A stretch of 64,000 bases of DNA from Dyella choica (lineage in GTDB: Bacteria > Pseudomonadota > Gammaproteobacteria > Xanthomonadales > Rhodanobacteraceae): the NCBI RefSeq assembly GCF_003977665.1, contig NZ_RYYV01000019.1, positions 20,270 to 84,269 of the forward strand, read 5' to 3'. This document shows positions 1-64,000 of this stretch, in pieces. Numbering within the stretch: the stretch's first letter is position 1; the number at the start of each line of letters is the position of its first letter. A program made the position numbers and the translations under genes. The notes beneath the pieces were generated by a model. The model was not told the origin of the DNA, searched no databases, and saw only the letters and a list, made by a program, of their open reading frames with translations.

Positions 1-17
1 TAAATGAGGGGAGTGCC

Positions 18-380
18 ATGAAGGCCTCGCGGCTGAACAAGTTGATGGACCGGCTGGAACAAGCCGAAGCAATCCTGCTGAACGAGCTTCGCTCCATTCT
101 TCCTCGCGTAGCCGAATCAGGAGAGCCGTTGTTCTTTCATCCCGATTTCTTGCCGGACGCGAAGCCTCATTGGCTATCCAAGGAAGGTGATGCCCTGTTT
201 GGGCTGGCCAAGGAAACGGTCATGTTGCGCGAAGAGGCAGGCTTGCCCGTCTTAGGTGCGATAGGCCACCAATATCTCTCAGCATGCACGGAAGCTGCGA
301 ACGTGAATAATCCCCATCGTCGTGGGCCCAGGCAGCTGGCGATCTGGCTGCTTGGCGAGGTAGGGCAATGGGAGCCATGA
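18..380 (+). CDS. hypothetical protein, 120 aa
   Basis: I do not recognise this protein. A good ribosome-binding site (GAGGGGAG) lies just ahead of the ATG, and codon use is like that of clear genes nearby. The N-terminus (about residues 1-30) is charged and helical and there is no signal peptide or membrane segment, so a soluble cytoplasmic protein is likely. A TAA at the first bases of the window may be the stop of an upstream gene. The 200 bases after it, before the next gene, show nothing I can name. Confidence 0.55.
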   Translation: MKASRLNKLMDRLEQAEAILLNELRSILPRVAESGEPLFFHPDFLPDAKPHWLSKEGDALFGLAKETVMLREEAGLPVLGAIGHQYLSACTEAANVNNPHRRGPRQLAIWLLGEVGQWEP

Positions 381-581
381 AGGCAGTGCATCAGCCGTGG
401 ATTTTTCCAACGTCCAGTTGATCTGGGATGCGCACCCGTTTTCCATGTGCTGGATAAGCTCTCTTGAGCTTTCTCCGCTACGAAGTGGTCAGGTGGGCCT
501 GGATTGAAGTGGCTATTTTCCAAAGCCACTCATCGGCCTAATTTGCATCGTGAGCTTTTCCCATGACTTCGGGAGCGGCAT

Positions 582-1184
582 ATGGCGCTGGTCAACAGGC
601 TTTGGGCTGGTTACTTGCTAGGCAGTTTGATGTTCGCGGCGTGCACCGGAATGGCATGGATGCAGTCGGCTTCCAACGCAGGTACGACTGTTGCTGCTGA
701 ACGCGACGGTCAACATGACTTCGATTTCGAATTCGGCCGCTGGAAAACCCATTTATCGCGGCTCAATCGCCCTCTCGCCGGTTCCAAGGATTGGACCGAA
801 TACGACGGCATCAGCGTGGTCCACAAGGTATGGGATGGTCAAGCCAATCTGCTTGAGCTGGATATGAAGAACGCAGCCAGCCATGCGCGGGTCGCTTCGT
901 TCCGCTTGTACAACCCGGTCACTCGCCAGTGGGGCCTGTATTTCGTCAATAGCCGCAGCGGCACCATCGGTGTGCCTACCGTTGGCGGTTTCAGCAACGG
1001 TCGAGGCGTTTTCTACGACAAGGAAACCCTGGATGGCAAACCCATCCTGGTGCGTTTCGTGATTACGCCGCGTAGTTCGGACGCTATCCATTTCGAGCAG
1101 GCGTTTTCCGCGGACGACGGCAAGACGTGGGAGACGAACTGGATTGCCGATGACACCCGGATCAGGGATCGTCCGGACCGCTAA
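582..1184 (+). CDS. exported protein of unknown function (DUF1579-like)
   Basis: A 200-residue protein with an N-terminal hydrophobic segment (about residues 7-25) containing LMFAAC, which could be a signal peptide or a weak lipobox. The mature part begins DFDFEFGRWK and is beta-rich with repeated short hydrophobic strands, resembling lipocalin-like DUF1579 proteins; that family link is an inference from the opening motif. The start is supported by GGGAGCGG upstream of the ATG. A REP doublet follows the stop codon after 4 bases. No catalytic residues can be pointed to. Confidence 0.6.
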   Translation: MALVNRLWAGYLLGSLMFAACTGMAWMQSASNAGTTVAAERDGQHDFDFEFGRWKTHLSRLNRPLAGSKDWTEYDGISVVHKVWDGQANLLELDMKNAASHARVASFRLYNPVTRQWGLYFVNSRSGTIGVPTVGGFSNGRGVFYDKETLDGKPILVRFVITPRSSDAIHFEQAFSADDGKTWETNWIADDTRIRDRPDR

Positions 1185-1188
1185 TCGC

Positions 1189-1252
1189 GTAGGCTGGGAT
1201 GAAATCCCAGCATCGGAAGCCGCAAAGGCGCTGGGATTTCATCCCAGCCTAC
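1189..1252. repeat. REP doublet (BIME-like) 1
   Basis: Two inverted copies of a palindromic unit. The left unit starts GTAGGCTGGGATG and folds back on ATCCCAGC; the right unit is its mirror and ends ATCCCAGCCTAC, with about 18 bases between. The same structure recurs through the window. Confidence 0.9.
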
Positions 1253-1396
1253 CTCTATGAGGGTACGCGCCAGCCCTAACATGGGTTACAGTCGGGCCGT
1301 GCCCGACGATTGAGGTTGCTCTCGTGCCCGGGCAAGCAGAAGGCAGCAAACGGGGTGGTCCGGATCGGCTTGATGGGTTGATCAAGGAGAGGGCGC

Positions 1397-1906
1397 ATGA
1401 CCAAAGTTTGGGTGAGCTTCGCTGCCGCAACGCTGGGGCTGGCCGGCAGCCTGGGTACCTGGGCCGCCGAACCGGTTCCGAATGGCGCCGCGGCCACGGT
1501 TACGCAGGTTTATCGCGACTACGCCTGGCAGGCGGTTATCGATGAGCCGGCCAATGCGGGTGTTGACCTGTTCGATCAGCCCGCACCGGTTTTGGGTCGC
1601 TATTTCGATCCGCACCTGGTTGAACTCATTGCGCGCGACCATCAATGTAGAGAGCGCACGCATGAAGTCTGCCGGCTCGACTTTGCGCCCATCTGGGATT
1701 CGCAGGACCCTGCAGCGTCAGAGATGAAAATCCGTACTACCTCCGTTCCATCGAAGGTATCGGTCGATTTTGCGTATCCGGATAAAAGCACCCACGTGCA
1801 TATCCTCTACGTGCTGTCGCAAACCCCGGCAGGCTGGCGAATCACGGATATCCAAGGCCACGACTGGTCGTTGCGCAAGCTGCTAGAAGCCAAGCTTGAT
1901 CCTTGA
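1397..1906 (+). CDS. exported DUF3828-like protein
   Basis: A 169-residue protein with a clear signal peptide (about residues 1-23, cleavage near TWAAEP). The mature part starts with VTQVYRDYAWQAV and contains a late segment of the type W-R-I-T-D-I, as in small periplasmic DUF3828/NTF2-like proteins. AAGGAGAGGG precedes the ATG at a good distance. The next gene begins within about 40 bases, so the two are probably co-transcribed. Function unknown; the domain name is tentative. Confidence 0.6.
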   Translation: MTKVWVSFAAATLGLAGSLGTWAAEPVPNGAAATVTQVYRDYAWQAVIDEPANAGVDLFDQPAPVLGRYFDPHLVELIARDHQCRERTHEVCRLDFAPIWDSQDPAASEMKIRTTSVPSKVSVDFAYPDKSTHVHILYVLSQTPAGWRITDIQGHDWSLRKLLEAKLDP

Positions 1907-1944
1907 AACAGGAAGGCTGGCTAGCCTTCGCTATGGAGCTTTGT

Positions 1945-3465
1945 ATGAATTGGAGACGGATTCTCGTCTTTCTGCCGCTGATGCTGGCGGCGTTGTGGAT
2001 GCCCAAAATCATTGCGAGTTTCTGGGCGGGGCAATTCGGCATAAACGATGTCCTTGAATTCAGTATTTACCGTCCGCTCTACTGGCAAAGCTGGTTTGCC
2101 GAAGTCTTTCTGCTTTGGCTGGTCTATCTATGGTTTCTGAAGGGCATCCAGCAACGCTGGCTGCTGCACGTATTCGCCTTGATCGTCGGTACGGTCGTGC
2201 TGTTCATTGGATTGGCGCGAATCGCGAACGTGCCGCCATCGGATGGTTTCGCTCTTGATGCCTTGGGAATCGTCAGTGCCGGGCTCCTTGCCGAAGGGCT
2301 GATGACGTTCATTCGAACCCTCCGCAGCGGCAAGCAGACTCCTCAACCAGGTGACGGCTGGCGGCAGTGGCTCGTTTATTTCATCCAGGGGGCGCTCGGG
2401 GTATTGGCGGGTATTACTGGCATGGTCGTTCTGGGTGGCGCCTTTGCGCACACCGGTGCCGGGGTTCTCTTCGCAGGGTTGGGATTGTTTCTCATCGTTG
2501 CCTTGAGTGTCGCCATCCATGAGGGAGGGCACTTTGCCGGAGCGATGTTCACGGGCATGAAAGTACTGCACGTACGCGTATTGGCGCTGGAACTCCATCC
2601 CCAGCGGGGATGGTGGCTGGTGCGATGGGCGCCTGAGCGAGGTCGCGCCTACCAGGGAATGGTCTTTGCGGTGCCCGATCCCAGCCGTCCCATGCGGGGG
2701 CAGATCTTGCCGATGGTTGCCATGGGGCCCTTGGCGAATCTTCTAGCGGGAATTTTGTCGGTAGCGTTGGCATGGATGGACCTGTCGCCAACCCTCACCT
2801 CAGTTGCGGTTGCTTTTGCCATCGTCAATGCCGTGATGATGGTCGGCAATCTATTGCCGCGCACCGGACGCGTGACCAGCGACGGTGCAAAGCTTTTGCA
2901 GTGGTGGAAGCATGCGGACGACAAGCTGCCGCAGCTTGCTTACTACCGGCTGCTTGCCCATTCCGTGTTTGGCACGACGGCTGACGCATTGCCGGAAGAA
3001 GATATCCGATATTTGGAAAACCAGCCGATGCCGGTACCGCTGCTGGCGAGCTGGTATCGGCTCAAGGCCGCGCAAAATCGGGGTGAGTGGGGGCGCGCAC
3101 TCGAGGTGGGTGAGGCCTTCGAGCAGTCGGTCGCCGCCTGGGGGAAATCGCTGCCTGCGTTGGGTACCCTTTTCTCTCATATGCGAACGGAAACGGCCTT
3201 TTGCCGAGCCATGGTGACGGGAGATACAAGCGCGCTGCGTGAGAGTCTGCTGACTCGCGATGCCAAGCGCTTGTCCGCGTACCTATGGCCTCGCTGTTTG
3301 GCGCTGAAAGCCCATCAGCAAGGTTTGCATGAGGAAGCGAGGCGCTTGCTATCCGTATCCATGCGCGAAGCGAAACGATCGGTCGATCTGGCCTTGGCCA
3401 AGAGCGAAACCATGCTGGCCGACCATATCTTGCGAGAGCCTGTGCTGACACCTTTTGACGCGTGA
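1945..3465 (+). CDS. M50-family (site-2-protease-like) membrane metallopeptidase
   Basis: A multi-pass membrane protein of 506 residues with the zinc site HEGGH at residues 192-196 in a hydrophobic helix and a second conserved motif, NLLPRTGRVTSDG, whose Asp (about residue 313) would be the third zinc ligand. This is the arrangement of M50 intramembrane proteases. The C-terminal 170 residues are soluble and helical, possibly TPR-like. A TTG at 1903 and ATGs at 1933 and 1945 are in frame; GGAG six bases before 1945 favours the last. The substrate is unknown; the gene follows a periplasmic protein gene in a likely operon. Confidence 0.8.
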   Translation: MNWRRILVFLPLMLAALWMPKIIASFWAGQFGINDVLEFSIYRPLYWQSWFAEVFLLWLVYLWFLKGIQQRWLLHVFALIVGTVVLFIGLARIANVPPSDGFALDALGIVSAGLLAEGLMTFIRTLRSGKQTPQPGDGWRQWLVYFIQGALGVLAGITGMVVLGGAFAHTGAGVLFAGLGLFLIVALSVAIHEGGHFAGAMFTGMKVLHVRVLALELHPQRGWWLVRWAPERGRAYQGMVFAVPDPSRPMRGQILPMVAMGPLANLLAGILSVALAWMDLSPTLTSVAVAFAIVNAVMMVGNLLPRTGRVTSDGAKLLQWWKHADDKLPQLAYYRLLAHSVFGTTADALPEEDIRYLENQPMPVPLLASWYRLKAAQNRGEWGRALEVGEAFEQSVAAWGKSLPALGTLFSHMRTETAFCRAMVTGDTSALRESLLTRDAKRLSAYLWPRCLALKAHQQGLHEEARRLLSVSMREAKRSVDLALAKSETMLADHILREPVLTPFDA

Positions 3466-3652
3466 TCGAGAGATGAGGATACGCATGGGTGTAAACGGCC
3501 TGGATCACCCTTGCTGCGGTAGTCCAGGACGTCCTTCTTTATCTACCCCTCGCAGGGTTGCGCAAGCTGGCAAACAAAAAAGATCGCGAGGCTTGCAAGC
3601 GTGATGGCGTTGGTCACGACTGGCTGGCACCGGACGACGAGTCGACAGCTGC

Positions 3653-3739
3653 TTAGGCAAGCATTGCACTCAGCGTCGTCACGCAGATAACCAGGCAGGC
3701 GACGAACAGGCTGTTGAGCATCAGCGTTTCGAATTTCAT
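3653..3739 (-). CDS. 28-residue membrane micropeptide, copy 1
   Basis: An open frame of 28 codons on the minus strand beginning MKFETLMLNSLFVACLV and ending TTLSAMLA, with GAGGAGAACTGCC ahead of the ATG. Residues 6-28 form one hydrophobic segment. A near-identical peptide is encoded at 7102-7188, and the two share upstream promoter and palindrome spacing, which is why I accept so short a frame. It is preceded by a sigma-54 type promoter. No gene follows on the same strand before 3465, so it may be a stand-alone transcript. Function unknown. Confidence 0.75.
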   Translation of the reverse strand: MKFETLMLNSLFVACLVICVTTLSAMLA

Positions 3740-3783
3740 GGCAGTTCTCCTCGGGCAGGTTATCGGGTCTTCGAGTCAGGTTT

Positions 3784-3800
3784 TGCATAGCCCGTGCCAA
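3784..3800 (-). promoter_or_regulatory. sigma-54 (-24/-12) promoter of micropeptide 1
   Basis: Read on the minus strand: TTGGCACGGGCTATGCA. GG and GC are exactly 10 bases apart, and the match to the RpoN consensus TGGCACG-N4-TTGCA has one mismatch. The start of transcription would fall about 35 bases before the micropeptide ATG. The element at 7234-7250 is nearly identical. Confidence 0.75.
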
Positions 3801-3866
3801 GTCGTTTAATCGCTGAAAAGCCTTGTTTTGAAGCCATTGTTGCTATGGCGATAACTGCGCGAAAGT

Positions 3867-3897
3867 GTCCGCGGACGCGGGTCTTCACTGTCCGGAC
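3867..3897. promoter_or_regulatory. paired palindromes, likely enhancer sites for a sigma-54 activator
   Basis: GTCCGCGGAC (3867-3876) and GTCCGGAC (3890-3897, inside the perfect 14-base palindrome ACTGTCCGGACAGT) have start points 23 bases apart, about two helical turns. They lie about 70-100 bases upstream of the -24 element, a usual place for bacterial enhancer-binding proteins. The same two palindromes with the same spacing occur at 7318-7348. Confidence 0.65.
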
Positions 3898-3909
3898 AGT
3901 TTGTGGACG

Positions 3910-5004
3910 CTACAAAGCAGTCGGTTGCGAGCCAGCCAACGCGCTTTTGTAAGTGAGCAATTCATCATGTAGATGAGGGCCAAAGGGCGTCGCTGCTCCC
4001 AGCCGCAATGCGGCAGCGACAAAAGCCCACAGCGCTTCGGGCGGTGGCGCGTTTTCGGGCGGCGAGCCGTCGGGGCGTTGGCGTCCGGCGGCTCCGGTCC
4101 TGATGTATTTGCCGATGATGGTGGCCGTACCGCCCTTGGCGTGATCGGCTCCCGGCAGAGTGCGGCTGAATTCGCCGGTCAACAACGTGACCACGTTGCG
4201 TCCCGGCAAGGCCATGACACGACTAAGGAAGGCGGTCAGCGCAGGCGTGATCGGCGCCATGATCTGGCGTGCGACATCGCCAGAGTCATCGAGGTGCGTG
4301 TCGAATTGGCGATCCTGTCTTCCGGTGAAAGCCGGTTGCGCAAAAACGACATTGGCACCTTCCTGCACCAGCGCCTCGACCGCAGCGAAGGTTGAGCGTT
4401 GATTGTCGATGGCCGCATGGGTGCCGAATGCCGAATATGCCTCGCGGATATCATTGAACTGGGCCACCGAGAGCGAACGGCGTGCATCGTCCAGTTTCAC
4501 GATGCGCTCGAAACTCACTCCCTGTTCGGAATTCGGCTGAGTGGAAACACCTACCGGCAATCCAAGATTGTTGACGATCGCACAACGAACGGCGCTGGGA
4601 GGCATCGCTGCGGCCATCCGCAATAGCTGACTGCGCGAGCCTGATTGCAATACGGCGGCACGCGAATCATTGTGCGTATAGAGCCCATGCCTGAAATGCA
4701 CCGACGCCATGTGCGCCAGCGCTTCGGCGGGCAAGGCGCCCAGCGAACCCGCGTCCACGTAGAGTCCATTGCCCAACGCGCGGATATTGTCGGCCGTCAC
4801 GCCGAATGCTCCGTTGGCGAGGAATGCATCCGCGCTGTTGAACAGGCCGGCGGGTCCGCCGTTCAACCAGAACACCACCAGGGTTGGGCGCTCGCCGGCG
4901 CGATGGGGCTTCGCCGACAGATCGAAGTCGCCCAATGTCAGTGCGCCGGCCAGGGCGATGCCCGCTTTCAGCAGGTCTCGGCGTGTCATCGAATGAGCGG
5001 TCAT
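3910..5004 (-). CDS. Tat-exported DUF1501 protein
   Basis: A 364-residue protein with a twin-arginine signal (TRRDLLKAGIALAGALTLG, residues 7-25). The mature part has the TLVVFWLNGGPAG opening, a central THND segment and a late LTGEFSR motif followed by DHAKGG, all typical of DUF1501, a family related to alkaline-phosphatase/sulfatase folds. Its biochemical role is not established. It is divergently arranged with the AraC regulator at 5084, 79 bases away, which could control it. On the same strand, the micropeptide lies 170 bases downstream behind its own promoter. Confidence 0.8.
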   Translation of the reverse strand: MTAHSMTRRDLLKAGIALAGALTLGDFDLSAKPHRAGERPTLVVFWLNGGPAGLFNSADAFLANGAFGVTADNIRALGNGLYVDAGSLGALPAEALAHMASVHFRHGLYTHNDSRAAVLQSGSRSQLLRMAAAMPPSAVRCAIVNNLGLPVGVSTQPNSEQGVSFERIVKLDDARRSLSVAQFNDIREAYSAFGTHAAIDNQRSTFAAVEALVQEGANVVFAQPAFTGRQDRQFDTHLDDSGDVARQIMAPITPALTAFLSRVMALPGRNVVTLLTGEFSRTLPGADHAKGGTATIIGKYIRTGAAGRQRPDGSPPENAPPPEALWAFVAAALRLGAATPFGPHLHDELLTYKSALAGSQPTAL

Positions 5005-5083
5005 GGGATGCCTCTGCTTATTGCCTGCGTCGCTAGGTAAGGCTTAGCCTAGGCCCGTCCGTTTTTCGAAAGGTGGTCATCCT

Positions 5084-5866
5084 GTGTCGCGTTTCGGACA
5101 AGCCTGTTCGCTCGGCCGGGCCTGGCCGATTACGGCGCTGGCCAAGGACTATCCGCAGGGCTGGCACGTGGCGAAGCACCGGCATCGCCGCGGGCAGCTC
5201 ATTTACGCCAAGTCGGGCGTGATGCACGTGACCACGCGCGAAGGCATCTGGATCGTGCCGCCACAACGCGCGCTTTGGATACCGCTTGGCATGCAGCACG
5301 AAATTCACATGGAAGGACGGGTGGCCGTGCGCATGCTGTATATGGATCGTGCGACGAGCGACTCGTTCGGTACGCATTGCAGGGTGTTGGCGGTATCGGC
5401 GTTGCTGCGCGAGCTGATTCTGGCGGCGGTACAGGCGCATGGGCAGAGACAGCGCCAACGCATGGGCGTATTGACGCCGCTGCTTTTGCACGAATTGCAA
5501 ACCGCGGACGAAATGAGCTTCCATATTCCGGTGCCTTCCGACCCGCGTCTGAAAAACGTATGCCAGCGACTGCTTGGCGGTACGGCACGCGCCGAGACTT
5601 TGGAGCAATTGGCCGCGCGTGCCGGTGCAAGCAGTCGCACACTGGCGCGGCTGTTCGAGCGCGAATTGCAGATGTCGTTCGTACGATGGCGCCAATACGT
5701 CCGCCTGGCCAGGGCACTGAGCCAGATGAGCCTGGGGCATTCGATCAAGGCTGTCGCGCGTGACGCTGGCTACGCGAACTGCAGTGCCTTCAGCAGCATG
5801 TTCCACCGCGTGCTGGGCATCACGCCCAGCGACTATATGAGGCTTGCTGTGGAGTCCCAGGCGTAG
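5084..5866 (+). CDS. AraC-family transcriptional regulator with cupin sensor
   Basis: 260 residues. The N-terminal half is a cupin-like sensor (HVAKHRHRRGQLIYAKSG, then the IVPPQRALWIP turn); the C-terminal 100 residues contain two helix-turn-helix motifs, with ASSRTLARLFERE and a final NCSAFSSMFHRVLGITPSDYMR. The start is GTG with AAGGTGG upstream. It diverges from the DUF1501 gene and may regulate it. The stop codon TAG comes from the GCGTAG edge of a REP doublet, so the C-terminus ends in Gln-Ala at the repeat. Confidence 0.88.
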   Translation: MSRFGQACSLGRAWPITALAKDYPQGWHVAKHRHRRGQLIYAKSGVMHVTTREGIWIVPPQRALWIPLGMQHEIHMEGRVAVRMLYMDRATSDSFGTHCRVLAVSALLRELILAAVQAHGQRQRQRMGVLTPLLLHELQTADEMSFHIPVPSDPRLKNVCQRLLGGTARAETLEQLAARAGASSRTLARLFERELQMSFVRWRQYVRLARALSQMSLGHSIKAVARDAGYANCSAFSSMFHRVLGITPSDYMRLAVESQA

Positions 5867-5930
5867 GCTGGGATGACAATCCCAGCATTCGGCTAGCGCA
5901 TGGAGAGCTGGGATTTTCATCCCAGCCTAC
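5863..5930. repeat. REP doublet 2 (contains stop of the AraC gene)
   Basis: Same inverted pair as at 1189. Its first bases, GTAG, supply the TAG stop codon of the upstream AraC-family gene. Confidence 0.9.
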
Positions 5931-5947
5931 GTGCCGGACGGGCGTAT

Positions 5948-7090
5948 CTAAGGTGACAGCTGCAGATGTTGATGGATCGATTCGGCCATGTTTTTCAGGG
6001 CGCTTTCGGTCCCTTCACAGGCGTCGTTGGCGAGCAGGACCATGCCTTGGTGCTGCCCCGGATACAGCACCACCTGACTGGACATGCCGAAGCTGCCGCC
6101 GCCGTGCCAGAGCATGCGCTGATCGTTGTCGAGTCCTAGGTTCCACGCCATAGCCTCGCCGTTGTCCGCGCTGCCGACCAGAGGATCGTGCGAAACGCTG
6201 ATCGCCGGATCGCGGCTGTCCAGCTGCAGGCGCAGGTATTTCGCCATGTCTTGCGGCGTGGCGTAGAGACCCCAGGCCGCGCCGGCGCTTTGCGGGCGGT
6301 AAGGCACGCTTCGGCGATCGCGGTCGTAGCCGGAAACAAGGCGTGTGCGGTCAGCGGCGGCAATCGTAAATCCGGTCGAGGTCATGCCCTGCGGCTGGGT
6401 AATGCGTTCACGGACCAGTGTTTCGAAAGGTTTGCCGTAGATCTGTTCCAGGCCAAGTCCGACGACCAGAAAGCCCGCGTTCGAATAGGCTTCGTTGGTG
6501 CCCGGCTCGCTGCGAAGTTTCACCTCGTGCAGCGCCGACAGGAATCGATCACGGCCAAATCCCTGGAACAAGGCGAGCATGTGAATGGGGCGGGTGGCGT
6601 AGTTGTTTTCCGCGAACAGGGCGTCCGTGTCCGGAATGTCACGTGGCATACCTGAGCGGTGCGTCAGCAGAGTCCGCAAAGTCATGGGCTTGCCCTGCCA
6701 GGAGAGGTTGGTGTAGCGGCCCGGCAGATAGGTTTGGAAATCGCGGTCCGGTTCCATGCGGCCTTCGGCGACTGCTTGCGCCGCCAGTGTCGCGGTGAAC
6801 GTCTTGGTCACGGAGGCGAGTTCGTAGATGTTCTGGCGGGTGGGCAATTGCGGCTTGCTACGCGAGATTGAACCGTAGTTGTAGAAGTAGCTGCTGCTTC
6901 CCTCGCGCACCACGACAGAAAGTCCCACGTGGCAGCTATTGCGGAATAAGTCACGGGCGGCCTGGTCGACCGCCCGATCCAGGGCTGAGCGAACCGGATT
7001 GTCGCTGAGTACAGGGCTTGCCATCGTTGACGATTGAGTGGTCGTGCAAGCCAGCATTAGCGCGCAACTGATCCAGGTGATCTTCCGCAT
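5948..7090 (-). CDS. serine hydrolase, class C beta-lactamase/penicillin-binding family, lipoprotein
   Basis: 380 residues. It begins MRKITWISCALMLACTTTQSS, a signal with lipobox LMLAC, so an outer-membrane or periplasmic lipoprotein is likely. The active-site set of the family is present: SVTK (S-x-x-K), YSN (Y-x-N) and HGGG in place of the KTG triad. Members include class C beta-lactamases, D-aminopeptidases and esterases; the substrate cannot be told from sequence. The longer open frame upstream of 7090 is not used, because a 28-residue membrane peptide gene fills it and ends only 11 bases before this ATG. No strong ribosome-binding site of its own is visible, suggesting coupled translation from the sigma-54 promoter at 7234. 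Confidence 0.85.
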   Translation of the reverse strand: MRKITWISCALMLACTTTQSSTMASPVLSDNPVRSALDRAVDQAARDLFRNSCHVGLSVVVREGSSSYFYNYGSISRSKPQLPTRQNIYELASVTKTFTATLAAQAVAEGRMEPDRDFQTYLPGRYTNLSWQGKPMTLRTLLTHRSGMPRDIPDTDALFAENNYATRPIHMLALFQGFGRDRFLSALHEVKLRSEPGTNEAYSNAGFLVVGLGLEQIYGKPFETLVRERITQPQGMTSTGFTIAAADRTRLVSGYDRDRRSVPYRPQSAGAAWGLYATPQDMAKYLRLQLDSRDPAISVSHDPLVGSADNGEAMAWNLGLDNDQRMLWHGGGSFGMSSQVVLYPGQHQGMVLLANDACEGTESALKNMAESIHQHLQLSP

Positions 7091-7101
7091 GGCTAGCTTG
7101 C

Positions 7102-7188
7102 TCACACCAGCATGGCGCCAAGGGTGGAGGCGCACAGCACCAGGCAGGCGGCAAACAGGCTGCTGAGCATCAGAGTTTCGAATTTCAT
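7102..7188 (-). CDS. 28-residue membrane micropeptide, copy 2
   Basis: Begins MKFETLMLSSLFAACLVL and ends STLGAMLV, with AAGGAGAACCACC before the ATG. It matches the peptide at 3653-3739 at about 20 of 28 positions, with conservative changes elsewhere, while many codons differ, which points to selection on the protein. One membrane segment covers residues 6-28. It is the first gene of an operon with the serine hydrolase, whose ATG follows its TGA by 11 bases. Confidence 0.78.
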   Translation of the reverse strand: MKFETLMLSSLFAACLVLCASTLGAMLV

Positions 7189-7233
7189 GGTGGTTCTCCT
7201 TGCGTGGGTGAATGGGGCTCTTGAGTGATAGAT

Positions 7234-7250
7234 GGCAAAGCCCGTGCCAA
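7234..7250 (-). promoter_or_regulatory. sigma-54 (-24/-12) promoter of micropeptide 2 and serine hydrolase
   Basis: Minus-strand sequence TTGGCACGGGCTTTGCC, a nearly perfect RpoN promoter with GG-N10-GC spacing. Predicted start of transcription is about 35 bases before the ATG at 7188, the same distance as in copy 1. Confidence 0.8.
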
Positions 7251-7317
7251 CCTCTCAATGCCCTGGAAAGCCGCATTCCCAAGCCATTTGCCGCACTTTC
7301 GCCGGAACCACGGCGCT

Positions 7318-7348
7318 GTCCGCGGACGGTCGTCCGCGTTGTCCGGAC
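7318..7348. promoter_or_regulatory. paired palindromes, likely enhancer sites
   Basis: GTCCGCGGAC (7318-7327) and GTCCGGAC (7341-7348), spaced as at 3867-3897. A further arm, GTCCGCG, at 7332-7338 makes an extra inverted repeat. The sites lie between the hydrolase operon and the divergent acyltransferase gene, so they might influence both. Confidence 0.65.
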
Positions 7349-7452
7349 GACGCACGGACGCCCGGCTACGCAACAGGGAGGATCTTCACTCCGGTCAGCG
7401 ATCCGGTCCGCCTCCCGGTAACCAAACCTGCCCGGATGAGCACTTACTTCAG

Positions 7453-8634
7453 ATGAGTACACAAGGAAAAAAACTGGCGTGGATCCAGGCACTGCGAGGT
7501 ATCGCGGCCCTGATGGTCGTGATGGTGCACGACCGCGGCGCGCTGGTAGGCGACGGCGGCGCAGGGCGAATGGTTGCCAATGCGCTATTGCCGATGGCCA
7601 TGGGGGTGGATCTGTTCTTCCTCATCAGCGGCTTTCTGATGGTGTTGACCACCCGGGATTTCGACGGCAGCAAAGCGTACGCGTGGGCGTTCACCGCCAA
7701 GCGGATCGCCAGGATCTGGCCCTTGTATGCCATCGTGACGCTGCTGGCCATTGCCGTGGATCACCACGGCCTGCACGGGTTTGCCGATCGGTCCGTGCTA
7801 CTGCCGTATCTGGAAGGGCTGGCTTTCATTCCGCACAACCCTGCTGCGTCCGGCCTTTATTTTCAGATGGCCGTGGGTGTGGCGTGGACCTTGTGCTTCG
7901 AGTGCTATTTCTATCTGGTGTTCGCTCTGTGCATGCTGTTCGGGCGCTGGCGCTACGGAGTGATGGCAGGGTGGTTCGCCTTGACCCTGATAGCGATTCC
8001 GGTTTTGCGCGGAGGCTACCATTTGGGAGTGGCTTCGCAGCCGCTGGTGGAGTGGTCAAGGTATGCCAACCTTGCCATCAATCCGATCGTGTGGGAATTC
8101 GTGTTCGGAATGCTCGCTGGCTGGCTGTATTTGTCCCAATTCACAATCAAGCGCAACGTAATGATCTATTCGAGCGTCGTGCTGTTGACCGCCACGCTGC
8201 TGATTGGATGGCACCGAATCGGCATGGTGAATTTCTTCGGTCCCGCCGGCTGGGGCGCGCCGCTGACGATCCTGTTCTTGGGTGCCGTCATGTTGGCGAA
8301 GAACGGCGCTATGAGGGTTCCCGCGGGGCTGGTGTGGCTGGGGGAGGCTTCCTATTCGCTTTACCTCGTCCATGTCTATGTTTTCGTGCTTGCGCAGCGA
8401 GTGATGATGCCTATTCCGATGGGCGCCGATTCGTTCAGGGCGATGCTCTTTGTAGCGCGTCCCGTGCTTGCCGTTATGGGTGCGTGGCTGGTGTTTCGCT
8501 ATGTCGAAGCGCCGGCCTCGGCATGGGTGCGCAAGTGTTTGCTTCAAATGACGCACAGGCGGCATGCGCAAAGGAGCTTGCCTGCATGGGCAGGCCCGGA
8601 ATCATCCGCCCGTCGTATTTCCGACGGACCTTGA
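7453..8634 (+). CDS. acyltransferase 3 family membrane protein
   Basis: 393 residues, beginning MSTQGKKLAWIQALRGIAALMVVMVH, the signature opening of the acyltransferase 3 (OafA/NodX-like) family: a basic stretch, L-R-G-I-A-A-L, then the conserved His. About ten membrane helices follow. Members O-acylate cell-surface sugars or lipids at the inner membrane. The in-frame sequence upstream to 7225 is not likely coding. A seven-codon frame (MSTYFR, 7436-7456) overlaps the start as ATGA and may couple translation, as no clear ribosome-binding site precedes 7453. Confidence 0.85.
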   Translation: MSTQGKKLAWIQALRGIAALMVVMVHDRGALVGDGGAGRMVANALLPMAMGVDLFFLISGFLMVLTTRDFDGSKAYAWAFTAKRIARIWPLYAIVTLLAIAVDHHGLHGFADRSVLLPYLEGLAFIPHNPAASGLYFQMAVGVAWTLCFECYFYLVFALCMLFGRWRYGVMAGWFALTLIAIPVLRGGYHLGVASQPLVEWSRYANLAINPIVWEFVFGMLAGWLYLSQFTIKRNVMIYSSVVLLTATLLIGWHRIGMVNFFGPAGWGAPLTILFLGAVMLAKNGAMRVPAGLVWLGEASYSLYLVHVYVFVLAQRVMMPIPMGADSFRAMLFVARPVLAVMGAWLVFRYVEAPASAWVRKCLLQMTHRRHAQRSLPAWAGPESSARRISDGP

Positions 8635-8645
8635 GCCTGGAAGGC

Positions 8646-9116
8646 TCAATGCCTGATCACGATCGTGCCGTACGTTTGAGGCAAGTCGCGCATCGCGTTC
8701 AAGGTATGCACCAGCTCGCGATAGCTGCACGCCAGTTGCTCGTACAGCGCCGCATAGGCTTGTCGGGTGACATCGGCTACTCCCTGATAGGCGCTACGCC
8801 CGATGGTGATGAAGTAATCCACGCTAACGCGCCGCCGCTCGGCCAGTCCCGGGAACAGGCCGGCAACCAGCAGGCATTGGTCGCCGACGTCGCGCAACGC
8901 GTCTGCACGGGCCCGGCCAACCAACTCCAGCGCGTGTAGCCAGTCCACGCCTTGTGCATGCGATAACAGCTGGTTGTCAGCCTGGTAACGTAACAGCACG
9001 AACACCAGGTAGCTTTCGCTCGACTCGTCGAGTCGCCGCCCGGTTCGTTCGTATGCTTCCTGCACCAGGGCCTGCCAGACTTCCACTGGCGTGCCATTTC
9101 GGAATGCGTCAAACAT
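8646..9116 (-). CDS. conserved hypothetical protein, 156 aa
   Basis: I do not recognise a domain. The ATG at 9116 has GGGGGAAAG upstream; in-frame starts further upstream lack one. The protein is almost all alpha-helical and soluble, beginning MFDAFRNGTPVEVWQALVQEAYE and with a run of helices that could form a bundle. It is convergent with the acyltransferase gene, which ends 11 bases away. Confidence 0.55.
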   Translation of the reverse strand: MFDAFRNGTPVEVWQALVQEAYERTGRRLDESSESYLVFVLLRYQADNQLLSHAQGVDWLHALELVGRARADALRDVGDQCLLVAGLFPGLAERRRVSVDYFITIGRSAYQGVADVTRQAYAALYEQLACSYRELVHTLNAMRDLPQTYGTIVIRH

Positions 9117-9238
9117 GTCGTCTTTCCCCCCGGTCATCCGACGCCTCCAGCGTAGCGCGCTCAGGACGCAAGTGCTTGGCAGTCGGGTAATGAGGCTGCT
9201 AAGGCTTTGCCTCATTTAACGTCCGTTAGGGCGGCTTC

Positions 9239-9306
9239 GTAGGCTGGGATGGCAATCCCAGCTTCGGGAAGCTACCTGCACAGCTGGGATTGTCATCCCA
9301 GCCTAC
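9239..9306. repeat. REP doublet 3
   Basis: Inverted pair with the same outer GTAGGCTGGGATGG and ATCCCAGCCTAC ends as the others. Confidence 0.9.
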
Positions 9307-9850
9307 GAAGCCTTGAGAATGTGAATCGGGCGGCAGTCATGCTGGGCCCTATTGCTTATCTCCCTAGGACAATTTCTTAGGCGGCGTAAGAGCAAAAAAA
9401 TATAGAGTGGAATTAGAGGCACTTGCGGATTGGCGCAAGCTTTTGCGCATTATGCGTATCACGTTTCCTACACATATTGCTCAGCAATCTCGGTCGTGCA
9501 ATGCGGGCGACGCAATGCGAATGCGCCATTAGGGGCCGCACAGAAAATCTTCGTTGTGGTTGCGCCGGCAACGGCGCAAGCACGGTAGTGGCTTGTGCCG
9601 AAGAACTAGGCGGGTGCAAAAAAAACGCGCCTTGGCTGGTAGGGGAAACTATAGGTACGTACGTCTTGATAATGGTGGGGAATGTTCGCGGCGCGATTGC
9701 ACGCGCTAAGTCGATGCGTTTGTGATGGAGCTTCTTCGAGCAAGAGGCTTGTTGCAGTTCGCACGGATGCTGTCGCTGTTGGTATTACCGCGGCTCTCGG
9801 ATGGTCCGGAGTCGAAACCATGGCCACTTTTGTTTCTGGGGAGAATCAAA
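9307..9850 (+). other. long leader region without a convincing gene
   Basis: About 540 bases ahead of the secreted protein at 9851. It is AT-richer than its surroundings near 9385-9420 and holds a small hairpin, GCGCAAGCTTTTGCGC, at 9433-9448. A 100-codon frame (9423-9725) has cysteine-rich, unlikely composition and no good ribosome-binding site. The region most likely holds the promoter and a long untranslated leader. Confidence 0.4.
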
Positions 9851-10909
9851 ATGCAAGCTAAGTTCAAGTGCGCGCTTTTGGCTGGTCTTATCAGTGCTGC
9901 GTGTGTTCCCGCTGCTTTTGCGGCGCAGCCTGTGAATGTCATGGGGCAGACGGATGAACAGGTCGGCCCGATCGAATCGCTGGCACGCCAGTCGTGGCGT
10001 GAAGACATGGCGCAGATCGCCACGCCGACGGAAGGCTGTTTCCAGGCTTCCTATCCCAGCATCATCTGGCAGCAGGTAGCGTGCAAGGCGGTGACCCCGC
10101 ACGTGCACAGCTTGCCGGCCAAGGTGAAGCAGAAGCATCTGCAGCCGGAGACGACCGGAAATGGCAACGACTACGTGTTGCAGGCACCGGGTTCGTCCCA
10201 CATCAGCAAAACCGTCGGCAGTTTCCCGTCGGTCACGGGCGTGACGTCCGAACAGGGCGTGGGCGTTGCTTCGTTTGGTGGCGGCGGCATTCTTGGACCG
10301 AATGAATATTCACTGCAGATCAACTCGCAATACACGTCCACCACGTCGGCGTGCCATGGCCATTCCGGTTGCACCGTGTGGCAGCAGTTCGTGTATGCAC
10401 CCGACTATGAGGTGCAGGGTGAAGCGGCCGGTTTCATGCAGTACTGGCTGATCGGCTACGGCGGTACCAGCTGCCCGAGCGGCTGGGGCAGCGATGGCTC
10501 GGGTGACTGCTATCGCAACAGCAATTACGTCGCACTGCCCGATGTGCCGGCCACCAAGCTGGCCAGCATGAAGGTGACCGGCTCGGCCACCTCCGGCGGC
10601 AACGACACCATCACCGTCACCTACGGCACCGCCGCTTACAGCGCCAGTGGCAAAGACAGCGTGGTTTACCTCGCCACCGTCTGGAAGCAATCGGAGTTCA
10701 ACGTGGTGGGCAACGCCGGCGGTTCGGAAGCCGACTTCAACAGCGGCGCGTCGATCAAGGTGAAGGTTGCCGCCACGTATGGTTCCACCACCGCACCGTC
10801 TTGTATTGCCAACGCCGGCAGCACCGGCGAGAGCAACAACCTGAACCTGGGCAGCTGCAGTGCCGCAGGTGGTACTTCGCCCTATATCCAGTTCACCGAG
10901 TCGAACTGA
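9851..10909 (+). CDS. secreted protein of unknown function, 352 aa
   Basis: The ATG at 9851 has GGGGAG seven bases upstream and opens a clear signal peptide (MQAKFKCALLAGLISAACV, cleavage after AFAA). The mature protein is rich in Gly, Ser, Thr and Asn with few charges in its C-terminal two thirds, typical of an extracellular beta-sandwich protein; four to six cysteines could form disulfides (TSACHGHSGC, SCPSGWG...GDC). I do not recognise the family. A strong terminator follows 22 bases after the stop, so the gene stands alone. Confidence 0.65.
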   Translation: MQAKFKCALLAGLISAACVPAAFAAQPVNVMGQTDEQVGPIESLARQSWREDMAQIATPTEGCFQASYPSIIWQQVACKAVTPHVHSLPAKVKQKHLQPETTGNGNDYVLQAPGSSHISKTVGSFPSVTGVTSEQGVGVASFGGGGILGPNEYSLQINSQYTSTTSACHGHSGCTVWQQFVYAPDYEVQGEAAGFMQYWLIGYGGTSCPSGWGSDGSGDCYRNSNYVALPDVPATKLASMKVTGSATSGGNDTITVTYGTAAYSASGKDSVVYLATVWKQSEFNVVGNAGGSEADFNSGASIKVKVAATYGSTTAPSCIANAGSTGESNNLNLGSCSAAGGTSPYIQFTESN

Positions 10910-10931
10910 CAGACGGGTTTCTTCGTACCGG

Positions 10932-10963
10932 AAAGCCGAGGGGCAGCCCCCTCGGCTTTTTTT
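10932..10963 (+). terminator. rho-independent terminator
   Basis: Stem AAAGCCGAGGGG, loop CAG, stem CCCCTCGGCTTT, then a run of T. Confidence 0.92.
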
Positions 10964-11461
10964 GTGTTCTGGGGATTTGTCACGATCTAAGTGCCCTTTC
11001 GCGATGAACAAGCCATGCACGAAAAAGCCAAAGAGGGTTTGTTATGCTGCAAGCCGAGACTTGACCTGGATCGACCCGACTATGCCGATCTTTTTTGGCT
11101 CTTGCGCTGCAGGAGCGCACGCTTGATAGAGGGCGATGGCGGGACAGGGGCTGCGCATGCGAGACGTCCAACGTATTTTGTTGAAGGGCCATTCTGGCTG
11201 CGACGAGACAGGATGCACTAAAGATATCCGGGGAGCTGCCGATCTTCTCCTGACTGGTCTCGAGCAAGGGAGAGCTGGTTGTCCGATGATGCCGGGCAAG
11301 GACCGTTTTCCAGGGCTATTCCAAGACATCGACGGTCCTTCGGCCATGTATGGGGATGGCTGGGGGGCTTGGTTGTGCAAAAGGGATAGGGACGTCGCAT
11401 AACCCCTATATGCAGCGCGATCCATCACCTAAGAGGTTTCCCACCGGCGTGGGGCGAGTGA
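10964..11461. other. intergenic stretch, nothing recognised
   Basis: About 500 bases between the terminator and the diguanylate cyclase. An 88-codon frame at 11136-11402 has GAGGG ahead of it, but its third-position base use is unlike neighbouring genes and its protein resembles nothing I know, so I leave it out. I saw no riboswitch signature. Confidence 0.4.
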
Positions 11462-12724
11462 ATGTCCTGGAAAGAAGTCCCTGATCTGCTGGCGGTCGGA
11501 TTGTTGATCTACGCCTTTGTGACCGTATCGCGTCCAGTCGGCGGCATGACGACGCGCCTGTGGCTGGCGGGCTGGATTTGCGTTGAGCTGCATTTCGCCG
11601 CGTATTCGTTCCTTGACTTGCGGGGCCCGGGCGGCATGATCGCTGACGTAGTGGGCACGGCGTCGCTGGTGTGGTGCGCGGAATTGTTCTGCTGGTCGAT
11701 GGATCCGCGCCTGCATCAATGGGAGAGCCGCCTGCTGTTCTGGGCCATGTCGGCCGTGTACACGCTTTATCTGGCGCTGGCTTCGCTGCCTGCGGTGCCG
11801 GAAGACCTCATGGTGGGAGCCGCCAGCCTGTTCGCCCTGGTGCCGCTGACCATCATTGCCACGACCCCGAATGCCGAGCGGCCGCCAAACCGATGGATCA
11901 CGGTGATTCTCAATACGGCACTCGCGCTGGCCTTGCTGCATTGGCAGTTTTCCAAGCACGGCCCGGATCTGATGAGCGTGCTGCCGCTGTTCGTGGCCTA
12001 TTTCACCTGCTGCCTGCAATTCTGCTTTTCGAAGCAGCGCCGGACCGGGGGCTTCGTAGTCACGCTGCTGGGCCTGTTGGCCTGGTCGCTGGTGTTTCCG
12101 CTCGGCATGGTGTTCGACATGTTCTATCCGCATGTGCAGGTGGGCGCCGAGGTATGGAACTTGCCCAAATACCTGGTGGCGGTGGGCATGATCCTGCTGC
12201 TGCTGGAAGGCCAGTTGAGGCGTAACCAGCATCTGGCGCAACACGATGCGTTGACCGGGTTGCCGAATCGCCGCCTGTTCCAGGACCGCATCATTGGCGC
12301 CATCGAACGCGCGCGGCAGCACAAGGCGCGAATGGCGATGCTGGCGATCGATCTGGATGGGTTCAAGCAAGTGAACGATACCTTGGGGCACCACGTCGGC
12401 GACGCTGTTTTGCAACAGGTCGCGCGCCTGTTCATGACACGGCTGAGGCGGGTCGATACGCTGGCGCGTACCGGCGGCGATGAGTTTTCCGTGGTGCTGG
12501 AAGGGCCGATCTCGCGCAAGGAGGCTGCCGATGTCGCCAGTGCCTTGCAGCAGCTGCTGGATACGCCTCTGACGATCGAGGGGCACACCATGCAGGTCGG
12601 CGCAAGCATTGGCCTGGCGATCTTTCCGGAAGATGCACTGACCCCGCATGGGCTTTGCATCCGTGCAGACGAACGGATGTACATGGCCAAGCGCAATGGC
12701 GGCTGCGCGGTGCAGTCGGGTTGA
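11462..12724 (+). CDS. membrane-bound diguanylate cyclase (GGDEF)
   Basis: 420 residues. Residues 1-245 hold six to seven membrane helices of no named sensor type; residues 255-415 are a GGDEF domain starting at HDALTGLPNR. The active-site motif GGDEF is intact at 338-342, and the product-inhibition site RxxD (residues 329-332) lies the canonical five residues before it. The enzyme should make cyclic di-GMP from two GTP and be feedback-inhibited. It stands alone, facing the cupin gene. Confidence 0.92.
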   Translation: MSWKEVPDLLAVGLLIYAFVTVSRPVGGMTTRLWLAGWICVELHFAAYSFLDLRGPGGMIADVVGTASLVWCAELFCWSMDPRLHQWESRLLFWAMSAVYTLYLALASLPAVPEDLMVGAASLFALVPLTIIATTPNAERPPNRWITVILNTALALALLHWQFSKHGPDLMSVLPLFVAYFTCCLQFCFSKQRRTGGFVVTLLGLLAWSLVFPLGMVFDMFYPHVQVGAEVWNLPKYLVAVGMILLLLEGQLRRNQHLAQHDALTGLPNRRLFQDRIIGAIERARQHKARMAMLAIDLDGFKQVNDTLGHHVGDAVLQQVARLFMTRLRRVDTLARTGGDEFSVVLEGPISRKEAADVASALQQLLDTPLTIEGHTMQVGASIGLAIFPEDALTPHGLCIRADERMYMAKRNGGCAVQSG

Positions 12725-12740
12725 GCATCCCTAGTGCGGA

Positions 12741-13106
12741 TTACGCGAGCTGTTCGTCCAGGCTGCGCGTCTGCGGCGTGATCTCGTTGCCGGTGTGCTT
12801 GGTCGACGCGGGCTCGATCAGCAGGATCCAGCATTCCTCTTCCGCTATCGGGTTGTGCTGAACGCCGCGCGGCACGGTGAAGAAATCGCCTTCATGCAGG
12901 TCAATGACCTGCTGCTTCAGCTCGATGCGCATGTGGCCCTTCACCACGTAGAACAATTCGTCTTCATCGTCGTGCGCATGCCATATCAGCTGGCCTTTCA
13001 GCTTTGCGACCTTGAGTAATTGATCGTTGACGCGGCCGATGACTTTGGGGGACCAGTAGTCGGTGATCCGGTCGAAAGTTTGCAACAAGTTCTGGGACTG
13101 GAACAT
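12741..13106 (-). CDS. small cupin-domain protein
   Basis: 121 residues from the ATG at 13106 (AGGGCAGC upstream). It has the two cupin motifs: WHAHDDEDELFYVVKG (metal-binding His and Glu) and a second with GDFFTVPRGVQHNP. Single-domain cupins of this kind occur as isomerases, dioxygenases or small-molecule binders; no specific reaction can be assigned. It lies convergent with the diguanylate cyclase and divergent from the ygiB-like gene, about 110 bases apart. Confidence 0.82.
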   Translation of the reverse strand: MFQSQNLLQTFDRITDYWSPKVIGRVNDQLLKVAKLKGQLIWHAHDDEDELFYVVKGHMRIELKQQVIDLHEGDFFTVPRGVQHNPIAEEECWILLIEPASTKHTGNEITPQTRSLDEQLA

Positions 13107-13214
13107 GGTGCTGCCCTGCCAAGTGCGGGTAAGCATTGTCGCATGCCACCAAGTGGACGATGGCGAATGATTTTGAATTATGATCCTCGCACCCAATGCC
13201 GATCAGGGGATGGC

Positions 13215-13745
13215 ATGAAACGATCCAGGAAGGTATCGCTGGCCGTCATGGGACTGACGCCGCTGATGATCACCGCGTGCGATAACGCGCAAAAAAGTCA
13301 ACAGATCTTCACCACGTTGGGCAACTGCGCCGAGGCGGGCGTGCCGGAGGCCAGCTGCGAGGCCGCGTATACGAAGGCAGCTGCCGAAGCGCCCAACCTG
13401 GCGCCACGCTATGCGACACGCGAGCAATGTGCCGAGGACTACAGCCAGGACACCTGCCACGAGAACGCTGCCATGCAAGGTGATCCAGTCTGGAGCCCCG
13501 AGATGAATGGGTTCCTGATCGGCCGTGTCGTGCAGGCTGGCAATACCGCTTACTATCCGGCCGGCCCGGTCTTCCACAAACGCGACGATACGGATTACTC
13601 CCCGCATTACGGACACGTCTACAGCGGCGGTACCGGCGGGTGGCATGCCTCGTCATCCAGCGAGGCAGTGGGAGAAGGCGACACCATCGGGCGCGGCGGC
13701 TTTGGGCATGGCAGTGGCGAAGGCGGTGAGGGCGGTGGCGAGTGA
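13215..13745 (+). CDS. DUF1190 (YgiB-like) lipoprotein
   Basis: 176 residues. MKRSRKVSLAVMGLTPLMIT followed by AC gives a lipoprotein signal. The conserved DUF1190 pattern is present: paired cysteines in GNCAEAGVPEASCEAAY and REQCAEDYSQDTCHE, then a glycine/serine-rich tail ending GEGGEGGGE. E. coli YgiB and the YjfM-type relatives have this layout. The stop overlaps the GTG of the next gene (GTGA), so the two are translationally coupled, as in ygiBC. Confidence 0.85.
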   Translation: MKRSRKVSLAVMGLTPLMITACDNAQKSQQIFTTLGNCAEAGVPEASCEAAYTKAAAEAPNLAPRYATREQCAEDYSQDTCHENAAMQGDPVWSPEMNGFLIGRVVQAGNTAYYPAGPVFHKRDDTDYSPHYGHVYSGGTGGWHASSSSEAVGEGDTIGRGGFGHGSGEGGEGGGE

Positions 13746-14902
13746 AGCGCGTTGCCATTGAGCCACGAGCTGACTGGCAAGCGACCGCCCAGCGCTACGG
13801 TTTTCAGTTCCATTCCGTCGATGGCGAACCTTATTGGGACGAGTCGGCGTATTACGCCTTCAGCTTGCAACAGATCGAGCGTGACATCGAGGGGCCTACC
13901 GGTGAGCTGCATCAGATGGCCTTGTCGCTGATGGACGAGGTCGTAGCGAGCGAGGACTTGTTGACCAGACTGGCCATCCCTGCACGCTATTGGGATTGGA
14001 TTGCCGCGTCGTGGCGCCAGCGGCAGCCGCATCTGTATGGCCGCATGGACCTGGTTTACGACGGCTTGCATCCGGCCAAGCTCTACGAACTCAACTACGA
14101 TACGCCGACCTCGATTTACGAGGCGGCATTCTTTCAGTGGATCTGGCTGGAACAGCAGCAGCAGCGCGGCATGCTCGCGTCGGGTACGGATCAGTACAAC
14201 CAATTGCAGGAACTGCTGATTCTGGCCTTTGCCACGTTCGGGAAGGCATTGCCCCGGCCGTTCTATTTCACGGCGGTGCGGCACAGCCTGGAAGACCTGG
14301 GCACGATCGAATATCTGCGCGACTGCGCCGTGCAGGCTGGTGTGCATGGCGAGATGATCGCCATCGAGGATATCGGCATTACGCGCCAAGGCAGGTTTAC
14401 CGATCTGAACAACAGGGTCATCGGTTCGCTGTTCAAGCTCTATCCGCTGGAGTACCTGTTCAACGACGAATACGGGCCCTCTTTGCCGAGCTCCGGCTTG
14501 CAGTTGATTGAGCCGCCGTGGAAAGCCGTGTTGAGCAACAAGGGCATCATGCCGCTATTGTGGCAAAGTTATCCTGGCCACCCGAACCTGTTGCCGGCGC
14601 ACTTTGATGAAGCGCCGGAACAGCCGTTGCCACCGGGATGGGTAAGAAAGCCGCTGTTTTCGCGGGAAGGCGCGAACGTGCTGATCACGTTGCCGAACGG
14701 CGAAAGCATTAGCTCACCCGGGCGATATACGCAGTGTCCTGTCATTCGCCAGGCTTTCCATCCGTTGCCACGCTTCGAAGGCGGCTATCCGTTGATCGGA
14801 AGTTGGGTGGTCGGTGATACACCGGCAGGCATGGGGATACGTGAGGACGCAACACTGATTACACGGGATACTTCGCGGTTCGTGCCGCATGTCATTGCGT
14901 GA
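13742..14902 (+). CDS. glutathionylspermidine synthase-like ATP-grasp protein (YgiC family)
   Basis: 386 residues, GTG start overlapping the previous stop. The protein shows the conserved features of the glutathionylspermidine synthase C-terminal fold: YWDESAYYAF, GRMDLVYDG, KLYELNYDTPTS, the ATP-grasp loop KAVLSNKGIMPLLW and late FSREGANV and GSWVVGD. Family members ligate amines to peptides using ATP, but YgiC-type proteins lack the amidase half and their substrate is unsettled. With the preceding lipoprotein it forms a two-gene unit ended by a terminator at 14943. Confidence 0.88.
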   Translation: MKRVAIEPRADWQATAQRYGFQFHSVDGEPYWDESAYYAFSLQQIERDIEGPTGELHQMALSLMDEVVASEDLLTRLAIPARYWDWIAASWRQRQPHLYGRMDLVYDGLHPAKLYELNYDTPTSIYEAAFFQWIWLEQQQQRGMLASGTDQYNQLQELLILAFATFGKALPRPFYFTAVRHSLEDLGTIEYLRDCAVQAGVHGEMIAIEDIGITRQGRFTDLNNRVIGSLFKLYPLEYLFNDEYGPSLPSSGLQLIEPPWKAVLSNKGIMPLLWQSYPGHPNLLPAHFDEAPEQPLPPGWVRKPLFSREGANVLITLPNGESISSPGRYTQCPVIRQAFHPLPRFEGGYPLIGSWVVGDTPAGMGIREDATLITRDTSRFVPHVIA

Positions 14903-14942
14903 ACGCGCAGGCGTAGTGCGTGCGTGACTGTTGCAAGGAGCA

Positions 14943-14974
14943 CCCGGCCTCTGCCGCGAGGCCGGGCGTTTTTT
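14943..14974 (+). terminator. rho-independent terminator after the ygiBC-like pair
   Basis: Stem CCCGGCCTC / GAGGCCGGG with a T run after CG. Confidence 0.88.
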
Positions 14975-14998
14975 CAGGCCAATCTGTTCAGGCCATCC

Positions 14999-15712
14999 CT
15001 AGGGAACGGTCAAGTAATAGGTGAATGTATTGGTCATGCCCATGTTGCTGGTGGCGGTGCGCACGATGGTGTGCTGGCCGGGCGAAAGCGGCTTGAACAT
15101 GAGGAAGTAGCCGTTGATCACCACCGGCTGATAGGAACCGGTAATGCAGGAATCGAAGGTGGACTGCAGGCTCGGGTCGCCCTTCACCGAGTTCAGGCTG
15201 TCGGAGATGTAGTGATACTTCAGTACGTCTCTGACCGGCTTGCCGTCGAGCGTCACGCTGAGGCTGGTCATCATCATGTAGGTGCCGCTGTCCTGGTACA
15301 GGAAGTCATACAGCGATTGTCCGGGTGCTGGACCGAAGTTCGGATTGGGGCAAGGCCAGGTGTCGGCCACCCAAGCGATCTGGAACAGGATGGCCTTGTC
15401 GCGAGGAATGGTGCACGAGCGGGTGTAGTTGCCGGGGCTCATAGCGAAGATCGGGGCTACGTACCATACCGGCCCCTGCTGGCCTACGGTGCAGAACTGT
15501 CCGGTGGGATCGAAGTAGGGGTTCTGGCTGTAAGGCTGTGCGTAAAGCCACTGCATCGACAAATTGGCCCAGCCGTTGATGCTGCGGTCGAACGGGTGAG
15601 ACCACTTCGGGTATACGGGCGAGTCGTCCTGATCGGGCTGCCACGCGTGAGCGGCGCTGACGCCAATCAGTGCGCAGCCAAACGCAAGCCATGTGCAAAG
15701 CTTCTTGTGCAT
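14999..15712 (-). CDS. secreted protein of unknown function, 237 aa
   Basis: Start ATG at 15712 with GGAGAG upstream; signal peptide MHKKLCTWLAFGCALIGVSA with cleavage after AHA. The mature part begins WQPDQDD and contains cysteines in GQFCTVGQQG, SCTIPRDK, WPCPNP and DSCITG, and a C-terminal beta-strand region (VVINGYFLMFKPLSPGQHTI) like the cell-surface domains of other exported proteins. I do not recognise an enzyme site. It is divergent from the AraC gene at 15964, 251 bases away, which may control it. Confidence 0.65.
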   Translation of the reverse strand: MHKKLCTWLAFGCALIGVSAAHAWQPDQDDSPVYPKWSHPFDRSINGWANLSMQWLYAQPYSQNPYFDPTGQFCTVGQQGPVWYVAPIFAMSPGNYTRSCTIPRDKAILFQIAWVADTWPCPNPNFGPAPGQSLYDFLYQDSGTYMMMTSLSVTLDGKPVRDVLKYHYISDSLNSVKGDPSLQSTFDSCITGSYQPVVINGYFLMFKPLSPGQHTIVRTATSNMGMTNTFTYYLTVP

Positions 15713-15963
15713 AGATCTCTCCATCTGGTGTGAAGTGCTATACAGCGCGTGGGGGAGGCCGGAGCCTCTTGGGGAGTGTTGAGTTTTGCGCAGGCCGGTC
15801 GTAGCGCGCTTCCAGAAACGTGCCCAAACAGCACACGGCGGGCTTGCCGCAAATCAACATGAATCGCTTCCAGAAACGTGCTTTGTGCCGAACAACACTT
15901 GGCTTTTGCACGGAAGGTGTATGATCGGCGCTGCATCGGGGAAGCATTGCTAGGGGCATGCTT

Positions 15964-16854
15964 ATGTCGATCATGCAGACCGTGCTGCGCACGCCGCACT
16001 TCGAAGTGATCAGCCACGTTTGCCAGCGTCCGCGGGTGGCTTGCGGCACTGTCATTGGCGGTCTGCCTGCACGCTTCATCTTTACCCGGCGCGGCTCGTT
16101 CATGGTGCATGTCGGCAGCCGCTGCTGGTTCGCCAGGCCGGGGCAGGCGGTGTTCCTGGGGATGGGCATCGAATACCACGTCACCCATCCGGACGCCGAA
16201 AGCTGCGACTGCTGCACCGACGTGCTGATCAGCGAAGAGATGCTGGACATGCTCGGTGCGCACACCGACCCTGGCCAGCCTTGCCGTGCATTCGGCCATG
16301 ATCTGCGATTCCAGAAAACGCATGTGGAATTGCTGCGCGGGTTGCTGCGCGGCGGTGACGCCGATGACGCCGAAGAGGTTTTACTGGATACGCTGAGCTA
16401 TTTGACCGAGTCGTATGAAGCGGGAACGTCCGCAGCGTGTGGCATCAAGGTGATGCGCCAGGTGACGCGCGTGGAAGAGGCAATCGTCGGCCGCGCCGAG
16501 GAAAATCTCGGCGTGGAGGAGTTGGCGAAAGTGGCGGGCTGCTCGCCGTTCCATCTGTGCAGGATCTTCCGTGCCTGCACCGGGCAATCGCTACGGCAAT
16601 TTCGCATGCAGCAGCGTTTGGGTTCGGCGCTGGGGCGTCTGGGGGACGGCGAACGTGACCTTGCCGCTCTCGCTTGCGACATGGGTTTCAACAGTCATAG
16701 CCATATGACCGACGCATTCCGGTTGGCGCTGGGCATGTCGCCCAGTGAGGTGCGCGATGACATGCGGCAAAGCGATTTGCAGGTTTTGAAAAATCGGCTA
16801 CGGGATGTGCGGGGTCGCTGGAAGGATGGGAAGCCATCTTTGGCTGGTGCCTAA
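15964..16854 (+). CDS. AraC-family transcriptional regulator
   Basis: About 296 residues. The N-terminal half is an AraC-like sensor with paired cysteines (ESCDCCTDV); the C-terminal part has both helix-turn-helix elements, VEELAKVAGCSPFHLCRIFR and ACDMGFNSHSHMTDAFRLAL followed by GMSPSEVR. ATGs at 15958 and 15964 are in frame; AGGGG sits seven bases before the second. It is divergent from the secreted protein at 14999. The CC pair could act in metal or redox sensing, which is speculative. Confidence 0.86.
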   Translation: MSIMQTVLRTPHFEVISHVCQRPRVACGTVIGGLPARFIFTRRGSFMVHVGSRCWFARPGQAVFLGMGIEYHVTHPDAESCDCCTDVLISEEMLDMLGAHTDPGQPCRAFGHDLRFQKTHVELLRGLLRGGDADDAEEVLLDTLSYLTESYEAGTSAACGIKVMRQVTRVEEAIVGRAEENLGVEELAKVAGCSPFHLCRIFRACTGQSLRQFRMQQRLGSALGRLGDGERDLAALACDMGFNSHSHMTDAFRLALGMSPSEVRDDMRQSDLQVLKNRLRDVRGRWKDGKPSLAGA

Positions 16855-16925
16855 GCGCAAGAGGGATTCGAGCATCTACCGGAATGGCACCCAAAAGGCG
16901 CGTAGGGTGCATCGTGGCCGTCTGT

Positions 16926-17591
16926 TCACGCCGCCTTGCGTCGCTGCGTGACGATCTGGCATTCCCGTACCATCGCCAGCAAGGCATCGCCGGCAATCAG
17001 CTCGATCGGCTTGCCGTGCACGAAGCGTTGCGCGTCGTCGGTGTAGTGGCCGATGGCGACGATCTTTACTGCGTCGGCACGGTGATGCATCAGCAGTCCG
17101 TACATTTCCCGCACCACGCGCACGTCGACCAGCTTGGTGCGCCATTGTTTGCATTGCACGAGGGTGGTCGCGCCGTCTTTGTGGAGAATCAGATCAATGC
17201 CGCCATCGGCGCCACCGAGCCCGATTTCGCGCACCTGGTAGCCCTGGCGCCGGAATGCTTCGCCGACCAGCATTTCGAATTCGCGCCAGTCCATCGCGCT
17301 CAAGCTGCGCAAACCGGATTGCGAGGTGAGCAGGTAGTGGCGACGCCGGCTGTCGAGGTAGGAGATCAGCGCGGCCAGCCAGCAAGCAGTCAGCAGCAGC
17401 CAGGCGGCCGGAGCGTAGGCGCCGTCGGCGAGCGTGGTTCCCAGCGCCTGGCCGACCGGACCGCCGAACATGGTCATGCACCAGGCCAGGCCGTAGCGCA
17501 TTGCGGCATAGCCGGCCAGGCCCAGAACGATGCCGGCCTGCCATGGCAGCTTGGAAACCATCTCAATGCCGTCGTCTTTGCGCCTTCCCAC
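16926..17591 (-). CDS. membrane-anchored Mrr-like restriction endonuclease
   Basis: 221 residues from a GTG at 17591 with GGGAGG upstream, giving the N-terminus GRRKDDG. Two membrane helices (about residues 18-70) precede a PD-(D/E)XK domain of the Mrr_cat type: DWREFEMLVGEAFRRQGY, the Asp of GGIDLIL, and QCK in LVQCKQW. Mrr-type nucleases cut modified or foreign DNA, but this short membrane-bound subclass is common in Xanthomonadales and its role is unclear. A paralogue lies at 43097. No methylase is nearby. Confidence 0.82.
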   Translation of the reverse strand: MGRRKDDGIEMVSKLPWQAGIVLGLAGYAAMRYGLAWCMTMFGGPVGQALGTTLADGAYAPAAWLLLTACWLAALISYLDSRRRHYLLTSQSGLRSLSAMDWREFEMLVGEAFRRQGYQVREIGLGGADGGIDLILHKDGATTLVQCKQWRTKLVDVRVVREMYGLLMHHRADAVKIVAIGHYTDDAQRFVHGKPIELIAGDALLAMVRECQIVTQRRKAA

Positions 17592-18012
17592 CGCCCCCTC
17601 CCGAGCGTCTGCTTTTTGTTCGTATGGCTTGCCTGATCCACGCAAGCAGTCAGTCACTGCAAGCAGGAAATGCGCCAATGGATGAGCTTGGCTGGCTTGC
17701 TCGAGGCTGACTGGCCGAGTTCAGGGTGGGGCGGGATAATGCACGGAAGTGCTTGTTTTGCCTAGCACAAGCGCAAGCGGGCAAACCGTGGGGGCGCCAG
17801 ATATTGAGATGTGGTTCACATTATCTTGTGACTCCCTGCGTCACCTGACGCAATGGGTACGGCGCGGCGTGTCGTTCAGGTCGCCAGCTAGCGGCGTAGC
17901 GTGCACGTGTACACGCGCCACGCACGGCGCGCCGTCGGGTCTGGCGGGGCGGATCAGCATGCGCATCCATTTGGCATGCTTTCAAGTTAGGGAACGCCCA
18001 TCCCTAGCGTGC
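17592..18012. other. intergenic stretch, nothing recognised
   Basis: About 420 bases upstream of the Mrr-like gene and downstream of the AroQ-like gene. It contains a loose inverted repeat, GCTTGT...ACAAGC, near 17751-17772. A long plus-strand frame starting at 17749 runs through two other genes and is a shadow. Confidence 0.35.
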
Positions 18013-18423
18013 TCAGGCGGCGAGACGTTTCAGCGCAATGCCCAGCGCGATGCTGTAGCTGGTGCGTGCATCCCCATTGACGACCACGGTGGCCACAGCT
18101 CCGGAAGCGTTGGCGGGTTCAAGCGAAGCCTCGCCGTCCTGCACTTCGACATAAGGCATGTCCAGCGCGTCCAGTGCATCGCCAAGTCCCGCTTCGGGAT
18201 GCAACTGCGACTGCTGAGCGAGGGTACCCGGTGCGAGCACCATGAATTCCGTGCTGTGCGGGCGAGCCGTGCGCACTCGAGCGACGAACTCGCGCAGACC
18301 CGTACAGGTACACACTTCAACCGTACGCCCGGCCGCCAATGCCAGTTGCTTGAGCTGACCGAGCAGCTCGCGGCTGAGCGAGGGGGCATGAACCTGGGGG
18401 CCTTGTACGATCATGATGGTCAT
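18013..18423 (-). CDS. degenerate type II dehydroquinase (AroQ)-like protein
   Basis: 136 residues, close to the AroQ length of about 145. It shows the fold pattern of type II 3-dehydroquinate dehydratase: MIVQGP at the start (for ILVLNGPN), VLAPGTLAQQS (for INPGAYTHTS), LGDALDALDMPYVEV (for the LRDAL...EVHISN strand) and a final ARTSYSIALGIAL. The catalytic Asn, both catalytic His and the N-terminal RxxxYG loop are missing, so it is unlikely to be an active shikimate-pathway enzyme. The relation is my reading of the motif order and needs a profile search. Start choice between M1 and M4 is open. Confidence 0.6.
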   Translation of the reverse strand: MTIMIVQGPQVHAPSLSRELLGQLKQLALAAGRTVEVCTCTGLREFVARVRTARPHSTEFMVLAPGTLAQQSQLHPEAGLGDALDALDMPYVEVQDGEASLEPANASGAVATVVVNGDARTSYSIALGIALKRLAA

Positions 18424-18595
18424 GCTGCCGAACCCGCGTGCGTTTCATGGATGGCGCATGTTCGCGTCAGCATCGGTAAAGGCGCTATATGGAGGGCCCG
18501 CAGGATGCGTAAATTCTTCGCAAAGGACGGCGCCGACGTGGCAAACGTAACGGCGTTGCGGCAAGATGCCGCCACCATCAGGAGGGGAATCGTCC

Positions 18596-19513
18596 ATGCT
18601 CAACTTGCCGCCCAAGGACCCACGCTCGCTGCTCGGACGCTTTCGTTACGGCGGCGTGCTGGTAGCCATCATCATCACCTTCCTGTTGTTCAACAGCATT
18701 TTCGTGGTGTCGCCCAGTGAAGAGGCGGGGACGCGCTGGATGGGTGGTACGCCGATGACCTCGGTGCCGCTCAAGACCGGCGTGCATTTCAAGGTACCGT
18801 TCTTCGAATCCGTGGATCGCCTGCAGACAAGCCGTTCGGTCTACGTGCTGAATGGTCTGGACGTTTATACCAACGACAACCAGAAAGTCACCATCGACGT
18901 CAGCCTGATCTACAAGATACCCAGCTCCGCCGTCATGAATCTGCTTTATCAGGTTGGGCGCGCAGGTTCAGTGGATGTCGAAACCACCATCTTGCCGGTG
19001 GTGCGCGATCGTGCGCTGGCGGCTTTCGCGCGCTACAACACCCTAACCATCTCCGACCAGCGTACACAAATCACCGCGCAAATGCGCCGCGACATCAGCG
19101 ATGCCTTGCAGCGATTGTTCAACGTGGACGTGATCGACGTGCAGCTGGTCGGCATCCATTACTCGCCGATCTTCGACCAATCCATCGAAGAAGCCGTACG
19201 CGCCAAGAACCTGGCGGTGCAGGCGGAGAATACGGTGGCGCAGAAGCGCTACGAAGGCGAACAGAAAACCGTTACCGCGCACGCGGAAGCCACCGCGGCG
19301 GTGGAGCGCGCCAATGGTGAAGCGCAGGCCACCGTGCTGCAGGCGCAGGCTCAGGCCAAAGCCATTGAAACCGTGGGCCAGGCGCTGAAAAGCAATCCCG
19401 AATACAGCCGTTTCTATGGCTTGCAGCATTGGAACGGCATTCTTCCCCAGGTGGTGGGCGCGGGTTCCATTCCGATGATCGATCTGAGCAAGGGGCAGGA
19501 CACCGGTAAATAG
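18596..19513 (+). CDS. SPFH/prohibitin-family membrane protein
   Basis: 305 residues; AGGAGGGGAAT lies just before the ATG. One membrane helix (about 19-42) is followed by the SPFH (band 7) domain with EEAGTRWMGG, GVHFKVPF and VSLIYKIP, then a long Ala/Glu-rich coiled coil (about 205-270). Prohibitin/HflK-type proteins form membrane rings that guard FtsH-like proteases or organise membrane domains. No NfeD or protease partner lies beside it. Confidence 0.88.
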   Translation: MLNLPPKDPRSLLGRFRYGGVLVAIIITFLLFNSIFVVSPSEEAGTRWMGGTPMTSVPLKTGVHFKVPFFESVDRLQTSRSVYVLNGLDVYTNDNQKVTIDVSLIYKIPSSAVMNLLYQVGRAGSVDVETTILPVVRDRALAAFARYNTLTISDQRTQITAQMRRDISDALQRLFNVDVIDVQLVGIHYSPIFDQSIEEAVRAKNLAVQAENTVAQKRYEGEQKTVTAHAEATAAVERANGEAQATVLQAQAQAKAIETVGQALKSNPEYSRFYGLQHWNGILPQVVGAGSIPMIDLSKGQDTGK

Positions 19514-19566
19514 CTGCTGTCTCTAAGGATGGCCTGAAAAAAATCCGAGATGGACTTTTTCAGTGC

Positions 19567-19634
19567 GTAGGCTGGGATGGCAATCCCAGCATCGGGACGT
19601 CGTGTGGAAAGCCGGGATTGTCATCCCAGGCTAC
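19567..19634. repeat. REP doublet 4
   Basis: Same inverted pair; the right-hand unit has two changes (GCCGGGATT, CCCAGGCTAC). Confidence 0.88.
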
Positions 19635-19666
19635 GCGTTACACCACCAGCCTTCCTGGCCGGTTCG

Positions 19667-21499
19667 TCATTCAGAGGAATTCGCGTACGGATGCTTGTCG
19701 GCGAGCTTGCCGTTGCCGGTATAGGTGGGCGCGCGGGGCGTGTGCTCGTCCATGCTGATCACCACGCGATTGCGGCCGTCGCGCTTGGCGCGATAAAGCG
19801 CGCTATCGGCGGCAAGTAGCAGTCGCCGCAGGTCGTAGCCGTAGTGGGCCGTGGAGGCGATACCGAAGCTGGCGGTAAGTGCGACATGGTCTTGCGTGTC
19901 GTTGGTGGTGGCCTGCAACGCCAGGCGGATCTTTTCTGCGCGTTCGAGCGCCTGGATGAGCGTGGATTCCGGCAGCAGTATGCCGAATTCTTCACCGCCG
20001 ATACGGCCGAATACGTCGCAGGAGTGCAGATGCTGCTGGCAGACCGACACGGCCCGCTTCAATGCGGTGTCGCCCACGACGTGGCCGTGCGTGTCGTTGA
20101 TGTCCTTGAAGTGGTCCAGGTCGATCAGCACCAGGCAGGCCCCACGCAGCGACTTGGCCGCGTAGCGCAGGGTCTGTTCCGCTTCTTCGACGAAATGCTG
20201 GCGATTGAAGATACCGGTAAGACCATCCCGGCGCGCCAGGCGCATGAAGCGCAGTTGCGAGCGCTTGAGGCGATACAGCCAGAAGGCGATCGAGGCCAGC
20301 ACCGTTAGCAGCAGCGTGATGTAAAGGCGACTGGTCACGACGGCTTTGCCGTTGAGTGCCTGCTGCAGCTGCAGGATCTGGTTTTGCTTGTTCAGTTCGT
20401 TGAGTTCGATTTTCTTGGTTTCTACCTGCTGTTTGACGATCTGATAGGAGAGGGCCTTTTCGCGGATGTCATCGAGATGTTCTTTGTCGGCAGCCACATA
20501 TTTTTCGTGATAGGCGAGCGCTTCGCGCAGATTGCCGTACTGCTGCTCAACTTGATAAAGAAGCTGGTAGGCCTTGATCAGGGGTTCGGTGAGGTTGCTC
20601 CTGGAGGCCACATCTACGGTGGCCATGGCATATTTTTGGGCCAGCGCAACGTTGCCTTTCTTCCAGTAGGCCTGCGCGAGAAGCACGTTGTATTCGGCGG
20701 TCAGTGCTTGATAGTTGAGTCCTTTCACTTCATCGTTGGTGGCTTGCAGAATGGCGAGGGCATCATCCGTTCTGTCCTGCTGCAAGTCCAAAACCGCTAT
20801 GTCGCGCCGTATCGTGTCGGCCGCTAGTTTGTCCCCAACATCAAGGCATCGCTTGATGCCTTTCTGAAACAGTTCGCCGGCTATTCGCTTTTGGCCGCCG
20901 CGAATTTCGGCGTGCAATTGGAGCATATGGCCGATGCAGCCAATATTGCCCTTCGGATAATCGGCGATGATCTGCTTGGCATAGCCTGCGGCGAGGTCAT
21001 ATTGACCGACTTCGCTAAGTAGCTGCGAGGCTTCTCCAAGGATCGGAAAGCGCGCTCCTTGATCGGCAACGGGCGGGAGGTTTTCCAGTGCGCGATCCAG
21101 GTATTCGAAGGCTTCCTCGTAGTGATGCTGGACGCCCAGGACGTTGATCAGGGCGGCTGTCGCCCGTGTTCTTAGCTCGTTGTCGGGGGCTTGCTTGACC
21201 ACTGCCTCAAGCAGCGACTTGGCCTTGTCTTCCCGGCCGCTGTAGTCGGCCTGCCAGCCTTCCAGAAAGCGAAGACGCCACTTCTGTGCTTCGGACATTT
21301 CAGTTGTCCGGCCTTCGAGCCCGTCAAGGAGTCTGACAAAGCCAGGGTTGTCGGTGGTTTTTATGCTGTCGGCCTGGACCAGTAGTTGCGTGATGTCGTT
21401 CGAAGCATGTACGGCGGCCATGCCTGTGCTTGCGAGCATGACGAGCAGCAGGAAGATTCCTGCGTACGGCTTCCGGCGTTTGGAGCCGGCGGCGTGCAT
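19667..21499 (-). CDS. periplasmic-TPR / GGDEF diguanylate cyclase
   Basis: 610 residues. Signal or anchor helix at 13-31; helical TPR-like repeats over about 35-345; a coiled stretch at 350-383; a membrane helix at about 389-410; GGDEF domain from RRDGLTGIFNRQ (423) with the active-site motif GGEEF intact at 501-505. The RxxD inhibition site is absent (HSCD instead). It should make cyclic di-GMP in response to a periplasmic signal sensed by the repeats. Its ATG follows the TAA of the borosin precursor gene with no gap (TAAATG), so it is translated from the same message. Confidence 0.88.
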   Translation of the reverse strand: MHAAGSKRRKPYAGIFLLLVMLASTGMAAVHASNDITQLLVQADSIKTTDNPGFVRLLDGLEGRTTEMSEAQKWRLRFLEGWQADYSGREDKAKSLLEAVVKQAPDNELRTRATAALINVLGVQHHYEEAFEYLDRALENLPPVADQGARFPILGEASQLLSEVGQYDLAAGYAKQIIADYPKGNIGCIGHMLQLHAEIRGGQKRIAGELFQKGIKRCLDVGDKLAADTIRRDIAVLDLQQDRTDDALAILQATNDEVKGLNYQALTAEYNVLLAQAYWKKGNVALAQKYAMATVDVASRSNLTEPLIKAYQLLYQVEQQYGNLREALAYHEKYVAADKEHLDDIREKALSYQIVKQQVETKKIELNELNKQNQILQLQQALNGKAVVTSRLYITLLLTVLASIAFWLYRLKRSQLRFMRLARRDGLTGIFNRQHFVEEAEQTLRYAAKSLRGACLVLIDLDHFKDINDTHGHVVGDTALKRAVSVCQQHLHSCDVFGRIGGEEFGILLPESTLIQALERAEKIRLALQATTNDTQDHVALTASFGIASTAHYGYDLRRLLLAADSALYRAKRDGRNRVVISMDEHTPRAPTYTGNGKLADKHPYANSSE

Positions 21500-21790
21500 T
21501 TACTGAGCGGAAGTTGTCGAGGAAGAAGACGGCTGGCGCGTGTCTCTCTCGCCGGGTTCGTCATCCTCTTCTTCTTCTTCCTCCTCCTCTTCGCCCGGCA
21601 TGACATAACCGACAGGTGTTTTCCCCTGCAGCAGTGCCAGCAACTGGGCAGCATCGTTGTTCAAGATGGCCGAGCGAAGCGGGCCTTCAATCGAGGCGTT
21701 GCCAAGCGCTAGTTCCATTGCGTCCTTGGTGATGTCGCCCCATCGAGCTTCACCGCCTATGGTTTCCAAAAAGCGCATGACATTCGACAT
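21500..21790 (-). CDS. putative split-borosin precursor peptide
   Basis: 96 residues from the ATG at 21790 (GGGGG upstream; earlier in-frame starts lack support). Residues 1-56 are helical (MSNVMRFLETIGGEARW ... GPLRSAILNNDAAQLLALLQG), matching the borosin-binding domain of SonA-type precursors, in which short helices end in a gap before the core. Residues 60-66, VGYVMPG, are the likely methylated core, followed by nine Glu, two Asp and one Glu (67-78) and a Ser/Thr tail. Acidic tails after a short hydrophobic core are known in split borosins. The methyltransferase is 166 bases upstream on the same strand. A transport or protease gene is not visible nearby. Confidence 0.8.
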   Translation of the reverse strand: MSNVMRFLETIGGEARWGDITKDAMELALGNASIEGPLRSAILNNDAAQLLALLQGKTPVGYVMPGEEEEEEEEEDDEPGERDTRQPSSSSTTSAQ

Positions 21791-21956
21791 CCAAAATACC
21801 CCCGTATCCAATGCTTGGGCGCCCCTCGGTGGGCAATCGTCATCGTCCCTGCTGAGTGACTGACGCATCATCATATCGCGCAACGGATGGAGGCGTCGCC
21901 GATATCTGCGGGAACAAGGCGTTGCCTCCCTTGTTTATCCCTGCGAATGGCCGCTC

Positions 21957-22754
21957 TCAGGCCAATGCCTCCAGGCGGGCGCGAATTTCATGGTCGGCCT
22001 CCAGCGGTCGAGCCGGCGGGATGGCCAGCGTGTCGGCCATGCCGAATTCAGCCAGTGGCAAGGCCCCTAGCGCAAGCAACTCCCTGCGAGGGGACTGGAA
22101 GGGCAGGGTGGCGGCACGATAGATCACCACTTGATGGTCCAGGGTGTAGTGCCGCGCGAGCACATCCACCAGCACCTGGCGATGTGCCTCGCCGGTCGAG
22201 AAACGCATGAGTGTTTTGTCGCCCGCTACCCCGACCTGCCACAGGATCAGCCACGCGCTCGGATCGATACAGCGGCGATAAAGCATGAACTGACTGGCTT
22301 CGTAATGCTGGCAGCCGCGGGCGCCTGGGTCGATGCCGAGATCGGCATACAGGCAGTCTTCGGAGGAAATGCCCGGTTCCATGTGGGCGTGGTAGCCCTT
22401 GCTGCGCGCGGTCCGGATGGCCTTGTGCGGGACCCAGGCGAAGACGCCTGGGTGTCCGTAGAACACGCCGCAGACGCGCCTGCCGGCACTTACCTCGGCC
22501 ATGATGGCGTTCACCATCTGCCGGTAGGTCTTCATCCTCGACTTGCCTTCCTGGTAGTACGGCTGCAGGCTGCGCACGTCTTCGTTCATGCCTTGCAGCC
22601 ACAGTTCGACGATGCCGTCGGACACCAGGGTGAACACCACATCGGCCTGTTCGATATAGGCGTGGGCGCGCCGGCTGAGGTGGGATCCCAGCGTCATGCC
22701 TATACCCACGCAGGCCAGGCTTCCCTTGGGCTGTATGCTGTCCAAAACTTCCAT
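21957..22754 (-). CDS. split-borosin alpha-N-methyltransferase (SonM/OphMA-like, TP-methylase fold)
   Basis: 265 residues. The order of motifs is that of the tetrapyrrole-methylase fold as used by borosin enzymes: GSLACVGIGMTLGSHLS (11-27), DVVFTLVSDG (38-47), R73-M-K-T-Y77 in the TYRQMVNAI helix, VFYGHPGVFAWVPH (97-110) for S-adenosylmethionine, MEPGISSEDCLYADLGIDPG (125-144) and the C-terminal DHQVVIYRAA. These match my memory of Shewanella SonM closely along the whole length, and R73/Y77 align with its catalytic Arg and Tyr. Cobalamin/uroporphyrin methylases are the main alternative, but the neighbouring acidic-tailed peptide argues for a borosin. The start is uncertain: AGGGG abuts the ATG; a TTG three codons later is possible. 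Confidence 0.85.
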   Translation of the reverse strand: MEVLDSIQPKGSLACVGIGMTLGSHLSRRAHAYIEQADVVFTLVSDGIVELWLQGMNEDVRSLQPYYQEGKSRMKTYRQMVNAIMAEVSAGRRVCGVFYGHPGVFAWVPHKAIRTARSKGYHAHMEPGISSEDCLYADLGIDPGARGCQHYEASQFMLYRRCIDPSAWLILWQVGVAGDKTLMRFSTGEAHRQVLVDVLARHYTLDHQVVIYRAATLPFQSPRRELLALGALPLAEFGMADTLAIPPARPLEADHEIRARLEALA

Positions 22755-22831
22755 CCCCTACTGCTTGCGTAGCGGTATTGTGCCCTGGGCGGCGATGGTC
22801 GAGCGCCTTGACAGCTTGGATGGGAGCAGAC

Positions 22832-23467
22832 TTGAGCGAGCGCGCGACACCGGATGATTGGGATTTGCCTGATCCTGAAAGATCCGGCCGAACGTTCGTC
22901 TACGTGCTGCCGTCCCAGGGTGAGGACTTGACCAAGCTGGGTTTCACGCAAGATCCGGTGCAGCGGTTTCGCAGTTTCCATCCGCGGTTCTTCGCTTTGT
23001 TCGACCTGGAAAGCGGCCTGCTGGTGGAGACCGGGCGGCTGCGCGACGCACGGCGATTGGAGCGGTTGCTGATCGAGCGTTGGCCGGACCATCGCGCCCC
23101 GGCTCCCTTGTTGGTGGCGGAGGCAGCCGGCGGTCACACCGAATGGTTCCGTGGTATAGGGGGAGAGGTGGATGCATTCGTACGCCGTACAGCGGAGCGT
23201 TACGGCTATGCATTGCATGCGCCCTTGAGCGCCTGGCTGCGTGCGCGCTTTTCGGAGCGGGCGGACCAGCTTTACGAGTGGTCGCAGCGTCTGCTGGAGA
23301 TGATCGAGTGGCAAACAGCGAATCTGCCGCCGGAGGAACGCAATCTACGTTATGCCAAGGCGCTGCGTGACAATCTCGACGCTTGTCACGCAGTCGGCAT
23401 GAATCTGCATGCACTGTTGCCGGCCAGGGTGATGGCCTGGTATGCATCCGCGCGAGGCAACGGCTAG
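22832..23467 (+). CDS. GIY-YIG-like (T5orf172 / MUG113 type) nuclease-domain protein
   Basis: 211 residues from a TTG at 22832, five bases after GGGAGC; an ATG at 22820 is the alternative. The N-terminal 80 residues have the GIY-YIG pattern of the T5orf172 group: FVYVLPSQG, LTKLGFTQDPVQRFRSFHPRF, then an Arg- and Glu-containing helix, RRLERLLIERW. The remaining part is helical and unassigned. The gene is divergent from the borosin operon, 77 bases away. Whether it acts on DNA is unknown. Confidence 0.65.
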   Translation: MSERATPDDWDLPDPERSGRTFVYVLPSQGEDLTKLGFTQDPVQRFRSFHPRFFALFDLESGLLVETGRLRDARRLERLLIERWPDHRAPAPLLVAEAAGGHTEWFRGIGGEVDAFVRRTAERYGYALHAPLSAWLRARFSERADQLYEWSQRLLEMIEWQTANLPPEERNLRYAKALRDNLDACHAVGMNLHALLPARVMAWYASARGNG

Positions 23468-23548
23468 ATGCAGCTCGTCCGGTGACGCTGCTGACAGTAT
23501 GTTGTCAGCAGCCTCGATTAAGCTGCGCATACCTTTTTTGTGGAACCC

Positions 23549-24295
23549 ATGGACATGACCACGCCAAGCATCACCCTGTACGCCACCCGCCCTGGTTTCG
23601 GCATGCCGGAAACCAGTCCGTTCGTGATCAAGACCGAAGTGCAGCTAAAAATGGCGGATCTGTCGTATGGACGGGAATCCACCATTCCGCCGTTGGCGCC
23701 CAAGGGCAAAGTGCCGTACCTGTTGGATGATGGCGAAGTGGTGTGCGATTCCACCTTTATTCGCGCGCATCTGGAACGCAAGTATGGCGTGGATCTGGAC
23801 GAGGGCCTGGACGCGCACCAGCGTGCGCAATCCTGGGCGATCGAACGGATGCTGGAAGATCATCTGTATTTCGCCATGGTGTGGTTCCGCTGGATCGTGC
23901 CGGAGAATTTCGCCAAGGGGCCGGCGCAATTTGCCAACGGCGCGCCGGAGGAGCAACGCGAAGCCCTGCGCCGTGAGATGCAGTCGCGCAAGGATGGCGA
24001 CTTGCGTAGCCACGGTATCGGCCGGCATTCGGCGGGCGAGATCGCGGCCCTGGGCGTGCGTTCCATCGATGCTCTGGCCGCCTTGCTGGGCGACAAGCCT
24101 TATTTGATGGGCGAAAGAATGACCGCTGTGGATGCGACGGCCTTGGGGGTGTTGGCGTCCATCCTTACGTCGTTCTTCGATACGCCGCTGCGCGATGCCG
24201 TGGCCAGCCGGCCGAACCTGGTCGCGTACGTGAGCAAGCTGATGCAACGGTATTACCCGGAGCATGCGTGGGAGCCGGCCGCGGAGGCCGTTTGA
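23549..24295 (+). CDS. glutathione S-transferase family protein
   Basis: 248 residues. An N-terminal thioredoxin-like part has ITLYATRPGFGMPETSPF, then PKGKVPYLLDDGEVVCDSTFI, the cis-Pro loop and the glutathione-binding D-S pair of GSTs. The C-terminal helical part ends YLMGERMTAVDATALGVLASIL, the N-capping motif of the family. This form, with a short Pro-rich active-site loop and no Cys, resembles the FAX/Tom37-like group. Start at 23549 is favoured by TGGA upstream; 23555 is possible. Confidence 0.82.
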   Translation: MDMTTPSITLYATRPGFGMPETSPFVIKTEVQLKMADLSYGRESTIPPLAPKGKVPYLLDDGEVVCDSTFIRAHLERKYGVDLDEGLDAHQRAQSWAIERMLEDHLYFAMVWFRWIVPENFAKGPAQFANGAPEEQREALRREMQSRKDGDLRSHGIGRHSAGEIAALGVRSIDALAALLGDKPYLMGERMTAVDATALGVLASILTSFFDTPLRDAVASRPNLVAYVSKLMQRYYPEHAWEPAAEAV

Positions 24296-24313
24296 GGGGC
24301 GCAGCCGGCGCGG

Positions 24314-24386
24314 GTAGGCTGGGACGATGATCCCAGCATCGCGCGGTGGCGTACATGGCGATGCTGGGTTTCGCGACCCAGCCTAC
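24314..24386. repeat. REP doublet 5
   Basis: Inverted pair with diverged centre (GGGACGATGATCCC and GCTGGGTTTCGCGACCCAGC). Confidence 0.85.
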
Positions 24387-24496
24387 CAAGGCGGGTCGCA
24401 AGGTGAACGAACTCATCCGCATGCCAGGGACGCCTACGCGGATTTGATCGGCGCAGTCCTAGGCTGTAGCTGTCTTCCAGATCCGAGGAGTCGCCC

Positions 24497-24814
24497 ATGG
24501 AAGTCAGTTTCAATAACTGGGGCGAGGCCGTCGCGTTCCTCTCCGAGCGTACTGATATCGCCCTGGAAGGATTGATGGCGCTCAGTGCGCAACAAATGGT
24601 GGATCAGCAAGTCATTGCCGCACTCCTGGCGTCCCATACCCACCTGAGGGCCGCCGCAGACGCGTGGCGGCAGATGGCTTCGGCTACCTTGCCGATCACC
24701 CATGTGCGCAGCCTGCAGAACGACCAGCCGGAGTCGGTGCGAGTAGCCTATTCGGAACGCATGGCCTATTGGGAGGAACTCTTCCGCAAGGCCATTCCCC
24801 AGAAGAGCGAATGA
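24497..24814 (+). CDS. hypothetical helical protein, 105 aa
   Basis: GAGGAGTCGCCC precedes the ATG, a good start signal. The protein is soluble and almost wholly helical, with a middle part QQMVDQQVIAALLASHTHLRAAA. I do not recognise it. It lies alone between two transcription units. Confidence 0.55.
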   Translation: MEVSFNNWGEAVAFLSERTDIALEGLMALSAQQMVDQQVIAALLASHTHLRAAADAWRQMASATLPITHVRSLQNDQPESVRVAYSERMAYWEELFRKAIPQKSE

Positions 24815-24913
24815 GGCAAAAAGCGGGCAATTGGCGTTAAAAGCGTGCGGAGGCCGTAGCGGCGTGCAACCATATGACGCTGTAGTTCTTCACATCTTCA
24901 TTGCGCCAGCCCT

Positions 24914-25744
24914 ATGACCAAGCGCCTTGCTTTCCGACGCGTTATTGCGTCCGTCGTTTTCGTTATCGCGGTCATCGCCGCGCAGGGCGCGTCCGCGCAA
25001 ACGACGTCCACCGTGCAGTTGCAGAACCTCACCTGGACCGAGCTGCGCGAGCAGATTCACGCCGGCAAGACCACGCTGATCATTCCCATCGGCGGCACCG
25101 AGCAAAGCGGTCCGTATATCGCGGTGGGCAAGCACAATGTGCGTGCGGCTTATCTGGCGGACCGGATCGCGCAAAAACTGGGCAATGCGCTGGTCGCTCC
25201 GGTGGTGGCCTATGTGCCGGAAGGCGGCTATGCGCCGCCCACCTCGCACATGCGCTTTCCCGGCACGATCACCGTTCCGGATGACGTGTTCGAGAAAATG
25301 CTCGAAGCGGCCGCCAACAGTTTCGCGGTGCATGGCTTTCGCAACATCGTCTTCCTGGGTGACCACGGCGGTTACCAGAAGGACCTCAAGCAGGTAGTGG
25401 CTCGCCTCAACAAAGCCTGGGCGGGAGCGAATGCGCGGGCCATCCTGCCGGCGGCGTATTACGAGGCTTCTTCCGATGGCTACGCACAGCTGCTGCGCCA
25501 GCGCGGTTTTCGCGACGATGAAATCGGCACCCATGCCGGTCTTGCCGATACTTCGTTGCAGCTTGCGGTGGCGCCGCAGATGGTACGAACCAATCAACTG
25601 CGCAATGCCCCCAAGCCTGGCGCGGCCGACGGCGTGTATGGCGGCGATCCGCGCCGATCCACGGCGGAACTGGGTCAAATCGGCGTGGATGCTATAGTTT
25701 CGCGCACGGTCGACGCCATCCGCCAGGAAACCGCGGGGCATTGA
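24914..25744 (+). CDS. exported creatininase-family protein
   Basis: 276 residues with a signal peptide (to AQGASA, residue about 28). The creatininase core is clear: LIIPIGGTEQSGPY, APPTSHMRFPGTI, VFLGDHGGYQ. In true creatininase the first motif is E-Q-H-G-P-H followed by a metal-binding Asp; here the His is Ser and the Asp position reads K-H-N, so the metal site differs. This variant is a recognised subgroup. No good ribosome-binding site precedes the ATG. The propeller gene starts 55 bases later, probably in one operon. Confidence 0.8.
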   Translation: MTKRLAFRRVIASVVFVIAVIAAQGASAQTTSTVQLQNLTWTELREQIHAGKTTLIIPIGGTEQSGPYIAVGKHNVRAAYLADRIAQKLGNALVAPVVAYVPEGGYAPPTSHMRFPGTITVPDDVFEKMLEAAANSFAVHGFRNIVFLGDHGGYQKDLKQVVARLNKAWAGANARAILPAAYYEASSDGYAQLLRQRGFRDDEIGTHAGLADTSLQLAVAPQMVRTNQLRNAPKPGAADGVYGGDPRRSTAELGQIGVDAIVSRTVDAIRQETAGH

Positions 25745-25799
25745 TCCGATGTCTTGGACCTCCCCCTTCGAAAGTCTTCTCAAAATAAGGGAATCTGCC

Positions 25800-26963
25800 G
25801 TGAAATTTGATCGTTTTGGGCGTCTTGCCTTGCGTGCCGGCGCCGTGCTGGCCGGTTTGTGTGTCACCGCCGCGGCCGCGGCGCAAACGGTTCAGACCGT
25901 TCCCGGCATGCCGCCGGTCACCAATCCGCACGACATGTACAGCAACGCGGGCTTCAACATGTTCAGCCCGGCGGTGAAGGGTGCGCTGCCGCGGATCTAC
26001 GTTCCGAACCTGCGTTCGAACGACGTGTACGTGATCGATCCGGCCACGTTCAAGGTGGTCGACCGGTTTGCAGTCGGCCGCAGCCCTCAGCACGTGGTGC
26101 CGGCGTGGGATCTGAAAACACTGTGGGTGACCAACAACGCCGAAGGCCGCAATGACGGCAGCCTGACGCCGATCGATCCGATGACCGGCAAGCCGGGCAA
26201 GGCCGATCCGGTGGATGATCCGTACAACATGTACTTCACGCCGGACGGCAAGGAAGCCATCGTGGTGGCCGAAGCCTTCGCACGCCTCGATTTCCGCGAT
26301 CCGCATACGATGGCACTGAAATCCCGCCTGCCGGCGCCCGAATGCAAAGGCATCAACCACGCGGATTTCTCGATCGACGGCAAGTACGCCATCTTTACCT
26401 GCGAATTCGGCGGCAAGCTGGTGAAGATCGACATGGTCAACCGCAAGGTTCTCGGCTACCTGCAGCTCAACAAGCGGGGCATGCCGCAGGATATTCGCGT
26501 GTCGCCGGACGGCAAGGTGTTCTACGTGGCCGACATGATGGCGGACGGCGTGTACCTGATCGACGGCGACAGCTTCAAGCAGGTCGGCTTCGTCAAGACC
26601 GGCATCGGCACGCACGGCCTGTATCCGAGCCGCGACGGCACCAAGCTTTACGTTGCCAATCGCGGTTCAAACAAAGTGCACGGCCCGCGTAATGGCCCAG
26701 GCAGCGTGTCGGTGATCGATTTCGCCACGCGCAGCGTGGTGGCGAACTGGCCGATTCCGGGCGGCGGCAGTCCCGACATGGGCAACGTCACGGCCGACGG
26801 CAAGTGGTTGTGGCTGTCGGGCCGTTTCGATGACGTGGTGTATGCGTTCGATACCGCGACCGGCAAGGTGCAGATCATCAAGGTGGGGATGGAGCCGCAT
26901 GGTCTGGCGGTTTGGCCGCAACCCGGGCGGTTCTCGCTGGGACACACCGGCATCATGCGTTGA
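25800..26963 (+). CDS. periplasmic YVTN-type beta-propeller protein
   Basis: 387 residues from a GTG at 25800 with AAGGGA upstream, followed by a signal peptide ending AAAAAQ. Repeated propeller blades carry the motifs IYVPNLRSNDVYVIDPATFKV, FYVADMMADGVYLID and LYVANRGSNKVH, about 42 residues apart. Such YncE-like proteins bind ligands or DNA, or serve in quinohemoprotein systems; the role is unknown. It is the second gene after the creatininase-like gene and is closed by a terminator. Confidence 0.82.
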   Translation: MKFDRFGRLALRAGAVLAGLCVTAAAAAQTVQTVPGMPPVTNPHDMYSNAGFNMFSPAVKGALPRIYVPNLRSNDVYVIDPATFKVVDRFAVGRSPQHVVPAWDLKTLWVTNNAEGRNDGSLTPIDPMTGKPGKADPVDDPYNMYFTPDGKEAIVVAEAFARLDFRDPHTMALKSRLPAPECKGINHADFSIDGKYAIFTCEFGGKLVKIDMVNRKVLGYLQLNKRGMPQDIRVSPDGKVFYVADMMADGVYLIDGDSFKQVGFVKTGIGTHGLYPSRDGTKLYVANRGSNKVHGPRNGPGSVSVIDFATRSVVANWPIPGGGSPDMGNVTADGKWLWLSGRFDDVVYAFDTATGKVQIIKVGMEPHGLAVWPQPGRFSLGHTGIMR

Positions 26964-26966
26964 TGC

Positions 26967-26997
26967 AAAAAAGAGGCCGGCATTGCCGGCCTTTTTC
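26967..26997. terminator. bidirectional terminator between the propeller gene and fabV
   Basis: AAAAAAGAGGCCGGC ATT GCCGGCCTTTTTC; A and T runs on both sides would serve both convergent genes. Confidence 0.88.
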
Positions 26998-27021
26998 ACA
27001 GGTTGGGGTTGGTAGCCCAAC

Positions 27022-28230
27022 CTACGAGAGCTGGACTACGTCGAAGCTCGCATCCGGATTTACGTCCGCGTTGTAATCCACGTCCTTGCGATCAAAGCCG
27101 AACAGGCGCAGGAACTCATGCTTGTAGCCGGCATAGTCGGTCGTTTCCCACAGGTTCTCGGTGCTGACTTGCGGCCATAGCGTCTTGCAGGCCTGCTGCA
27201 CGTCTTCGCGCAATTCCCAGTCATCCAGGCGCAGGCGGCCCTCCTCGTCGGTGGACGGCAGGGCACCGTCCTGGCGATACAGGAAATCATGGAACAGGCG
27301 GTTGGCCTGCTCGATGGTACCTTCGTGGAGGCCTTTCTCCTTCATGATGCGGAACACCATCGAGACGTACAGCGGAATTACCGGAATGGCCGAGCTGGCC
27401 TGCGTGACCACGGATTTCATCACGCCCACGTAGGCGCGCAGGTGCTGTGCGGCGTAATGCCGGTTGAGTTCTTGCGCAGTGTTGTCCAGATGCTGCTTGG
27501 CCTGGCCGATGGTGCCGTGCCAGTAGATCGGCCAGGTTATTTCGGTGCCGACGTAGCTGTAGGCGACGGTGGTGGCGTTATCCGCCAGCACGCCGGCCTT
27601 GCTCAGCGCGTCGATCCATAGCGCCCAGTCTTCGCCGCCCATCACGGCGATGGTGTCCTTGATTTCCTGCTCGTTGGCCGGCTCCACCGTGACCTGCACC
27701 ACGCTGTCCTTGTTGGTATCCACCGAGGAGGCGGTAAACGGCTGGCCGATCGTCTTCAGCGTGGAACGCACCAATTCGCCGGTATCGGGCAGCTTGCGTA
27801 CGGGCGAAGCCAGCGAATAGATCACCAGGTCCACCGGGCCGCCCATGTCGTTCTTGATCAGCTCGATGGCGCGCGCGCGGGTTTCATGCGAGAACGCATC
27901 GCCATTGATGGAGCGCGAATACAATCCGGCCTGCTTGGCCAGTTTGTCGAAGGCGGCGGAGTTGTACCAGCCGGCGGTACCGGGCTTGCTGTCGCTGGAG
28001 GGTTTTTCGAAGAACACGCCCAACGTGGCAGCGCCGCAGCCGAAGGCCGCCGTGATGCGTGATGCCAGGCCATATCCCGTGGAGGCGCCGATCACCAGCA
28101 CGCGCTTGGGTCCGGAGCCGCAAGCGCCTTTGGCCTTGGTGATGCCGATCTGCTCGAGCACATTCTTCTCGCAGCCGAGCGGATGCGCCGTGACACAGAT
28201 AAAGCCGCGAACCTTGGGATGGATGACCAC
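27022..28230 (-). CDS. fabV: trans-2-enoyl-CoA/ACP reductase FabV
   Basis: 402 residues, the usual FabV length. It reduces enoyl-ACP with NADH in the last step of fatty-acid elongation and is resistant to triclosan in relatives. Present are the N-terminal [13 protein letters not shown], the nucleotide loop [15 protein letters not shown], the NADH-selecting segment [18 protein letters not shown] and the active site [20 protein letters not shown], where Tyr and a Lys about nine residues on form the Y-x8-K pair. GTG start with GGTGAGG upstream. The TAG stop lies in a short REP-like inverted repeat (27001-27025). Confidence 0.97.
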
Positions 28231-28439
28231 GAATTAGCCTCACCGGATGAATACAAGGCCGCCATTCTAAAGGGCGAGGGGGACCATGCGCCTGCGCAGG
28301 GAGGGGCTTCAGTCTTCCAGATCCACCGCCCCAGTGGGGTTGGGGAAGCGGATGTACACAATCTTTACGCCTTCCGTACCAGGCGTTCCTTGTGCGAGGC
28401 GGATAGTCAACTCGCACGCCCATGCGAAAGGAGGCCGCT

Positions 28440-28616
28440 ATGACCACCCTCAAGCCATCCAACGCACCCCATGAAGCCCCCGGCCGCGAAGCCGGCGAGC
28501 CCTATGATCCGCACAAACGGCGGGGCCCCCCGCAACGCCTGGAAGACACCAACGCCAGCGGCGACGCCCTCAATGACACCGGCGAGGACAACCAGCGCCA
28601 AAAAGAGGAGGAATGA
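28440..28616 (+). CDS. small disordered hydrophilic protein, 58 aa
   Basis: AAAGGAGGCCGCT precedes the ATG. The product is very polar, with charged and Pro/Gly residues (REAGEPYDPHKRRGPPQRLE) and an acidic-basic end, NQRQKEEE, and would be unfolded. It does not match a family I know. It ends 2 bases before the convergent CDGSH gene stop. Confidence 0.6.
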   Translation: MTTLKPSNAPHEAPGREAGEPYDPHKRRGPPQRLEDTNASGDALNDTGEDNQRQKEEE

Positions 28617-28617
28617 A

Positions 28618-30609
28618 TCAGGCCCCGTCGGCGGTGAAGCCTACCTTGGCATGGCTGCCGTCACAGAATGGTTTGTTCTGGCTATGACCGCAGCGGCATA
28701 GGTACGTGCCGGTGACGCGCGCCACCATGCGCCCGGTGCCGCTGATGATTTCCAGGTTGCCGCGGACACGCAGCGGCCCGTTCATTTGCGGATCGATCTG
28801 CAGCGGCCCATCGCGTGCGGTCAGCTCCTCGTTCGACGTACCGGTCGGGGGCTCGCCGCTGGCGTTGAATCCCACATCGTGATGCGAGCCATCGCAGAAC
28901 GGTTTGTTCTTCGAGGCCCCGCAGCGGCACAGCGTGGCGCGGAAACCGGCAGGTTTGCCGGCGAGGCGCAGATCGCCACGAAACGCATAAGGCCCTGCCT
29001 CACGGACGGCCGCGAGATTGACCGGCGGAGCGGATTCGTCCGGTCGTCCATCGCGGCGCTGGTATTGGATGGCGCCGGAAGGGCAGGCGTGCGCGATGTC
29101 GACCAATCTTTCCACATCCATCGCATCGGGATGGATCCACGGCCCTTGCACGTTGGCGAGAAACACTTTCGGCGCACCCGTCACGCAGAAGCGCGCATGG
29201 ATGCAGCGCTTGGCTTCGAAGCGCAGCGTGAGCTTCTCGCCCTCGACCTGTTCGATGCCATCCTCCACCACGGTGGAGGCCGGTGCTGCCGGAGCGGGTG
29301 CAGCAGCGAGTGCAGGCGTTGATGCCGCAACCGCAGCCGATGGTGCAGGGCGAGCAAGATCGAATCCCTGTTCGGCCTGTTGCGAGAGATGCTTGAACAC
29401 CGCCGCCGCAGCGATGGTGCGCGGATCGTTCGATGCGCTCAGCCGTTCGGCCGCTTCCGTCAATTGCTCAAAGCGCTCCAGGAAAAAGCGCCGCGCGCTG
29501 GGGCCAGGCGGCAAGGGAGAGGTATCGCGCAAGGTGATGAAGGTAACGCCCGCGTGGCAATCCGGATTCGATGGTCCGGCCGGCAGTCGCGCCGCGCGTT
29601 CGGCCAACGGTGCCAACGCGCGCATCAAGCCAATGCCCAGGTCCAGCGACAGGCATTTGTCCGGGTCGGGCGCCGGTACAGCGTACGAGTAGGCCAGCAG
29701 GCGTTGCATCAAACCGTAGGCGGCATTGGCGAGGTCGACAGTGGCGATGGCATCTTCGTTTTCCAGCCACACGCGTCCCTCGGGGCGCGGCGGACGACGC
29801 AGCACCGGATTGGTGGCGGCAGGGAAGGCCGGCTTGAACGAAGGGTCGGCAGCCAGCAAGGCTTCGTATTCCGCGCGGATCGCGGCGAAACGCTGGTAAT
29901 GCGAGTTCTCCGTATTTTCCTGCGCCCCTTCGCCCTGGGTAATGATGGACTCAAACGCGGCCAGCGCCGTCTTCAGACAGATGACCTTGTTCGCGCCGGG
30001 CAGCGATACCTCTGCTTTGGACAACTGCAAGGCAGGGTCGCCACACATGGCGCCGGCTTCGCCATACTTTTGCACCATGCCGCGCAGGCCATTGCCCAAG
30101 GTTTGATAAAACTCGCCCACCGTTTCGTAATTGATACCCATCGGCGTAAGGCGCGGACCGTTTGCCCCACGCAAGAAGTGGCGCTCGGGCTCGAAACCTT
30201 CGCCATCCGGTTCGGTGGAGCCGGCCGGTCGCTCCAGGTAGATGAAATGCTGCAGCGTTGCCCGATTGAACGGCGCCAGCTTCACCACCACACCGGCCGG
30301 CAGGTAGCCGGGATCGAGCGGAAAATTCGAGCGCCCGAGGCGTGGGGCACCACCCAGTGCCACGGTGATGTTCCAAACCGACATCAGATGGCCCATCTCC
30401 TCGATCGCCACCTGCAGGATGCTGCGTTTCCAGCGCGTGATCGCTTCGAGCTGATCGGCTGTCACGCCTTCTTCCGCTGAGGATTTCAGCGAAAACGCTG
30501 CGTAGAGATAGGTGCACATCAAGCAGTGTTCGAGCTCGGCCGCTTCGTAGAGCGCGTGCAGCGCCTGTTCGCGGCTGGGAACGGTATGCGAGGGGCTATA
30601 GCTGACCAC
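28618..30609 (-). CDS. ferritin-like / ferredoxin-like / double CDGSH fusion protein
   Basis: 663 residues from a GTG at 30609 with AAGGGA upstream. Residues about 15-260 are a ferritin-like domain of the VioB/iminophenyl-pyruvate-synthase type, with the iron ligands in AAELEHCLMC and VAIEEMGHLMS. A low-complexity Ala/Pro linker follows. Then comes a divergent 4Fe-4S domain (RCIHARFCVTGAPKVF ... HACPSGAIQY) and two CDGSH 2Fe-2S domains, CRCGASKNKPFCDGSH and CRCGHSQNKPFCDGSH, both with complete ligands. It is a cytosolic metalloprotein probably in redox or iron handling; the reaction is unknown. Confidence 0.88.
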   Translation of the reverse strand: MVSYSPSHTVPSREQALHALYEAAELEHCLMCTYLYAAFSLKSSAEEGVTADQLEAITRWKRSILQVAIEEMGHLMSVWNITVALGGAPRLGRSNFPLDPGYLPAGVVVKLAPFNRATLQHFIYLERPAGSTEPDGEGFEPERHFLRGANGPRLTPMGINYETVGEFYQTLGNGLRGMVQKYGEAGAMCGDPALQLSKAEVSLPGANKVICLKTALAAFESIITQGEGAQENTENSHYQRFAAIRAEYEALLAADPSFKPAFPAATNPVLRRPPRPEGRVWLENEDAIATVDLANAAYGLMQRLLAYSYAVPAPDPDKCLSLDLGIGLMRALAPLAERAARLPAGPSNPDCHAGVTFITLRDTSPLPPGPSARRFFLERFEQLTEAAERLSASNDPRTIAAAAVFKHLSQQAEQGFDLARPAPSAAVAASTPALAAAPAPAAPASTVVEDGIEQVEGEKLTLRFEAKRCIHARFCVTGAPKVFLANVQGPWIHPDAMDVERLVDIAHACPSGAIQYQRRDGRPDESAPPVNLAAVREAGPYAFRGDLRLAGKPAGFRATLCRCGASKNKPFCDGSHHDVGFNASGEPPTGTSNEELTARDGPLQIDPQMNGPLRVRGNLEIISGTGRMVARVTGTYLCRCGHSQNKPFCDGSHAKVGFTADGA

Positions 30610-30674
30610 GGCTGGATCCCTTAGGGTGTCAAGAAAGAGAAGGTACACCGATTGGGCTTGCCTGCGGCTGTGTC

Positions 30675-30747
30675 GTAGGCTGGGTTGTGAAACCCCGCAT
30701 CGCCATGCGTGCAGCCGCGCGATGTTGGGATTCTCATCCCAGCCTAC
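30675..30747. repeat. REP doublet 6
   Basis: Inverted pair with partly diverged left unit (GGTTGTGAAACCCCGC) directly after the SDR stop codon. Confidence 0.87.
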
Positions 30748-30750
30748 CTT

Positions 30751-31512
30751 TCAGATGAACATTCCACCGGAAGCCTCGATCCGCTGCGCATTGATCCATC
30801 CGCTTTCCTTCGACAGCAGCATGGCCACCACGCCGCCGATATCGTCCGGCAAACCCACGCGGCCCAGCGCCGTCTGCGACGCCACGTAGGCATTCACCTC
30901 GGCGTTGTCGCGCACCGTACCGCCACCGAAGTCGGTCTCGATCGCGCCCGGCGCCAGCGTGTTGACTGCAATGCGGCGTGGGCCAAGCTCCTTGGCCAGA
31001 TAGCGCGTCAGCACCTCGATCGCGCCTTTCATCGAGGCATACGCCGCATAGCCGGGCAGGGCAAAGCGCGCCAGGCCGCTGGAGACGTTGAGGACGCGTC
31101 CGCCGTCGGCGATCAACGGCAGCAAGGCCTGGGTCAGGAAGAACGCGCCCTTGAAGTGGACGTTCACCAGTTCATCGAACTGCGCCTCGGTGGTTTCGGC
31201 GAAGCTGGCATGGATGCCAATGCCGGCATTGTTGACCAGGTAGTCGAAACGATCGCGCTGCCATTGCTCCTGCAGCACCGTGCGCAACTGCCCGGCGAAG
31301 GCGGCAAAGCTGGAAGTCTTGCCCACGTCCAGCGGCAGCGCGACGGCGCGGCGGCCAAGCTTCGTCACCGACGCCACCACGGCCTCAGCCTCGGCTTGAT
31401 TGGAACGGTACGTCAGCACCACGTCGGTGCCGTGTTCGGCCAGTCGCAGCACCATGTTCTTGCCAAGGCCGCGGCTGCCGCCGGTGATCAGGGCGATCGG
31501 GGTTGTGTTCAT
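30751..31512 (-). CDS. short-chain dehydrogenase/reductase
   Basis: 253 residues with the classical SDR signature: TGGSRGLG for NAD(P), NNAGIG, the catalytic Ser in NVSSGLARF, and YAAYASMK with catalytic Tyr and Lys; PGAIETDF follows. Substrate unknown. It is divergent from the LysR gene at 31640, which probably controls it, a common pairing. The REP doublet starts 3 bases after its stop. Confidence 0.9.
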   Translation of the reverse strand: MNTTPIALITGGSRGLGKNMVLRLAEHGTDVVLTYRSNQAEAEAVVASVTKLGRRAVALPLDVGKTSSFAAFAGQLRTVLQEQWQRDRFDYLVNNAGIGIHASFAETTEAQFDELVNVHFKGAFFLTQALLPLIADGGRVLNVSSGLARFALPGYAAYASMKGAIEVLTRYLAKELGPRRIAVNTLAPGAIETDFGGGTVRDNAEVNAYVASQTALGRVGLPDDIGGVVAMLLSKESGWINAQRIEASGGMFI

Positions 31513-31639
31513 GGACGTCTCCTTGGAAAGGAAGGGAAGGGATCAACGGAAACGAGAATATTGATCTGTACTCGCCGCATAAATCGTCCGATCATGAGTG
31601 CTGTGTTCGTGAATGACGAACAATCGAGTGGGGCAGGGC

Positions 31640-32542
31640 ATGAACCGGATCGAGGCCATGCACGTCTTCGTGCGAGTGGCAGAACTGGCCAGTTTTACCA
31701 AGGCCGCCGACAGTCTGGGGTTGCCCAAGGCCAGCGCATCCACGGCCGTGCAGCAACTGGAAGTGCAGCTCGGCACGCAGCTCCTGCATCGAACCACACG
31801 CCGGGTGCAAATGACGCAAGACGGCCAGCGCTACTACGAGCGCTGCAAGGACGTGCTGGCCGACCTGGACGAATTGGGCACGATGTTCCAGCAGGCTCCG
31901 CAAGCTTTGAGCGGCCGCTTGCGGGTGGACATGAATAGCGGCGTCGCCAGGCACGTCATCGACCATCTGCCGAAATTCCTGCGCGAGCATCCGGGGATCG
32001 AGGTGGAGCTGAGCAGCAGCGATCGTCGTGTCGACGTAGTGGCGGAAGGCTTCGATTGCGTGGTGCGGGTGGGCACGCTCAGCGATTCCAGCTTGATCGT
32101 GCGGCGGCTGGGGCAGTATCGCATCGTCAACTGTGCGAGTCCTGCTTATCTACAGGAGCACGGTACGCCGCAAAACTTGGAGGACCTCACCCATCACCGG
32201 CTGATCCACTACGTATCGGTGATGGGACAGCGGCCGTCCGGCTTCGAATACATGGAAGGGGCGCAGTGTCGCTACGTGCCCATGCAAGGCGTGCTTACCG
32301 TCAACAGCATCGAAGCGTACACCCATGGGTGCCTGGCCGGACTGGGCATCATCCAGACACCCAGAGGAGGTGTGCAGCACCAGCTTCTGGCCGGACGCCT
32401 GGTGGAAGTGTTGCCGCAATACGAAGCGGAGCCCATGCCGGTGTCGCTGCTGTATGCGCAACGGCGTAATTTGTCGGTGCGCGTGCAGGTGTTCATGGAT
32501 TGGCTGGCGAAGCTGCTTGCGCCATATTTGGATCGTGTCTGA
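31640..32542 (+). CDS. LysR-family transcriptional regulator
   Basis: 300 residues. The N-terminal winged helix-turn-helix (MNRIEAMHVFVRVAELASFT, LGLPKASASTAVQQLE) is followed by the effector-binding domain with LSGRLRVDMNSGVARHVI and the LysR dimer region. The start at 31640 is favoured over the in-frame 31613 by the fit to family N-termini and by GTGGGGC upstream. It most likely senses a small molecule and regulates the divergent SDR gene. Confidence 0.92.
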   Translation: MNRIEAMHVFVRVAELASFTKAADSLGLPKASASTAVQQLEVQLGTQLLHRTTRRVQMTQDGQRYYERCKDVLADLDELGTMFQQAPQALSGRLRVDMNSGVARHVIDHLPKFLREHPGIEVELSSSDRRVDVVAEGFDCVVRVGTLSDSSLIVRRLGQYRIVNCASPAYLQEHGTPQNLEDLTHHRLIHYVSVMGQRPSGFEYMEGAQCRYVPMQGVLTVNSIEAYTHGCLAGLGIIQTPRGGVQHQLLAGRLVEVLPQYEAEPMPVSLLYAQRRNLSVRVQVFMDWLAKLLAPYLDRV

Positions 32543-32548
32543 ATCACG

Positions 32549-33460
32549 CTACGTATCGAGGTGTTTGCGCATGAATACGGTGGCCTGGGGGTTGTCGTTG
32601 TAGCGTTCGCAACGCTCGTAGCCCCGCTTTTCATATAGCCAGATGGCGGCCTTCAGGTCGTCGTAGCTGTCCAGATAGATCCATTCGATGCCTTGGCTGC
32701 GCGCGTACGCCTCCTGGGCATCGAGCAGCTTGTCGGCAATGTGCCGGCCGCGTGCGCTGGGTTTCACGTACAGGCGCTTGCATTCGCTGGCGTGCGGCAG
32801 GGTGGTCAGCTTGCGCAGCACGACGCATCCCACCACCTCATCGTCCAGATAGGCGAGCCATATTCCCGACGCGGGATCGTCGATGAGCTGCTGAATGCTG
32901 CCGGGCTTGTCCCGCTGCACGACATGCACGGCTTCGTAGTACTCATTAAGAAGGGCCAATGCATGATCATCAGGCGCAGTCAGGCGAGTGATGCGCAGGG
33001 GGGCTTGCCGGCGATCTTCAAGCAGGCTGCGGACACCCGCCAGGGAAGTGACCAATGCTGCGCGATCGGCCGCGCTCAGGTGTGTAAGCATGCCGTGGAT
33101 ATGCGCCATGGACTGCTCGTTGAGGCGCGCGACGGCCTTTTGTCCGACTGCGGTGAGCAGCAACGGTTTCTCGCGAGCATCCGTGTCGGAGCTTACGCGG
33201 CGGATCAGCTTGCGCCGGATCAAGCCCGATAGAAGGCGGCTCATATAGCCGGCATCCAGTTCCAGCGTTTCCTGCAGCGCGGACGCCGTCACCTTTGGTT
33301 GGGCACTCACCTCGTAGAGGATGCGAGCCTCGGTCAGTGCGAACTCGCCGTCGAGGTGTCTGCGGCGCAGCAATCCAAGCCGGGCTGTGTAGTAGCGGTT
33401 GAACTCACGTATCGCGGCAATCTGCTGCGCGAGTTGCGCTTGCGTCTGGTGGGTGTTCAT
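32549..33460 (-). CDS. MarR regulator fused to GNAT acetyltransferase
   Basis: 303 residues. Residues 1-150 are a MarR-type winged helix (LTEARILYEVSAQPKVTASALQE ... DAGYMSRLLSGLIRRKLIRR); residues 155-303 are a GNAT acetyltransferase with CKRLYVKPSARGRHIADKLL as acetyl-CoA binding motif and a final WLYEKRGYE. Such fusions occur in several proteobacteria; the acetyl acceptor is unknown. Its stop is 6 bases from the stop of the convergent LysR gene. Confidence 0.92.
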   Translation of the reverse strand: MNTHQTQAQLAQQIAAIREFNRYYTARLGLLRRRHLDGEFALTEARILYEVSAQPKVTASALQETLELDAGYMSRLLSGLIRRKLIRRVSSDTDAREKPLLLTAVGQKAVARLNEQSMAHIHGMLTHLSAADRAALVTSLAGVRSLLEDRRQAPLRITRLTAPDDHALALLNEYYEAVHVVQRDKPGSIQQLIDDPASGIWLAYLDDEVVGCVVLRKLTTLPHASECKRLYVKPSARGRHIADKLLDAQEAYARSQGIEWIYLDSYDDLKAAIWLYEKRGYERCERYNDNPQATVFMRKHLDT

Positions 33461-33547
33461 GGGTTGCCACTCTAAATCCAAATAGTTGCTTTTGGCAACT
33501 ATTCGGACGGGCGCGCGAAATTCGTGCCCGGCTTCGGGTTGCGTGCG

Positions 33548-34282
33548 TCAGGAGCGGGCGCGGAAGGTCACCACCAGCACATCGCGATGTGCCGGCTCGT
33601 CAGGGGTGATCGGGGTTACCGGCGTCACGCCATGGAACACGCGCGGATCGTGGATCAGCGCCGCATCGAACGGATGGGTGAGGGTGAAATGGCCAAGGGG
33701 CTTGCCATCCGGGCTGTGGATGGTGGTGGTGCCGCTGGCGATGTTGCAGCGATCGATCAGCAGTACCAGCACGAAATCCACGCCGTCACGATGGCTGCCT
33801 TCCGGAGTGGGTTCGCCGGCGGAGGTAGAGCTTGCCTCGATACGGAATTGATGGACTTCGACATGCCAGCTTGGGGTGGCCGGTGCGAGCGAGCTGAAGA
33901 AGTCATTGCAGAACGCGAGGATGGTGCGGAGGCTTTTACCGTTCGCCATGGCGGAATCGACCGGCTCGAACCAGCGCTCGATATCGCCTTGCAGGCGGTT
34001 GTATAGCAGCGATTGGTAATGCGGCTGATGCGGCGCCAGCTCGACACCGTCGTTGGGCGTGGCCGTATAAGTGGCGTGGCGACGTCGCCGCTGCCGCCCC
34101 GTTGCGGCGAGATAAGGATCGGGACCGAGCTGGTTCCAGCTTGCAGCGAAGGCGTTCCAATCCGACAAATCGCCCGATGCTCGCAGCAGAGGATGCATGA
34201 CTTCCGCGGTGACGAAGGAGTAGCCGTCGCGCTTCACAGCGTCGAGCGGCGCGCAGACGGGCGAATCGATGGGGATTTGCAT
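33548..34282 (-). CDS. 2OG-Fe dioxygenase family protein
   Basis: 244 residues. The iron site of the 2OG-Fe_dioxy group is visible as SHRDGVDFV (His-x-Asp) and a distal His in RVFHGVTPV, with an Arg in the last strand. These enzymes hydroxylate small molecules or amino acids with 2-oxoglutarate. The chosen ATG at 34282 has no ribosome-binding site, but a perfect TATAAT box ends six bases before it, suggesting a leaderless message. Confidence 0.78.
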   Translation of the reverse strand: MQIPIDSPVCAPLDAVKRDGYSFVTAEVMHPLLRASGDLSDWNAFAASWNQLGPDPYLAATGRQRRRRHATYTATPNDGVELAPHQPHYQSLLYNRLQGDIERWFEPVDSAMANGKSLRTILAFCNDFFSSLAPATPSWHVEVHQFRIEASSTSAGEPTPEGSHRDGVDFVLVLLIDRCNIASGTTTIHSPDGKPLGHFTLTHPFDAALIHDPRVFHGVTPVTPITPDEPAHRDVLVVTFRARS

Positions 34283-34288
34283 GGAGGG

Positions 34289-34294
34289 ATTATA
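34289..34294 (-). promoter_or_regulatory. -10 box for a leaderless message
   Basis: TATAAT on the minus strand, six bases before the ATG at 34282, so transcription would start at or next to the start codon. No convincing -35 box. Confidence 0.5.
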
Positions 34295-34313
34295 TAGCCG
34301 GGACTCCGCTACC

Positions 34314-34348
34314 CTGCGCTCCCCCTCCCTGAGGGAGCGGGAGCGCAG
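34314..34348. repeat. 16-bp stem inverted repeat
   Basis: CTGCGCTCCCCCTCCC pairs with GGGAGCGGGAGCGCAG with one mismatch around TGA. No T run follows, so it is not a clear terminator. Confidence 0.6.
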
Positions 34349-34419
34349 GCTTAGGTTGTAAAACCCTGCCTTGCCATGCTTGCAACGCACGCGATGCCGG
34401 GATTGCCATTCCAGCCTAC
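34347..34419. repeat. degenerate REP doublet 7
   Basis: Outer ends AGGCTTAGG and CCAGCCTAC with an inner GGGATTGCCATTCC; the left unit is decayed. Confidence 0.65.
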
Positions 34420-34422
34420 GTG

Positions 34423-34821
34423 CTAATGCATTCCGAGCATGTCGATCCTGGCCAGCCCCTGCGCCTTTGCTTCCGCCAGCACTCTTGCCACGGCCTCGTA
34501 GGCCGCGCCGTCGGCCGCATCGATTTCCAGCGCAGGTTGCGTGGATTGCGTTGCGGCAATCGCCAGCTGCGTTCGCAACTGGTCGAGGCTTACGGGCGTA
34601 CCGTTCCAGAACATCGCGCCATCGGCCTGGACCGCCAGGTGAATGGGGGTGGCGGCTTCGGTGAAATGGCTGGAGCCCTGCGGCAAATCCAATTTCGTTT
34701 TGTGCGTAATGATCGGTGCGCTGATCATGAAGATGATCAATAAAACCAGCATGACGTCGACCAGCGGCGTCACGTTGATCTGGGCCATTACGTCATGCGA
34801 TGCACGAACAGAGAAAGCCAT
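34423..34821 (-). CDS. ExbD/TolR-family protein, without ExbB partner
   Basis: 132 residues from the ATG at 34821 with AGGAGGAAGT upstream. The N-terminal QINVTPLVDVMLVLLIIFMI has the membrane-embedded Asp needed for proton use, followed by the periplasmic domain with IHLAVQADG. ExbD works with ExbB and TonB to energise outer-membrane transport, but no such gene is beside it, so it must borrow a partner from elsewhere. Confidence 0.9.
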   Translation of the reverse strand: MAFSVRASHDVMAQINVTPLVDVMLVLLIIFMISAPIITHKTKLDLPQGSSHFTEAATPIHLAVQADGAMFWNGTPVSLDQLRTQLAIAATQSTQPALEIDAADGAAYEAVARVLAEAKAQGLARIDMLGMH

Positions 34822-34968
34822 ACTTCCTCCTGGGCGAACGTGTCGATATCGATGTGCGCCCGGCATTCAAGGGGAACCGGGCGACGCCAGCTTAGTGCCG
34901 GCTCGGACATAAAAGCAAAGCCATAAGCACTTATGCTGTGCCGGCTGTCATCCGATAGGGAGAGCATC

Positions 34969-35451
34969 ATGCCAAGCACAAGGGTGCATTGGTTTTTCGT
35001 ATCAATCGTTTTCGCCGGCGCACTGCATGCGCAGGAACCTGCCAAGCGGCCCGCCATCGAAGCGTTTGCCAAAGGGGTGCAGATCTACGCCTGCACACCC
35101 TCTCATGGTAGCTTTGCCTGGGTCTTGAAGGCGCCGGAAGCGAGCTTGAGCGATGCCAGGGGCCATGTGTTCGGCAAGCATTTCGCGGGGCCTAGCTGGC
35201 AGGCTGAAGACGGCAGCGTGGTGGTGGGCGAGGCGCTCAACCTGTCACCTTCGCCCGATGCCGGTTCCATTGCGTGGCTGGTGTTGCATGCCAAGTCGCA
35301 CACCGGTGCGGGTGAGATGGCGAGCGTGCAGTACGTGGTCCGCACGCGTACCGAAGGTGGCGTGGCACCCGCTATGGGCTGCGATGCCGTGCATGCGGGT
35401 ACCGAAGTGCGTGTGCCCTACAGTGCGGTCTATCTATTCTTTCGCGGCTGA
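34969..35451 (+). CDS. exported DUF3455 protein
   Basis: 160 residues; signal peptide to LHAQ, start at ATG 34969 with GGGAGAG upstream. The DUF3455 pattern is present: GVQIYACTPS, FAWVLKAPEASLSD, GKHFAGPSWQAEDGSVV and a closing AVYLFF. The family is periplasmic or extracellular and has no known activity. Confidence 0.85.
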   Translation: MPSTRVHWFFVSIVFAGALHAQEPAKRPAIEAFAKGVQIYACTPSHGSFAWVLKAPEASLSDARGHVFGKHFAGPSWQAEDGSVVVGEALNLSPSPDAGSIAWLVLHAKSHTGAGEMASVQYVVRTRTEGGVAPAMGCDAVHAGTEVRVPYSAVYLFFRG

Positions 35452-35482
35452 AGACTCTCGCTGGATGCGCGTCGAGCGGGGC

Positions 35483-35549
35483 GTAGGCTGGGATGATAAT
35501 CCCAGCTTCTGCGTGGCATACCGGTGCTGGGATTGTCATCCGGGCCTAC
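35483..35549. repeat. REP doublet 8
   Basis: Inverted pair 311 bases upstream of the RAYT transposase gene. Confidence 0.9.
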
Positions 35550-35860
35550 CAGGCGCGCATACAGTGTGGTGACGGGTACGATCGGGCAGGCTCGCGCCAA
35601 CGGAGGACGACTCGTTCCATCCAGCCCCTTATGGACCCCCGCCGCGAAGTGTCTTTCGTCACGCCATTTTCACGGATTAGGGATGAGGCTGTAGACTGGA
35701 GCCTTGCGGGTAAGCCTGTTTTGATAGGAAAAAACGGGCGGCATTTGACGATCCACGTAGATGCGCAGCAGAACGCGACGTTTGAGCGTGACACGGTCTC
35801 GTATCGACAGGGCGACATCTTCATAAGACCGCACGCGCATCGCCGCACGGAGGCCTTTCG
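35550..35860 (+). other. leader of the RAYT gene, no other gene seen
   Basis: Several open frames cross the region, but none has a credible start or protein. It probably holds the transposase promoter. Confidence 0.4.
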
Positions 35861-36565
35861 ATGCCACGAGCGCCACGGTTCGATCTTGCTTATGTACCCC
35901 AGCACATCATTCAACGCGGGCATGATGGCGCCGAGTGCTTTTACGCTCCAGCCGATTACCGTAGTTATCTGGTGCAACTGCTGCACGCCAGCAGTCGCTG
36001 GCAATGCCTGGTGCATGCTTATGTGCTGATGCCCAATCACGTGCATCTACTGGTGACGCCGTCGTGCGTCGGCGCGTTGGCGCACATGATGCAGGGGCTC
36101 GGGCGCAACTACGTAAGCTATTTCAATTCGACTTACCACCGTTCAGGAACATTGTGGGAAGGACGCTACAAATCCTGCCTGGTCGGCTCGGATTATGTGC
36201 TGAGCTGTCAGTGCTATATCGAACTCAACCCCGTGCGTTCGGGATTGGTGGGCGAGCCATCCTCGTACCCGTGGTCCAGCTATGCCTGCAACGCGTTGGG
36301 AAAACCTGATCCGGTGGTCGTTCCGCATGCCGAATTCGTAGCGTTGGGAAACTATAGAGAGCAGTGCATGCGCGCCTATCGGCAGTTGTTTGCGGCGGAT
36401 ATCGAGCCGGCTGTGCTGAGGGAAATCCGCACCTACATTCAGCAGCAGCGCGCACTGGGTTCGCCGGCGTTTCAGGAGCGGGTGGAAGCGATGCTCGGAA
36501 GGTGTGCAAAGGCCCGGCCGGCGCACCGGCCGCGCAAGCGTCCCGAGGCGATCGGGCGCGTGTAA
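35861..36565 (+). CDS. REP-associated tyrosine transposase (RAYT, Y1 HUH family)
   Basis: 234 residues; GGAGG eight bases before the ATG. The HUH site is intact (HAYVLMPNHVHLLVTP), and the catalytic Tyr lies in the helix GRNYVSYFNSTYHRSGTLWE, followed by GRYKS. This family moves single-stranded REP hairpins by 5'-phosphotyrosine chemistry. It is the probable source of the REP doublets spread over the window; the nearest is at 35483. The C-terminal tail is basic. Confidence 0.93.
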   Translation: MPRAPRFDLAYVPQHIIQRGHDGAECFYAPADYRSYLVQLLHASSRWQCLVHAYVLMPNHVHLLVTPSCVGALAHMMQGLGRNYVSYFNSTYHRSGTLWEGRYKSCLVGSDYVLSCQCYIELNPVRSGLVGEPSSYPWSSYACNALGKPDPVVVPHAEFVALGNYREQCMRAYRQLFAADIEPAVLREIRTYIQQQRALGSPAFQERVEAMLGRCAKARPAHRPRKRPEAIGRV

Positions 36566-36615
36566 TGCAGCAAGGCGCTTGATCGGTGCTGCTGGCGCAG
36601 CAGCGGCGCGATGGG

Positions 36616-36981
36616 CTATTTTTCCAGCATCGCTTTCAACCGCAGCAGCGCCTGGTCCCATTGCTGCGCAATGGCATCGAGCGAACGCCGAGCCTCCTCC
36701 AGTCGTGATGGTTCGAATTCCCACAAGCGCTCGCGCCCCTGCCGTAGGTCGCGTACCAGCCCGGCGTCCGCCAAAACCTGCAAATGCTTGGTAACGGCTT
36801 GCCGCGTGATCTCGGTACCGGCCGTAAGCTGGGCGATCGACAGCGCACTGCCAGTGCAGAGCAGGGCGATCAGGCGCAGGCGGGTTTCGTCCCCCAGCGC
36901 GGCGAACACGGGTACAGCCTTGTGCAACAGCGGAAGCTTGGTGCCTGCGTTTCGCACCGAAGCTTCAGTGCGAGGCGACAT
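36616..36981 (-). CDS. ArsR-family transcriptional regulator
   Basis: 121 residues with a winged helix-turn-helix: VFAALGDETRLRLIALL, then AQLTAGTEITRQAVTKHLQVLADAGLV. No cysteine metal site is apparent. Its start overlaps the end of the SRPBCC gene by 17 bases, so both are made from one message. Such regulator-SRPBCC pairs are frequent. It probably binds the paired operators at 37429-37486 and represses its own operon. Confidence 0.9.
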   Translation of the reverse strand: MSPRTEASVRNAGTKLPLLHKAVPVFAALGDETRLRLIALLCTGSALSIAQLTAGTEITRQAVTKHLQVLADAGLVRDLRQGRERLWEFEPSRLEEARRSLDAIAQQWDQALLRLKAMLEK

Positions 36982-37426
36982 AGGCGTCGATGTTGTTCAT
37001 CTGCTCCTCCCAGCCGCTGTTGTTCATGCGGAAGGCTTCCTGCCTTCGGTGTGCCGGGATCCGGTCGAATCCGGATTCGACCACGCGCAGCAAGGTGCCG
37101 CCGGAGCTTTCCTCCAGCTCGAACGTCACCAGGGTGGTGGGTTCTTGCGAATAGTCCACATCGGGATCTATGGCGTACGGATGCCAGCGAAACGACAGCA
37201 AGCGTTCCGGTTCCACGCGATCGACCACCACCTTCATCACCAGGTGTTCATAGCCTGGATAGGTGATGTTTCCTTCGCACGGTTCGCCGGCCACGAAGCG
37301 CTTTCCCTTGAGCGCCACGCCGAACCATTCGCCAAAGGATTCGGCATCCGCCAGCGCTTGCCACACCTTTGCACGTGGTGCCTTGATGAGGACCTGTCGT
37401 TCGATACGATCTGTGGATGAGTTCAT
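36965..37426 (-). CDS. SRPBCC (AHSA1-like) protein
   Basis: 153 residues from the ATG at 37426 (AGGAGG upstream). It has the START/AHSA1 pattern: VLIKAPRAKVWQALADAESFGEWFG, then LLSFRWHP, TTLVTFELEE and a final helix, GWEEQMNNI. Such proteins bind hydrophobic ligands. It is the first gene of an operon with the ArsR regulator. The ribosome-binding site lies inside an operator palindrome. Confidence 0.9.
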   Translation of the reverse strand: MNSSTDRIERQVLIKAPRAKVWQALADAESFGEWFGVALKGKRFVAGEPCEGNITYPGYEHLVMKVVVDRVEPERLLSFRWHPYAIDPDVDYSQEPTTLVTFELEESSGGTLLRVVESGFDRIPAHRRQEAFRMNNSGWEEQMNNIDAYVASH

Positions 37427-37428
37427 AG

Positions 37429-37486
37429 GCAACCTCCTGGTTGCATATTAGTGCGGTCGTCGCTATCCATGCAACCTCATGGTTGC
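37429..37486. promoter_or_regulatory. twin operator palindromes of the SRPBCC-ArsR operon
   Basis: GCAACCTCCTGGTTGC (37429-37444) and GCAACCTCATGGTTGC (37471-37486): identical 6-base arms, centres 42 bases apart, four helical turns. The first covers the AGGAGG of the SRPBCC gene. The likely binder is the ArsR protein of the operon. Confidence 0.75.
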
Positions 37487-37614
37487 ACTTGGGCGATCGT
37501 GCCGGCGGCGGGCGGACTGGCTATGCTCGACTTGCTTTTGTCCGATCCGCCGCAGCTCGTACGTCATCGGAGTGGCGGCGCATGCTGCCCGCCTCGAACC
37601 GACGGAGAAATGCC

Positions 37615-37980
37615 ATGCAATACCTACTAATGTTGTTTGCCGAAGAAAAGGCCTGGGGCCGGATGTCCAGCGCAGACCAGGAACGCGGTGTGGCCGCCTA
37701 CGGCGCCTATACGCAGGCACTCAAGGAGGCCGGCGTGTGGGTGGGCTCCAACCGGCTGCAGAACACGGATTCGGCTACCACCGTGCGCGTGGTCGACGGC
37801 AAGTCGCAGGTGCTGGATGGGCCCTATGCGGATTCCAAGGAGCAGCTTGCCGGCTATTACCTGATCGAGGCGGCCGATCTCGACGCAGCACTGGGCTGGG
37901 CAGCGCGCTGCCCGGGCGCTGGCCACGGCACCATTGAAGTGCGACCGGTATGGCCTACGTACGGAGGCAGCCCATCGTGA
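37615..37980 (+). CDS. YCII-related DGPF-type protein
   Basis: 121 residues; GGAG seven bases before the ATG. It opens MQYLLMLFAEEKAWG and carries DGPYADSKEQLAGYYLIE, the DGPF signature, and a closing GTIEVRPVWP. In the ECF42 group such proteins are encoded next to the sigma factor, and this gene overlaps the sigma gene by GTGA. Whether it is an enzyme or a partner of the sigma factor is not settled. Confidence 0.92.
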   Translation: MQYLLMLFAEEKAWGRMSSADQERGVAAYGAYTQALKEAGVWVGSNRLQNTDSATTVRVVDGKSQVLDGPYADSKEQLAGYYLIEAADLDAALGWAARCPGAGHGTIEVRPVWPTYGGSPS

Positions 37981-39230
37981 GCGAAGGCGCTTGCGCGCGA
38001 GCGGCCGCGAACGCGGTAGCGCGCCGCAGCTATGGCAAGCTGCTGGCGTATCTGGCCGCCGACATGCATGACGTGTCGGCGGCGGAGGACGCCTTGTCGG
38101 AGGCGTTTGCTGCCGCACTGGCGGATTGGCCGCTGCATGGCTGCCCCGACCATCCGGAGTCCTGGCTGATGACGGTGGCGCGCCGCAAGGGCATCGATGG
38201 TGTACGGCGGCGCCGCAGCGGCGAAGCTGCTTCGGTGCAGTTGCAGGCGATAGCCGATATGCGGGCGGAGTGCGTGGACAGCGGCGAGGAAGAGGCTTTC
38301 CCCGATCGGCGCCTGGCCCTGCTGTTCGCCTGCGCCCATCCAGCCATCGATGTGGGCATTCGTGCACCGTTGATGCTGCAGACCGTGCTGGGCATGGATG
38401 CGAAGACCATCGCCTCGGCTTTTCTGGTTTCGCCCGAAGCGATGGGCAAACGGCTGGCTCGTGCCAAGCAGAAGATCCGCGAGGCGGGCATTCCCTTTGT
38501 CATCCCTGAACGGGACGCCTGGAACGAACGGCTCGAAGGCGTGCTCACTGCGATCTACGCGACCTATGCCGAGGGCTGGAGCGATCCTGGCGATGCCGAT
38601 CTCATGCGCCGTGACCTGGCCGACGAAGCGCTCTTCCTTGCCCGACTGCTGGCGGAGCTGTTGCCGCAGGAGCCGGAAACGCTGGGCTTGCTTGCTTGCA
38701 TGCTGTACACCGAGGCGCGCCGCGGCGCGCGCCGTAACGCGCAAGGTGAGTACGTGCCATTGGCGGAGCAGGACACACTTCTATGGGAGGCCGGCATGAT
38801 CGATGAGGCCGAAGCCCTGTTGCGGCGGGCAAGTGCATTCCGGCGTATCGGCCGCTACCAACTCGAAGCGGCGCTGCAGTCGGCACACGTCGAGCGCCGC
38901 CGTTCCGGGCGTAACGACTGGACTCCCGAGGTACAGCTTTACGACGCGTTGCATGCATTGACCGGCTCGCCAGTCGTTGCACTCAATCGCGCGCTGGCGG
39001 TGGCGGAGCTTGAAGGGCCTGAGGCAGCCATTGCCATCATCCGCAGCTTGTCCGAAGACAGGCGGATGGCCGACTATCAGTCGTATTGGGCCGCGCGTGC
39101 GGCGTTGTTTGCGCGTGTTGGGGATGTGCGCGAAGCCTTACATGCCTACGATATGGCGATTGGTTTGGCGCGTGATCCGGCGGTGCGGCATTTTTTACAG
39201 CGGCAGCAGAGCATTCTTGAGACGAAATGA
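37977..39230 (+). CDS. ECF42-type sigma factor with C-terminal TPR extension
   Basis: 417 residues, twice the size of a plain ECF sigma factor. Sigma region 2 covers about 20-80 (RRSYGKLLAYLAAD ... DALSEAFAAAL) and region 4 about 100-165 (LLFACAHPAIDVGIRAPLML, KTIASAFLVSPEAMGKRLARAK). Residues 185-417 are TPR-like, including ARRGARRNAQGEYVPLAEQD and PVVALNRALAVAELEGPEAA, as in ECF42, where the extension is needed for activity. GTG start overlaps the stop of the DGPF gene; GGAGG upstream. Confidence 0.92.
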   Translation: MSEGACARAAANAVARRSYGKLLAYLAADMHDVSAAEDALSEAFAAALADWPLHGCPDHPESWLMTVARRKGIDGVRRRRSGEAASVQLQAIADMRAECVDSGEEEAFPDRRLALLFACAHPAIDVGIRAPLMLQTVLGMDAKTIASAFLVSPEAMGKRLARAKQKIREAGIPFVIPERDAWNERLEGVLTAIYATYAEGWSDPGDADLMRRDLADEALFLARLLAELLPQEPETLGLLACMLYTEARRGARRNAQGEYVPLAEQDTLLWEAGMIDEAEALLRRASAFRRIGRYQLEAALQSAHVERRRSGRNDWTPEVQLYDALHALTGSPVVALNRALAVAELEGPEAAIAIIRSLSEDRRMADYQSYWAARAALFARVGDVREALHAYDMAIGLARDPAVRHFLQRQQSILETK

Positions 39231-39246
39231 TTGATTTGAGATCCGC

Positions 39247-39311
39247 GTAGGCTGGGATGACAATCCCAGCTTACGCGGCTTGCTGATGCCGGGTTTGCCA
39301 TCCCAGCCTAC
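39247..39311. repeat. REP doublet 9
   Basis: Inverted pair after the ECF42 gene, with the outer GTAGGCTGGGATGAC and ATCCCAGCCTAC ends. Confidence 0.9.
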
Positions 39312-39382
39312 GCGAGCCATCTGCCCCGCCGCGTCCCCAGTCTGGCAGAATCGGTCATTCCGCTTACCGGGAAGCCAAGCAC

Positions 39383-40642
39383 ATGCGTGACGCCGTCACT
39401 ACTCCGGCCAATTCACCCGGCCGGGTCCTGTTCGCCAGCCTGATCGGCACCACCATCGAGTTCTTCGATTTCTACATCTACGCCACGGCGGCGGTGCTGG
39501 TGTTTCCCAAGCTGTTCTTTCCGGCGGGCGATGCGACGACGGCAACCTTGCAATCCTTCGCCACGTTCGCACTGGCCTTCATCGCGCGGCCGATCGGTTC
39601 GGCCCTGTTCGGCCACTTCGGCGATCGCATCGGCCGCAAGGCGACGCTGGTGGCGGCTTTGCTCACCATGGGCATCTCCACGGTGATGATCGGCGTGCTG
39701 CCCACCTACGACCATATCGGCCTGCTAGCACCGGCACTGCTGGCGTTGTGCCGGCTGGGGCAGGGCCTTGGGCTCGGCGGCGAATGGGGCGGCGCCGTGC
39801 TGCTGGCGATTGAGAACGCGCCGCCCGGCAAGCGCGCCTGGTACGGCATGTTCCCGCAACTCGGCGCGCCGCTTGGTTTTCTCGCCGCAACCGGTCTGTT
39901 TCTGTGGCTCCAAAAGATGGGCGATGGCATGTTCTTCGCCTGGGGCTGGCGAGTACCGTTTCTGGCCAGCTCGGCGCTGGTGCTGATCGGCTTGTGGATG
40001 CGACTGCGCCTGAACGAAACGCCTGCGTTCGCGCGTGCGATGGCGCTGCAGGAGCGGGTGAAGGTACCGATGTTCAACGTGTTCGCGCGTCATACGCGCG
40101 CGCTCATCAGCGGTACGTTCGCGGCAATGGCCACCTTCGTGATCTTTTACCTGATGACGGTGTTCGCGCTGAGCTGGGCGACGTCCAAGCTCGCTTATTC
40201 GCGCGAATCGTTCCTGGTCGCGCAAATGGTGGGGGTACTGTTCTTCGCCTTGTTGATCCCATTCTCGGCTTGGCTGGCGGACAAACGCAGCGGCCGCTTC
40301 GCGATGCTGATGGCCACAGTACTGATCTTCGTGTTCGGCATTGCCTATGCGCCGCTGTTCGCGCAGAGCGGCATGCTGTTCATGGTGGTGGGCATGTGCG
40401 TCGTCGGTCTCACCTACGGTCCGCTGGGCACGGTACTGGCGCAGATGTTCCCCACCGCCGTGCGCTATACCGGTGCGTCGTTGGCATTCAACATGGCGGG
40501 TATTTTCGGCGCTTCGCTCGCGCCGTATCTGGCCACCTGGCTGGCCAAGACCTATGGCCTGGCCTACGTGGGCTACTATCTTTCGGCGGCGGCCGTGCTC
40601 AGTTTGCTCGCGTTGCTGGCCAAGCCGCGCGAAGCGATGTAA
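39383..40642 (+). CDS. MFS metabolite:H+ symporter (MHS family)
   Basis: 419 residues with 12 predicted helices. The MHS signature is clear: SLIGTTIEFFDFYIYATAA in the first helix, FGHFGDRIGRKATL in the 2-3 loop and LGLGGEWGGAV in helix 4. Relatives carry organic acids such as shikimate, citrate or proline betaine. Substrate unknown. A terminator follows at 40659. Confidence 0.9.
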   Translation: MRDAVTTPANSPGRVLFASLIGTTIEFFDFYIYATAAVLVFPKLFFPAGDATTATLQSFATFALAFIARPIGSALFGHFGDRIGRKATLVAALLTMGISTVMIGVLPTYDHIGLLAPALLALCRLGQGLGLGGEWGGAVLLAIENAPPGKRAWYGMFPQLGAPLGFLAATGLFLWLQKMGDGMFFAWGWRVPFLASSALVLIGLWMRLRLNETPAFARAMALQERVKVPMFNVFARHTRALISGTFAAMATFVIFYLMTVFALSWATSKLAYSRESFLVAQMVGVLFFALLIPFSAWLADKRSGRFAMLMATVLIFVFGIAYAPLFAQSGMLFMVVGMCVVGLTYGPLGTVLAQMFPTAVRYTGASLAFNMAGIFGASLAPYLATWLAKTYGLAYVGYYLSAAAVLSLLALLAKPREAM

Positions 40643-40658
40643 CGGCCAGCATCGGCGC

Positions 40659-40697
40659 AAAAAAAGCCCTGGCGAGCGCGGGCTGCCAGGGCTTTTC
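40659..40697. terminator. bidirectional terminator
   Basis: AAAAAGCCCTGGC, loop, GCCAGGGCTTTT; serves the MFS gene and the convergent YXWGXW gene. Confidence 0.88.
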
Positions 40698-40710
40698 ATC
40701 AGCCAGGCGA

Positions 40711-41922
40711 TCAACCACCCGGAGGATGTTGTTCCTCGCGTTTGCCTTTCTCCTGCGGCTGCGCCGGAAGGGGCCTTTCGGCAGGGTGGGGTGGCTGAGC
40801 AGCAGGATGAGGTGAATACGGATGAGCTTCTGGCGGAGGCGGAGCGCCATGGAACGCCGGCGCCGGATACGGCCGCTCCGGTGCCATTTCGCGTGGCGCA
40901 GGCGCTTCGCGCAGTGCCGGTGACTCACGTCGCGACGGTGCTACTTCTGGACGCGGCGCGCCGAAGTTTTCAGGTCGTGCTTCAGCCGGGCGATTTGGCG
41001 TCATCGGTTCACGCGGCGCCTGGTTTGCATTGCGCTCCGTATGCGGCGCGAAATGCTCCGACGGCAGGCCGCGGTTTTCTGCGGGTTGTGGACGCTCGGC
41101 AGGTTGCGGGCGCTCGGCCCGGCCAGGATGGGGGGCAGCTTCGCCTCTCGCCTCGGCACCGCGCGCAGCGACAGTGGCTGCGCCGGTGAAAGCAGCCGGC
41201 TTTGCCGTTGCCGCGATCTGCGGCGCTCCGTGATTGGCCGAAAAGCGCAATTGGGGATTCTGGCGCGCCATCTGCACATGCTCCTGCTGCACCGCTACGG
41301 GCGGTGTGTGTTGTGCGTGCTGGTAAGCCACCTCCCGCGACGTCGGTTGCGCAGACACGCCGCCATTGCCGCCGTTATAGCTCACGTGGTTGATCGAAAC
41401 GTTGTTGATCACGGTCTTGTTGTACACATTGGTGACGTGCACATTGCTGATGTTGTTCACCGTGCGGTTGTAATAGAAACCGCTCGGTCCCCAGTGCCCG
41501 CCTTCATAGCCTTCGCCGCCATAGCCGTAACCGTAATTGACGCCGCCGTAAAAGCCCACCTGCGGCCCCCAATAGCCTTCATGGAAGACGAACACCGCAC
41601 CGCTCCAGCCCCAATATCCAGGCGTCCAAAAGGCGCCGGTGTACGGCGCAAGCACCCAGGTGCCCGGCACCCAGTAGTACTCCTCGCCATCCCATGCCCA
41701 ATAACCTGGTGCCCACAGGTAGCCATCGCCCGGAATCGGCGGCTGGTCGTAAACCGGCAGTGGCGGTGGCGGCGAGCCGGCGGTGATGGTGACGCCGATG
41801 GATACCTGTGCTTGCACCGGCGTGGTGACGAACGCGAACGCCGCGGCGGAGAGCACGGCGGCGCCAAGCGCCAACGCGCTGCAGCGCATGGCAGCCTTCC
41901 GCATAAGAGCATGCTGTTTCAT
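40711..41922 (-). CDS. YXWGXW-repeat secreted protein, copy 1
   Basis: 403 residues from the ATG at 41922 with AAGGAA upstream and a signal peptide ending VQAQ. Residues about 45-130 hold aromatic repeats, GYWAWDGEEYYWVPGTW and WTPGYWGW, which define the YXWGXW family. Then comes an Asn/Val-rich strand region (NNISNVHVTNVYNKTVINN) and a long disordered Pro/Glu/Arg tail. Surface or matrix protein of unknown role. A paralogue is at 55671. Confidence 0.88.
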   Translation of the reverse strand: MKQHALMRKAAMRCSALALGAAVLSAAAFAFVTTPVQAQVSIGVTITAGSPPPPLPVYDQPPIPGDGYLWAPGYWAWDGEEYYWVPGTWVLAPYTGAFWTPGYWGWSGAVFVFHEGYWGPQVGFYGGVNYGYGYGGEGYEGGHWGPSGFYYNRTVNNISNVHVTNVYNKTVINNVSINHVSYNGGNGGVSAQPTSREVAYQHAQHTPPVAVQQEHVQMARQNPQLRFSANHGAPQIAATAKPAAFTGAATVAARGAEARGEAAPHPGRAERPQPAERPQPAENRGLPSEHFAPHTERNANQAPREPMTPNRPAEARPENFGAPRPEVAPSRRESPALREAPAPREMAPERPYPAPAFHGAPPPPEAHPYSPHPAAQPPHPAERPLPAQPQEKGKREEQHPPGG

Positions 41923-42263
41923 GGATATTCCTTTCTTGGCCAGTGCGTGTACGCAACGTACTGCAAGTGATGCGACGAAAGATTGAGCCTCACCTGCGCC
42001 GTTCCTGTTCAATTAAGCGGAAAGACACGGTTCGACGCTGCATTGACACGCAAGCACTTGTATCGCTTTGCAAACGGCAACATAAATCGTCAGTAAAGCG
42101 CAGCTATGCGGCAAGGATGGTTGCTTTCGCGGAACTGACAACAAGGGAAATGCCGCCTGAAGGTCGCTTGCTTGTCGCGCCCATGCGGCAGCCGCCTGGC
42201 AAGAACCGGAGTGCGATGGGCCGATGCGCAGCTTAGAGTGGCGTATTTGATGAGGAGCTTTCG
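41923..42263. other. divergent promoter region, nothing else recognised
   Basis: 340 bases between the YXWGXW gene and the oxygenase gene, AT-richer near 42060-42110. It must carry both promoters. Confidence 0.4.
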
Positions 42264-43001
42264 ATGAAGAGCAGTCATGCCGAACGGGCCGCGCAGTCGC
42301 AGCATGATCACGGGGCCGATCTGGATTGGCCGCGCCTCGCCGGCGATCTGGATCGTTACGGGGTGGCAAGCATTGCCGGCTTGTTGCAGGCTGACGCATG
42401 TCGTGCACTGGCTGCGTCGTACGCAGACGATCACCTGTTCAGAAGCCGCGTGGTGATGGCCCGGCACGGATTCGGGAGCGGCGAATACAAGTATTTCGCC
42501 TACCCACTGCCGAGGCCCATCCAGGAGCTTCGCACGGCTTTTTACCCGCCTCTGGCGGAGATCGCCAACCGCTGGAACCAGGCCATGGATATCGCCGTGC
42601 GTTATCCGGCCACGCACGAGCAATACCTTGAGCGTTGTCACGCGGCAGGGCAGCTGCGCCCCACGCCTTTGCTGCTGCGATATGCTGCCGGCGACCACAA
42701 CTGCCTGCATCAGGACCTCTACGGCGAGCACGTGTTTCCGTTGCAGATGGCGATCCTGCTTTCGCAACCAGGCAAAGATTTCACCGGTGGCGAATTCGTC
42801 TTGACCGAGCAGCGCCCGCGCATGCAATCGCGGGTGGAAGTAGTGCCGCTACAGCAGGGCGATGCGGTAGTGTTTGCCGTGCATCATCGGCCGGTGCAAG
42901 GCTCGCGTGGCGTGTACCGGGTGACGATGCGGCATGGGGTGAGCCGGATTCGCGCCGGGCAGCGGCATATGCTGGGGATCATTTTTCATGATGCGCTGTG
43001 A
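42264..43001 (+). CDS. 2-oxoglutarate/Fe(II) oxygenase
   Basis: 245 residues; GAGGAG before the ATG. The jelly-roll iron site reads CLHQDLYGEHVFPLQM (His-x-Asp), a distal His in the segment GSRGVYRVTMRHGVSRIR with the 2-oxoglutarate Arg nearby, and TGGEFVLTEQRPR. The family hydroxylates proteins or small molecules; the target is unknown. It ends in a hairpin and faces the second Mrr-like gene. Confidence 0.85.
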   Translation: MKSSHAERAAQSQHDHGADLDWPRLAGDLDRYGVASIAGLLQADACRALAASYADDHLFRSRVVMARHGFGSGEYKYFAYPLPRPIQELRTAFYPPLAEIANRWNQAMDIAVRYPATHEQYLERCHAAGQLRPTPLLLRYAAGDHNCLHQDLYGEHVFPLQMAILLSQPGKDFTGGEFVLTEQRPRMQSRVEVVPLQQGDAVVFAVHHRPVQGSRGVYRVTMRHGVSRIRAGQRHMLGIIFHDAL

Positions 43002-43015
43002 TGGCGCATGAGCTG

Positions 43016-43043
43016 CCCCTTCCCTGACAAGCAGGGTAAGGGG
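43016..43043. repeat. hairpin between convergent genes
   Basis: CCCCTTCCCTG / CAGGGTAAGGGG with one bulge; no T run, so only a possible terminator. Confidence 0.5.
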
Positions 43044-43096
43044 ATGTTTCAAGGGGCTTCAACAGGAAAGCCGCGCAAAGCGCGGTCTCCTTGATG

Positions 43097-43771
43097 TCAG
43101 GTCTGCGCCGCCGTACGCGGCCGGTGATGCATCGGCGGTGGCGAGGAAGGCGCACGGAACGGCACCACGCGGGCATCGACCGGCAACTGCGCATCGCTCA
43201 GCATCGCCACCAGTGTTTCCCCGTAGATGAGCTCGAACGGCTTGCCGGTGACGAACTTCCACGCATCGTCGGTGTAATCGCCGCAGGCCACGATCTTCAC
43301 CGCAGTGGCGTGGTGATGCTTCATCAGCTTATCCATCTCGCGCACATCCTTCACATTGACATCGCGGTGTTGCCAATGCCGGCACTGCACCAGGGTGGTC
43401 ATGCCGTGCTTGCGCAGTATGAGATCCAGGCCGGCCTCCGCGTCGACGCGCCCGGCGCATTCCACGGCATAGCCCCGAAAGCGGAACGCCTGTGCCACGC
43501 GCTCCTCGAAAACCTGCCAATGCATGCGGCATAGCTCGGCCAGCTGCTCGCGTACGACCAGACGATGCACTCGCTTGCGATAGCCAAGGCAGGTGGCGAA
43601 CGCGAATGCCCAGCAGGCGATCAAGGCCATCCACAACAGCGTCAGGTAGCTCGCACTGTGCACCCCGCGCCCGTAGTGGACGCCCAGACAGGCGCTCAGG
43701 CCGAGCAAGATGCCGGCGGGCCAATGCACCAGAACGTAGCGTTCGATGCGATGTGTTCTGTGCTTCGCCAT
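43097..43771 (-). CDS. Mrr-like membrane protein with altered catalytic site
   Basis: 224 residues from the ATG at 43771 (GGGGGAG upstream). Two membrane helices (about 18-75) precede an Mrr-type domain: LCRMHWQVFEERVAQAFRFRGY, Asp in AGLDLIL, and LVQCRHW where the normal motif is QCK. The Lys to Arg change removes the residue used by PD-(D/E)XK nucleases, so it may bind DNA without cutting. Otherwise the layout matches the copy at 16926. The remaining 3' part is Pro-rich. Confidence 0.75.
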   Translation of the reverse strand: MAKHRTHRIERYVLVHWPAGILLGLSACLGVHYGRGVHSASYLTLLWMALIACWAFAFATCLGYRKRVHRLVVREQLAELCRMHWQVFEERVAQAFRFRGYAVECAGRVDAEAGLDLILRKHGMTTLVQCRHWQHRDVNVKDVREMDKLMKHHHATAVKIVACGDYTDDAWKFVTGKPFELIYGETLVAMLSDAQLPVDARVVPFRAPSSPPPMHHRPRTAAQT

Positions 43772-44135
43772 CAACTCCCCCGAGCTGTGAACGCTGCTTC
43801 CGAACCGCTGATCGACCTTAGCGCGGAAGGTACGGGAGATCAGCGTGCAGCGCGGCATTCGGCCGCAGCGCTGTTCTGTCGCAACATGGCTCGTTTTTTG
43901 GGGGTGCTTTTGTGCGGCGCAGCGACATCTTTCCTGCATGCGCCGGTGTCTGCATGACATGAAGGCCGCCTGCAGCCCGTTTTTTTGGTTTCTCCGTGGA
44001 ATGGCCACAGGCGTATGCTCTGTTCCCAGGTCGATCGCCGTTCACGGGATTTCGACGGGCTTTTCACCTCCTGCATGCCACACCGGACGTGCGGTAGCGC
44101 CCCCTCGTCAACCCGCCTGCATGGGGAAAATGGCT
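43772..44135. other. divergent promoter region, nothing else recognised
   Basis: 364 bases. Frames run through it but have poor starts. It holds the promoters of the Mrr-like gene and of the first tandem paralogue. Confidence 0.4.
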
Positions 44136-44525
44136 ATGAGCAAGACAGATACCTGGGTTCGCAGCGTTCAGGTCGACTGGGACGATCCGCAACTGGTGTC
44201 GCTGCTTCGTCGTAGCGAAAACTGGAGTATCGACAACCGCGGCGGCTTTACGCCTCAGCGTGTCCAGGTCTTCCATGGCTGGAGCGGCTCGGCGGGCCGC
44301 TTGGCCACGCTGGTATGGGAACGCGACAGGGCGGTGGTGCTCGAAGCCACTTTCCCGCTTGCCCAGGGCGAGCAGGTGCGCGTGGACAAGCACTTGGAGC
44401 ATCGCGTCCGCACGCTGTGGGCTGTCGTGGTGGATGGGCGCGAGGGCAATCGCGAAGAAGACCGTCGCAGGGGCATCCATGTGTATTGGCTGCAGGTGCT
44501 GAACAAGCCAGGCGACGACTACTAA
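44136..44525 (+). CDS. tandem paralogue A, unknown function, 129 aa
   Basis: Start at ATG 44136 in MSKTDTWVRSVQVDWDDPQ, with GGGGAAA upstream. It aligns with the protein at 44700 over most of its length: VDW(D/N)DP, LDNRG/IDNRG, QGEQVRVDK and a final VYWLQV. The beta-rich pattern with LPLAQGEQVRVDK could be a PilZ-like barrel, but the key RxxxR motif is not evident, so the assignment is only a guess. No signal peptide. Confidence 0.6.
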   Translation: MSKTDTWVRSVQVDWDDPQLVSLLRRSENWSIDNRGGFTPQRVQVFHGWSGSAGRLATLVWERDRAVVLEATFPLAQGEQVRVDKHLEHRVRTLWAVVVDGREGNREEDRRRGIHVYWLQVLNKPGDDY

Positions 44526-44546
44526 GGGCGGTGCATCTTTGCACCG

Positions 44547-44575
44547 GGGAAGCTTTGAATGAATCAGAGCTTCCC
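44547..44575. repeat. hairpin between the tandem paralogues
   Basis: GGGAAGCTTTGA and TCAGAGCTTCCC form a 12-base stem with one mismatch. It lies after gene A and may stop or slow transcription; no T run. Confidence 0.55.
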
Positions 44576-44699
44576 TAAAGAAAGTGCCCTGGCCTGCCGA
44601 TAACTGCCTCGAGTACGCCAGTCACCCAAAGCGTCGATATCGCTGCCGCCTGCGGCAGATGACGCTGCTGGTGTGCCGCGGCAGGAAACGTAGAGCGGT

Positions 44700-45074
44700 A
44701 TGAGCCACTTCAAGCCCGAGTTCAAGGTGTCTAACCATCAGGTGGATTGGAACGATCCGCGGCTGGAAGCGCTGCTGCGCAAGACTGAGGACTGGAAACT
44801 CGACAACCGTGGCGCCTACCCGTCGCAAGACGTCCAGGTCCAGGTTGGCTGGGGTGCCAGCGGTGCGCGCAAGGCAGTGCTGGTGTGGGAAAGCGATCGC
44901 GTAATGGTGCTGGAAACGCGCTTTCTGATTCCGCAGGGCGAGCACGTGCGAGTGGACCGGTTTTCCGGTGAAGGCATGCGCACCGTATGGGGCATCGTCG
45001 CGGAAGGGCGTCCGGGGTTTCGGGAAGAGGACAAGCAGAACGGGGTGTACGTACATTGGTTGCACGTCGCGTAG
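44700..45074 (+). CDS. tandem paralogue B, unknown function, 124 aa
   Basis: About half of the residues match paralogue A: HQVDWNDPRLEALLRKTEDW, KLDNRGAYPSQDVQVQVGWG, VWESDRVMVLE, PQGEHVRVDR, FREEDKQNGVYVHWLHVA. The stop is TAG in GCGTAGG, the left edge of a REP-like sequence, and the protein ends in Val-Ala there. No clear ribosome-binding site. Function unknown. Confidence 0.6.
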   Translation: MSHFKPEFKVSNHQVDWNDPRLEALLRKTEDWKLDNRGAYPSQDVQVQVGWGASGARKAVLVWESDRVMVLETRFLIPQGEHVRVDRFSGEGMRTVWGIVAEGRPGFREEDKQNGVYVHWLHVA

Positions 45075-45093
45075 GTTAGGCTTGCAAGCCAGC

Positions 45094-46878
45094 CTAGGCC
45101 GGATACGACGTTTCCCCTGCCAGCAGGTAAAACCCTACCTGCGCCCGCTTGGCATGCCGCTTCGCACGCGCGGCCAGCGTGGCAAGTGTTTCCGGATGTC
45201 CAGGGAAGGGCGGCAGCACGCGCACTGCTCCGATCGCCACCGTGGTAAGCGGAAAGAACTGGGTGTTGCCGTGGCGATCTTCGCCGACGATGCCATGCCG
45301 GGCGATGTCCTCCTCGGCGAACAGGCCGCGGGCGCGCTGGTTGAACAGCTCCACCATGTGACGGCAGCGCGCTTCCCAGTCCCCGCTTTGCAGCACCAGC
45401 AGAAAATCATCGCCGCCGATATGGCCGACGAAATCGCAACGCGGGTTCACCTGCGCGGTGAGAATGCCGGCCAGTAGCCGGATCATCTCGTCGCCGCGGA
45501 AATAGCCGTATTGATCGTTGAACGGCTTGAAATGGTTGAGATCCACGTAAGCTACGGTGAACGGAAGCTCCGCGCGCAGGAGCCGCGCGACATGTTCGGT
45601 CACCGGGATATTGCCGGGCAGGAAGGTCAGCGGATTGGCGTAGCGCGCCGCCTCGATGCGCAGCTCGGTCACGCGGCGCACCAGTGATTCGCCCGTGCCA
45701 AGACCCAGGTACTGACCCTCGCGGGTGATCACGAAACCGTCGCTGAGATAGCGTTGATCCTGCCCACGCAGAATGTCTGCCATGCTTTCCAGTGATTGAC
45801 GCACATCGCACAGCAAAGGAGCTTCGTGCATGAAGGCGGTACAGCTTTTGCGGCCGTAGAGTTCGCGCGTGTAGGGTTGGGCCATACGTTCGCTGAATAC
45901 GCGGCGGTTGACCAGGCCGACCGGCCGGCCCTCCTCCACCACCGCCAACGCGTGCAGTTCGGGCTGTTGCGAGAAGATGGCGATCACGTCGTTGTTGGTT
46001 TGACGTGTGGTCAGCGCGGGCGCTTCGATCACCAGATGCCCCAGGTGCATGGGCCGCTGGGTGACCGGTCCGCGTGGGCGCGGCAACACCGCCAGGGTCG
46101 TGGTGTCCAGTGCAGCGCGCACATTGTCGCTGACGGCATCGATCGTCTGCGGCACGGGGCGGCCGAGCAGAAACCCTTGTGCGTACGGAATGCCCAGTTC
46201 GCGCAGCATGCGCAGGTCTTCGATGTCCTCCACGCCTTCGCCGACCAGGTCGGCCCCGAGTGTTTCGGCCACCTGGCACAGCGCGCGTACGATCGCCAGG
46301 CGCTCGGCGCTCTTGGACAGGCCATGAATGAGATAGCGATCGATCTTCACCACTTCGGGGTGGATCTCGTTCCACATCTCGAAGTTGGAATGCCCGTTGC
46401 CGAAATCGTCCAGCGCAAAGCGCACGCCGTGCGCTCGCAGATAGCCCAGCGCGTGCGCGAGGCGTGCAGGCTCTTCTACGATGTCTCGTTCGGTGAGTTC
46501 GACGGTGATGCGGCTCAGATCCATGCCGCCGATGCCCAGCGCGGCGAGCAGGTCGTCAGGCTTGATGGCTTCCTGCATGAAGGCCTGGGCGCTGAGGTTG
46601 ACCAGCAGCCGGCCGCTCGCCCGTTGAGCGGCAAAGGCGCGGCATACGGTGCGTGCCGCGGTCAGTTCGAACTCACCCAGCCGGCCTTCGGCACGCGCAA
46701 GGTTGAGCAGCTCCGGCGTGCTGATGTTGCCGAGCTGTTCGGTGGAACGGGCCAGGCCTTCGTGCGCGACGACTTCCATCGTGTCCAGTCGGATCAACGG
46801 CTGGAACATCGCCACCAGACCGTTTTGCGCACGGTCCAGCAGCGAAGCGAAGCGGGCGTTGTCGCGAAGGAAGACCAT
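45094..46878 (-). CDS. EAL-CBS-GGDDF cyclic di-GMP protein
   Basis: 594 residues. The EAL phosphodiesterase domain (1-245) has all metal and catalytic residues: EGL (40-42), NLSAQAF, ELTERD, ALDDFGNGHSNF, VKID and GEGVED. A CBS-like pair follows (about 275-400), then a GGDEF-like domain whose active site is GGDDF (488-492), with Glu replaced by Asp and no RxxD site. The protein most likely breaks down cyclic di-GMP, with the second domain regulatory. It starts 8 bases after the MCP stop and is in the same operon. Confidence 0.92.
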   Translation of the reverse strand: MVFLRDNARFASLLDRAQNGLVAMFQPLIRLDTMEVVAHEGLARSTEQLGNISTPELLNLARAEGRLGEFELTAARTVCRAFAAQRASGRLLVNLSAQAFMQEAIKPDDLLAALGIGGMDLSRITVELTERDIVEEPARLAHALGYLRAHGVRFALDDFGNGHSNFEMWNEIHPEVVKIDRYLIHGLSKSAERLAIVRALCQVAETLGADLVGEGVEDIEDLRMLRELGIPYAQGFLLGRPVPQTIDAVSDNVRAALDTTTLAVLPRPRGPVTQRPMHLGHLVIEAPALTTRQTNNDVIAIFSQQPELHALAVVEEGRPVGLVNRRVFSERMAQPYTRELYGRKSCTAFMHEAPLLCDVRQSLESMADILRGQDQRYLSDGFVITREGQYLGLGTGESLVRRVTELRIEAARYANPLTFLPGNIPVTEHVARLLRAELPFTVAYVDLNHFKPFNDQYGYFRGDEMIRLLAGILTAQVNPRCDFVGHIGGDDFLLVLQSGDWEARCRHMVELFNQRARGLFAEEDIARHGIVGEDRHGNTQFFPLTTVAIGAVRVLPPFPGHPETLATLAARAKRHAKRAQVGFYLLAGETSYPA

Positions 46879-46886
46879 GCTGTTTG

Positions 46887-48530
46887 TCAGGCCGCCTCAT
46901 CCCAGGCCGGTTCGAAGTGCGGGTTCAGTGCGGCCTCGGCAGGATGCGCCTGCTGCGTTTGCAGCTGGTTTTCCTCAATGCGGAAAAAATCCATCTGCCG
47001 TAACAAGGCTTCAGCGCTGTTGCGCATGGCGTAACTCATGCCGGCGTTGCGCTCCACTACCGCAGCATTTTCCTGCGTAATGCCATCCATGCCCGCAATG
47101 GCCTGGTTGACCTGCTCGATCCCCGCCTTTTGCTCGCGGCCGGACAGGGCCATGCCGGCCACGGTTTCGGAAACCCGGGTCGCACTCGCCACGATGTTGG
47201 CCAGCGCCTCACCGGAAAGTTGCGCATGGCGGCGCCCGTCCTGCACGGCATCGGTGCTTTCTCCGATCGATTGCCGTACTTCGCGCGCGGCCGCCGAACA
47301 GCGTTGGGCAAGCTGCCGCACTTCCGCCGCGACCACCGCGAAGCCGCGGCCATGCTCGCCGGCACGGGCGGCTTCCACGGCGGCATTGAGCGCAAGCAGG
47401 TTGGTCTGGAAGGCCACGTCGTTGATCAGGCCGACGAATTCGGCGATGCGCTGACCGGAGCGGTCGATGGCATTCATGGCGATGACCGTCTCACTGACGA
47501 TGGACTGTCCCTGTTCAGCGAGCTGGCGTGAGGCGGTGGCGACGCGGTTGGCCTGCTCGGCCATGGCAGCGGCTTCCGCGACGTTGGCCGCCATCTGCTC
47601 CATGGACGCTGAGCTTTCTTCCAGGCTGGCGGCCTGCGATTGCGTGCGCCGGCTCAACGCGTGCGTATTTTGTTCCAGTTGCTGCGCATCGTCGCGTACC
47701 GTGGTGGCACTCCGGCGAACCTGGCGCACCACCTCGGCAAGCTGTTTGTCCATCGCTGCCAGCGCTTGCAGCAATACGCCAATTTCGTCATTGCGCCCAA
47801 CTGCTATGGGCTGGCCCAGTTTGCCGCGTGCAATGCGTTGGGCTACGGCAGCAGCGAGGCGCAGGCGCGCACCAAGTGCGCGGATCAGGATGCCGTCGCT
47901 GAGCGAAGCGAGCAGGAGAGCGCCGGCGAACACCGCCAGCACGACGAACAGGCCCCGACGATTGGCGGCGTGCTGGGTTTCCGCTGCGCTCTTGCCGGCA
48001 ACGAGGGCGCTTTCGAACAGATTGGTGAAATCGCTTTGCAACGGCACCAGTGCCGGCTGCACGTCACTGGCGAGCTTGAGCTGAGCGATATCGAACTGTC
48101 CGGCCTGCAGCAACGCAAGCGTGTCGTCCATGGCCTGGTCGGCATCCTTGCGATGTTCGGCCGCCAACGTGAGCAGCGCTATCTGCTGCACGCCCAGTCC
48201 GCTTTGCAGTAGCGGTTTCCAGTAGCGGTCGATGTCCACGCGATTGCTCTTGATCGCGGTGGCGGCGTCCTCGGCGGCGGAGGGCAGGCGCATCAGCACG
48301 GCGTGTGAAAGCGCCTGGAAGTCACTGTTGAAGTCGCTCTGGATGCGGCCGACGTGGGAGATCGGCGCAAGGGTGTCGCCGACGACAGATTGGATGCGGC
48401 GGTCCGCTCTGGTCAGTGCCATGGCGCACAGCGTGCCTATCGCAAGCAGAAGCACGACGATGCCGGCAAGGCGGAACAGCAGCAGCCGCCGGAGCGTGAT
48501 ACGGAACAGACCAGAAGGAAGTCGAAACAT
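46887..48530 (-). CDS. methyl-accepting chemotaxis protein
   Basis: 547 residues from the ATG at 48530 with AGGTG upstream. Membrane helix at about 18-42, a helical periplasmic sensor to about 180, a second helix about 193-215, HAMP ([20 protein letters not shown]) and the signalling hairpin with the hallmark [22 protein letters not shown]-terminal tail ending WDEAA resembles the WxxF adaptor-binding pentapeptide only loosely. It feeds a CheA/CheW system encoded elsewhere and leads the operon with the EAL protein. Confidence 0.94.
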
Positions 48531-48696
48531 GGCGCACCTGGGGGAGAAGATGCCTTTCATGTCGGCTAGAAGCGCTTCGACTTGAGCAGTGGCAATGCTA
48601 AAAAGTAATATATTTCAGGTATTTGACAGAATTATTGCGGTCTCAATGCCGTACCGTGGCAGGGATCGGGAAAAACCTGCGGCGGGTCGGCTCCCG

Positions 48697-49932
48697 CTAC
48701 CGGCCTGAGGTTTGCATATGCGCCTGCGCTTGCTCCTTCGTCGCCTGCACTTGCAGCAGCAAGGCGAGCACCACGGCGGCCACTGCAGCCAGTGCGGCAA
48801 AACCGTAGATGGCGTTGTAGCCCATGCCGCTGGCCACCCAGCCGCCCAGAGGGCCGGTGAGAGCCATGGCCACATCCATGAAGACGGAATACATGCCGAG
48901 CGCCGAACCGCTGCTGTGCGCAGGCACGCGATGGACGGCCTCGACGCCTAGTGCGGGGAATACCAGTGAAAAGCCGAGGCCGGCGATGGCTGCGCCGACC
49001 CCCGCCATCGTGGCATTGCTGGCCAGGCAAAGTACGACCAGGCCGATGGCTTCGACCGACAGCGACACCATCGCGACGCGATGGCCGCCCAGCAGCGGAA
49101 TGGTGCGCGCAAAGAGGAAGCGCACGCCGACGAACACCGTCCCGAACACGGTGAGTGCCAGCGCCGCGTTCGCCCAGCCGTGCGCGGCGTAGAACAGCGT
49201 AATGAAGGTGGCGATGCAACCGAAGCCGGCCGAGCCAAGCGCCAGCCCGATGCCGTAAGGCACCACGCGCGCGGCCACCGTGCGGAATGGCGAGCGTTCG
49301 ACGGCCGCCGTGATAGTGGCGCGCTTCAGTTGCGCCAGCGGCAGGGCAAGAAGCGCAAGCAAGAGGGTGACTGTTCCGATGGCTGCAAAGCCGAACCGAT
49401 GATCGAACAGCACCCCCAGTGGGGCGCCGGCGGCCAGCGCGCCGTAGGTCGCAACGCCGTTCCATGAAATCACCCGTGCAGTGTGGCGATGTCCCACCTG
49501 ACCCATGCCCCACGCGATGGCGCCGGTGCCGACGCAACTTTCGGCGCAACCCAGTGCCAGCCGCGCGACGAAAATCAGGCCCAGGCTGAGCCAAGGCATG
49601 CGCGTAACCAGGGCGGCCAGCAGCAACAGCGCGCCGCTGGCTGCGCACATCGTCAGGCCGGTCATCACTGCGCGCTTGGGGCCTTTGGCATCGGCCATGC
49701 GCCCGGCTTGCGGGCGGCTGAGCAGCGTCGCCACGTACTGCACGCTGATCGCCAGGCCCGCCAGCATCGCGCCGAAGCCCAGGCTGTTGTGCACGAAGCC
49801 GGGCAGCACGGCCAGCGAAAAGCCGATGGTCAGGTAGGCCATGAAAGTGAAGGCGACCGTGCTGAGGATCGACAGCAATACGCCGGACTGGCGACCTTGC
49901 TCGGTCGCGGAAGTTTGGGAGGCATCAGCCAT
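48697..49932 (-). CDS. MFS transporter (YfcJ/YhhS-like)
   Basis: 411 residues, 12 helices. LSRPQAGRMADAKGPKRAVM is the MFS 2-3 loop, with R-x-x-G-R-x-A-D; GFGCIATFITLFYAAHGW matches the UPF0226 group (YfcJ, YhhS). Relatives export arabinose or other small molecules. Promoter region 49933-50078 shows nothing remarkable. Substrate unknown. Confidence 0.86.
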   Translation of the reverse strand: MADASQTSATEQGRQSGVLLSILSTVAFTFMAYLTIGFSLAVLPGFVHNSLGFGAMLAGLAISVQYVATLLSRPQAGRMADAKGPKRAVMTGLTMCAASGALLLLAALVTRMPWLSLGLIFVARLALGCAESCVGTGAIAWGMGQVGHRHTARVISWNGVATYGALAAGAPLGVLFDHRFGFAAIGTVTLLLALLALPLAQLKRATITAAVERSPFRTVAARVVPYGIGLALGSAGFGCIATFITLFYAAHGWANAALALTVFGTVFVGVRFLFARTIPLLGGHRVAMVSLSVEAIGLVVLCLASNATMAGVGAAIAGLGFSLVFPALGVEAVHRVPAHSSGSALGMYSVFMDVAMALTGPLGGWVASGMGYNAIYGFAALAAVAAVVLALLLQVQATKEQAQAHMQTSGR

Positions 49933-50078
49933 GGCGGGGACGGGCAGGGAAGCCGGACGACGCCGATATTATACGTGCGCCATGGTGCGATGCGTCATGC
50001 CTGGCTGGCTTGATGCTTACAAATATGTAATACGAGTGGCGGCAAGCATGTAGGGATTTGCCGCCACTGGTGCCTGGC

Positions 50079-50576
50079 TCAGGCTGCAGCCTCCAGCAGC
50101 ACATCCACCCGCAGCTTCTTCATCGTCAGTACCGCTTTCATCACACGCTGGGCCTTCTGGGCATCGCCGGAGGTGAGCAGCTCGATCAGCTGCACCGGCA
50201 CTACCTGCCAGGAAAGGCCGAACCGATCCTGCAGCCAGCCGCATTGCTGCACAGCCGGGTCACCGCCCTTTGACAGTGCGTTCCAGAAGTAATCCACCTC
50301 CTCCTGCGAGCGGCAGTTCACCACCAGCGAGACGGCGGGGTTGAAAGCGAAGACCGGCCCGCCGTTGAGCGCTGTGAAGTCCTGGCCGTCCAGCTCGAAG
50401 GCCACGGTCATGACCGTGCCCTGCGGCCGGCCGGCGGCGTTGGCGGTGTCACCGTCATAGTGGGTGATGGAACGGATGCGGGAGTTTTCGAACACCGACA
50501 CGTAATAGTGGGCGGCCTGTTCGGCTTCTTCGTTGAACCAAAGGAAGGGGGTGATGCGCTGGAAGCGGGGGCTCAT
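50079..50576 (-). CDS. VOC / PhnB-like protein
   Basis: 165 residues, with ITPFLWFNEEAEQAAHYYVSVF, GTVMTVAFELDGQDFTALNGGPVFAFNPAVS and LSWQVVP, the signature of the 3-demethylubiquinone methyltransferase-like VOC family (glyoxalase fold). Despite that name these proteins have no methyltransferase fold, and their activity is unknown. A palindrome (50692-50706) lies upstream. Confidence 0.92.
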   Translation of the reverse strand: MSPRFQRITPFLWFNEEAEQAAHYYVSVFENSRIRSITHYDGDTANAAGRPQGTVMTVAFELDGQDFTALNGGPVFAFNPAVSLVVNCRSQEEVDYFWNALSKGGDPAVQQCGWLQDRFGLSWQVVPVQLIELLTSGDAQKAQRVMKAVLTMKKLRVDVLLEAAA

Positions 50577-50691
50577 GGCAGAGGTCTCCGAGGGAGAAGG
50601 GCTTCAACAGGGCGACGAAGGTAGCACTTGGAAGTCGACAGGGATGTTGATGTTTTGGATCGAGCGAAAGGCGAAGAGCGCCCGGTCTAGA

Positions 50692-50706
50692 TGACAATCG
50701 TTGTCA
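50692..50706. promoter_or_regulatory. palindrome TGACAA-TCG-TTGTCA
   Basis: Arms of six bases around TCG, 116 bases upstream of the VOC gene. Similar to the palindrome at 50975 and typical in shape of a repressor site. Confidence 0.45.
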
Positions 50707-50974
50707 CCAATGACTGAATTTCTCAGCGATGCGCTGCACGGTCTTGCTGGGCTTCGTTGTTGCGGCGCACTCCGTGGGGGCGGGTGCGTGCATGCGGACT
50801 GGCTAGCCTTTGGTGTACTTGTTGTGCTGCGGCGCAGGGGAAAAAGCTTGCTTTTCCAGGGTGTTTTTTACTTTAAATGTGTAAATGGCGTGAATCGACG
50901 CGACGCCGACATGACATTTATTCCTTTGCGATCGGAATCACGTTCTGCCGTGGGCAAATCGGCCACGTGTACTG

Positions 50975-50986
50975 GACAACGTTGTC
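50975..50986. promoter_or_regulatory. perfect palindrome GACAACGTTGTC
   Basis: 12 bases, even centre CG, 157 bases before the chitinase ATG. The shape fits a LacI-family or similar operator. Regulator not identified in the window. Confidence 0.5.
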
Positions 50987-51142
50987 ATATGAAGTCGATA
51001 CTCGCGCCACTTCGCAGCTTCATGACAAGCGGTAACCGCGCAGGAAGCGGATGGCGACTGTCCCCCATGGCCGTTCGGAGTGCGGTCGTGAATCGCCGGT
51101 GTTCCTTTCACTTGTTCCGTTCATCCGCCTGGAGACAGTCCC

Positions 51143-52693
51143 ATGCTCGAGAAGAAGTCCGCAAAGTGGTCCACCCTGATCCTGAGTTCGTTGAGCACTG
51201 CAGTCGGCGCGGCGCTTTCCACCACCGTGCTCACGGCGGTGCCGGTGCAAGCCGTACACGCGCAAAGCATCTGTGCGGCGGTCTGGGTTTCAAGCAATGT
51301 TTATGTCGCCGGCAATCCAGTCAGCGAAAACGGCAGCAATTACGTCGCGAATTTCTGGACGCAAGGGCAGGACCCCGCCACCAACAACGGTGGCGCCGGC
51401 AGCGGCCAACCCTGGACATCGCAAGGTGCGTGCGGCGGCTCGCCTACGCCTACGCCGACCCCGACCCCGACCCCTTCGTCGTCTTGCGATCCGGCGTGGA
51501 ATGCTTCCACGGCCTATAACGGCGGTGCGCTGGTCAGCGAGAACAGCGTCAATTACAAGGCGAACTTCTGGACCCAGGGCCAGGATCCCGCCACCAACAA
51601 TGGTGCGGCGGGCAGTGGCGCTCCTTGGACGAACATCGGCTCGTGCAGCGGCGCGCCGACGCCTACCCCAACTCCTACGCCCACCCCGACACCCACTCCT
51701 ACTCCAACCCCGACGCCTACTCCGACCCCTACGCCTGCACCAAGCGGCTTCGTGTTCAGCCCGTACAAGGACATCACCATCAATCTCAACTGGAATACCG
51801 ACGCCATGCAGACCGCAGTGACCGGTTCGGTCATTCCGGTGGTCGGCAGCGGCAGCCTGTATTCCAACTACGAACCGCATCTGCCTGCGATCACGCTGGC
51901 ATTCGCCACCGGCGCATGCGGTAGCGAGAACTGGGGCGGCGTGTCGCCATCCGGATTCATCTCCGGCAGCGTCAACCCGCTCGATAGCGCAGGCCTCGAC
52001 TACATCGTCTCGACCGGCGGTGCGGCCGGCACGTTTACCTGTTCCTCGGCTTCGGCATTCGAGAGCTTCATCGCCAAGTACAACACCTCGCACCTGATCG
52101 GCGTGGACTTCGATATCGAAGGCGGCCAGACGCAGGCGGACATCCAGCAACTCGTGGCCGATGTGGCCGCAGCGCAATCGCAGTATCCGAACCTGCGCTT
52201 CTCCTTCACGCTGGCGACGCTAGGCGCGTCGGATGGCAGCTATGGTGGCGTGAATCAGCTCGGGCAGTGGGTGATCCAGGCGATCCAGGCGTCGAGCCCG
52301 GCGCTCAACCACTACACCATCAACCTGATGACGATGGACTATGGTTCGGCCATCGCCGCCAACTGCGTGGTGGTAGACGGTGTTTGCGAGATGGGGCAGT
52401 CGTCGGTGCAGGCTGTGCAGAACCTGGAACACAGCTATGGCATCCCGGCCGGCCATATCGAGATCACGCCGATGATCGGCCAGAACGATGCGCAAGGCGA
52501 AATCACCACGCTGGCCGATATCGACACGATCACCAACTACGCCACGGCCAATGGCTTGGCCGGCGTGCATTTCTGGTCGCTGGATCGCGACACACCCTGC
52601 GCAGCGGGCTCGGCTTCGTCCACCTGCAATTCGTATCCCAGTGTGGGGGCGTTGGGATACACCAATGAGATCCTGAAGGATCTCGGCAAATAA
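51143..52693 (+). CDS. secreted GH18 chitinase with two CBMs, tandem copy 1
   Basis: 516 residues; GGAG before the ATG; long signal peptide to VHAQS (42). Two CBM5/12-like chitin-binding modules (about 43-95: WVSSNVYVAGNPVSENG ... FWTQGQ; and 112-165), a Pro-Thr linker (about 172-198), and a GH18 catalytic domain (203-510). The catalytic motif is IGVDFDIEGG, with the proton-donor Glu. It hydrolyses chitin outside the cell. Its neighbour at 52952 is a recent duplicate. No terminator is seen after it. Confidence 0.93.
   Translation: MLEKKSAKWSTLILSSLSTAVGAALSTTVLTAVPVQAVHAQSICAAVWVSSNVYVAGNPVSENGSNYVANFWTQGQDPATNNGGAGSGQPWTSQGACGGSPTPTPTPTPTPSSSCDPAWNASTAYNGGALVSENSVNYKANFWTQGQDPATNNGAAGSGAPWTNIGSCSGAPTPTPTPTPTPTPTPTPTPTPTPTPTPAPSGFVFSPYKDITINLNWNTDAMQTAVTGSVIPVVGSGSLYSNYEPHLPAITLAFATGACGSENWGGVSPSGFISGSVNPLDSAGLDYIVSTGGAAGTFTCSSASAFESFIAKYNTSHLIGVDFDIEGGQTQADIQQLVADVAAAQSQYPNLRFSFTLATLGASDGSYGGVNQLGQWVIQAIQASSPALNHYTINLMTMDYGSAIAANCVVVDGVCEMGQSSVQAVQNLEHSYGIPAGHIEITPMIGQNDAQGEITTLADIDTITNYATANGLAGVHFWSLDRDTPCAAGSASSTCNSYPSVGALGYTNEILKDLGK
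51657..51741 (+). repeat. Pro-Thr linker repeat in chitinase 1
   Basis: Tandem CCNACN codons (Pro-Thr) joining CBM to catalytic domain. Shorter than in the second gene, so the number of repeats has changed since duplication. Confidence 0.85.
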
Positions 52694-52951
52694 CCAGCAG
52701 GGACGTAAAGGGGAATTCCGTTGCGGTCCGGCCGATGGGCTGGGTCGCAGCGGACGCAATGGCGCGGAAAGCGAATGAGCGGGTGCGCGCCGCGCATCGA
52801 GATCAGAAGTTGCTTAAGTCATCGCAAAGCCATTTCAACGCACCACCGGTGCATGGATGCGTGACGGCGTCCGCTCCCGCATGGCCGTCCGGAATGCGGT
52901 CATCACCACGCCGATATTTCTCACCTGTAATCCAACTGTGGAGACAGTCCC

Positions 52952-54529
52952 ATGCAAGTGAAGAGATCCACGAAGTGGTCCACCTTGACATTGAGTTCGT
53001 TGAGTAGCGCGGTCTGTGCGGCGCTTTCCACCACGGTGCTCACCGTCGCGCCGGTACAAAGCGCGCATGCGCAATCCACCTGCGCGTCAGGGTGGGTTTC
53101 CACCAATGTTTATGTCGCCGGCAACCAGGTCAGCGAGAACGGCGTCAACTACGTCGCCAACTATTGGACGCAAGGCAACGATCCGGCGACCAACAACGGC
53201 GGTGCGGGCAGTGGCAAGCCATGGACTTCGGAAGGAGGGTGCAGCGGTTCGCCAACGCCCACACCAACGCCATCGCCTGCCTGTGATCCGGCCTGGAGTG
53301 CTACAACGGCATACAACGGTGGCGCGCTGGTCAGCGAGAACAAGCTCAACTACAAGGCCAATTTCTGGACCCAGGGCCAGGATCCGGCCACCAACAATGG
53401 CGCGGCCGGCAGCGGTGCGCCCTGGACTTCACTAGGCGCGTGCAGCGCTTCGCCGACACCTACGCCCACGCCGACTCCCACCCCAACGCCTACTCCAACT
53501 CCCACCCCAACGCCTACTCCAACGCCTACACCCACGCCCACTCCAACGCCTACACCTACACCCAGCGGCTTCGTGTTCAGTCCCTACAAGGACATGGGCA
53601 TCAACATGAACTGGAATACCTACGCGATGTCGACGCAAGTGACCGGTACGCTGATTCCCATCGTCGGCAGTGGCAGTCTGTATGCCAACGACTTGCCGAA
53701 CCTGCCGGCCCTTACACTGGCTTTCGCAACCGGTGAATGCGGCAGCGAAAGCTGGGCGGGCGTGACGCCCTCGCAATTCATCTCCGCGAACATCACCCCG
53801 GGCGCTGCCAATTCGCTTGCCAGTGCGGGATTGGATTACATCGTCTCCACCGGCGGCGAGGCCGGCGTGTTTACCTGCGGATCGGCTTCCGCGTTCGAGA
53901 GCTTCATCGCCAAGTACTACACGCCGCAGATGATTGGCGTCGATTTCGACATCGAGGGAGGGCAGACGCAGGCGGAAGTTCAACAATTGGTGGCCGACGT
54001 CGCCGCGGCGCAATCGCAGTACCCGAATCTGCGTTTTTCCTTCACGCTGGCGACCCTGGGTGCGTCGGACGGCAGCTATGGCGGCGTGAATCAACTGGGG
54101 CAATGGGTGGTCCAGGCGATTCAGGCATCGAGCCCGGCACTGAAGAACTACACCATCAACCTGATGACGATGGACTATGGCGGCGCCACTGCATCCGTTT
54201 GCGTCGTCGTCAATGGCGTGTGCGAAATGGGTCAATCGGCGGTGCAGGCGGTGAAGAACCTCCAGCATACCTACGGTATTGCAGCCGGCCACATCGAGAT
54301 CACGCCGATGATCGGCCAGAATGACTCGGCAAGCGAGCTCACCACGCTGGCGGATATCGACGCCATCGCCAACTACGCTACGGCAAACGGTCTGGCCGGC
54401 GTGCATTTCTGGTCGCTGGATCGCGACACGCCATGCGCGGCGGGTTCGGCATCGTCGACTTGCAATTCGTATCCAAGCGCGGGCACGTTGGCCTTCAGCA
54501 AGGAGATTCTCAAGGACATCGGCAAGTAG
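52952..54529 (+). CDS. secreted GH18 chitinase with two CBMs, tandem copy 2
   Basis: 525 residues, same order as copy 1: signal peptide, CBM (CASGWVSTNVYVAGNQVSENG), CBM (CDPAWSATTAYNGGALVSEN), longer Pro-Thr linker, and GH18 domain with IGVDFDIEGG. The two proteins are very alike along their whole length (LRFSFTLATLGASDGSYGGV is identical). Differences cluster in the substrate-side loops and the linker. GGAG lies before the ATG; hairpin plus strong terminator follow. Confidence 0.93.
   Translation: MQVKRSTKWSTLTLSSLSSAVCAALSTTVLTVAPVQSAHAQSTCASGWVSTNVYVAGNQVSENGVNYVANYWTQGNDPATNNGGAGSGKPWTSEGGCSGSPTPTPTPSPACDPAWSATTAYNGGALVSENKLNYKANFWTQGQDPATNNGAAGSGAPWTSLGACSASPTPTPTPTPTPTPTPTPTPTPTPTPTPTPTPTPTPTPSGFVFSPYKDMGINMNWNTYAMSTQVTGTLIPIVGSGSLYANDLPNLPALTLAFATGECGSESWAGVTPSQFISANITPGAANSLASAGLDYIVSTGGEAGVFTCGSASAFESFIAKYYTPQMIGVDFDIEGGQTQAEVQQLVADVAAAQSQYPNLRFSFTLATLGASDGSYGGVNQLGQWVVQAIQASSPALKNYTINLMTMDYGGATASVCVVVNGVCEMGQSAVQAVKNLQHTYGIAAGHIEITPMIGQNDSASELTTLADIDAIANYATANGLAGVHFWSLDRDTPCAAGSASSTCNSYPSAGTLAFSKEILKDIGK
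53452..53563 (+). repeat. Pro-Thr linker repeat in chitinase 2
   Basis: About 18 Pro-Thr codon pairs. The reverse strand reads as Val-Gly repeats and is a shadow, not a gene. Confidence 0.85.
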
Positions 54530-54553
54530 CGCTGACGATCCAGGAGGACTTCG

Positions 54554-54630
54554 GGTTGACCGGGAGGCATGCCCGGTCAACCTGAAGAGGCGAGGGGAGC
54601 CACCGGCACGCAAGTGCCGGTGGCTTTTTT
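54554..54630 (+). terminator. tandem hairpins ending in a rho-independent terminator
   Basis: First a perfect 11-base stem (GGTTGACCGGG / CCCGGTCAACC, 54554-54582), then GCCACCGGCAC-GCAA-GTGCCGGTGGC followed by six T (54599-54630). Confidence 0.93.
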
Positions 54631-54744
54631 CATTACGCGCACGAGCCGCAAAAGCGGCATTCTTGAGCCTTCGGCATTCGCATCGAACAATTGCGCCGCA
54701 TGCCTGTCACAATAGGTATTCCCCACTGTGAAACAGGCAGCATC

Positions 54745-55587
54745 GTGAATCGCAGAGCCCCCAAACAGACTTCCTACGGTGGCTGGATCGCAGCCATCAT
54801 CGTCGTGCTAGCCGTGGTGGCGGCCGGCGTGTATCTGGTCCAGCGGGCCATGCATCCTTCGGCCGCGGCACCGGCAGCTGCGCCGATTAATCCACCTGCT
54901 GCGCAGCCGGCTCAGCAGCCTGCAAGCGCATCGTCGGCAATTCAGCATCCCATTGCACGGGCCAATGAGTGGCCAGCGTCCGCATCCACTGCGGCGCTGC
55001 CGTCTCTGGCAGATAGCGATGCCGAGGTGCGGGAGGCATTGCAGGGTTTGGCTCATGGCGGCAATCTCGGTGCGCTGCTGCAAAGCCAAATCATTTCCCG
55101 CGTTGTGGCCACCGTGGATGCGCTGCCGCGCCAAAGCATGGGCAGCACCAACATCCTTCCGTTGCGTACGCCAAAAGGCACGATGCAGACAGAACAGGCC
55201 AACGGCGCCACCGTGATCGGCGCCGGCAATGGCGAACGTTATGCGCCTTACATGACCGTGCTGGCCGACGTCGATCCGCATGCCCTGGTTGCCTGGTACA
55301 AGCATAGCTATCCGCTGTTCCAACAGGCGTATCGCGAGTTGGGCTACCCGCGAGGCTATTTCAACGACCGCCTGATCGTGGCGATCGACGACATGCTGGC
55401 TGCGCCCCATGTACAGGGGCCGGTTGCGGTGGTGCGCTCAGGTGCGCGTTACCATTTCGTCGAGCCGCAGCTGCAATCGCTGTCGAACGGCCAGAAGTTG
55501 ATGGTGAGGCTGGGGTCTCAGAACGAGGAGCAGTTCAAGGCAAAGCTGCGCGCGATTCGTGAGCTGTTGGCGAGCGCGGGCAGGTAG
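54745..55587 (+). CDS. DUF3014 protein, membrane-anchored
   Basis: 280 residues from a GTG at 54745. One helix (about 12-34, GGWIAAIIVVLAVVAAGVYL), a Pro/Ala-rich region, then the DUF3014 domain: SDAEVREALQGLA, ALPRQSMGSTNILP, GNGERYAPYM and YRELGYPRGYFNDRLIVAIDD. Function unknown; the domain probably sits in the periplasm. The terminator at 55629 follows. Confidence 0.9.
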   Translation: MNRRAPKQTSYGGWIAAIIVVLAVVAAGVYLVQRAMHPSAAAPAAAPINPPAAQPAQQPASASSAIQHPIARANEWPASASTAALPSLADSDAEVREALQGLAHGGNLGALLQSQIISRVVATVDALPRQSMGSTNILPLRTPKGTMQTEQANGATVIGAGNGERYAPYMTVLADVDPHALVAWYKHSYPLFQQAYRELGYPRGYFNDRLIVAIDDMLAAPHVQGPVAVVRSGARYHFVEPQLQSLSNGQKLMVRLGSQNEEQFKAKLRAIRELLASAGR

Positions 55588-55628
55588 CCCATTGAGCTTT
55601 CCGCGGTGGACTTGCCCTTCAGCTTAAG

Positions 55629-55656
55629 AAAAGGCCCGCAACGTGCGGGCCTTTTT
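55629..55656. terminator. bidirectional terminator
   Basis: AAAAGGCCCGCA-ACG-TGCGGGCCTTTTT between convergent genes. Confidence 0.93.
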
Positions 55657-55670
55657 GCTGTTGCTGGAGA

Positions 55671-57092
55671 TCATCCGTGATGTGCATCGCGCTGCCCGCC
55701 GCCACCGTGCGGCGCCGCACCGGTCGGATGCGGAGCCGGCGCAGGACGGTAGGCGTGATATTCCGGCGCTGCCGGCGCGCGGTACTGCGGCTGCGGCTGC
55801 GGCCGATACACGGGAGCCGGATGGAAAGCCGGTGCAGCGTGATAAGCCGTTGCAGGTGCACGATACGTATTCATGTTCATCGGCTGGCCTGGATGGCTGG
55901 TGGGTGTGGCACCCGCAGCGCCGCCCGGGCGGTAGGTATTGCTGTAGCCGCCGCCCGGACGCGACATGCTCGGCGCAGCGGCTGCATTCGCGTGCGGGGC
56001 GAAGTTTGCCGAATGCATGGCCATGTTGTTGTTCGGTTGCGCCTGCGAAGCGTGCGCCACGTTGTTGTTCATACGCTGTGGATTGGCTGCTGCAGGGGTG
56101 AATTGGCCAGTGTTGGCACTTGGTTGCGCCCTGTTCGGTACACCAGCCATGTTTGCATGCGGAGCGAAGTTCGCCGAACGCAAGGCTGTGCCATGGCCCG
56201 GGTCCGCTTGTGGCGCGTGCGCCAGGCTATTGTTCATGCGTTGCGCGTTGGCTGCCGCAGACGCGAACTGACCGGTGTTTGCACCAGGGTGCAGCATGTT
56301 CGGCGCACTGGCCATGGCGGGCGCGCCACGGGCTTGCGTTACGCCGGCTCCGCTGAAAGCACCAGGATGTTGCGTGGCGGCGATGGGCGGATTGCCATGA
56401 TTGAACGATGCACGCATAGCCGGGGTTTGGCTGGCCAGCTTCATCTGCTGTTGCTGTGCGGCGATCGGCCCCATACGCGACTGGCGGGCCATGGTCATTT
56501 CCTGCGGCGTGGCGTGGGCCATCACGCCGCCATGGCCACCGTTGTAGCTGACGCGGTTGACGTTGACGTTGTTGATCACCGTCTTGTTGTAGATATTGGT
56601 GACATTCACGTTGGTGATGTGGTTGACGGTCCGGTTGTAGTAGAAGCCACGTGGCCCCCAGTAGCCGCCTTCGTAGCCCCTGCCGCCGTAACCGCAGCCG
56701 TAGTCGATGCCGCCGTAGAAGCCGACGTGGTAGCCCCAGTAGCCCGCATGGAAGGCGTAGAACCCGTCATCCCAACCCCAGTAGCCAGGTGTCCACAAGG
56801 CACCGTAGAACGGTGCGACCACCCAGGTGCCCGGCACCCAGTAGTACTCGTCGCCATCCCAGGCCCAGTAGCCCGGCGTCCAGATATAGCCGGACCCCGG
56901 AATCGGTGGCTGTTCATAGACCGGCAGTGGCGGCGGCGGTAAGCCGACTGAAACTCCTACGCCGACGAACACGCCAGCCTCTGCTTTTTGGGGCAGGGCG
57001 GCGAACGCGGCAACAGCTCCCAACAGACCCGCCAGCGCACGCACAAGCAACGTGCGTTTGGAAACTTGCTGCGTAAGACTGAGGGTTTTCAT
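55671..57092 (-). CDS. YXWGXW-repeat secreted protein, copy 2
   Basis: 473 residues; CAGGAGG before the ATG; signal peptide to AEAG. Aromatic repeats (GYWAWDGDEYYWVPGTW, WTPGYWGWDD) and the Asn/Val strand region match copy 1 at 40711 closely. The C-terminal half differs: it carries two near-identical 44-residue units (ANTGQF ... QRMNN ... SANFAPHAN) and ends in a Pro/Ala/His tail. Probably cell-surface or extracellular; role unknown. Confidence 0.88.
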   Translation of the reverse strand: MKTLSLTQQVSKRTLLVRALAGLLGAVAAFAALPQKAEAGVFVGVGVSVGLPPPPLPVYEQPPIPGSGYIWTPGYWAWDGDEYYWVPGTWVVAPFYGALWTPGYWGWDDGFYAFHAGYWGYHVGFYGGIDYGCGYGGRGYEGGYWGPRGFYYNRTVNHITNVNVTNIYNKTVINNVNVNRVSYNGGHGGVMAHATPQEMTMARQSRMGPIAAQQQQMKLASQTPAMRASFNHGNPPIAATQHPGAFSGAGVTQARGAPAMASAPNMLHPGANTGQFASAAANAQRMNNSLAHAPQADPGHGTALRSANFAPHANMAGVPNRAQPSANTGQFTPAAANPQRMNNNVAHASQAQPNNNMAMHSANFAPHANAAAAPSMSRPGGGYSNTYRPGGAAGATPTSHPGQPMNMNTYRAPATAYHAAPAFHPAPVYRPQPQPQYRAPAAPEYHAYRPAPAPHPTGAAPHGGGGQRDAHHG

Positions 57093-57380
57093 GGCGTTTC
57101 CTCCTGGATCTGCACCGTACTAGAGAAAACGCCGGAAGGACCGCCCCGTTGCCTTCACGCTGCGTGATAAGTTCGCGACGGTTCAGCAGCATACGCACGC
57201 ATTTTACTGTACTCGGTGCGCAACCCCTTGTGTTGGGCGGGTTTGATCTTCCCGAATCGTAGTTAAACGATAAAGTTAGTGTTGGCTGAATGCGTTGTAA
57301 CGGGCAGCAAAAACACAAATCCGCAGGCCTTCGGTAAGCCACGGGCTTGTGATCTTCGGTTCGTAACTCAAGGACACACC

Positions 57381-57881
57381 ATGTCGCAACTTCGCCACCT
57401 GCAGATGCTTATGCGTTACCGCGCATGGGCCGATCGGCTGCTTTTCCAGACGTTGGCCAACCTGCCCGAAACGTCGCTGACCGCCACCCAGCCGATCGTG
57501 TTCGGCAATCTGCTGCGTACGCTGAACCACGTCCATTGCATGGATCAGGTGTGGAAGGCGCACCTGCAGGGCGTGCCGCATGGTTTTACCTCCCGCAATC
57601 CGGAGTATTGCCCTGCGTACGATGTCTTGTGCACGTCGCAGGCGGACATCGACGATTGGTACGTGCGGTACGCTGAAACGCTCGATGAGGCGGCTTGTGA
57701 AGAGCCTATCCGTTTCAGCTTCATCGGCGGCGGCGAGGGCGAGATGCGCCGCGGCGACGTGCTGCTGCACGTCATCAATCACGCGACGTACCACCGCGGG
57801 CATGTGGCGATGATGATGTACGGCCTGTCGGTGCCGCCGCCGACTACGGATCTGCCCGTGTACTTGCGAGATGCCGGCTGA
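57381..57881 (+). CDS. DinB-family metalloprotein
   Basis: 166 residues; AAGGACAC before the ATG. The DinB four-helix bundle shows the metal ligands: His in LLRTLNHVHCMDQVW and the HATYHRGH motif in the last helix. Family members include metal-dependent thiol transferases. Substrate unknown. The next gene, thpR, begins 41 bases later. Confidence 0.92.
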   Translation: MSQLRHLQMLMRYRAWADRLLFQTLANLPETSLTATQPIVFGNLLRTLNHVHCMDQVWKAHLQGVPHGFTSRNPEYCPAYDVLCTSQADIDDWYVRYAETLDEAACEEPIRFSFIGGGEGEMRRGDVLLHVINHATYHRGHVAMMMYGLSVPPPTTDLPVYLRDAG

Positions 57882-57922
57882 GGCTTATGCGTGCTGCATG
57901 ACGAATGCAGTAATCTTCGCGG

Positions 57923-58537
57923 ATGAGTACGAGCGGATTTCCCGCAGCGCAGGTCGAACCGTCCGGTTTGCCTGCTGCTGTACGCGCCCAGACGCATCGC
58001 CTGTTTTTTGCGTTGATGCCGGATGACGCCACGCGTCATGAAATCAATCACGCTGCCGCGCTGGTGCAACAGCAGCATCCATGGCTGCGCGCGCGCTGGG
58101 TCAGGCCTGAGCGCTTTCACGCCACCTTGAACTTCCTTGGCGATTTTCCCGCCATGCCGGGCCAGGTGCTGGAGCAGGCGATGGCGGCCGCGCAGAGCAT
58201 GCACGCAGCGCCGTTTGCCTGGACGCTGGACTATGCCGCCAGTTTCCACGGTCGCGAGCCGCCTTGCGTGCTACGCGGCTCGCACGTGCCTGAAGCGTTG
58301 CTGGCGCTTTGGCAGAACATGCATACGGCGCTGGTTGAAACCGGCTTGCACCTGCGCAACGAACGCCAGTTCACGCCGCACGTCACCCTGGCCTACGGCC
58401 GGCATGAACTTCCCGCAGAGACACCGGTGACGCCGATCGTCTGGCAGGTAGGGCACTTCGTGCTAATCCACAACTTAGTGGGCAAGGGCCAGTACCGGAT
58501 TCTCGGGAGCTGGCCGCTCTCTGGCCAGTCTGCGTAG
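57923..58537 (+). CDS. thpR: RNA 2',3'-cyclic phosphodiesterase (2'-5' RNA ligase family)
   Basis: 204 residues. Two H-x-T motifs, FHATLNFLGD and FTPHVTLAYG, define the LigT/ThpR active site. The enzyme opens 2',3'-cyclic phosphates of RNA. The TAG stop is inside the left end of a REP doublet (GCGTAG), so the C-terminus is set by the repeat. No strong ribosome-binding site; an internal ATG at the conserved RLFFALMP would be too late. Confidence 0.9.
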   Translation: MSTSGFPAAQVEPSGLPAAVRAQTHRLFFALMPDDATRHEINHAAALVQQQHPWLRARWVRPERFHATLNFLGDFPAMPGQVLEQAMAAAQSMHAAPFAWTLDYAASFHGREPPCVLRGSHVPEALLALWQNMHTALVETGLHLRNERQFTPHVTLAYGRHELPAETPVTPIVWQVGHFVLIHNLVGKGQYRILGSWPLSGQSA

Positions 58538-58601
58538 GCTGGGATGATAATCCCAGCTTTCCATACGGCATCCTGATGCTGGGATTGCCATCCCAGCCTA
58601 C
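58534..58601. repeat. REP doublet 10 (contains stop of thpR)
   Basis: Inverted pair as elsewhere; GTAG at its left end gives the thpR stop codon. Confidence 0.9.
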
Positions 58602-58695
58602 GCGCAAGCCTGCGCGAATGGGCCACAAGTCACTAGGCGCGCCCAAGCGGCCAGGCGCACAATCCATGGGCTTTCCCATCCATCAGGAGGTCGTC

Positions 58696-59481
58696 ATGCG
58701 TTCGATATCCGTCGCACTGCTTGCGGCATTGGTTGTGCCAGGGGCTGCCTTGTTGGCGCAGACACCGCAGGCGAATCACATGCATGCCTTGCAGTACGTG
58801 CCACCGTATGTACACACGGCAGTCGCCGATCCGGCGCGAGGGCAGGATGCCGGCAATGACGCACGCCGCAAGGTCACCGATGTGATGGTCTTCAGTGAGG
58901 TCAAGCCAGGTCAGAAGGTGCTGGAGCTGATTCCCGGGGGCGGCTATTTCGCGCGGGTATTCAGCGGCATCGTGGGTGCCCAGGGTCATGTCTACGAGTT
59001 GTGGCCGAATGAGTACGTCAAGGAAGATGCGGACGAAGTGGCTGCTTTCGACAAACTGGCGGCCGATCCGCACTATTCGAACGTGAGCGTGCTCAAGCAG
59101 CCGGCGGCGCAGCTGAGTGCACCCGAACCGGTGGATATCGTGTTCACCTCGCAGAACTATCACGATTATCCGGACAAATTCATGGGCAAGGTGGATCCGG
59201 TCGCGCTCGACAAGCAGATTTATGCCGCGCTCAAACCAGGCGGCGTGTTCATCGTGATCGATCACGTGGCGCCGGCAGGATCAGGCATGGCGGATACGGA
59301 TACCTTGCATCGCATCGACCCGGAGATCGTCAAGAAGCAGGCGGAATCGGCGGGCTTCGTGTTCGCCGGCGCAAGCAATGCGCTGCGCAATCCGGCCGAT
59401 CCGCACACCGCCAAGGTGTTCGACAAGTCGATCCGCGGGCATACGGATCAATTCATGTACCGGTTCCGCAAGCCGGGTTGA
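58696..59481 (+). CDS. exported class I SAM-dependent methyltransferase-like protein
   Basis: 261 residues; AGGAGG before the ATG. A signal peptide (to LLAQ, residue about 22) is followed by a class I methyltransferase fold: PGQKVLELIPGGGYFARVFS (motif I), DIVFTSQNYHDYP and LKPGGVFIVIDHVAP (motifs IV and post-IV). An exported SAM enzyme is unusual, because SAM is cytosolic; the family (COG4798-like) has this property in other bacteria. Substrate unknown. Confidence 0.85.
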   Translation: MRSISVALLAALVVPGAALLAQTPQANHMHALQYVPPYVHTAVADPARGQDAGNDARRKVTDVMVFSEVKPGQKVLELIPGGGYFARVFSGIVGAQGHVYELWPNEYVKEDADEVAAFDKLAADPHYSNVSVLKQPAAQLSAPEPVDIVFTSQNYHDYPDKFMGKVDPVALDKQIYAALKPGGVFIVIDHVAPAGSGMADTDTLHRIDPEIVKKQAESAGFVFAGASNALRNPADPHTAKVFDKSIRGHTDQFMYRFRKPG

Positions 59482-59527
59482 TGGTGTTGCAAGCAAAGCC
59501 CTCTCCGGCAGGCAGGAGAGGGCGTTC

Positions 59528-59599
59528 GTAGGCTGGGGTGTAAACCCCAGCATTGCGATGCCGGCACATCGCAATGCTGGGATTGGCATCCCAGCCTAT
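59528..59599. repeat. REP doublet 11
   Basis: Inverted pair; left unit diverged (GGGGTGTAAACCCCAGC). Confidence 0.87.
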
Positions 59600-59611
59600 G
59601 AGCTTCACAAG

Positions 59612-60742
59612 TCAGGGGTTCAACCCCTTCCACATCGCATCCAGCAGTTCGTCCGTGGGATCGTTGGTCTGCTCCCAGTACATGATGCCGCCCAGATGCT
59701 CCGCCCGCACAAACGCTGCCTTGGCAGCGATGGACTGCGGGTCGTCATAAGTCACGAAACGATGGGTTTTCTCGTTCCACAGCCATGGTGCCTGCGCGGT
59801 GTCGTCCCAGTGGCGCACGTAGCCTTGCTTGTCGATATAGCGTTGTTTCAGTTCGGGCCAGGCGACCATGCCCTGGAAGTGGCCGTAGGTCTGGTAAAGG
59901 CCAGCGTGGTCGGCCTTTACGTCCGCGAATTCGCGGCCATACAGCGCCGCGCCAATCACCAGCTTTTGCGGTGCTACACCTGCGGCGAGAAATTGCTGCA
60001 CGGCGCGATCAGTGGTGCGGCCATCCCCCTTGATCAGCGGCGAGGCGTGCAGGCCGGTGTGATGCCCGCTGGTCGGTGTCGCCGCATTGACGAAGTCGTA
60101 GGTCATCAGGTTGAACCAGTCCAGTAGCGGATCGACCGTCCTGATATCGATGCCGCTTACGAACGGGCCATCGGCAATCGCCACGCTCAGCGTGTAGTGC
60201 TTGCCGTCCTTGGCGCCCGCGCGGTCGAGGCTGGCGCGGATCGCCTTGAGCAGCAGGGTGAAATTGGCCTTGTCGTCGGGGCTGGAGCGGATGCCCGATT
60301 CGTGATGGCCGGGATATTCCCAATCCACGTCGAGGCCGTCGGCATGCTGGGTGGAGAGCATTTGCGCTGCGCTGTCGGCGAAGCTTTGGCGGCCCTCGGC
60401 GGTGCTGGCCGCTTCGGAGAAGCCACCCACGCTCCAGCCGCCTACCGAGACTTCGACTTTGAGCCTGGGGTTGGCCGCCTTCAGTGTGAGCAGTGTCTGC
60501 AAGGTTTTGGCGCGGTCGGCATCGATGCCCACGCGGCCATCCTTCAGTTGCGCGAACGCATAGATCAGCGTATCGATCTCGCCAACGTCCTTGGTCTGCG
60601 ATGGATCCCAACCGCCGGCATAGCCGACGATGCGGTAAGGCGACGTCGGAGCATCTGCCGCGGCGATGCCGCCCGCCCCCAGCAGCAGCGGCAATAAAAG
60701 CGCGGCCAAGCAGCGGCCCGGACCAAGCAAAACGTTACGCAT
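59612..60742 (-). CDS. GH18 chitinase-like enzyme
   Basis: 376 residues from the ATG at 60742 (GAGGGAG upstream) with a signal peptide to AAADAP. The GH18 barrel shows RIVGYAGGWD, KVEVSVGGWS, the catalytic DGLDVDWEYPG with the acid Glu, FNLMTYDF and a final GIMYWEQTND. There is no binding module, unlike the tandem pair at 51143. It should cleave chitin or related GlcNAc chains in the periplasm or outside. Confidence 0.93.
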   Translation of the reverse strand: MRNVLLGPGRCLAALLLPLLLGAGGIAAADAPTSPYRIVGYAGGWDPSQTKDVGEIDTLIYAFAQLKDGRVGIDADRAKTLQTLLTLKAANPRLKVEVSVGGWSVGGFSEAASTAEGRQSFADSAAQMLSTQHADGLDVDWEYPGHHESGIRSSPDDKANFTLLLKAIRASLDRAGAKDGKHYTLSVAIADGPFVSGIDIRTVDPLLDWFNLMTYDFVNAATPTSGHHTGLHASPLIKGDGRTTDRAVQQFLAAGVAPQKLVIGAALYGREFADVKADHAGLYQTYGHFQGMVAWPELKQRYIDKQGYVRHWDDTAQAPWLWNEKTHRFVTYDDPQSIAAKAAFVRAEHLGGIMYWEQTNDPTDELLDAMWKGLNP

Positions 60743-60836
60743 TACTGCACTCCCTCGATGAATCGATGATCCGCTGCCATGCTTGACGTGATGGCGGCGG
60801 GCTACCATGTAGGCGGTGTCTGATTTCCGTTTACGC

Positions 60837-61052
60837 ATGAACGACAGGTCCATCTCCAACGAAGAGCTGCTGCGCGAAGACCCGCCGCCGCGCGCGCCGC
60901 GCGAACCCGATTCCGGCGACTGTTGCGGCAACGGTTGCGATCCTTGCATCTTCGATCTCTACGAGGAGGCAAGGCAGCACTATCGCGTAGCCCTGGCAGC
61001 ATGGCGCGAGCGTCATCCGGGGGTGGATCCGGCAAAGCTCGAACCGCGCTGA
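60837..61052 (+). CDS. oxidoreductase-like domain protein (PF09791 type), 71 aa
   Basis: The Cys-rich block GDCCGNGCDPCIFDLYEEARQHY matches the small oxidoreductase-like family. Four closely spaced Cys could bind a metal or cluster. Start unclear: ATG at 60837 has no ribosome-binding site; a GTG at 60816 is in frame. Confidence 0.82.
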   Translation: MNDRSISNEELLREDPPPRAPREPDSGDCCGNGCDPCIFDLYEEARQHYRVALAAWRERHPGVDPAKLEPR

Positions 61053-61228
61053 TCGGCGCATGCAGGTTCTTGCGTTCAACGCAAACCGATAAACCGGATA
61101 AGCCTAACCAAGCATGCCTCGGCAGCATTGTGCCCAAAGGCATGGGTCACGTTTCGCGCCATGAAGCATTGAAGCGATTGTTGCGTTGCATTAAATTGAC
61201 AGCGTTGAGGGAGATCCGGGGAATCTAG

Positions 61229-61750
61229 ATGAAGCGTTTTGGGGTGATTGGCGCCGCGTTGCTGCTTGGCGCCTGCGGTGGCCAGCACGTGCGCGAGCCT
61301 GCGGCACTTGGTGACCTGGTGAAGTCAGGCGCGGCACCGTGGCTGACTGTGACCGGCGGCGCAGACAAGCTTGACGTGCGCGGGCTCGATCACAAGCTCA
61401 CGCTGCAGCCAGCACCTGACCTGGCCACGGCGATCCAGTCGCAGCTTGGCACGCAGCTGGCCTCCAGCTACGTGCATGACCTTGTCGTGACCTGCAGCGG
61501 ACTCACCAGCAGCCTGCGCGTTGATCAGGACAAGTCGCCGGGCAACGTGGCGATGGACTTGGGCTTGCATTGCTCGTTGTGGGTGCAAGGTTACGAGACC
61601 GCGCACGACTACAAGACGCAATCGTCTGCGTCGGTGGGGAGTGGGGCGGGTGACCAGGCCTATGCGCAAGCCTTGTCCAAGCTGCTGGTCGACGGGGCAG
61701 GCGATATTGCCGAGCAGATGCGCGGGGATCTTCGCAAGATCGCACGTTGA
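61229..61750 (+). CDS. putative lipoprotein, 173 aa
   Basis: The signal ends in LLLGAC, a clear lipobox, and GGGGAAT lies before the ATG. The mature part is mainly strand and polar (TVTGGADKLDVRGLDHKLTL), with cysteines in VVTCSGL and LGLHCSLW. I do not recognise a family. It ends close to the transporter gene and could share its message. Confidence 0.65.
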   Translation: MKRFGVIGAALLLGACGGQHVREPAALGDLVKSGAAPWLTVTGGADKLDVRGLDHKLTLQPAPDLATAIQSQLGTQLASSYVHDLVVTCSGLTSSLRVDQDKSPGNVAMDLGLHCSLWVQGYETAHDYKTQSSASVGSGAGDQAYAQALSKLLVDGAGDIAEQMRGDLRKIAR

Positions 61751-61872
61751 CCTGCGCGGGCTGGGATGACCCTTCCGGCCCCCGGCCCCGATCTTTCATT
61801 CCGCGACGCGGCAACACCCCCCGAGCGATCCACGCTAATCTTGTTAGCTGGACAGCTTGGGGGAGATCACCC

Positions 61873-63870
61873 GTGAATGCAGTACCCGGACCCGGCGCGA
61901 ATCGCGCCGAACTCACCGTACGCGGCCTGATCATAGGCATCGTGATCACCTTGGTGTTCACGGCGGCCAATGTGTTCTTCGGCCTGAAGGCCGGCTTGAC
62001 CTTCGCCACGTCGATTCCGGCGGCGGTGATCTCGATGGCCATCCTGCGCGCCATGAAGAACGCGACGATCCAGGAGAACAACATCGTGCAGACGGTGGCT
62101 TCAGCCGCCGGAACGCTCTCCTCGATCATCTTCGTGCTGCCGGGCCTGATCATCGTCGGCTGGTGGACCGGGTTTCCGTTCTGGATGTCGTTCGGCATCT
62201 GCGCCGCGGGCGGCATTCTCGGCGTGATGTACACCATCCCACTGCGCCGCGCGCTGGTCACCGATTCCGACCTGCCGTATCCGGAAGGCGTGGCTTGTGC
62301 CGAGGTGCTGAAAGTAGGCTCCGGCGAAGTGGTGGTGGCGTCCGATTCGGCCGCGGTGGAAGGCGGCACCGCCGGCCTGAAGGCGGTGGTCGTCGGCTCG
62401 GTCGTCTCCGCCGTGTTCTATATCGTGGTGCAAACCAAGCTTTTCGCCAGCGACCTGGCGCAGTACTTCCGCATTGGTGATCGTGGCGCGGCCAGCGGCT
62501 ACGACTTCTCGCTTTCGTTCGCGCTGTTCGCAGTGGGACACCTGGTGGGCTTGTGGGTGGGTCTGGCGATGCTGTTCGGCGCGATCATCGGCTGGGGCTG
62601 GGCGGTGCCGCATTTCAGCCTGCTGCATCCGGCGACGGGCGACGTGGCGGATGTGGCACAAGGCGTGTGGAGTCATTACGTGCGCTTTGTCGGCGCTGGC
62701 GCCATCGGCGTGGCCGCGATCTGGACGCTGGCCAAGCTGGTGAAGCCGGTGGTGAGCGGCCTGACTTCGGCGATGGCGGCCTCGCGCGTGCGCAAGGCCG
62801 GCAAGGGCGATACGCTGCCGCGCACCGAGCAGGACATGCCGATCGGCATCGTCGGCTTGATCGTGCTGATCTGTATGCTGCCGATCGCGTATCTGCTGGG
62901 ACATTTCAGCGTGATCAGCGGCCTGGCGTCGCATACAGCGCTGCTGGTGATCGGCGGCGTGCTGTTCGTACTGATCCTAAGCTTCCTGGTGTCGACGGTG
63001 TGCGGCTACATGGCGGGCCTGATCGGTTCGTCCAACAGCCCGCTGTCGGGCATCGGCATCCTGGTGGTGATCATCGCCGCGCTGCTGTTGGTGGCCGGCC
63101 TCAAGTCCGATCTGCCGGCCGATTCGGGCAAGGCGCTGGTGGCTTTCGCGCTGTTCGTTACCTCGGTGGTGTTCGCTGTCGCGGCCATCGCGAACAACAA
63201 TCTGCAGGACCTGAAGACCGGCCAGCTGGTCGATGCCACGCCATGGCGCCAGCAGGTGGCGCTGGTCATCGGCGTGATCGCCGGTGCAATCGTGATTCCG
63301 CCGGTGCTCGATCTGCTCAACAAGGCGTACGGTTTCCTCGGTGCGCCAGGGGTTGACCCCGCCCACGCCTTGCCGGCGCCGCAGGCCGGCCTGATCTCGG
63401 CGCTGGCGCAGGGCGTGATCCAGAACAACATCGACTGGAGCCTGATCGGCATCGGGGCCTTGGTGGGCGCGGGCATCATCGCCCTGGACGCCATTCTGGC
63501 GGCCACCACCAAGTCCGTGCGTCTTCCTCCGCTGGCCGTGGGCCTGGGGATCTACCTGCCCACTTCCACCACCTTGATGATCGTCGCCGGGGCCATCGTG
63601 GGCTGGTACTTCGACAAGCGCGCGGATCGTACGCCGAAGGCAGAGGCCACCAAGCAGCTCGGCGTTCTGCTGGCTTCCGGCTTGATCGTGGGCGAAAGCA
63701 TCATCGGCGTGCTGGTGGCGGCGATCGTGGTGTTCTCCGGCAAGCCGGCCCCGCTCGCACTGGTGGGCGACGGCTTCGGCAACGCAGCGGTGTGGATCGG
63801 CAGCATCGCCTTTGTGGCGGTGACGTTTGCGATGTATCGGTGGATTGCGCGGCTCGGGCGCAATAGCTGA
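61873..63870 (+). CDS. OPT-family oligopeptide transporter
   Basis: 665 residues from a GTG at 61873 with GGGGGAGAT upstream. The OPT signature occurs at the start (TVRGLIIGIVITLVFTAANV, FFGLKAGLTFATSIPAAVIS) and in ENNIVQTVASAAG, SDLPYPEGVACAEVL and NSPLSGIGILVVI; about 16 membrane helices. Bacterial members take up peptides or siderophore-like compounds by proton symport; the substrate is unknown. Upstream (61750-61872) is one half of a REP unit. Confidence 0.94.
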   Translation: MNAVPGPGANRAELTVRGLIIGIVITLVFTAANVFFGLKAGLTFATSIPAAVISMAILRAMKNATIQENNIVQTVASAAGTLSSIIFVLPGLIIVGWWTGFPFWMSFGICAAGGILGVMYTIPLRRALVTDSDLPYPEGVACAEVLKVGSGEVVVASDSAAVEGGTAGLKAVVVGSVVSAVFYIVVQTKLFASDLAQYFRIGDRGAASGYDFSLSFALFAVGHLVGLWVGLAMLFGAIIGWGWAVPHFSLLHPATGDVADVAQGVWSHYVRFVGAGAIGVAAIWTLAKLVKPVVSGLTSAMAASRVRKAGKGDTLPRTEQDMPIGIVGLIVLICMLPIAYLLGHFSVISGLASHTALLVIGGVLFVLILSFLVSTVCGYMAGLIGSSNSPLSGIGILVVIIAALLLVAGLKSDLPADSGKALVAFALFVTSVVFAVAAIANNNLQDLKTGQLVDATPWRQQVALVIGVIAGAIVIPPVLDLLNKAYGFLGAPGVDPAHALPAPQAGLISALAQGVIQNNIDWSLIGIGALVGAGIIALDAILAATTKSVRLPPLAVGLGIYLPTSTTLMIVAGAIVGWYFDKRADRTPKAEATKQLGVLLASGLIVGESIIGVLVAAIVVFSGKPAPLALVGDGFGNAAVWIGSIAFVAVTFAMYRWIARLGRNS

Positions 63871-63938
63871 GCGTGCGGCGATTTGCTCCCTCCCCTACGT
63901 GTAGCTTGATTAGCGTCGAGTCTCAGTAGGGTTTCGTA

Positions 63939-63965
63939 GATCCCGCTCCGGCAAGGGGCGGGATC
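63939..63965. repeat. hairpin after the OPT gene
   Basis: GATCCCGCTCC / GGGGCGGGATC, no T run; possible weak terminator. Confidence 0.45.
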
Positions 63966-64000
63966 GGAGTAAGCCGGCAGCCAGGTCTGCGAGCATCGCC

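What the first reader, a model, noticed from the sequence alone, without database searches (positions are those of the whole stretch)
21500..22754. Split-borosin RiPP locus: methyltransferase plus acidic-tailed precursor
The protein at 21957-22754 follows the SonM/OphMA methyltransferase pattern along its length (TYRQMVNAI helix with R73/Y77, VFYGHPGVFAWVPH, MEPGISSEDCLYADLGIDPG). The 96-residue gene just downstream has a helical leader of the borosin-binding type, a short hydrophobic core (VGYVMPG) and nine Glu plus DDE after it. Borosins are peptides with methyl groups on backbone amides; split versions have separate enzyme and precursor. Seen: sequence, order and strand. Known: the borosin family. 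Inferred: that this pair makes a methylated peptide, with residues about 61-64 as sites.
Basis: partly seen in the sequence, partly recalled or inferred. Interest (0 to 1): 0.93.

Follow-up and report, generated by a model that had tools for sequence, protein, structure and literature searches.

The report
Methylated-peptide cassette paired with c-di-GMP sensor
This likely Dyella bacterium carries genes for an enzyme of the peptide-backbone-methylating kind and its small precursor peptide, directly followed by a gene for a predicted maker of the messenger c-di-GMP with a predicted outward-facing sensor domain, and because precursor and sensor genes usually stay together even where the enzyme gene is elsewhere, the modified peptide is likely the signal that the sensor would detect.

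Summary
The enzyme (21957-22754, -) is a SonM relative (E 1e-76, 128 of 251 aligned residues identical; SonM Y58/R67/Y71 are Y67/R73/Y77). The 96-aa gene has a borosin-binding leader: its family profile hits SonA (E 8e-6), and five helices are predicted at residues 3-53. By homology this is a split-borosin locus; methylation is untested.

The precursor's TAA is followed directly by the ATG of a 610-aa signal peptide-TPR-TM-GGDEF protein. Of 113 distinct related methyltransferases (>=45% identity) examined, 107 have this TPR-cyclase within 2.5 kb downstream and 3 more are fused to one; none of 8 more distant enzymes has it. Among 147 family genomes, 94 have the enzyme and 92 the sensor, all 92 enzyme-positive. 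Of 20 regions with sensor genes away from an intact enzyme gene, 18 still show a precursor upstream. Precursor divergence tracks the TPR domain better than the methyltransferase, though the short core alone does not.

Best reading: the precursor is the cognate partner, likely the ligand, of a peptide-sensing TPR diguanylate cyclase. Binding, export and mature product are unproven.

The parts
21957..22754 (-). Split-borosin peptide backbone N-methyltransferase (SonM-like, 265 aa)
   Evidence: phmmer PDB 7ltc E 1.2e-76; 128 of 251 aligned residues identical to SonM; Pfam TP_methylase 2.6e-20; SonM Y58/R67/Y71 conserved as Y67/R73/Y77
21500..21790 (-). Precursor peptide gene, 96 aa plus stop
   Evidence: homologues, SonA hit by profile A1 E 8e-6, codon-position pattern
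21629..21790 (-). Leader / borosin-binding domain, residues 1-54
   Evidence: AF2 helices 3-13, 15-19, 22-31, 37-43, 47-53, mean pLDDT 71.5 for the whole chain; Foldseek top row and 9 of 23 rows are SonA chains, TM-target up to 0.75, but every E-value is above 1
21596..21613 (-). Predicted core VGYVMP (residues 60-65)
   Evidence: hydrophobic stretch between leader and tail; many aligned relatives read V-C-hydrophobic-P. Sites of methylation inferred
21557..21592 (-). Acidic tail, E67-E78 (nine Glu, then DDE)
   Evidence: sequence; a 20-residue stretch with at least 30% Asp/Glu occurs after the leader in 120 of 126 precursor units
19667..21499 (-). TPR-TM-GGDEF diguanylate cyclase, 610 aa, ATG directly after the precursor's TAA
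   Evidence: Pfam GGDEF 6e-39, TPR_12 2.4e-8; TPR-GGDEF gene downstream of 107 of 113 distinct methyltransferases
20348..21403 (-). Predicted periplasmic TPR sensor domain, residues 33-384
   Evidence: AF2 mean pLDDT 92.3; two Cys (188, 218) invariant in 42 of 42 and the only Cys in 41 of 42; N-terminal hydrophobic segment 12-30 and TM-like segment 386-404
19766..20233 (-). GGDEF domain with intact GGEEF, predicted cytoplasmic; the window copy lacks the RxxD inhibitory site
   Evidence: GGEEF in 107 of 107 cyclases; RxxD at the proper spacing in 89 of 107 but not in the window copy (which corrects a wrong spacing used)

Best explanation
This locus encodes a SonM-like split-borosin methyltransferase, a precursor with a SonA-like binding leader, a predicted short core and an acidic tail, and a TPR-GGDEF protein, and the peptide is predicted to be backbone N-methylated and would likely serve as the signal that the predicted periplasmic TPR domain senses to set c-di-GMP synthesis. 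Steps: (1) shown by homology: the enzyme and the precursor's leader are borosin parts. (2) Predicted: the leader docks on the enzyme and the core around V60-M64 gains N-methyl groups. (3) Inferred: leader and acidic tail are cut off and the core reaches the periplasm; no dedicated protease or exporter was recognised in the cassette. (4) Shown by comparative genomics: precursor and TPR-cyclase form a genetic pair that usually survives loss, relocation or sharing of the methyltransferase. (5) Inferred: the pair is ligand and receptor, the TPR superhelix binding the peptide as the Rap, NprR and AimR pheromone receptors do, and the single TM segment relaying this to an intact GGDEF domain.
Against: No binding, methylation or c-di-GMP datum exists. 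The precursor shows no evident export signal while the TPR domain is predicted periplasmic; no exporter or maturation protease was recognised beside it, and the pepsin-like family PF00026 (recalled as holding shewasin A) gave no hit in this genome and 7 of 147 in the family (none of the 14 control genomes rang, so the own-genome negative is weak). The 12-residue core alone does not track the TPR domain once the GGDEF domain is held constant (0.08, against 0.28 the other way): the signal comes mostly from the leader. Faster evolution of the TPR domain could inflate its correlation. Nearest-neighbour agreement of precursor type is no better for TPR (0.952) than for GGDEF (0.960) or the enzyme (0.949). 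TPR superhelices are common: human APPBP2 (25.7), chain O of the APC/C (23.5) and LGN (22.1) score alongside Rap. The TPR domain is net negative (window -9, median -7), so it is unlikely to bind the acidic tail. 9 of the 18 testable extra cyclases lack an own precursor, and in 3 of the 20 unlinked regions the precursor is disrupted (L154, L162) or split between two ORFs (L161).
Confidence: 0.52

Rival explanations
1. Control runs the other way: the membrane cyclase senses something else and controls borosin making, as a membrane scaffold or through local c-di-GMP acting on the methyltransferase or precursor.
For: Natural TPR-GGDEF-methyltransferase fusions put the enzyme on the cyclase's predicted cytoplasmic end; precursor and cyclase genes are nearly contiguous.
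Against: Cyclases away from the enzyme mostly keep the precursor, not the enzyme; half of the testable extra cyclases come with an extra precursor; precursor divergence tracks TPR more than enzyme.
Confidence: 0.22
2. The precursor acts as a whole-protein partner of the cyclase (for example, its leader domain binds the cyclase's cytoplasmic part) and the modification only tunes or disarms it; no peptide is released.
For: The leader carries most of the covariation with the TPR domain; no exporter or protease gene was recognised beside it; some relatives have polar, His-containing or Lys-rich ends rather than a hydrophobic core.
Against: The leader matches the enzyme-binding domain of SonA; the covarying TPR part is predicted periplasmic.
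Confidence: 0.15
3. An ordinary borosin natural product with a bystander regulator: the cyclase only co-regulates production.
For: Regulators often sit in biosynthetic clusters (general knowledge).
Against: Complete nesting of the TPR domain within enzyme-positive genomes at the thresholds used and retention of the precursor beside cyclases that have no enzyme gene nearby.
Confidence: 0.08
4. Not a borosin: a tetrapyrrole methylase beside an unrelated acidic ORF.
For: Pfam assigns the broad TP_methylase family.
Against: SonM and fungal borosin enzymes are the PDB hits; NCBIfam tetrapyrrole models are far under cut-off; the precursor profile hits SonA.
Confidence: 0.02

Closest known systems
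SonM/SonA type IV split borosin of Shewanella oneidensis (PMC8429565; parts of Results, the Discussion and passages seen)
   Same: Separate enzyme of about 263 aa and adjacent small precursor; active-site Tyr/Arg/Tyr; five-helix leader domain of about 53 residues
   Different: Precursor 96 aa with an acidic tail instead of 71 aa; Pro-bounded core; coupled TPR-GGDEF gene. Whether sonMA itself has such a neighbour was not established
Borosin type drawn with a GGDEF domain in Figure 1 of PMC11395268 (legend seen, figure not held)
   Same: Borosin and GGDEF together
   Different: The legend gives no detail; the window has separate genes, single-ORF fusions were seen only in L094-L096
RRNPP peptide-pheromone receptors (Rap-Phr, NprR-NprX, AimR-arbitrium)
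   Different: Here the TPR domain is predicted periplasmic and joined through a TM to GGDEF; the peptide is predicted to be N-methylated and has no evident Sec signal; sequence identity 9-13%
RpfR-type quorum-sensing receptors linked to c-di-GMP (start of the abstract of PMC6361424 seen in a listing)
   Same: A cell-cell signal linked to c-di-GMP control (the c-di-GMP part is recalled)
   Different: Fatty-acid signal rather than a peptide (abstract); PAS-GGDEF-EAL build is recalled

Membership tests
Split borosin (type IV-like) | Backbone N-methyltransferase homologous to SonM/OphMA with catalytic Tyr/Arg/Tyr | tested here: met
Split borosin (type IV-like) | Precursor encoded separately, next to the enzyme | tested here: met
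   precursor-like ORF in 108 of 113 related loci at E<=1, 103 at E<=1e-3 (E-values for a set of 337 small ORFs)
Split borosin (type IV-like) | Five-helix borosin-binding leader | tested here: met
   profile hit to SonA E 8e-6; five predicted helices; Foldseek top row SonA but no row significant by E
Split borosin (type IV-like) | Alpha-N-methyl groups on the core | not testable with these tools
   needs co-expression and LC-MS/MS
Split borosin (type IV-like) | Assignment to a numbered type (IV to X) | tested here: inconclusive
   two of the defining papers (PMC9019853, PMC11221551) are not held
Diguanylate cyclase | GGDEF domain with intact GG[D/E]EF | tested here: met
Diguanylate cyclase | Makes c-di-GMP | not testable with these tools
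   needs assay
RRNPP pheromone receptor | TPR superhelix like Rap/NprR/AimR | tested here: met
   the fold is common, so weak evidence
RRNPP pheromone receptor | Cytoplasmic receptor with transcription-factor or phosphatase output | tested here: not met
   predicted exported TPR, TM and GGDEF output; hence not filed as a member
RRNPP pheromone receptor | Binds its cognate peptide | not testable with these tools
   needs binding assay

The most novel reading that the evidence does not exclude
A Gram-negative pheromone circuit unlike those known: a ribosomal, backbone-N-methylated peptide is the cognate ligand of a periplasmic Rap-like TPR receptor joined through the membrane to a diguanylate cyclase, with several peptide-receptor pairs per genome sharing methyltransferases, so that these borosins are signals for c-di-GMP rather than antibiotics.
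Probability: 0.4. Interest if true: 0.93.

Novelty: new variant of a known kind. Interest (0 to 1): 0.8.

Why it matters
Bacterial split borosins have well-studied enzymes, but PMC8429565 (2021, Discussion) says none was yet tied to a final product. A precursor that travels with a sensory diguanylate cyclase, even without the methylating enzyme beside it, gives a concrete, testable function for a whole clade of borosins: peptide signalling to c-di-GMP, and so perhaps to biofilm and motility. It would also add backbone-methylated peptides to the known bacterial signals and give natural ligand-receptor pairs for engineering.

Tried and rejected
Tetrapyrrole methylase: rejected. Chance ORF: rejected. 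Acidic tail as the TPR ligand: disfavoured by the domain's net negative charge. Pepsin-like protease as the maturation enzyme in this genome: no support. GNAT acetyltransferase as an obligate partner: within 0.7 kb and on the same strand in only 37 of 113 loci; no GNAT match in the window stretch 14001-27500. Loss of the RxxD inhibitory site as a family trait: one search reported none in 107, but its pattern had the wrong spacing; with the proper spacing 89 of 107 have it and the window copy does not. phmmer with single precursors against the PDB found no SonA; only the profile did. The promoter/terminator scan gave nothing clear of chance. Papers: borosin with 'diguanylate cyclase' or 'c-di-GMP', and a GGDEF/RiPP query, gave no hits; 'backbone N-methyl' with GGDEF gave only PMC11395268; searches gave nothing that links the two. 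Only CC0/CC BY/CC BY-SA papers are searched; two key borosin surveys are not held, so prior notice of the cyclase link cannot be excluded.

Full report
WHAT IS THERE. On the minus strand three genes follow each other: a 265-aa methyltransferase (22754 to 21957), a 96-aa precursor (21790 to 21500 with its stop) and a 610-aa TPR-GGDEF protein whose ATG directly follows the precursor's TAA (21499 to 19667). The enzyme's best PDB hits are SonM structures (E about 1e-76; 128 of 251 aligned residues identical) and then fungal OphMA-type enzymes; the residues that PMC8429565 names as catalytic in SonM, Y58, R67 and Y71, fall on Y67, R73 and Y77. A profile of 16 precursors finds SonA in the PDB at E 8e-6 over residues 1-53, the region that paper calls the borosin-binding domain. 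The predicted precursor has five helices up to residue 53 and then no structure; Foldseek ranks a SonA chain first and 9 of its 23 rows are SonA, but no row is significant by E-value.

THE CORE AND TAIL. Relatives keep a short segment after the leader and then acidic residues. By a simple pattern at the leader start, 90 of 126 precursor units are type I, many with a core of the form V-C-hydrophobic-P (a Cys in the 18 residues from position 53 in 53 of 90; the window copy has Gly in that place), and 36 are type II with a more polar, often His-containing segment. A 20-residue stretch with at least 30% Asp/Glu follows the leader in 120 of 126. Two of the six exceptions (L037, L161) look like wrongly framed or split ORFs. 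Two methyltransferase loci without a full cyclase, L104 and the second enzyme of L124, have precursors without a comparable acidic tail, but so do the three fusions, which have a cyclase.

THE PARTNER GENE. In 57 loci from named genomes (Dyella, Lysobacter, Luteimonas, Pseudoxanthomonas, Steroidobacter, Rheinheimera, Shewanella, Alteromonas, Pleionea and others) the TPR-GGDEF gene lies downstream in 56; L034 ends at a contig end. With the window, its three paralogous loci and 60 further regions there were 124 enzyme genes, 121 after dropping identical ones (L105, L117 and L141 repeat L005, L007 and L016). Of 113 at 45% identity or more, 107 have the TPR-GGDEF gene within 2.5 kb; the other six are three fusions (L094-L096), the contig end (L034), L104 and the second enzyme of L124. 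Of 8 below 45%, none has it. All 107 cyclases have GGEEF and a TM-like segment between TPR and GGDEF. An RxxD inhibitory site at the proper spacing is present in 89 of 107 but not in the window copy (one search had used a wrong spacing and found none). The gap from precursor stop to cyclase start has a median of 12 bp in 105 measured (start codons were chosen by rule). An N-terminal hydrophobic segment passed my threshold in 70 of 107, including the window copy.

CO-OCCURRENCE. In 147 genomes drawn from the window's family, the enzyme was found in 94 (E <= 1e-30) and the TPR domain in 92 (E <= 1e-10). All 92 are enzyme-positive; the two others, G098 and G130, carry the fusion with a divergent TPR part. 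The 53 genomes without an enzyme hit have no TPR hit at these thresholds. Genomes are not independent, so the Fisher value printed should not be read as a probability; but genus g1 (G017) and genus g9 (G008, G032) hold members lacking both beside members having both. In 369 genomes drawn from the class, 9 have an enzyme hit at E <= 1e-25, two of them in the window's family.

PRECURSOR AND CYCLASE ARE THE STABLE PAIR. I took 20 regions, holding 21 TPR-cyclase genes, that lie away from every enzyme hit. In 18 a precursor (E < 1e-8) lies just upstream; in L161 it is split between two ORFs, and L154 and L162 show only a disrupted remainder. The second cyclase of L155 has none. L156 keeps a 74-residue methyltransferase remnant upstream, as if the enzyme gene decayed while the pair was served in trans. 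At enzyme loci, one search lists 26 further cyclases; dropping 3 duplicate loci and the 3 fusions leaves 20, of which 2 (at the edges of L151 and L153) could not be judged; 9 of the other 18 have their own precursor. Partial distance correlations favour precursor-TPR over precursor-enzyme (0.60 vs 0.27, 99 linked units) and over precursor-GGDEF (0.49 vs 0.28, 126 units; 0.50 vs 0.10 for the 27 unlinked or tandem units), also after matching TPR columns to the GGDEF length (0.57 vs 0.32; 0.46 vs 0.33; 0.48 vs 0.14). Against this, the core alone shows no TPR preference (0.08 vs 0.28), and nearest-neighbour agreement of precursor type does not separate TPR, GGDEF and enzyme (0.952, 0.960, 0.949).

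MECHANISM AND STATUS. Shown: gene identities by homology, order, linkage and pairing. Predicted: docking and N-methylation of the core by analogy with SonM-SonA, signal-peptide and TM topology, and the TPR fold. Inferred: cleavage, export, binding and c-di-GMP output. I hold the ligand-receptor reading at about one half, with the reverse direction (cyclase controlling the borosin) as the main rival because of the fusions.

NOVELTY. Enzyme plus precursor is a member of a known kind. A GGDEF domain appears in the Figure 1 legend of PMC11395268, so some borosin-GGDEF link is in print; the searches named under Tried and rejected found no paper linking borosins to c-di-GMP, but two main borosin surveys were not readable. 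The precursor-TPR-cyclase pairing, its survival without a nearby enzyme and the pheromone-receptor-like fold are therefore called a new variant, with prior notice possible.

ORGANISM. The closest named loci are Dyella (80-85% enzyme identity), and a genome of the window's own genus (G125) has a contig of the same length (367,827 bases) as the D. nitratireducens contig, so the window is most likely from a Dyella. Its genome holds two further enzyme-cyclase loci (C56, C23) and one divergent borosin enzyme (C12).

Noticed in passing
L064 (minus strand; 8222-10449 in the reversed orientation used), own genome contig C12: A divergent borosin methyltransferase (434 aa, extra ~170-aa C-terminal part) followed by an ORF with TTEVTTEV repeats, resembling the class with enzyme and binding domain fused and the core separate.
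   Followed up: partly
L094-L096 (L095:559-3171 +): Single ORFs TPR-TM-GGDEF-borosin methyltransferase in three genomes of one genus, with a precursor-like ORF without acidic tail, resembling SonA by eye, directly upstream.
   Followed up: partly
L009:5902-7359, L015:4716-6098, L024:6004-7362: Methyltransferase and GNAT acetyltransferase read in one frame as single ORFs (452-485 aa); a GNAT match flanks 37 of 113 enzymes, suggesting acetylation of the peptide in some lineages.
   Followed up: partly
L009:7417-7848, L024:7473-7904: Precursors whose acidic stretch is followed by a long Lys/Arg-rich extension.
   Followed up: no
L156:864-1070 (orientation): Methyltransferase remnant (74 residues, 40% identity) upstream of a precursor-cyclase pair.
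   Followed up: partly
window 22778-24295 (+): A T5orf172-type gene and a glutathione S-transferase gene lie divergently upstream and recur at several Dyella loci (L005-L007, L101, L108, L115); L039 also has a distant match to the first. Probably neighbours only.
   Followed up: partly
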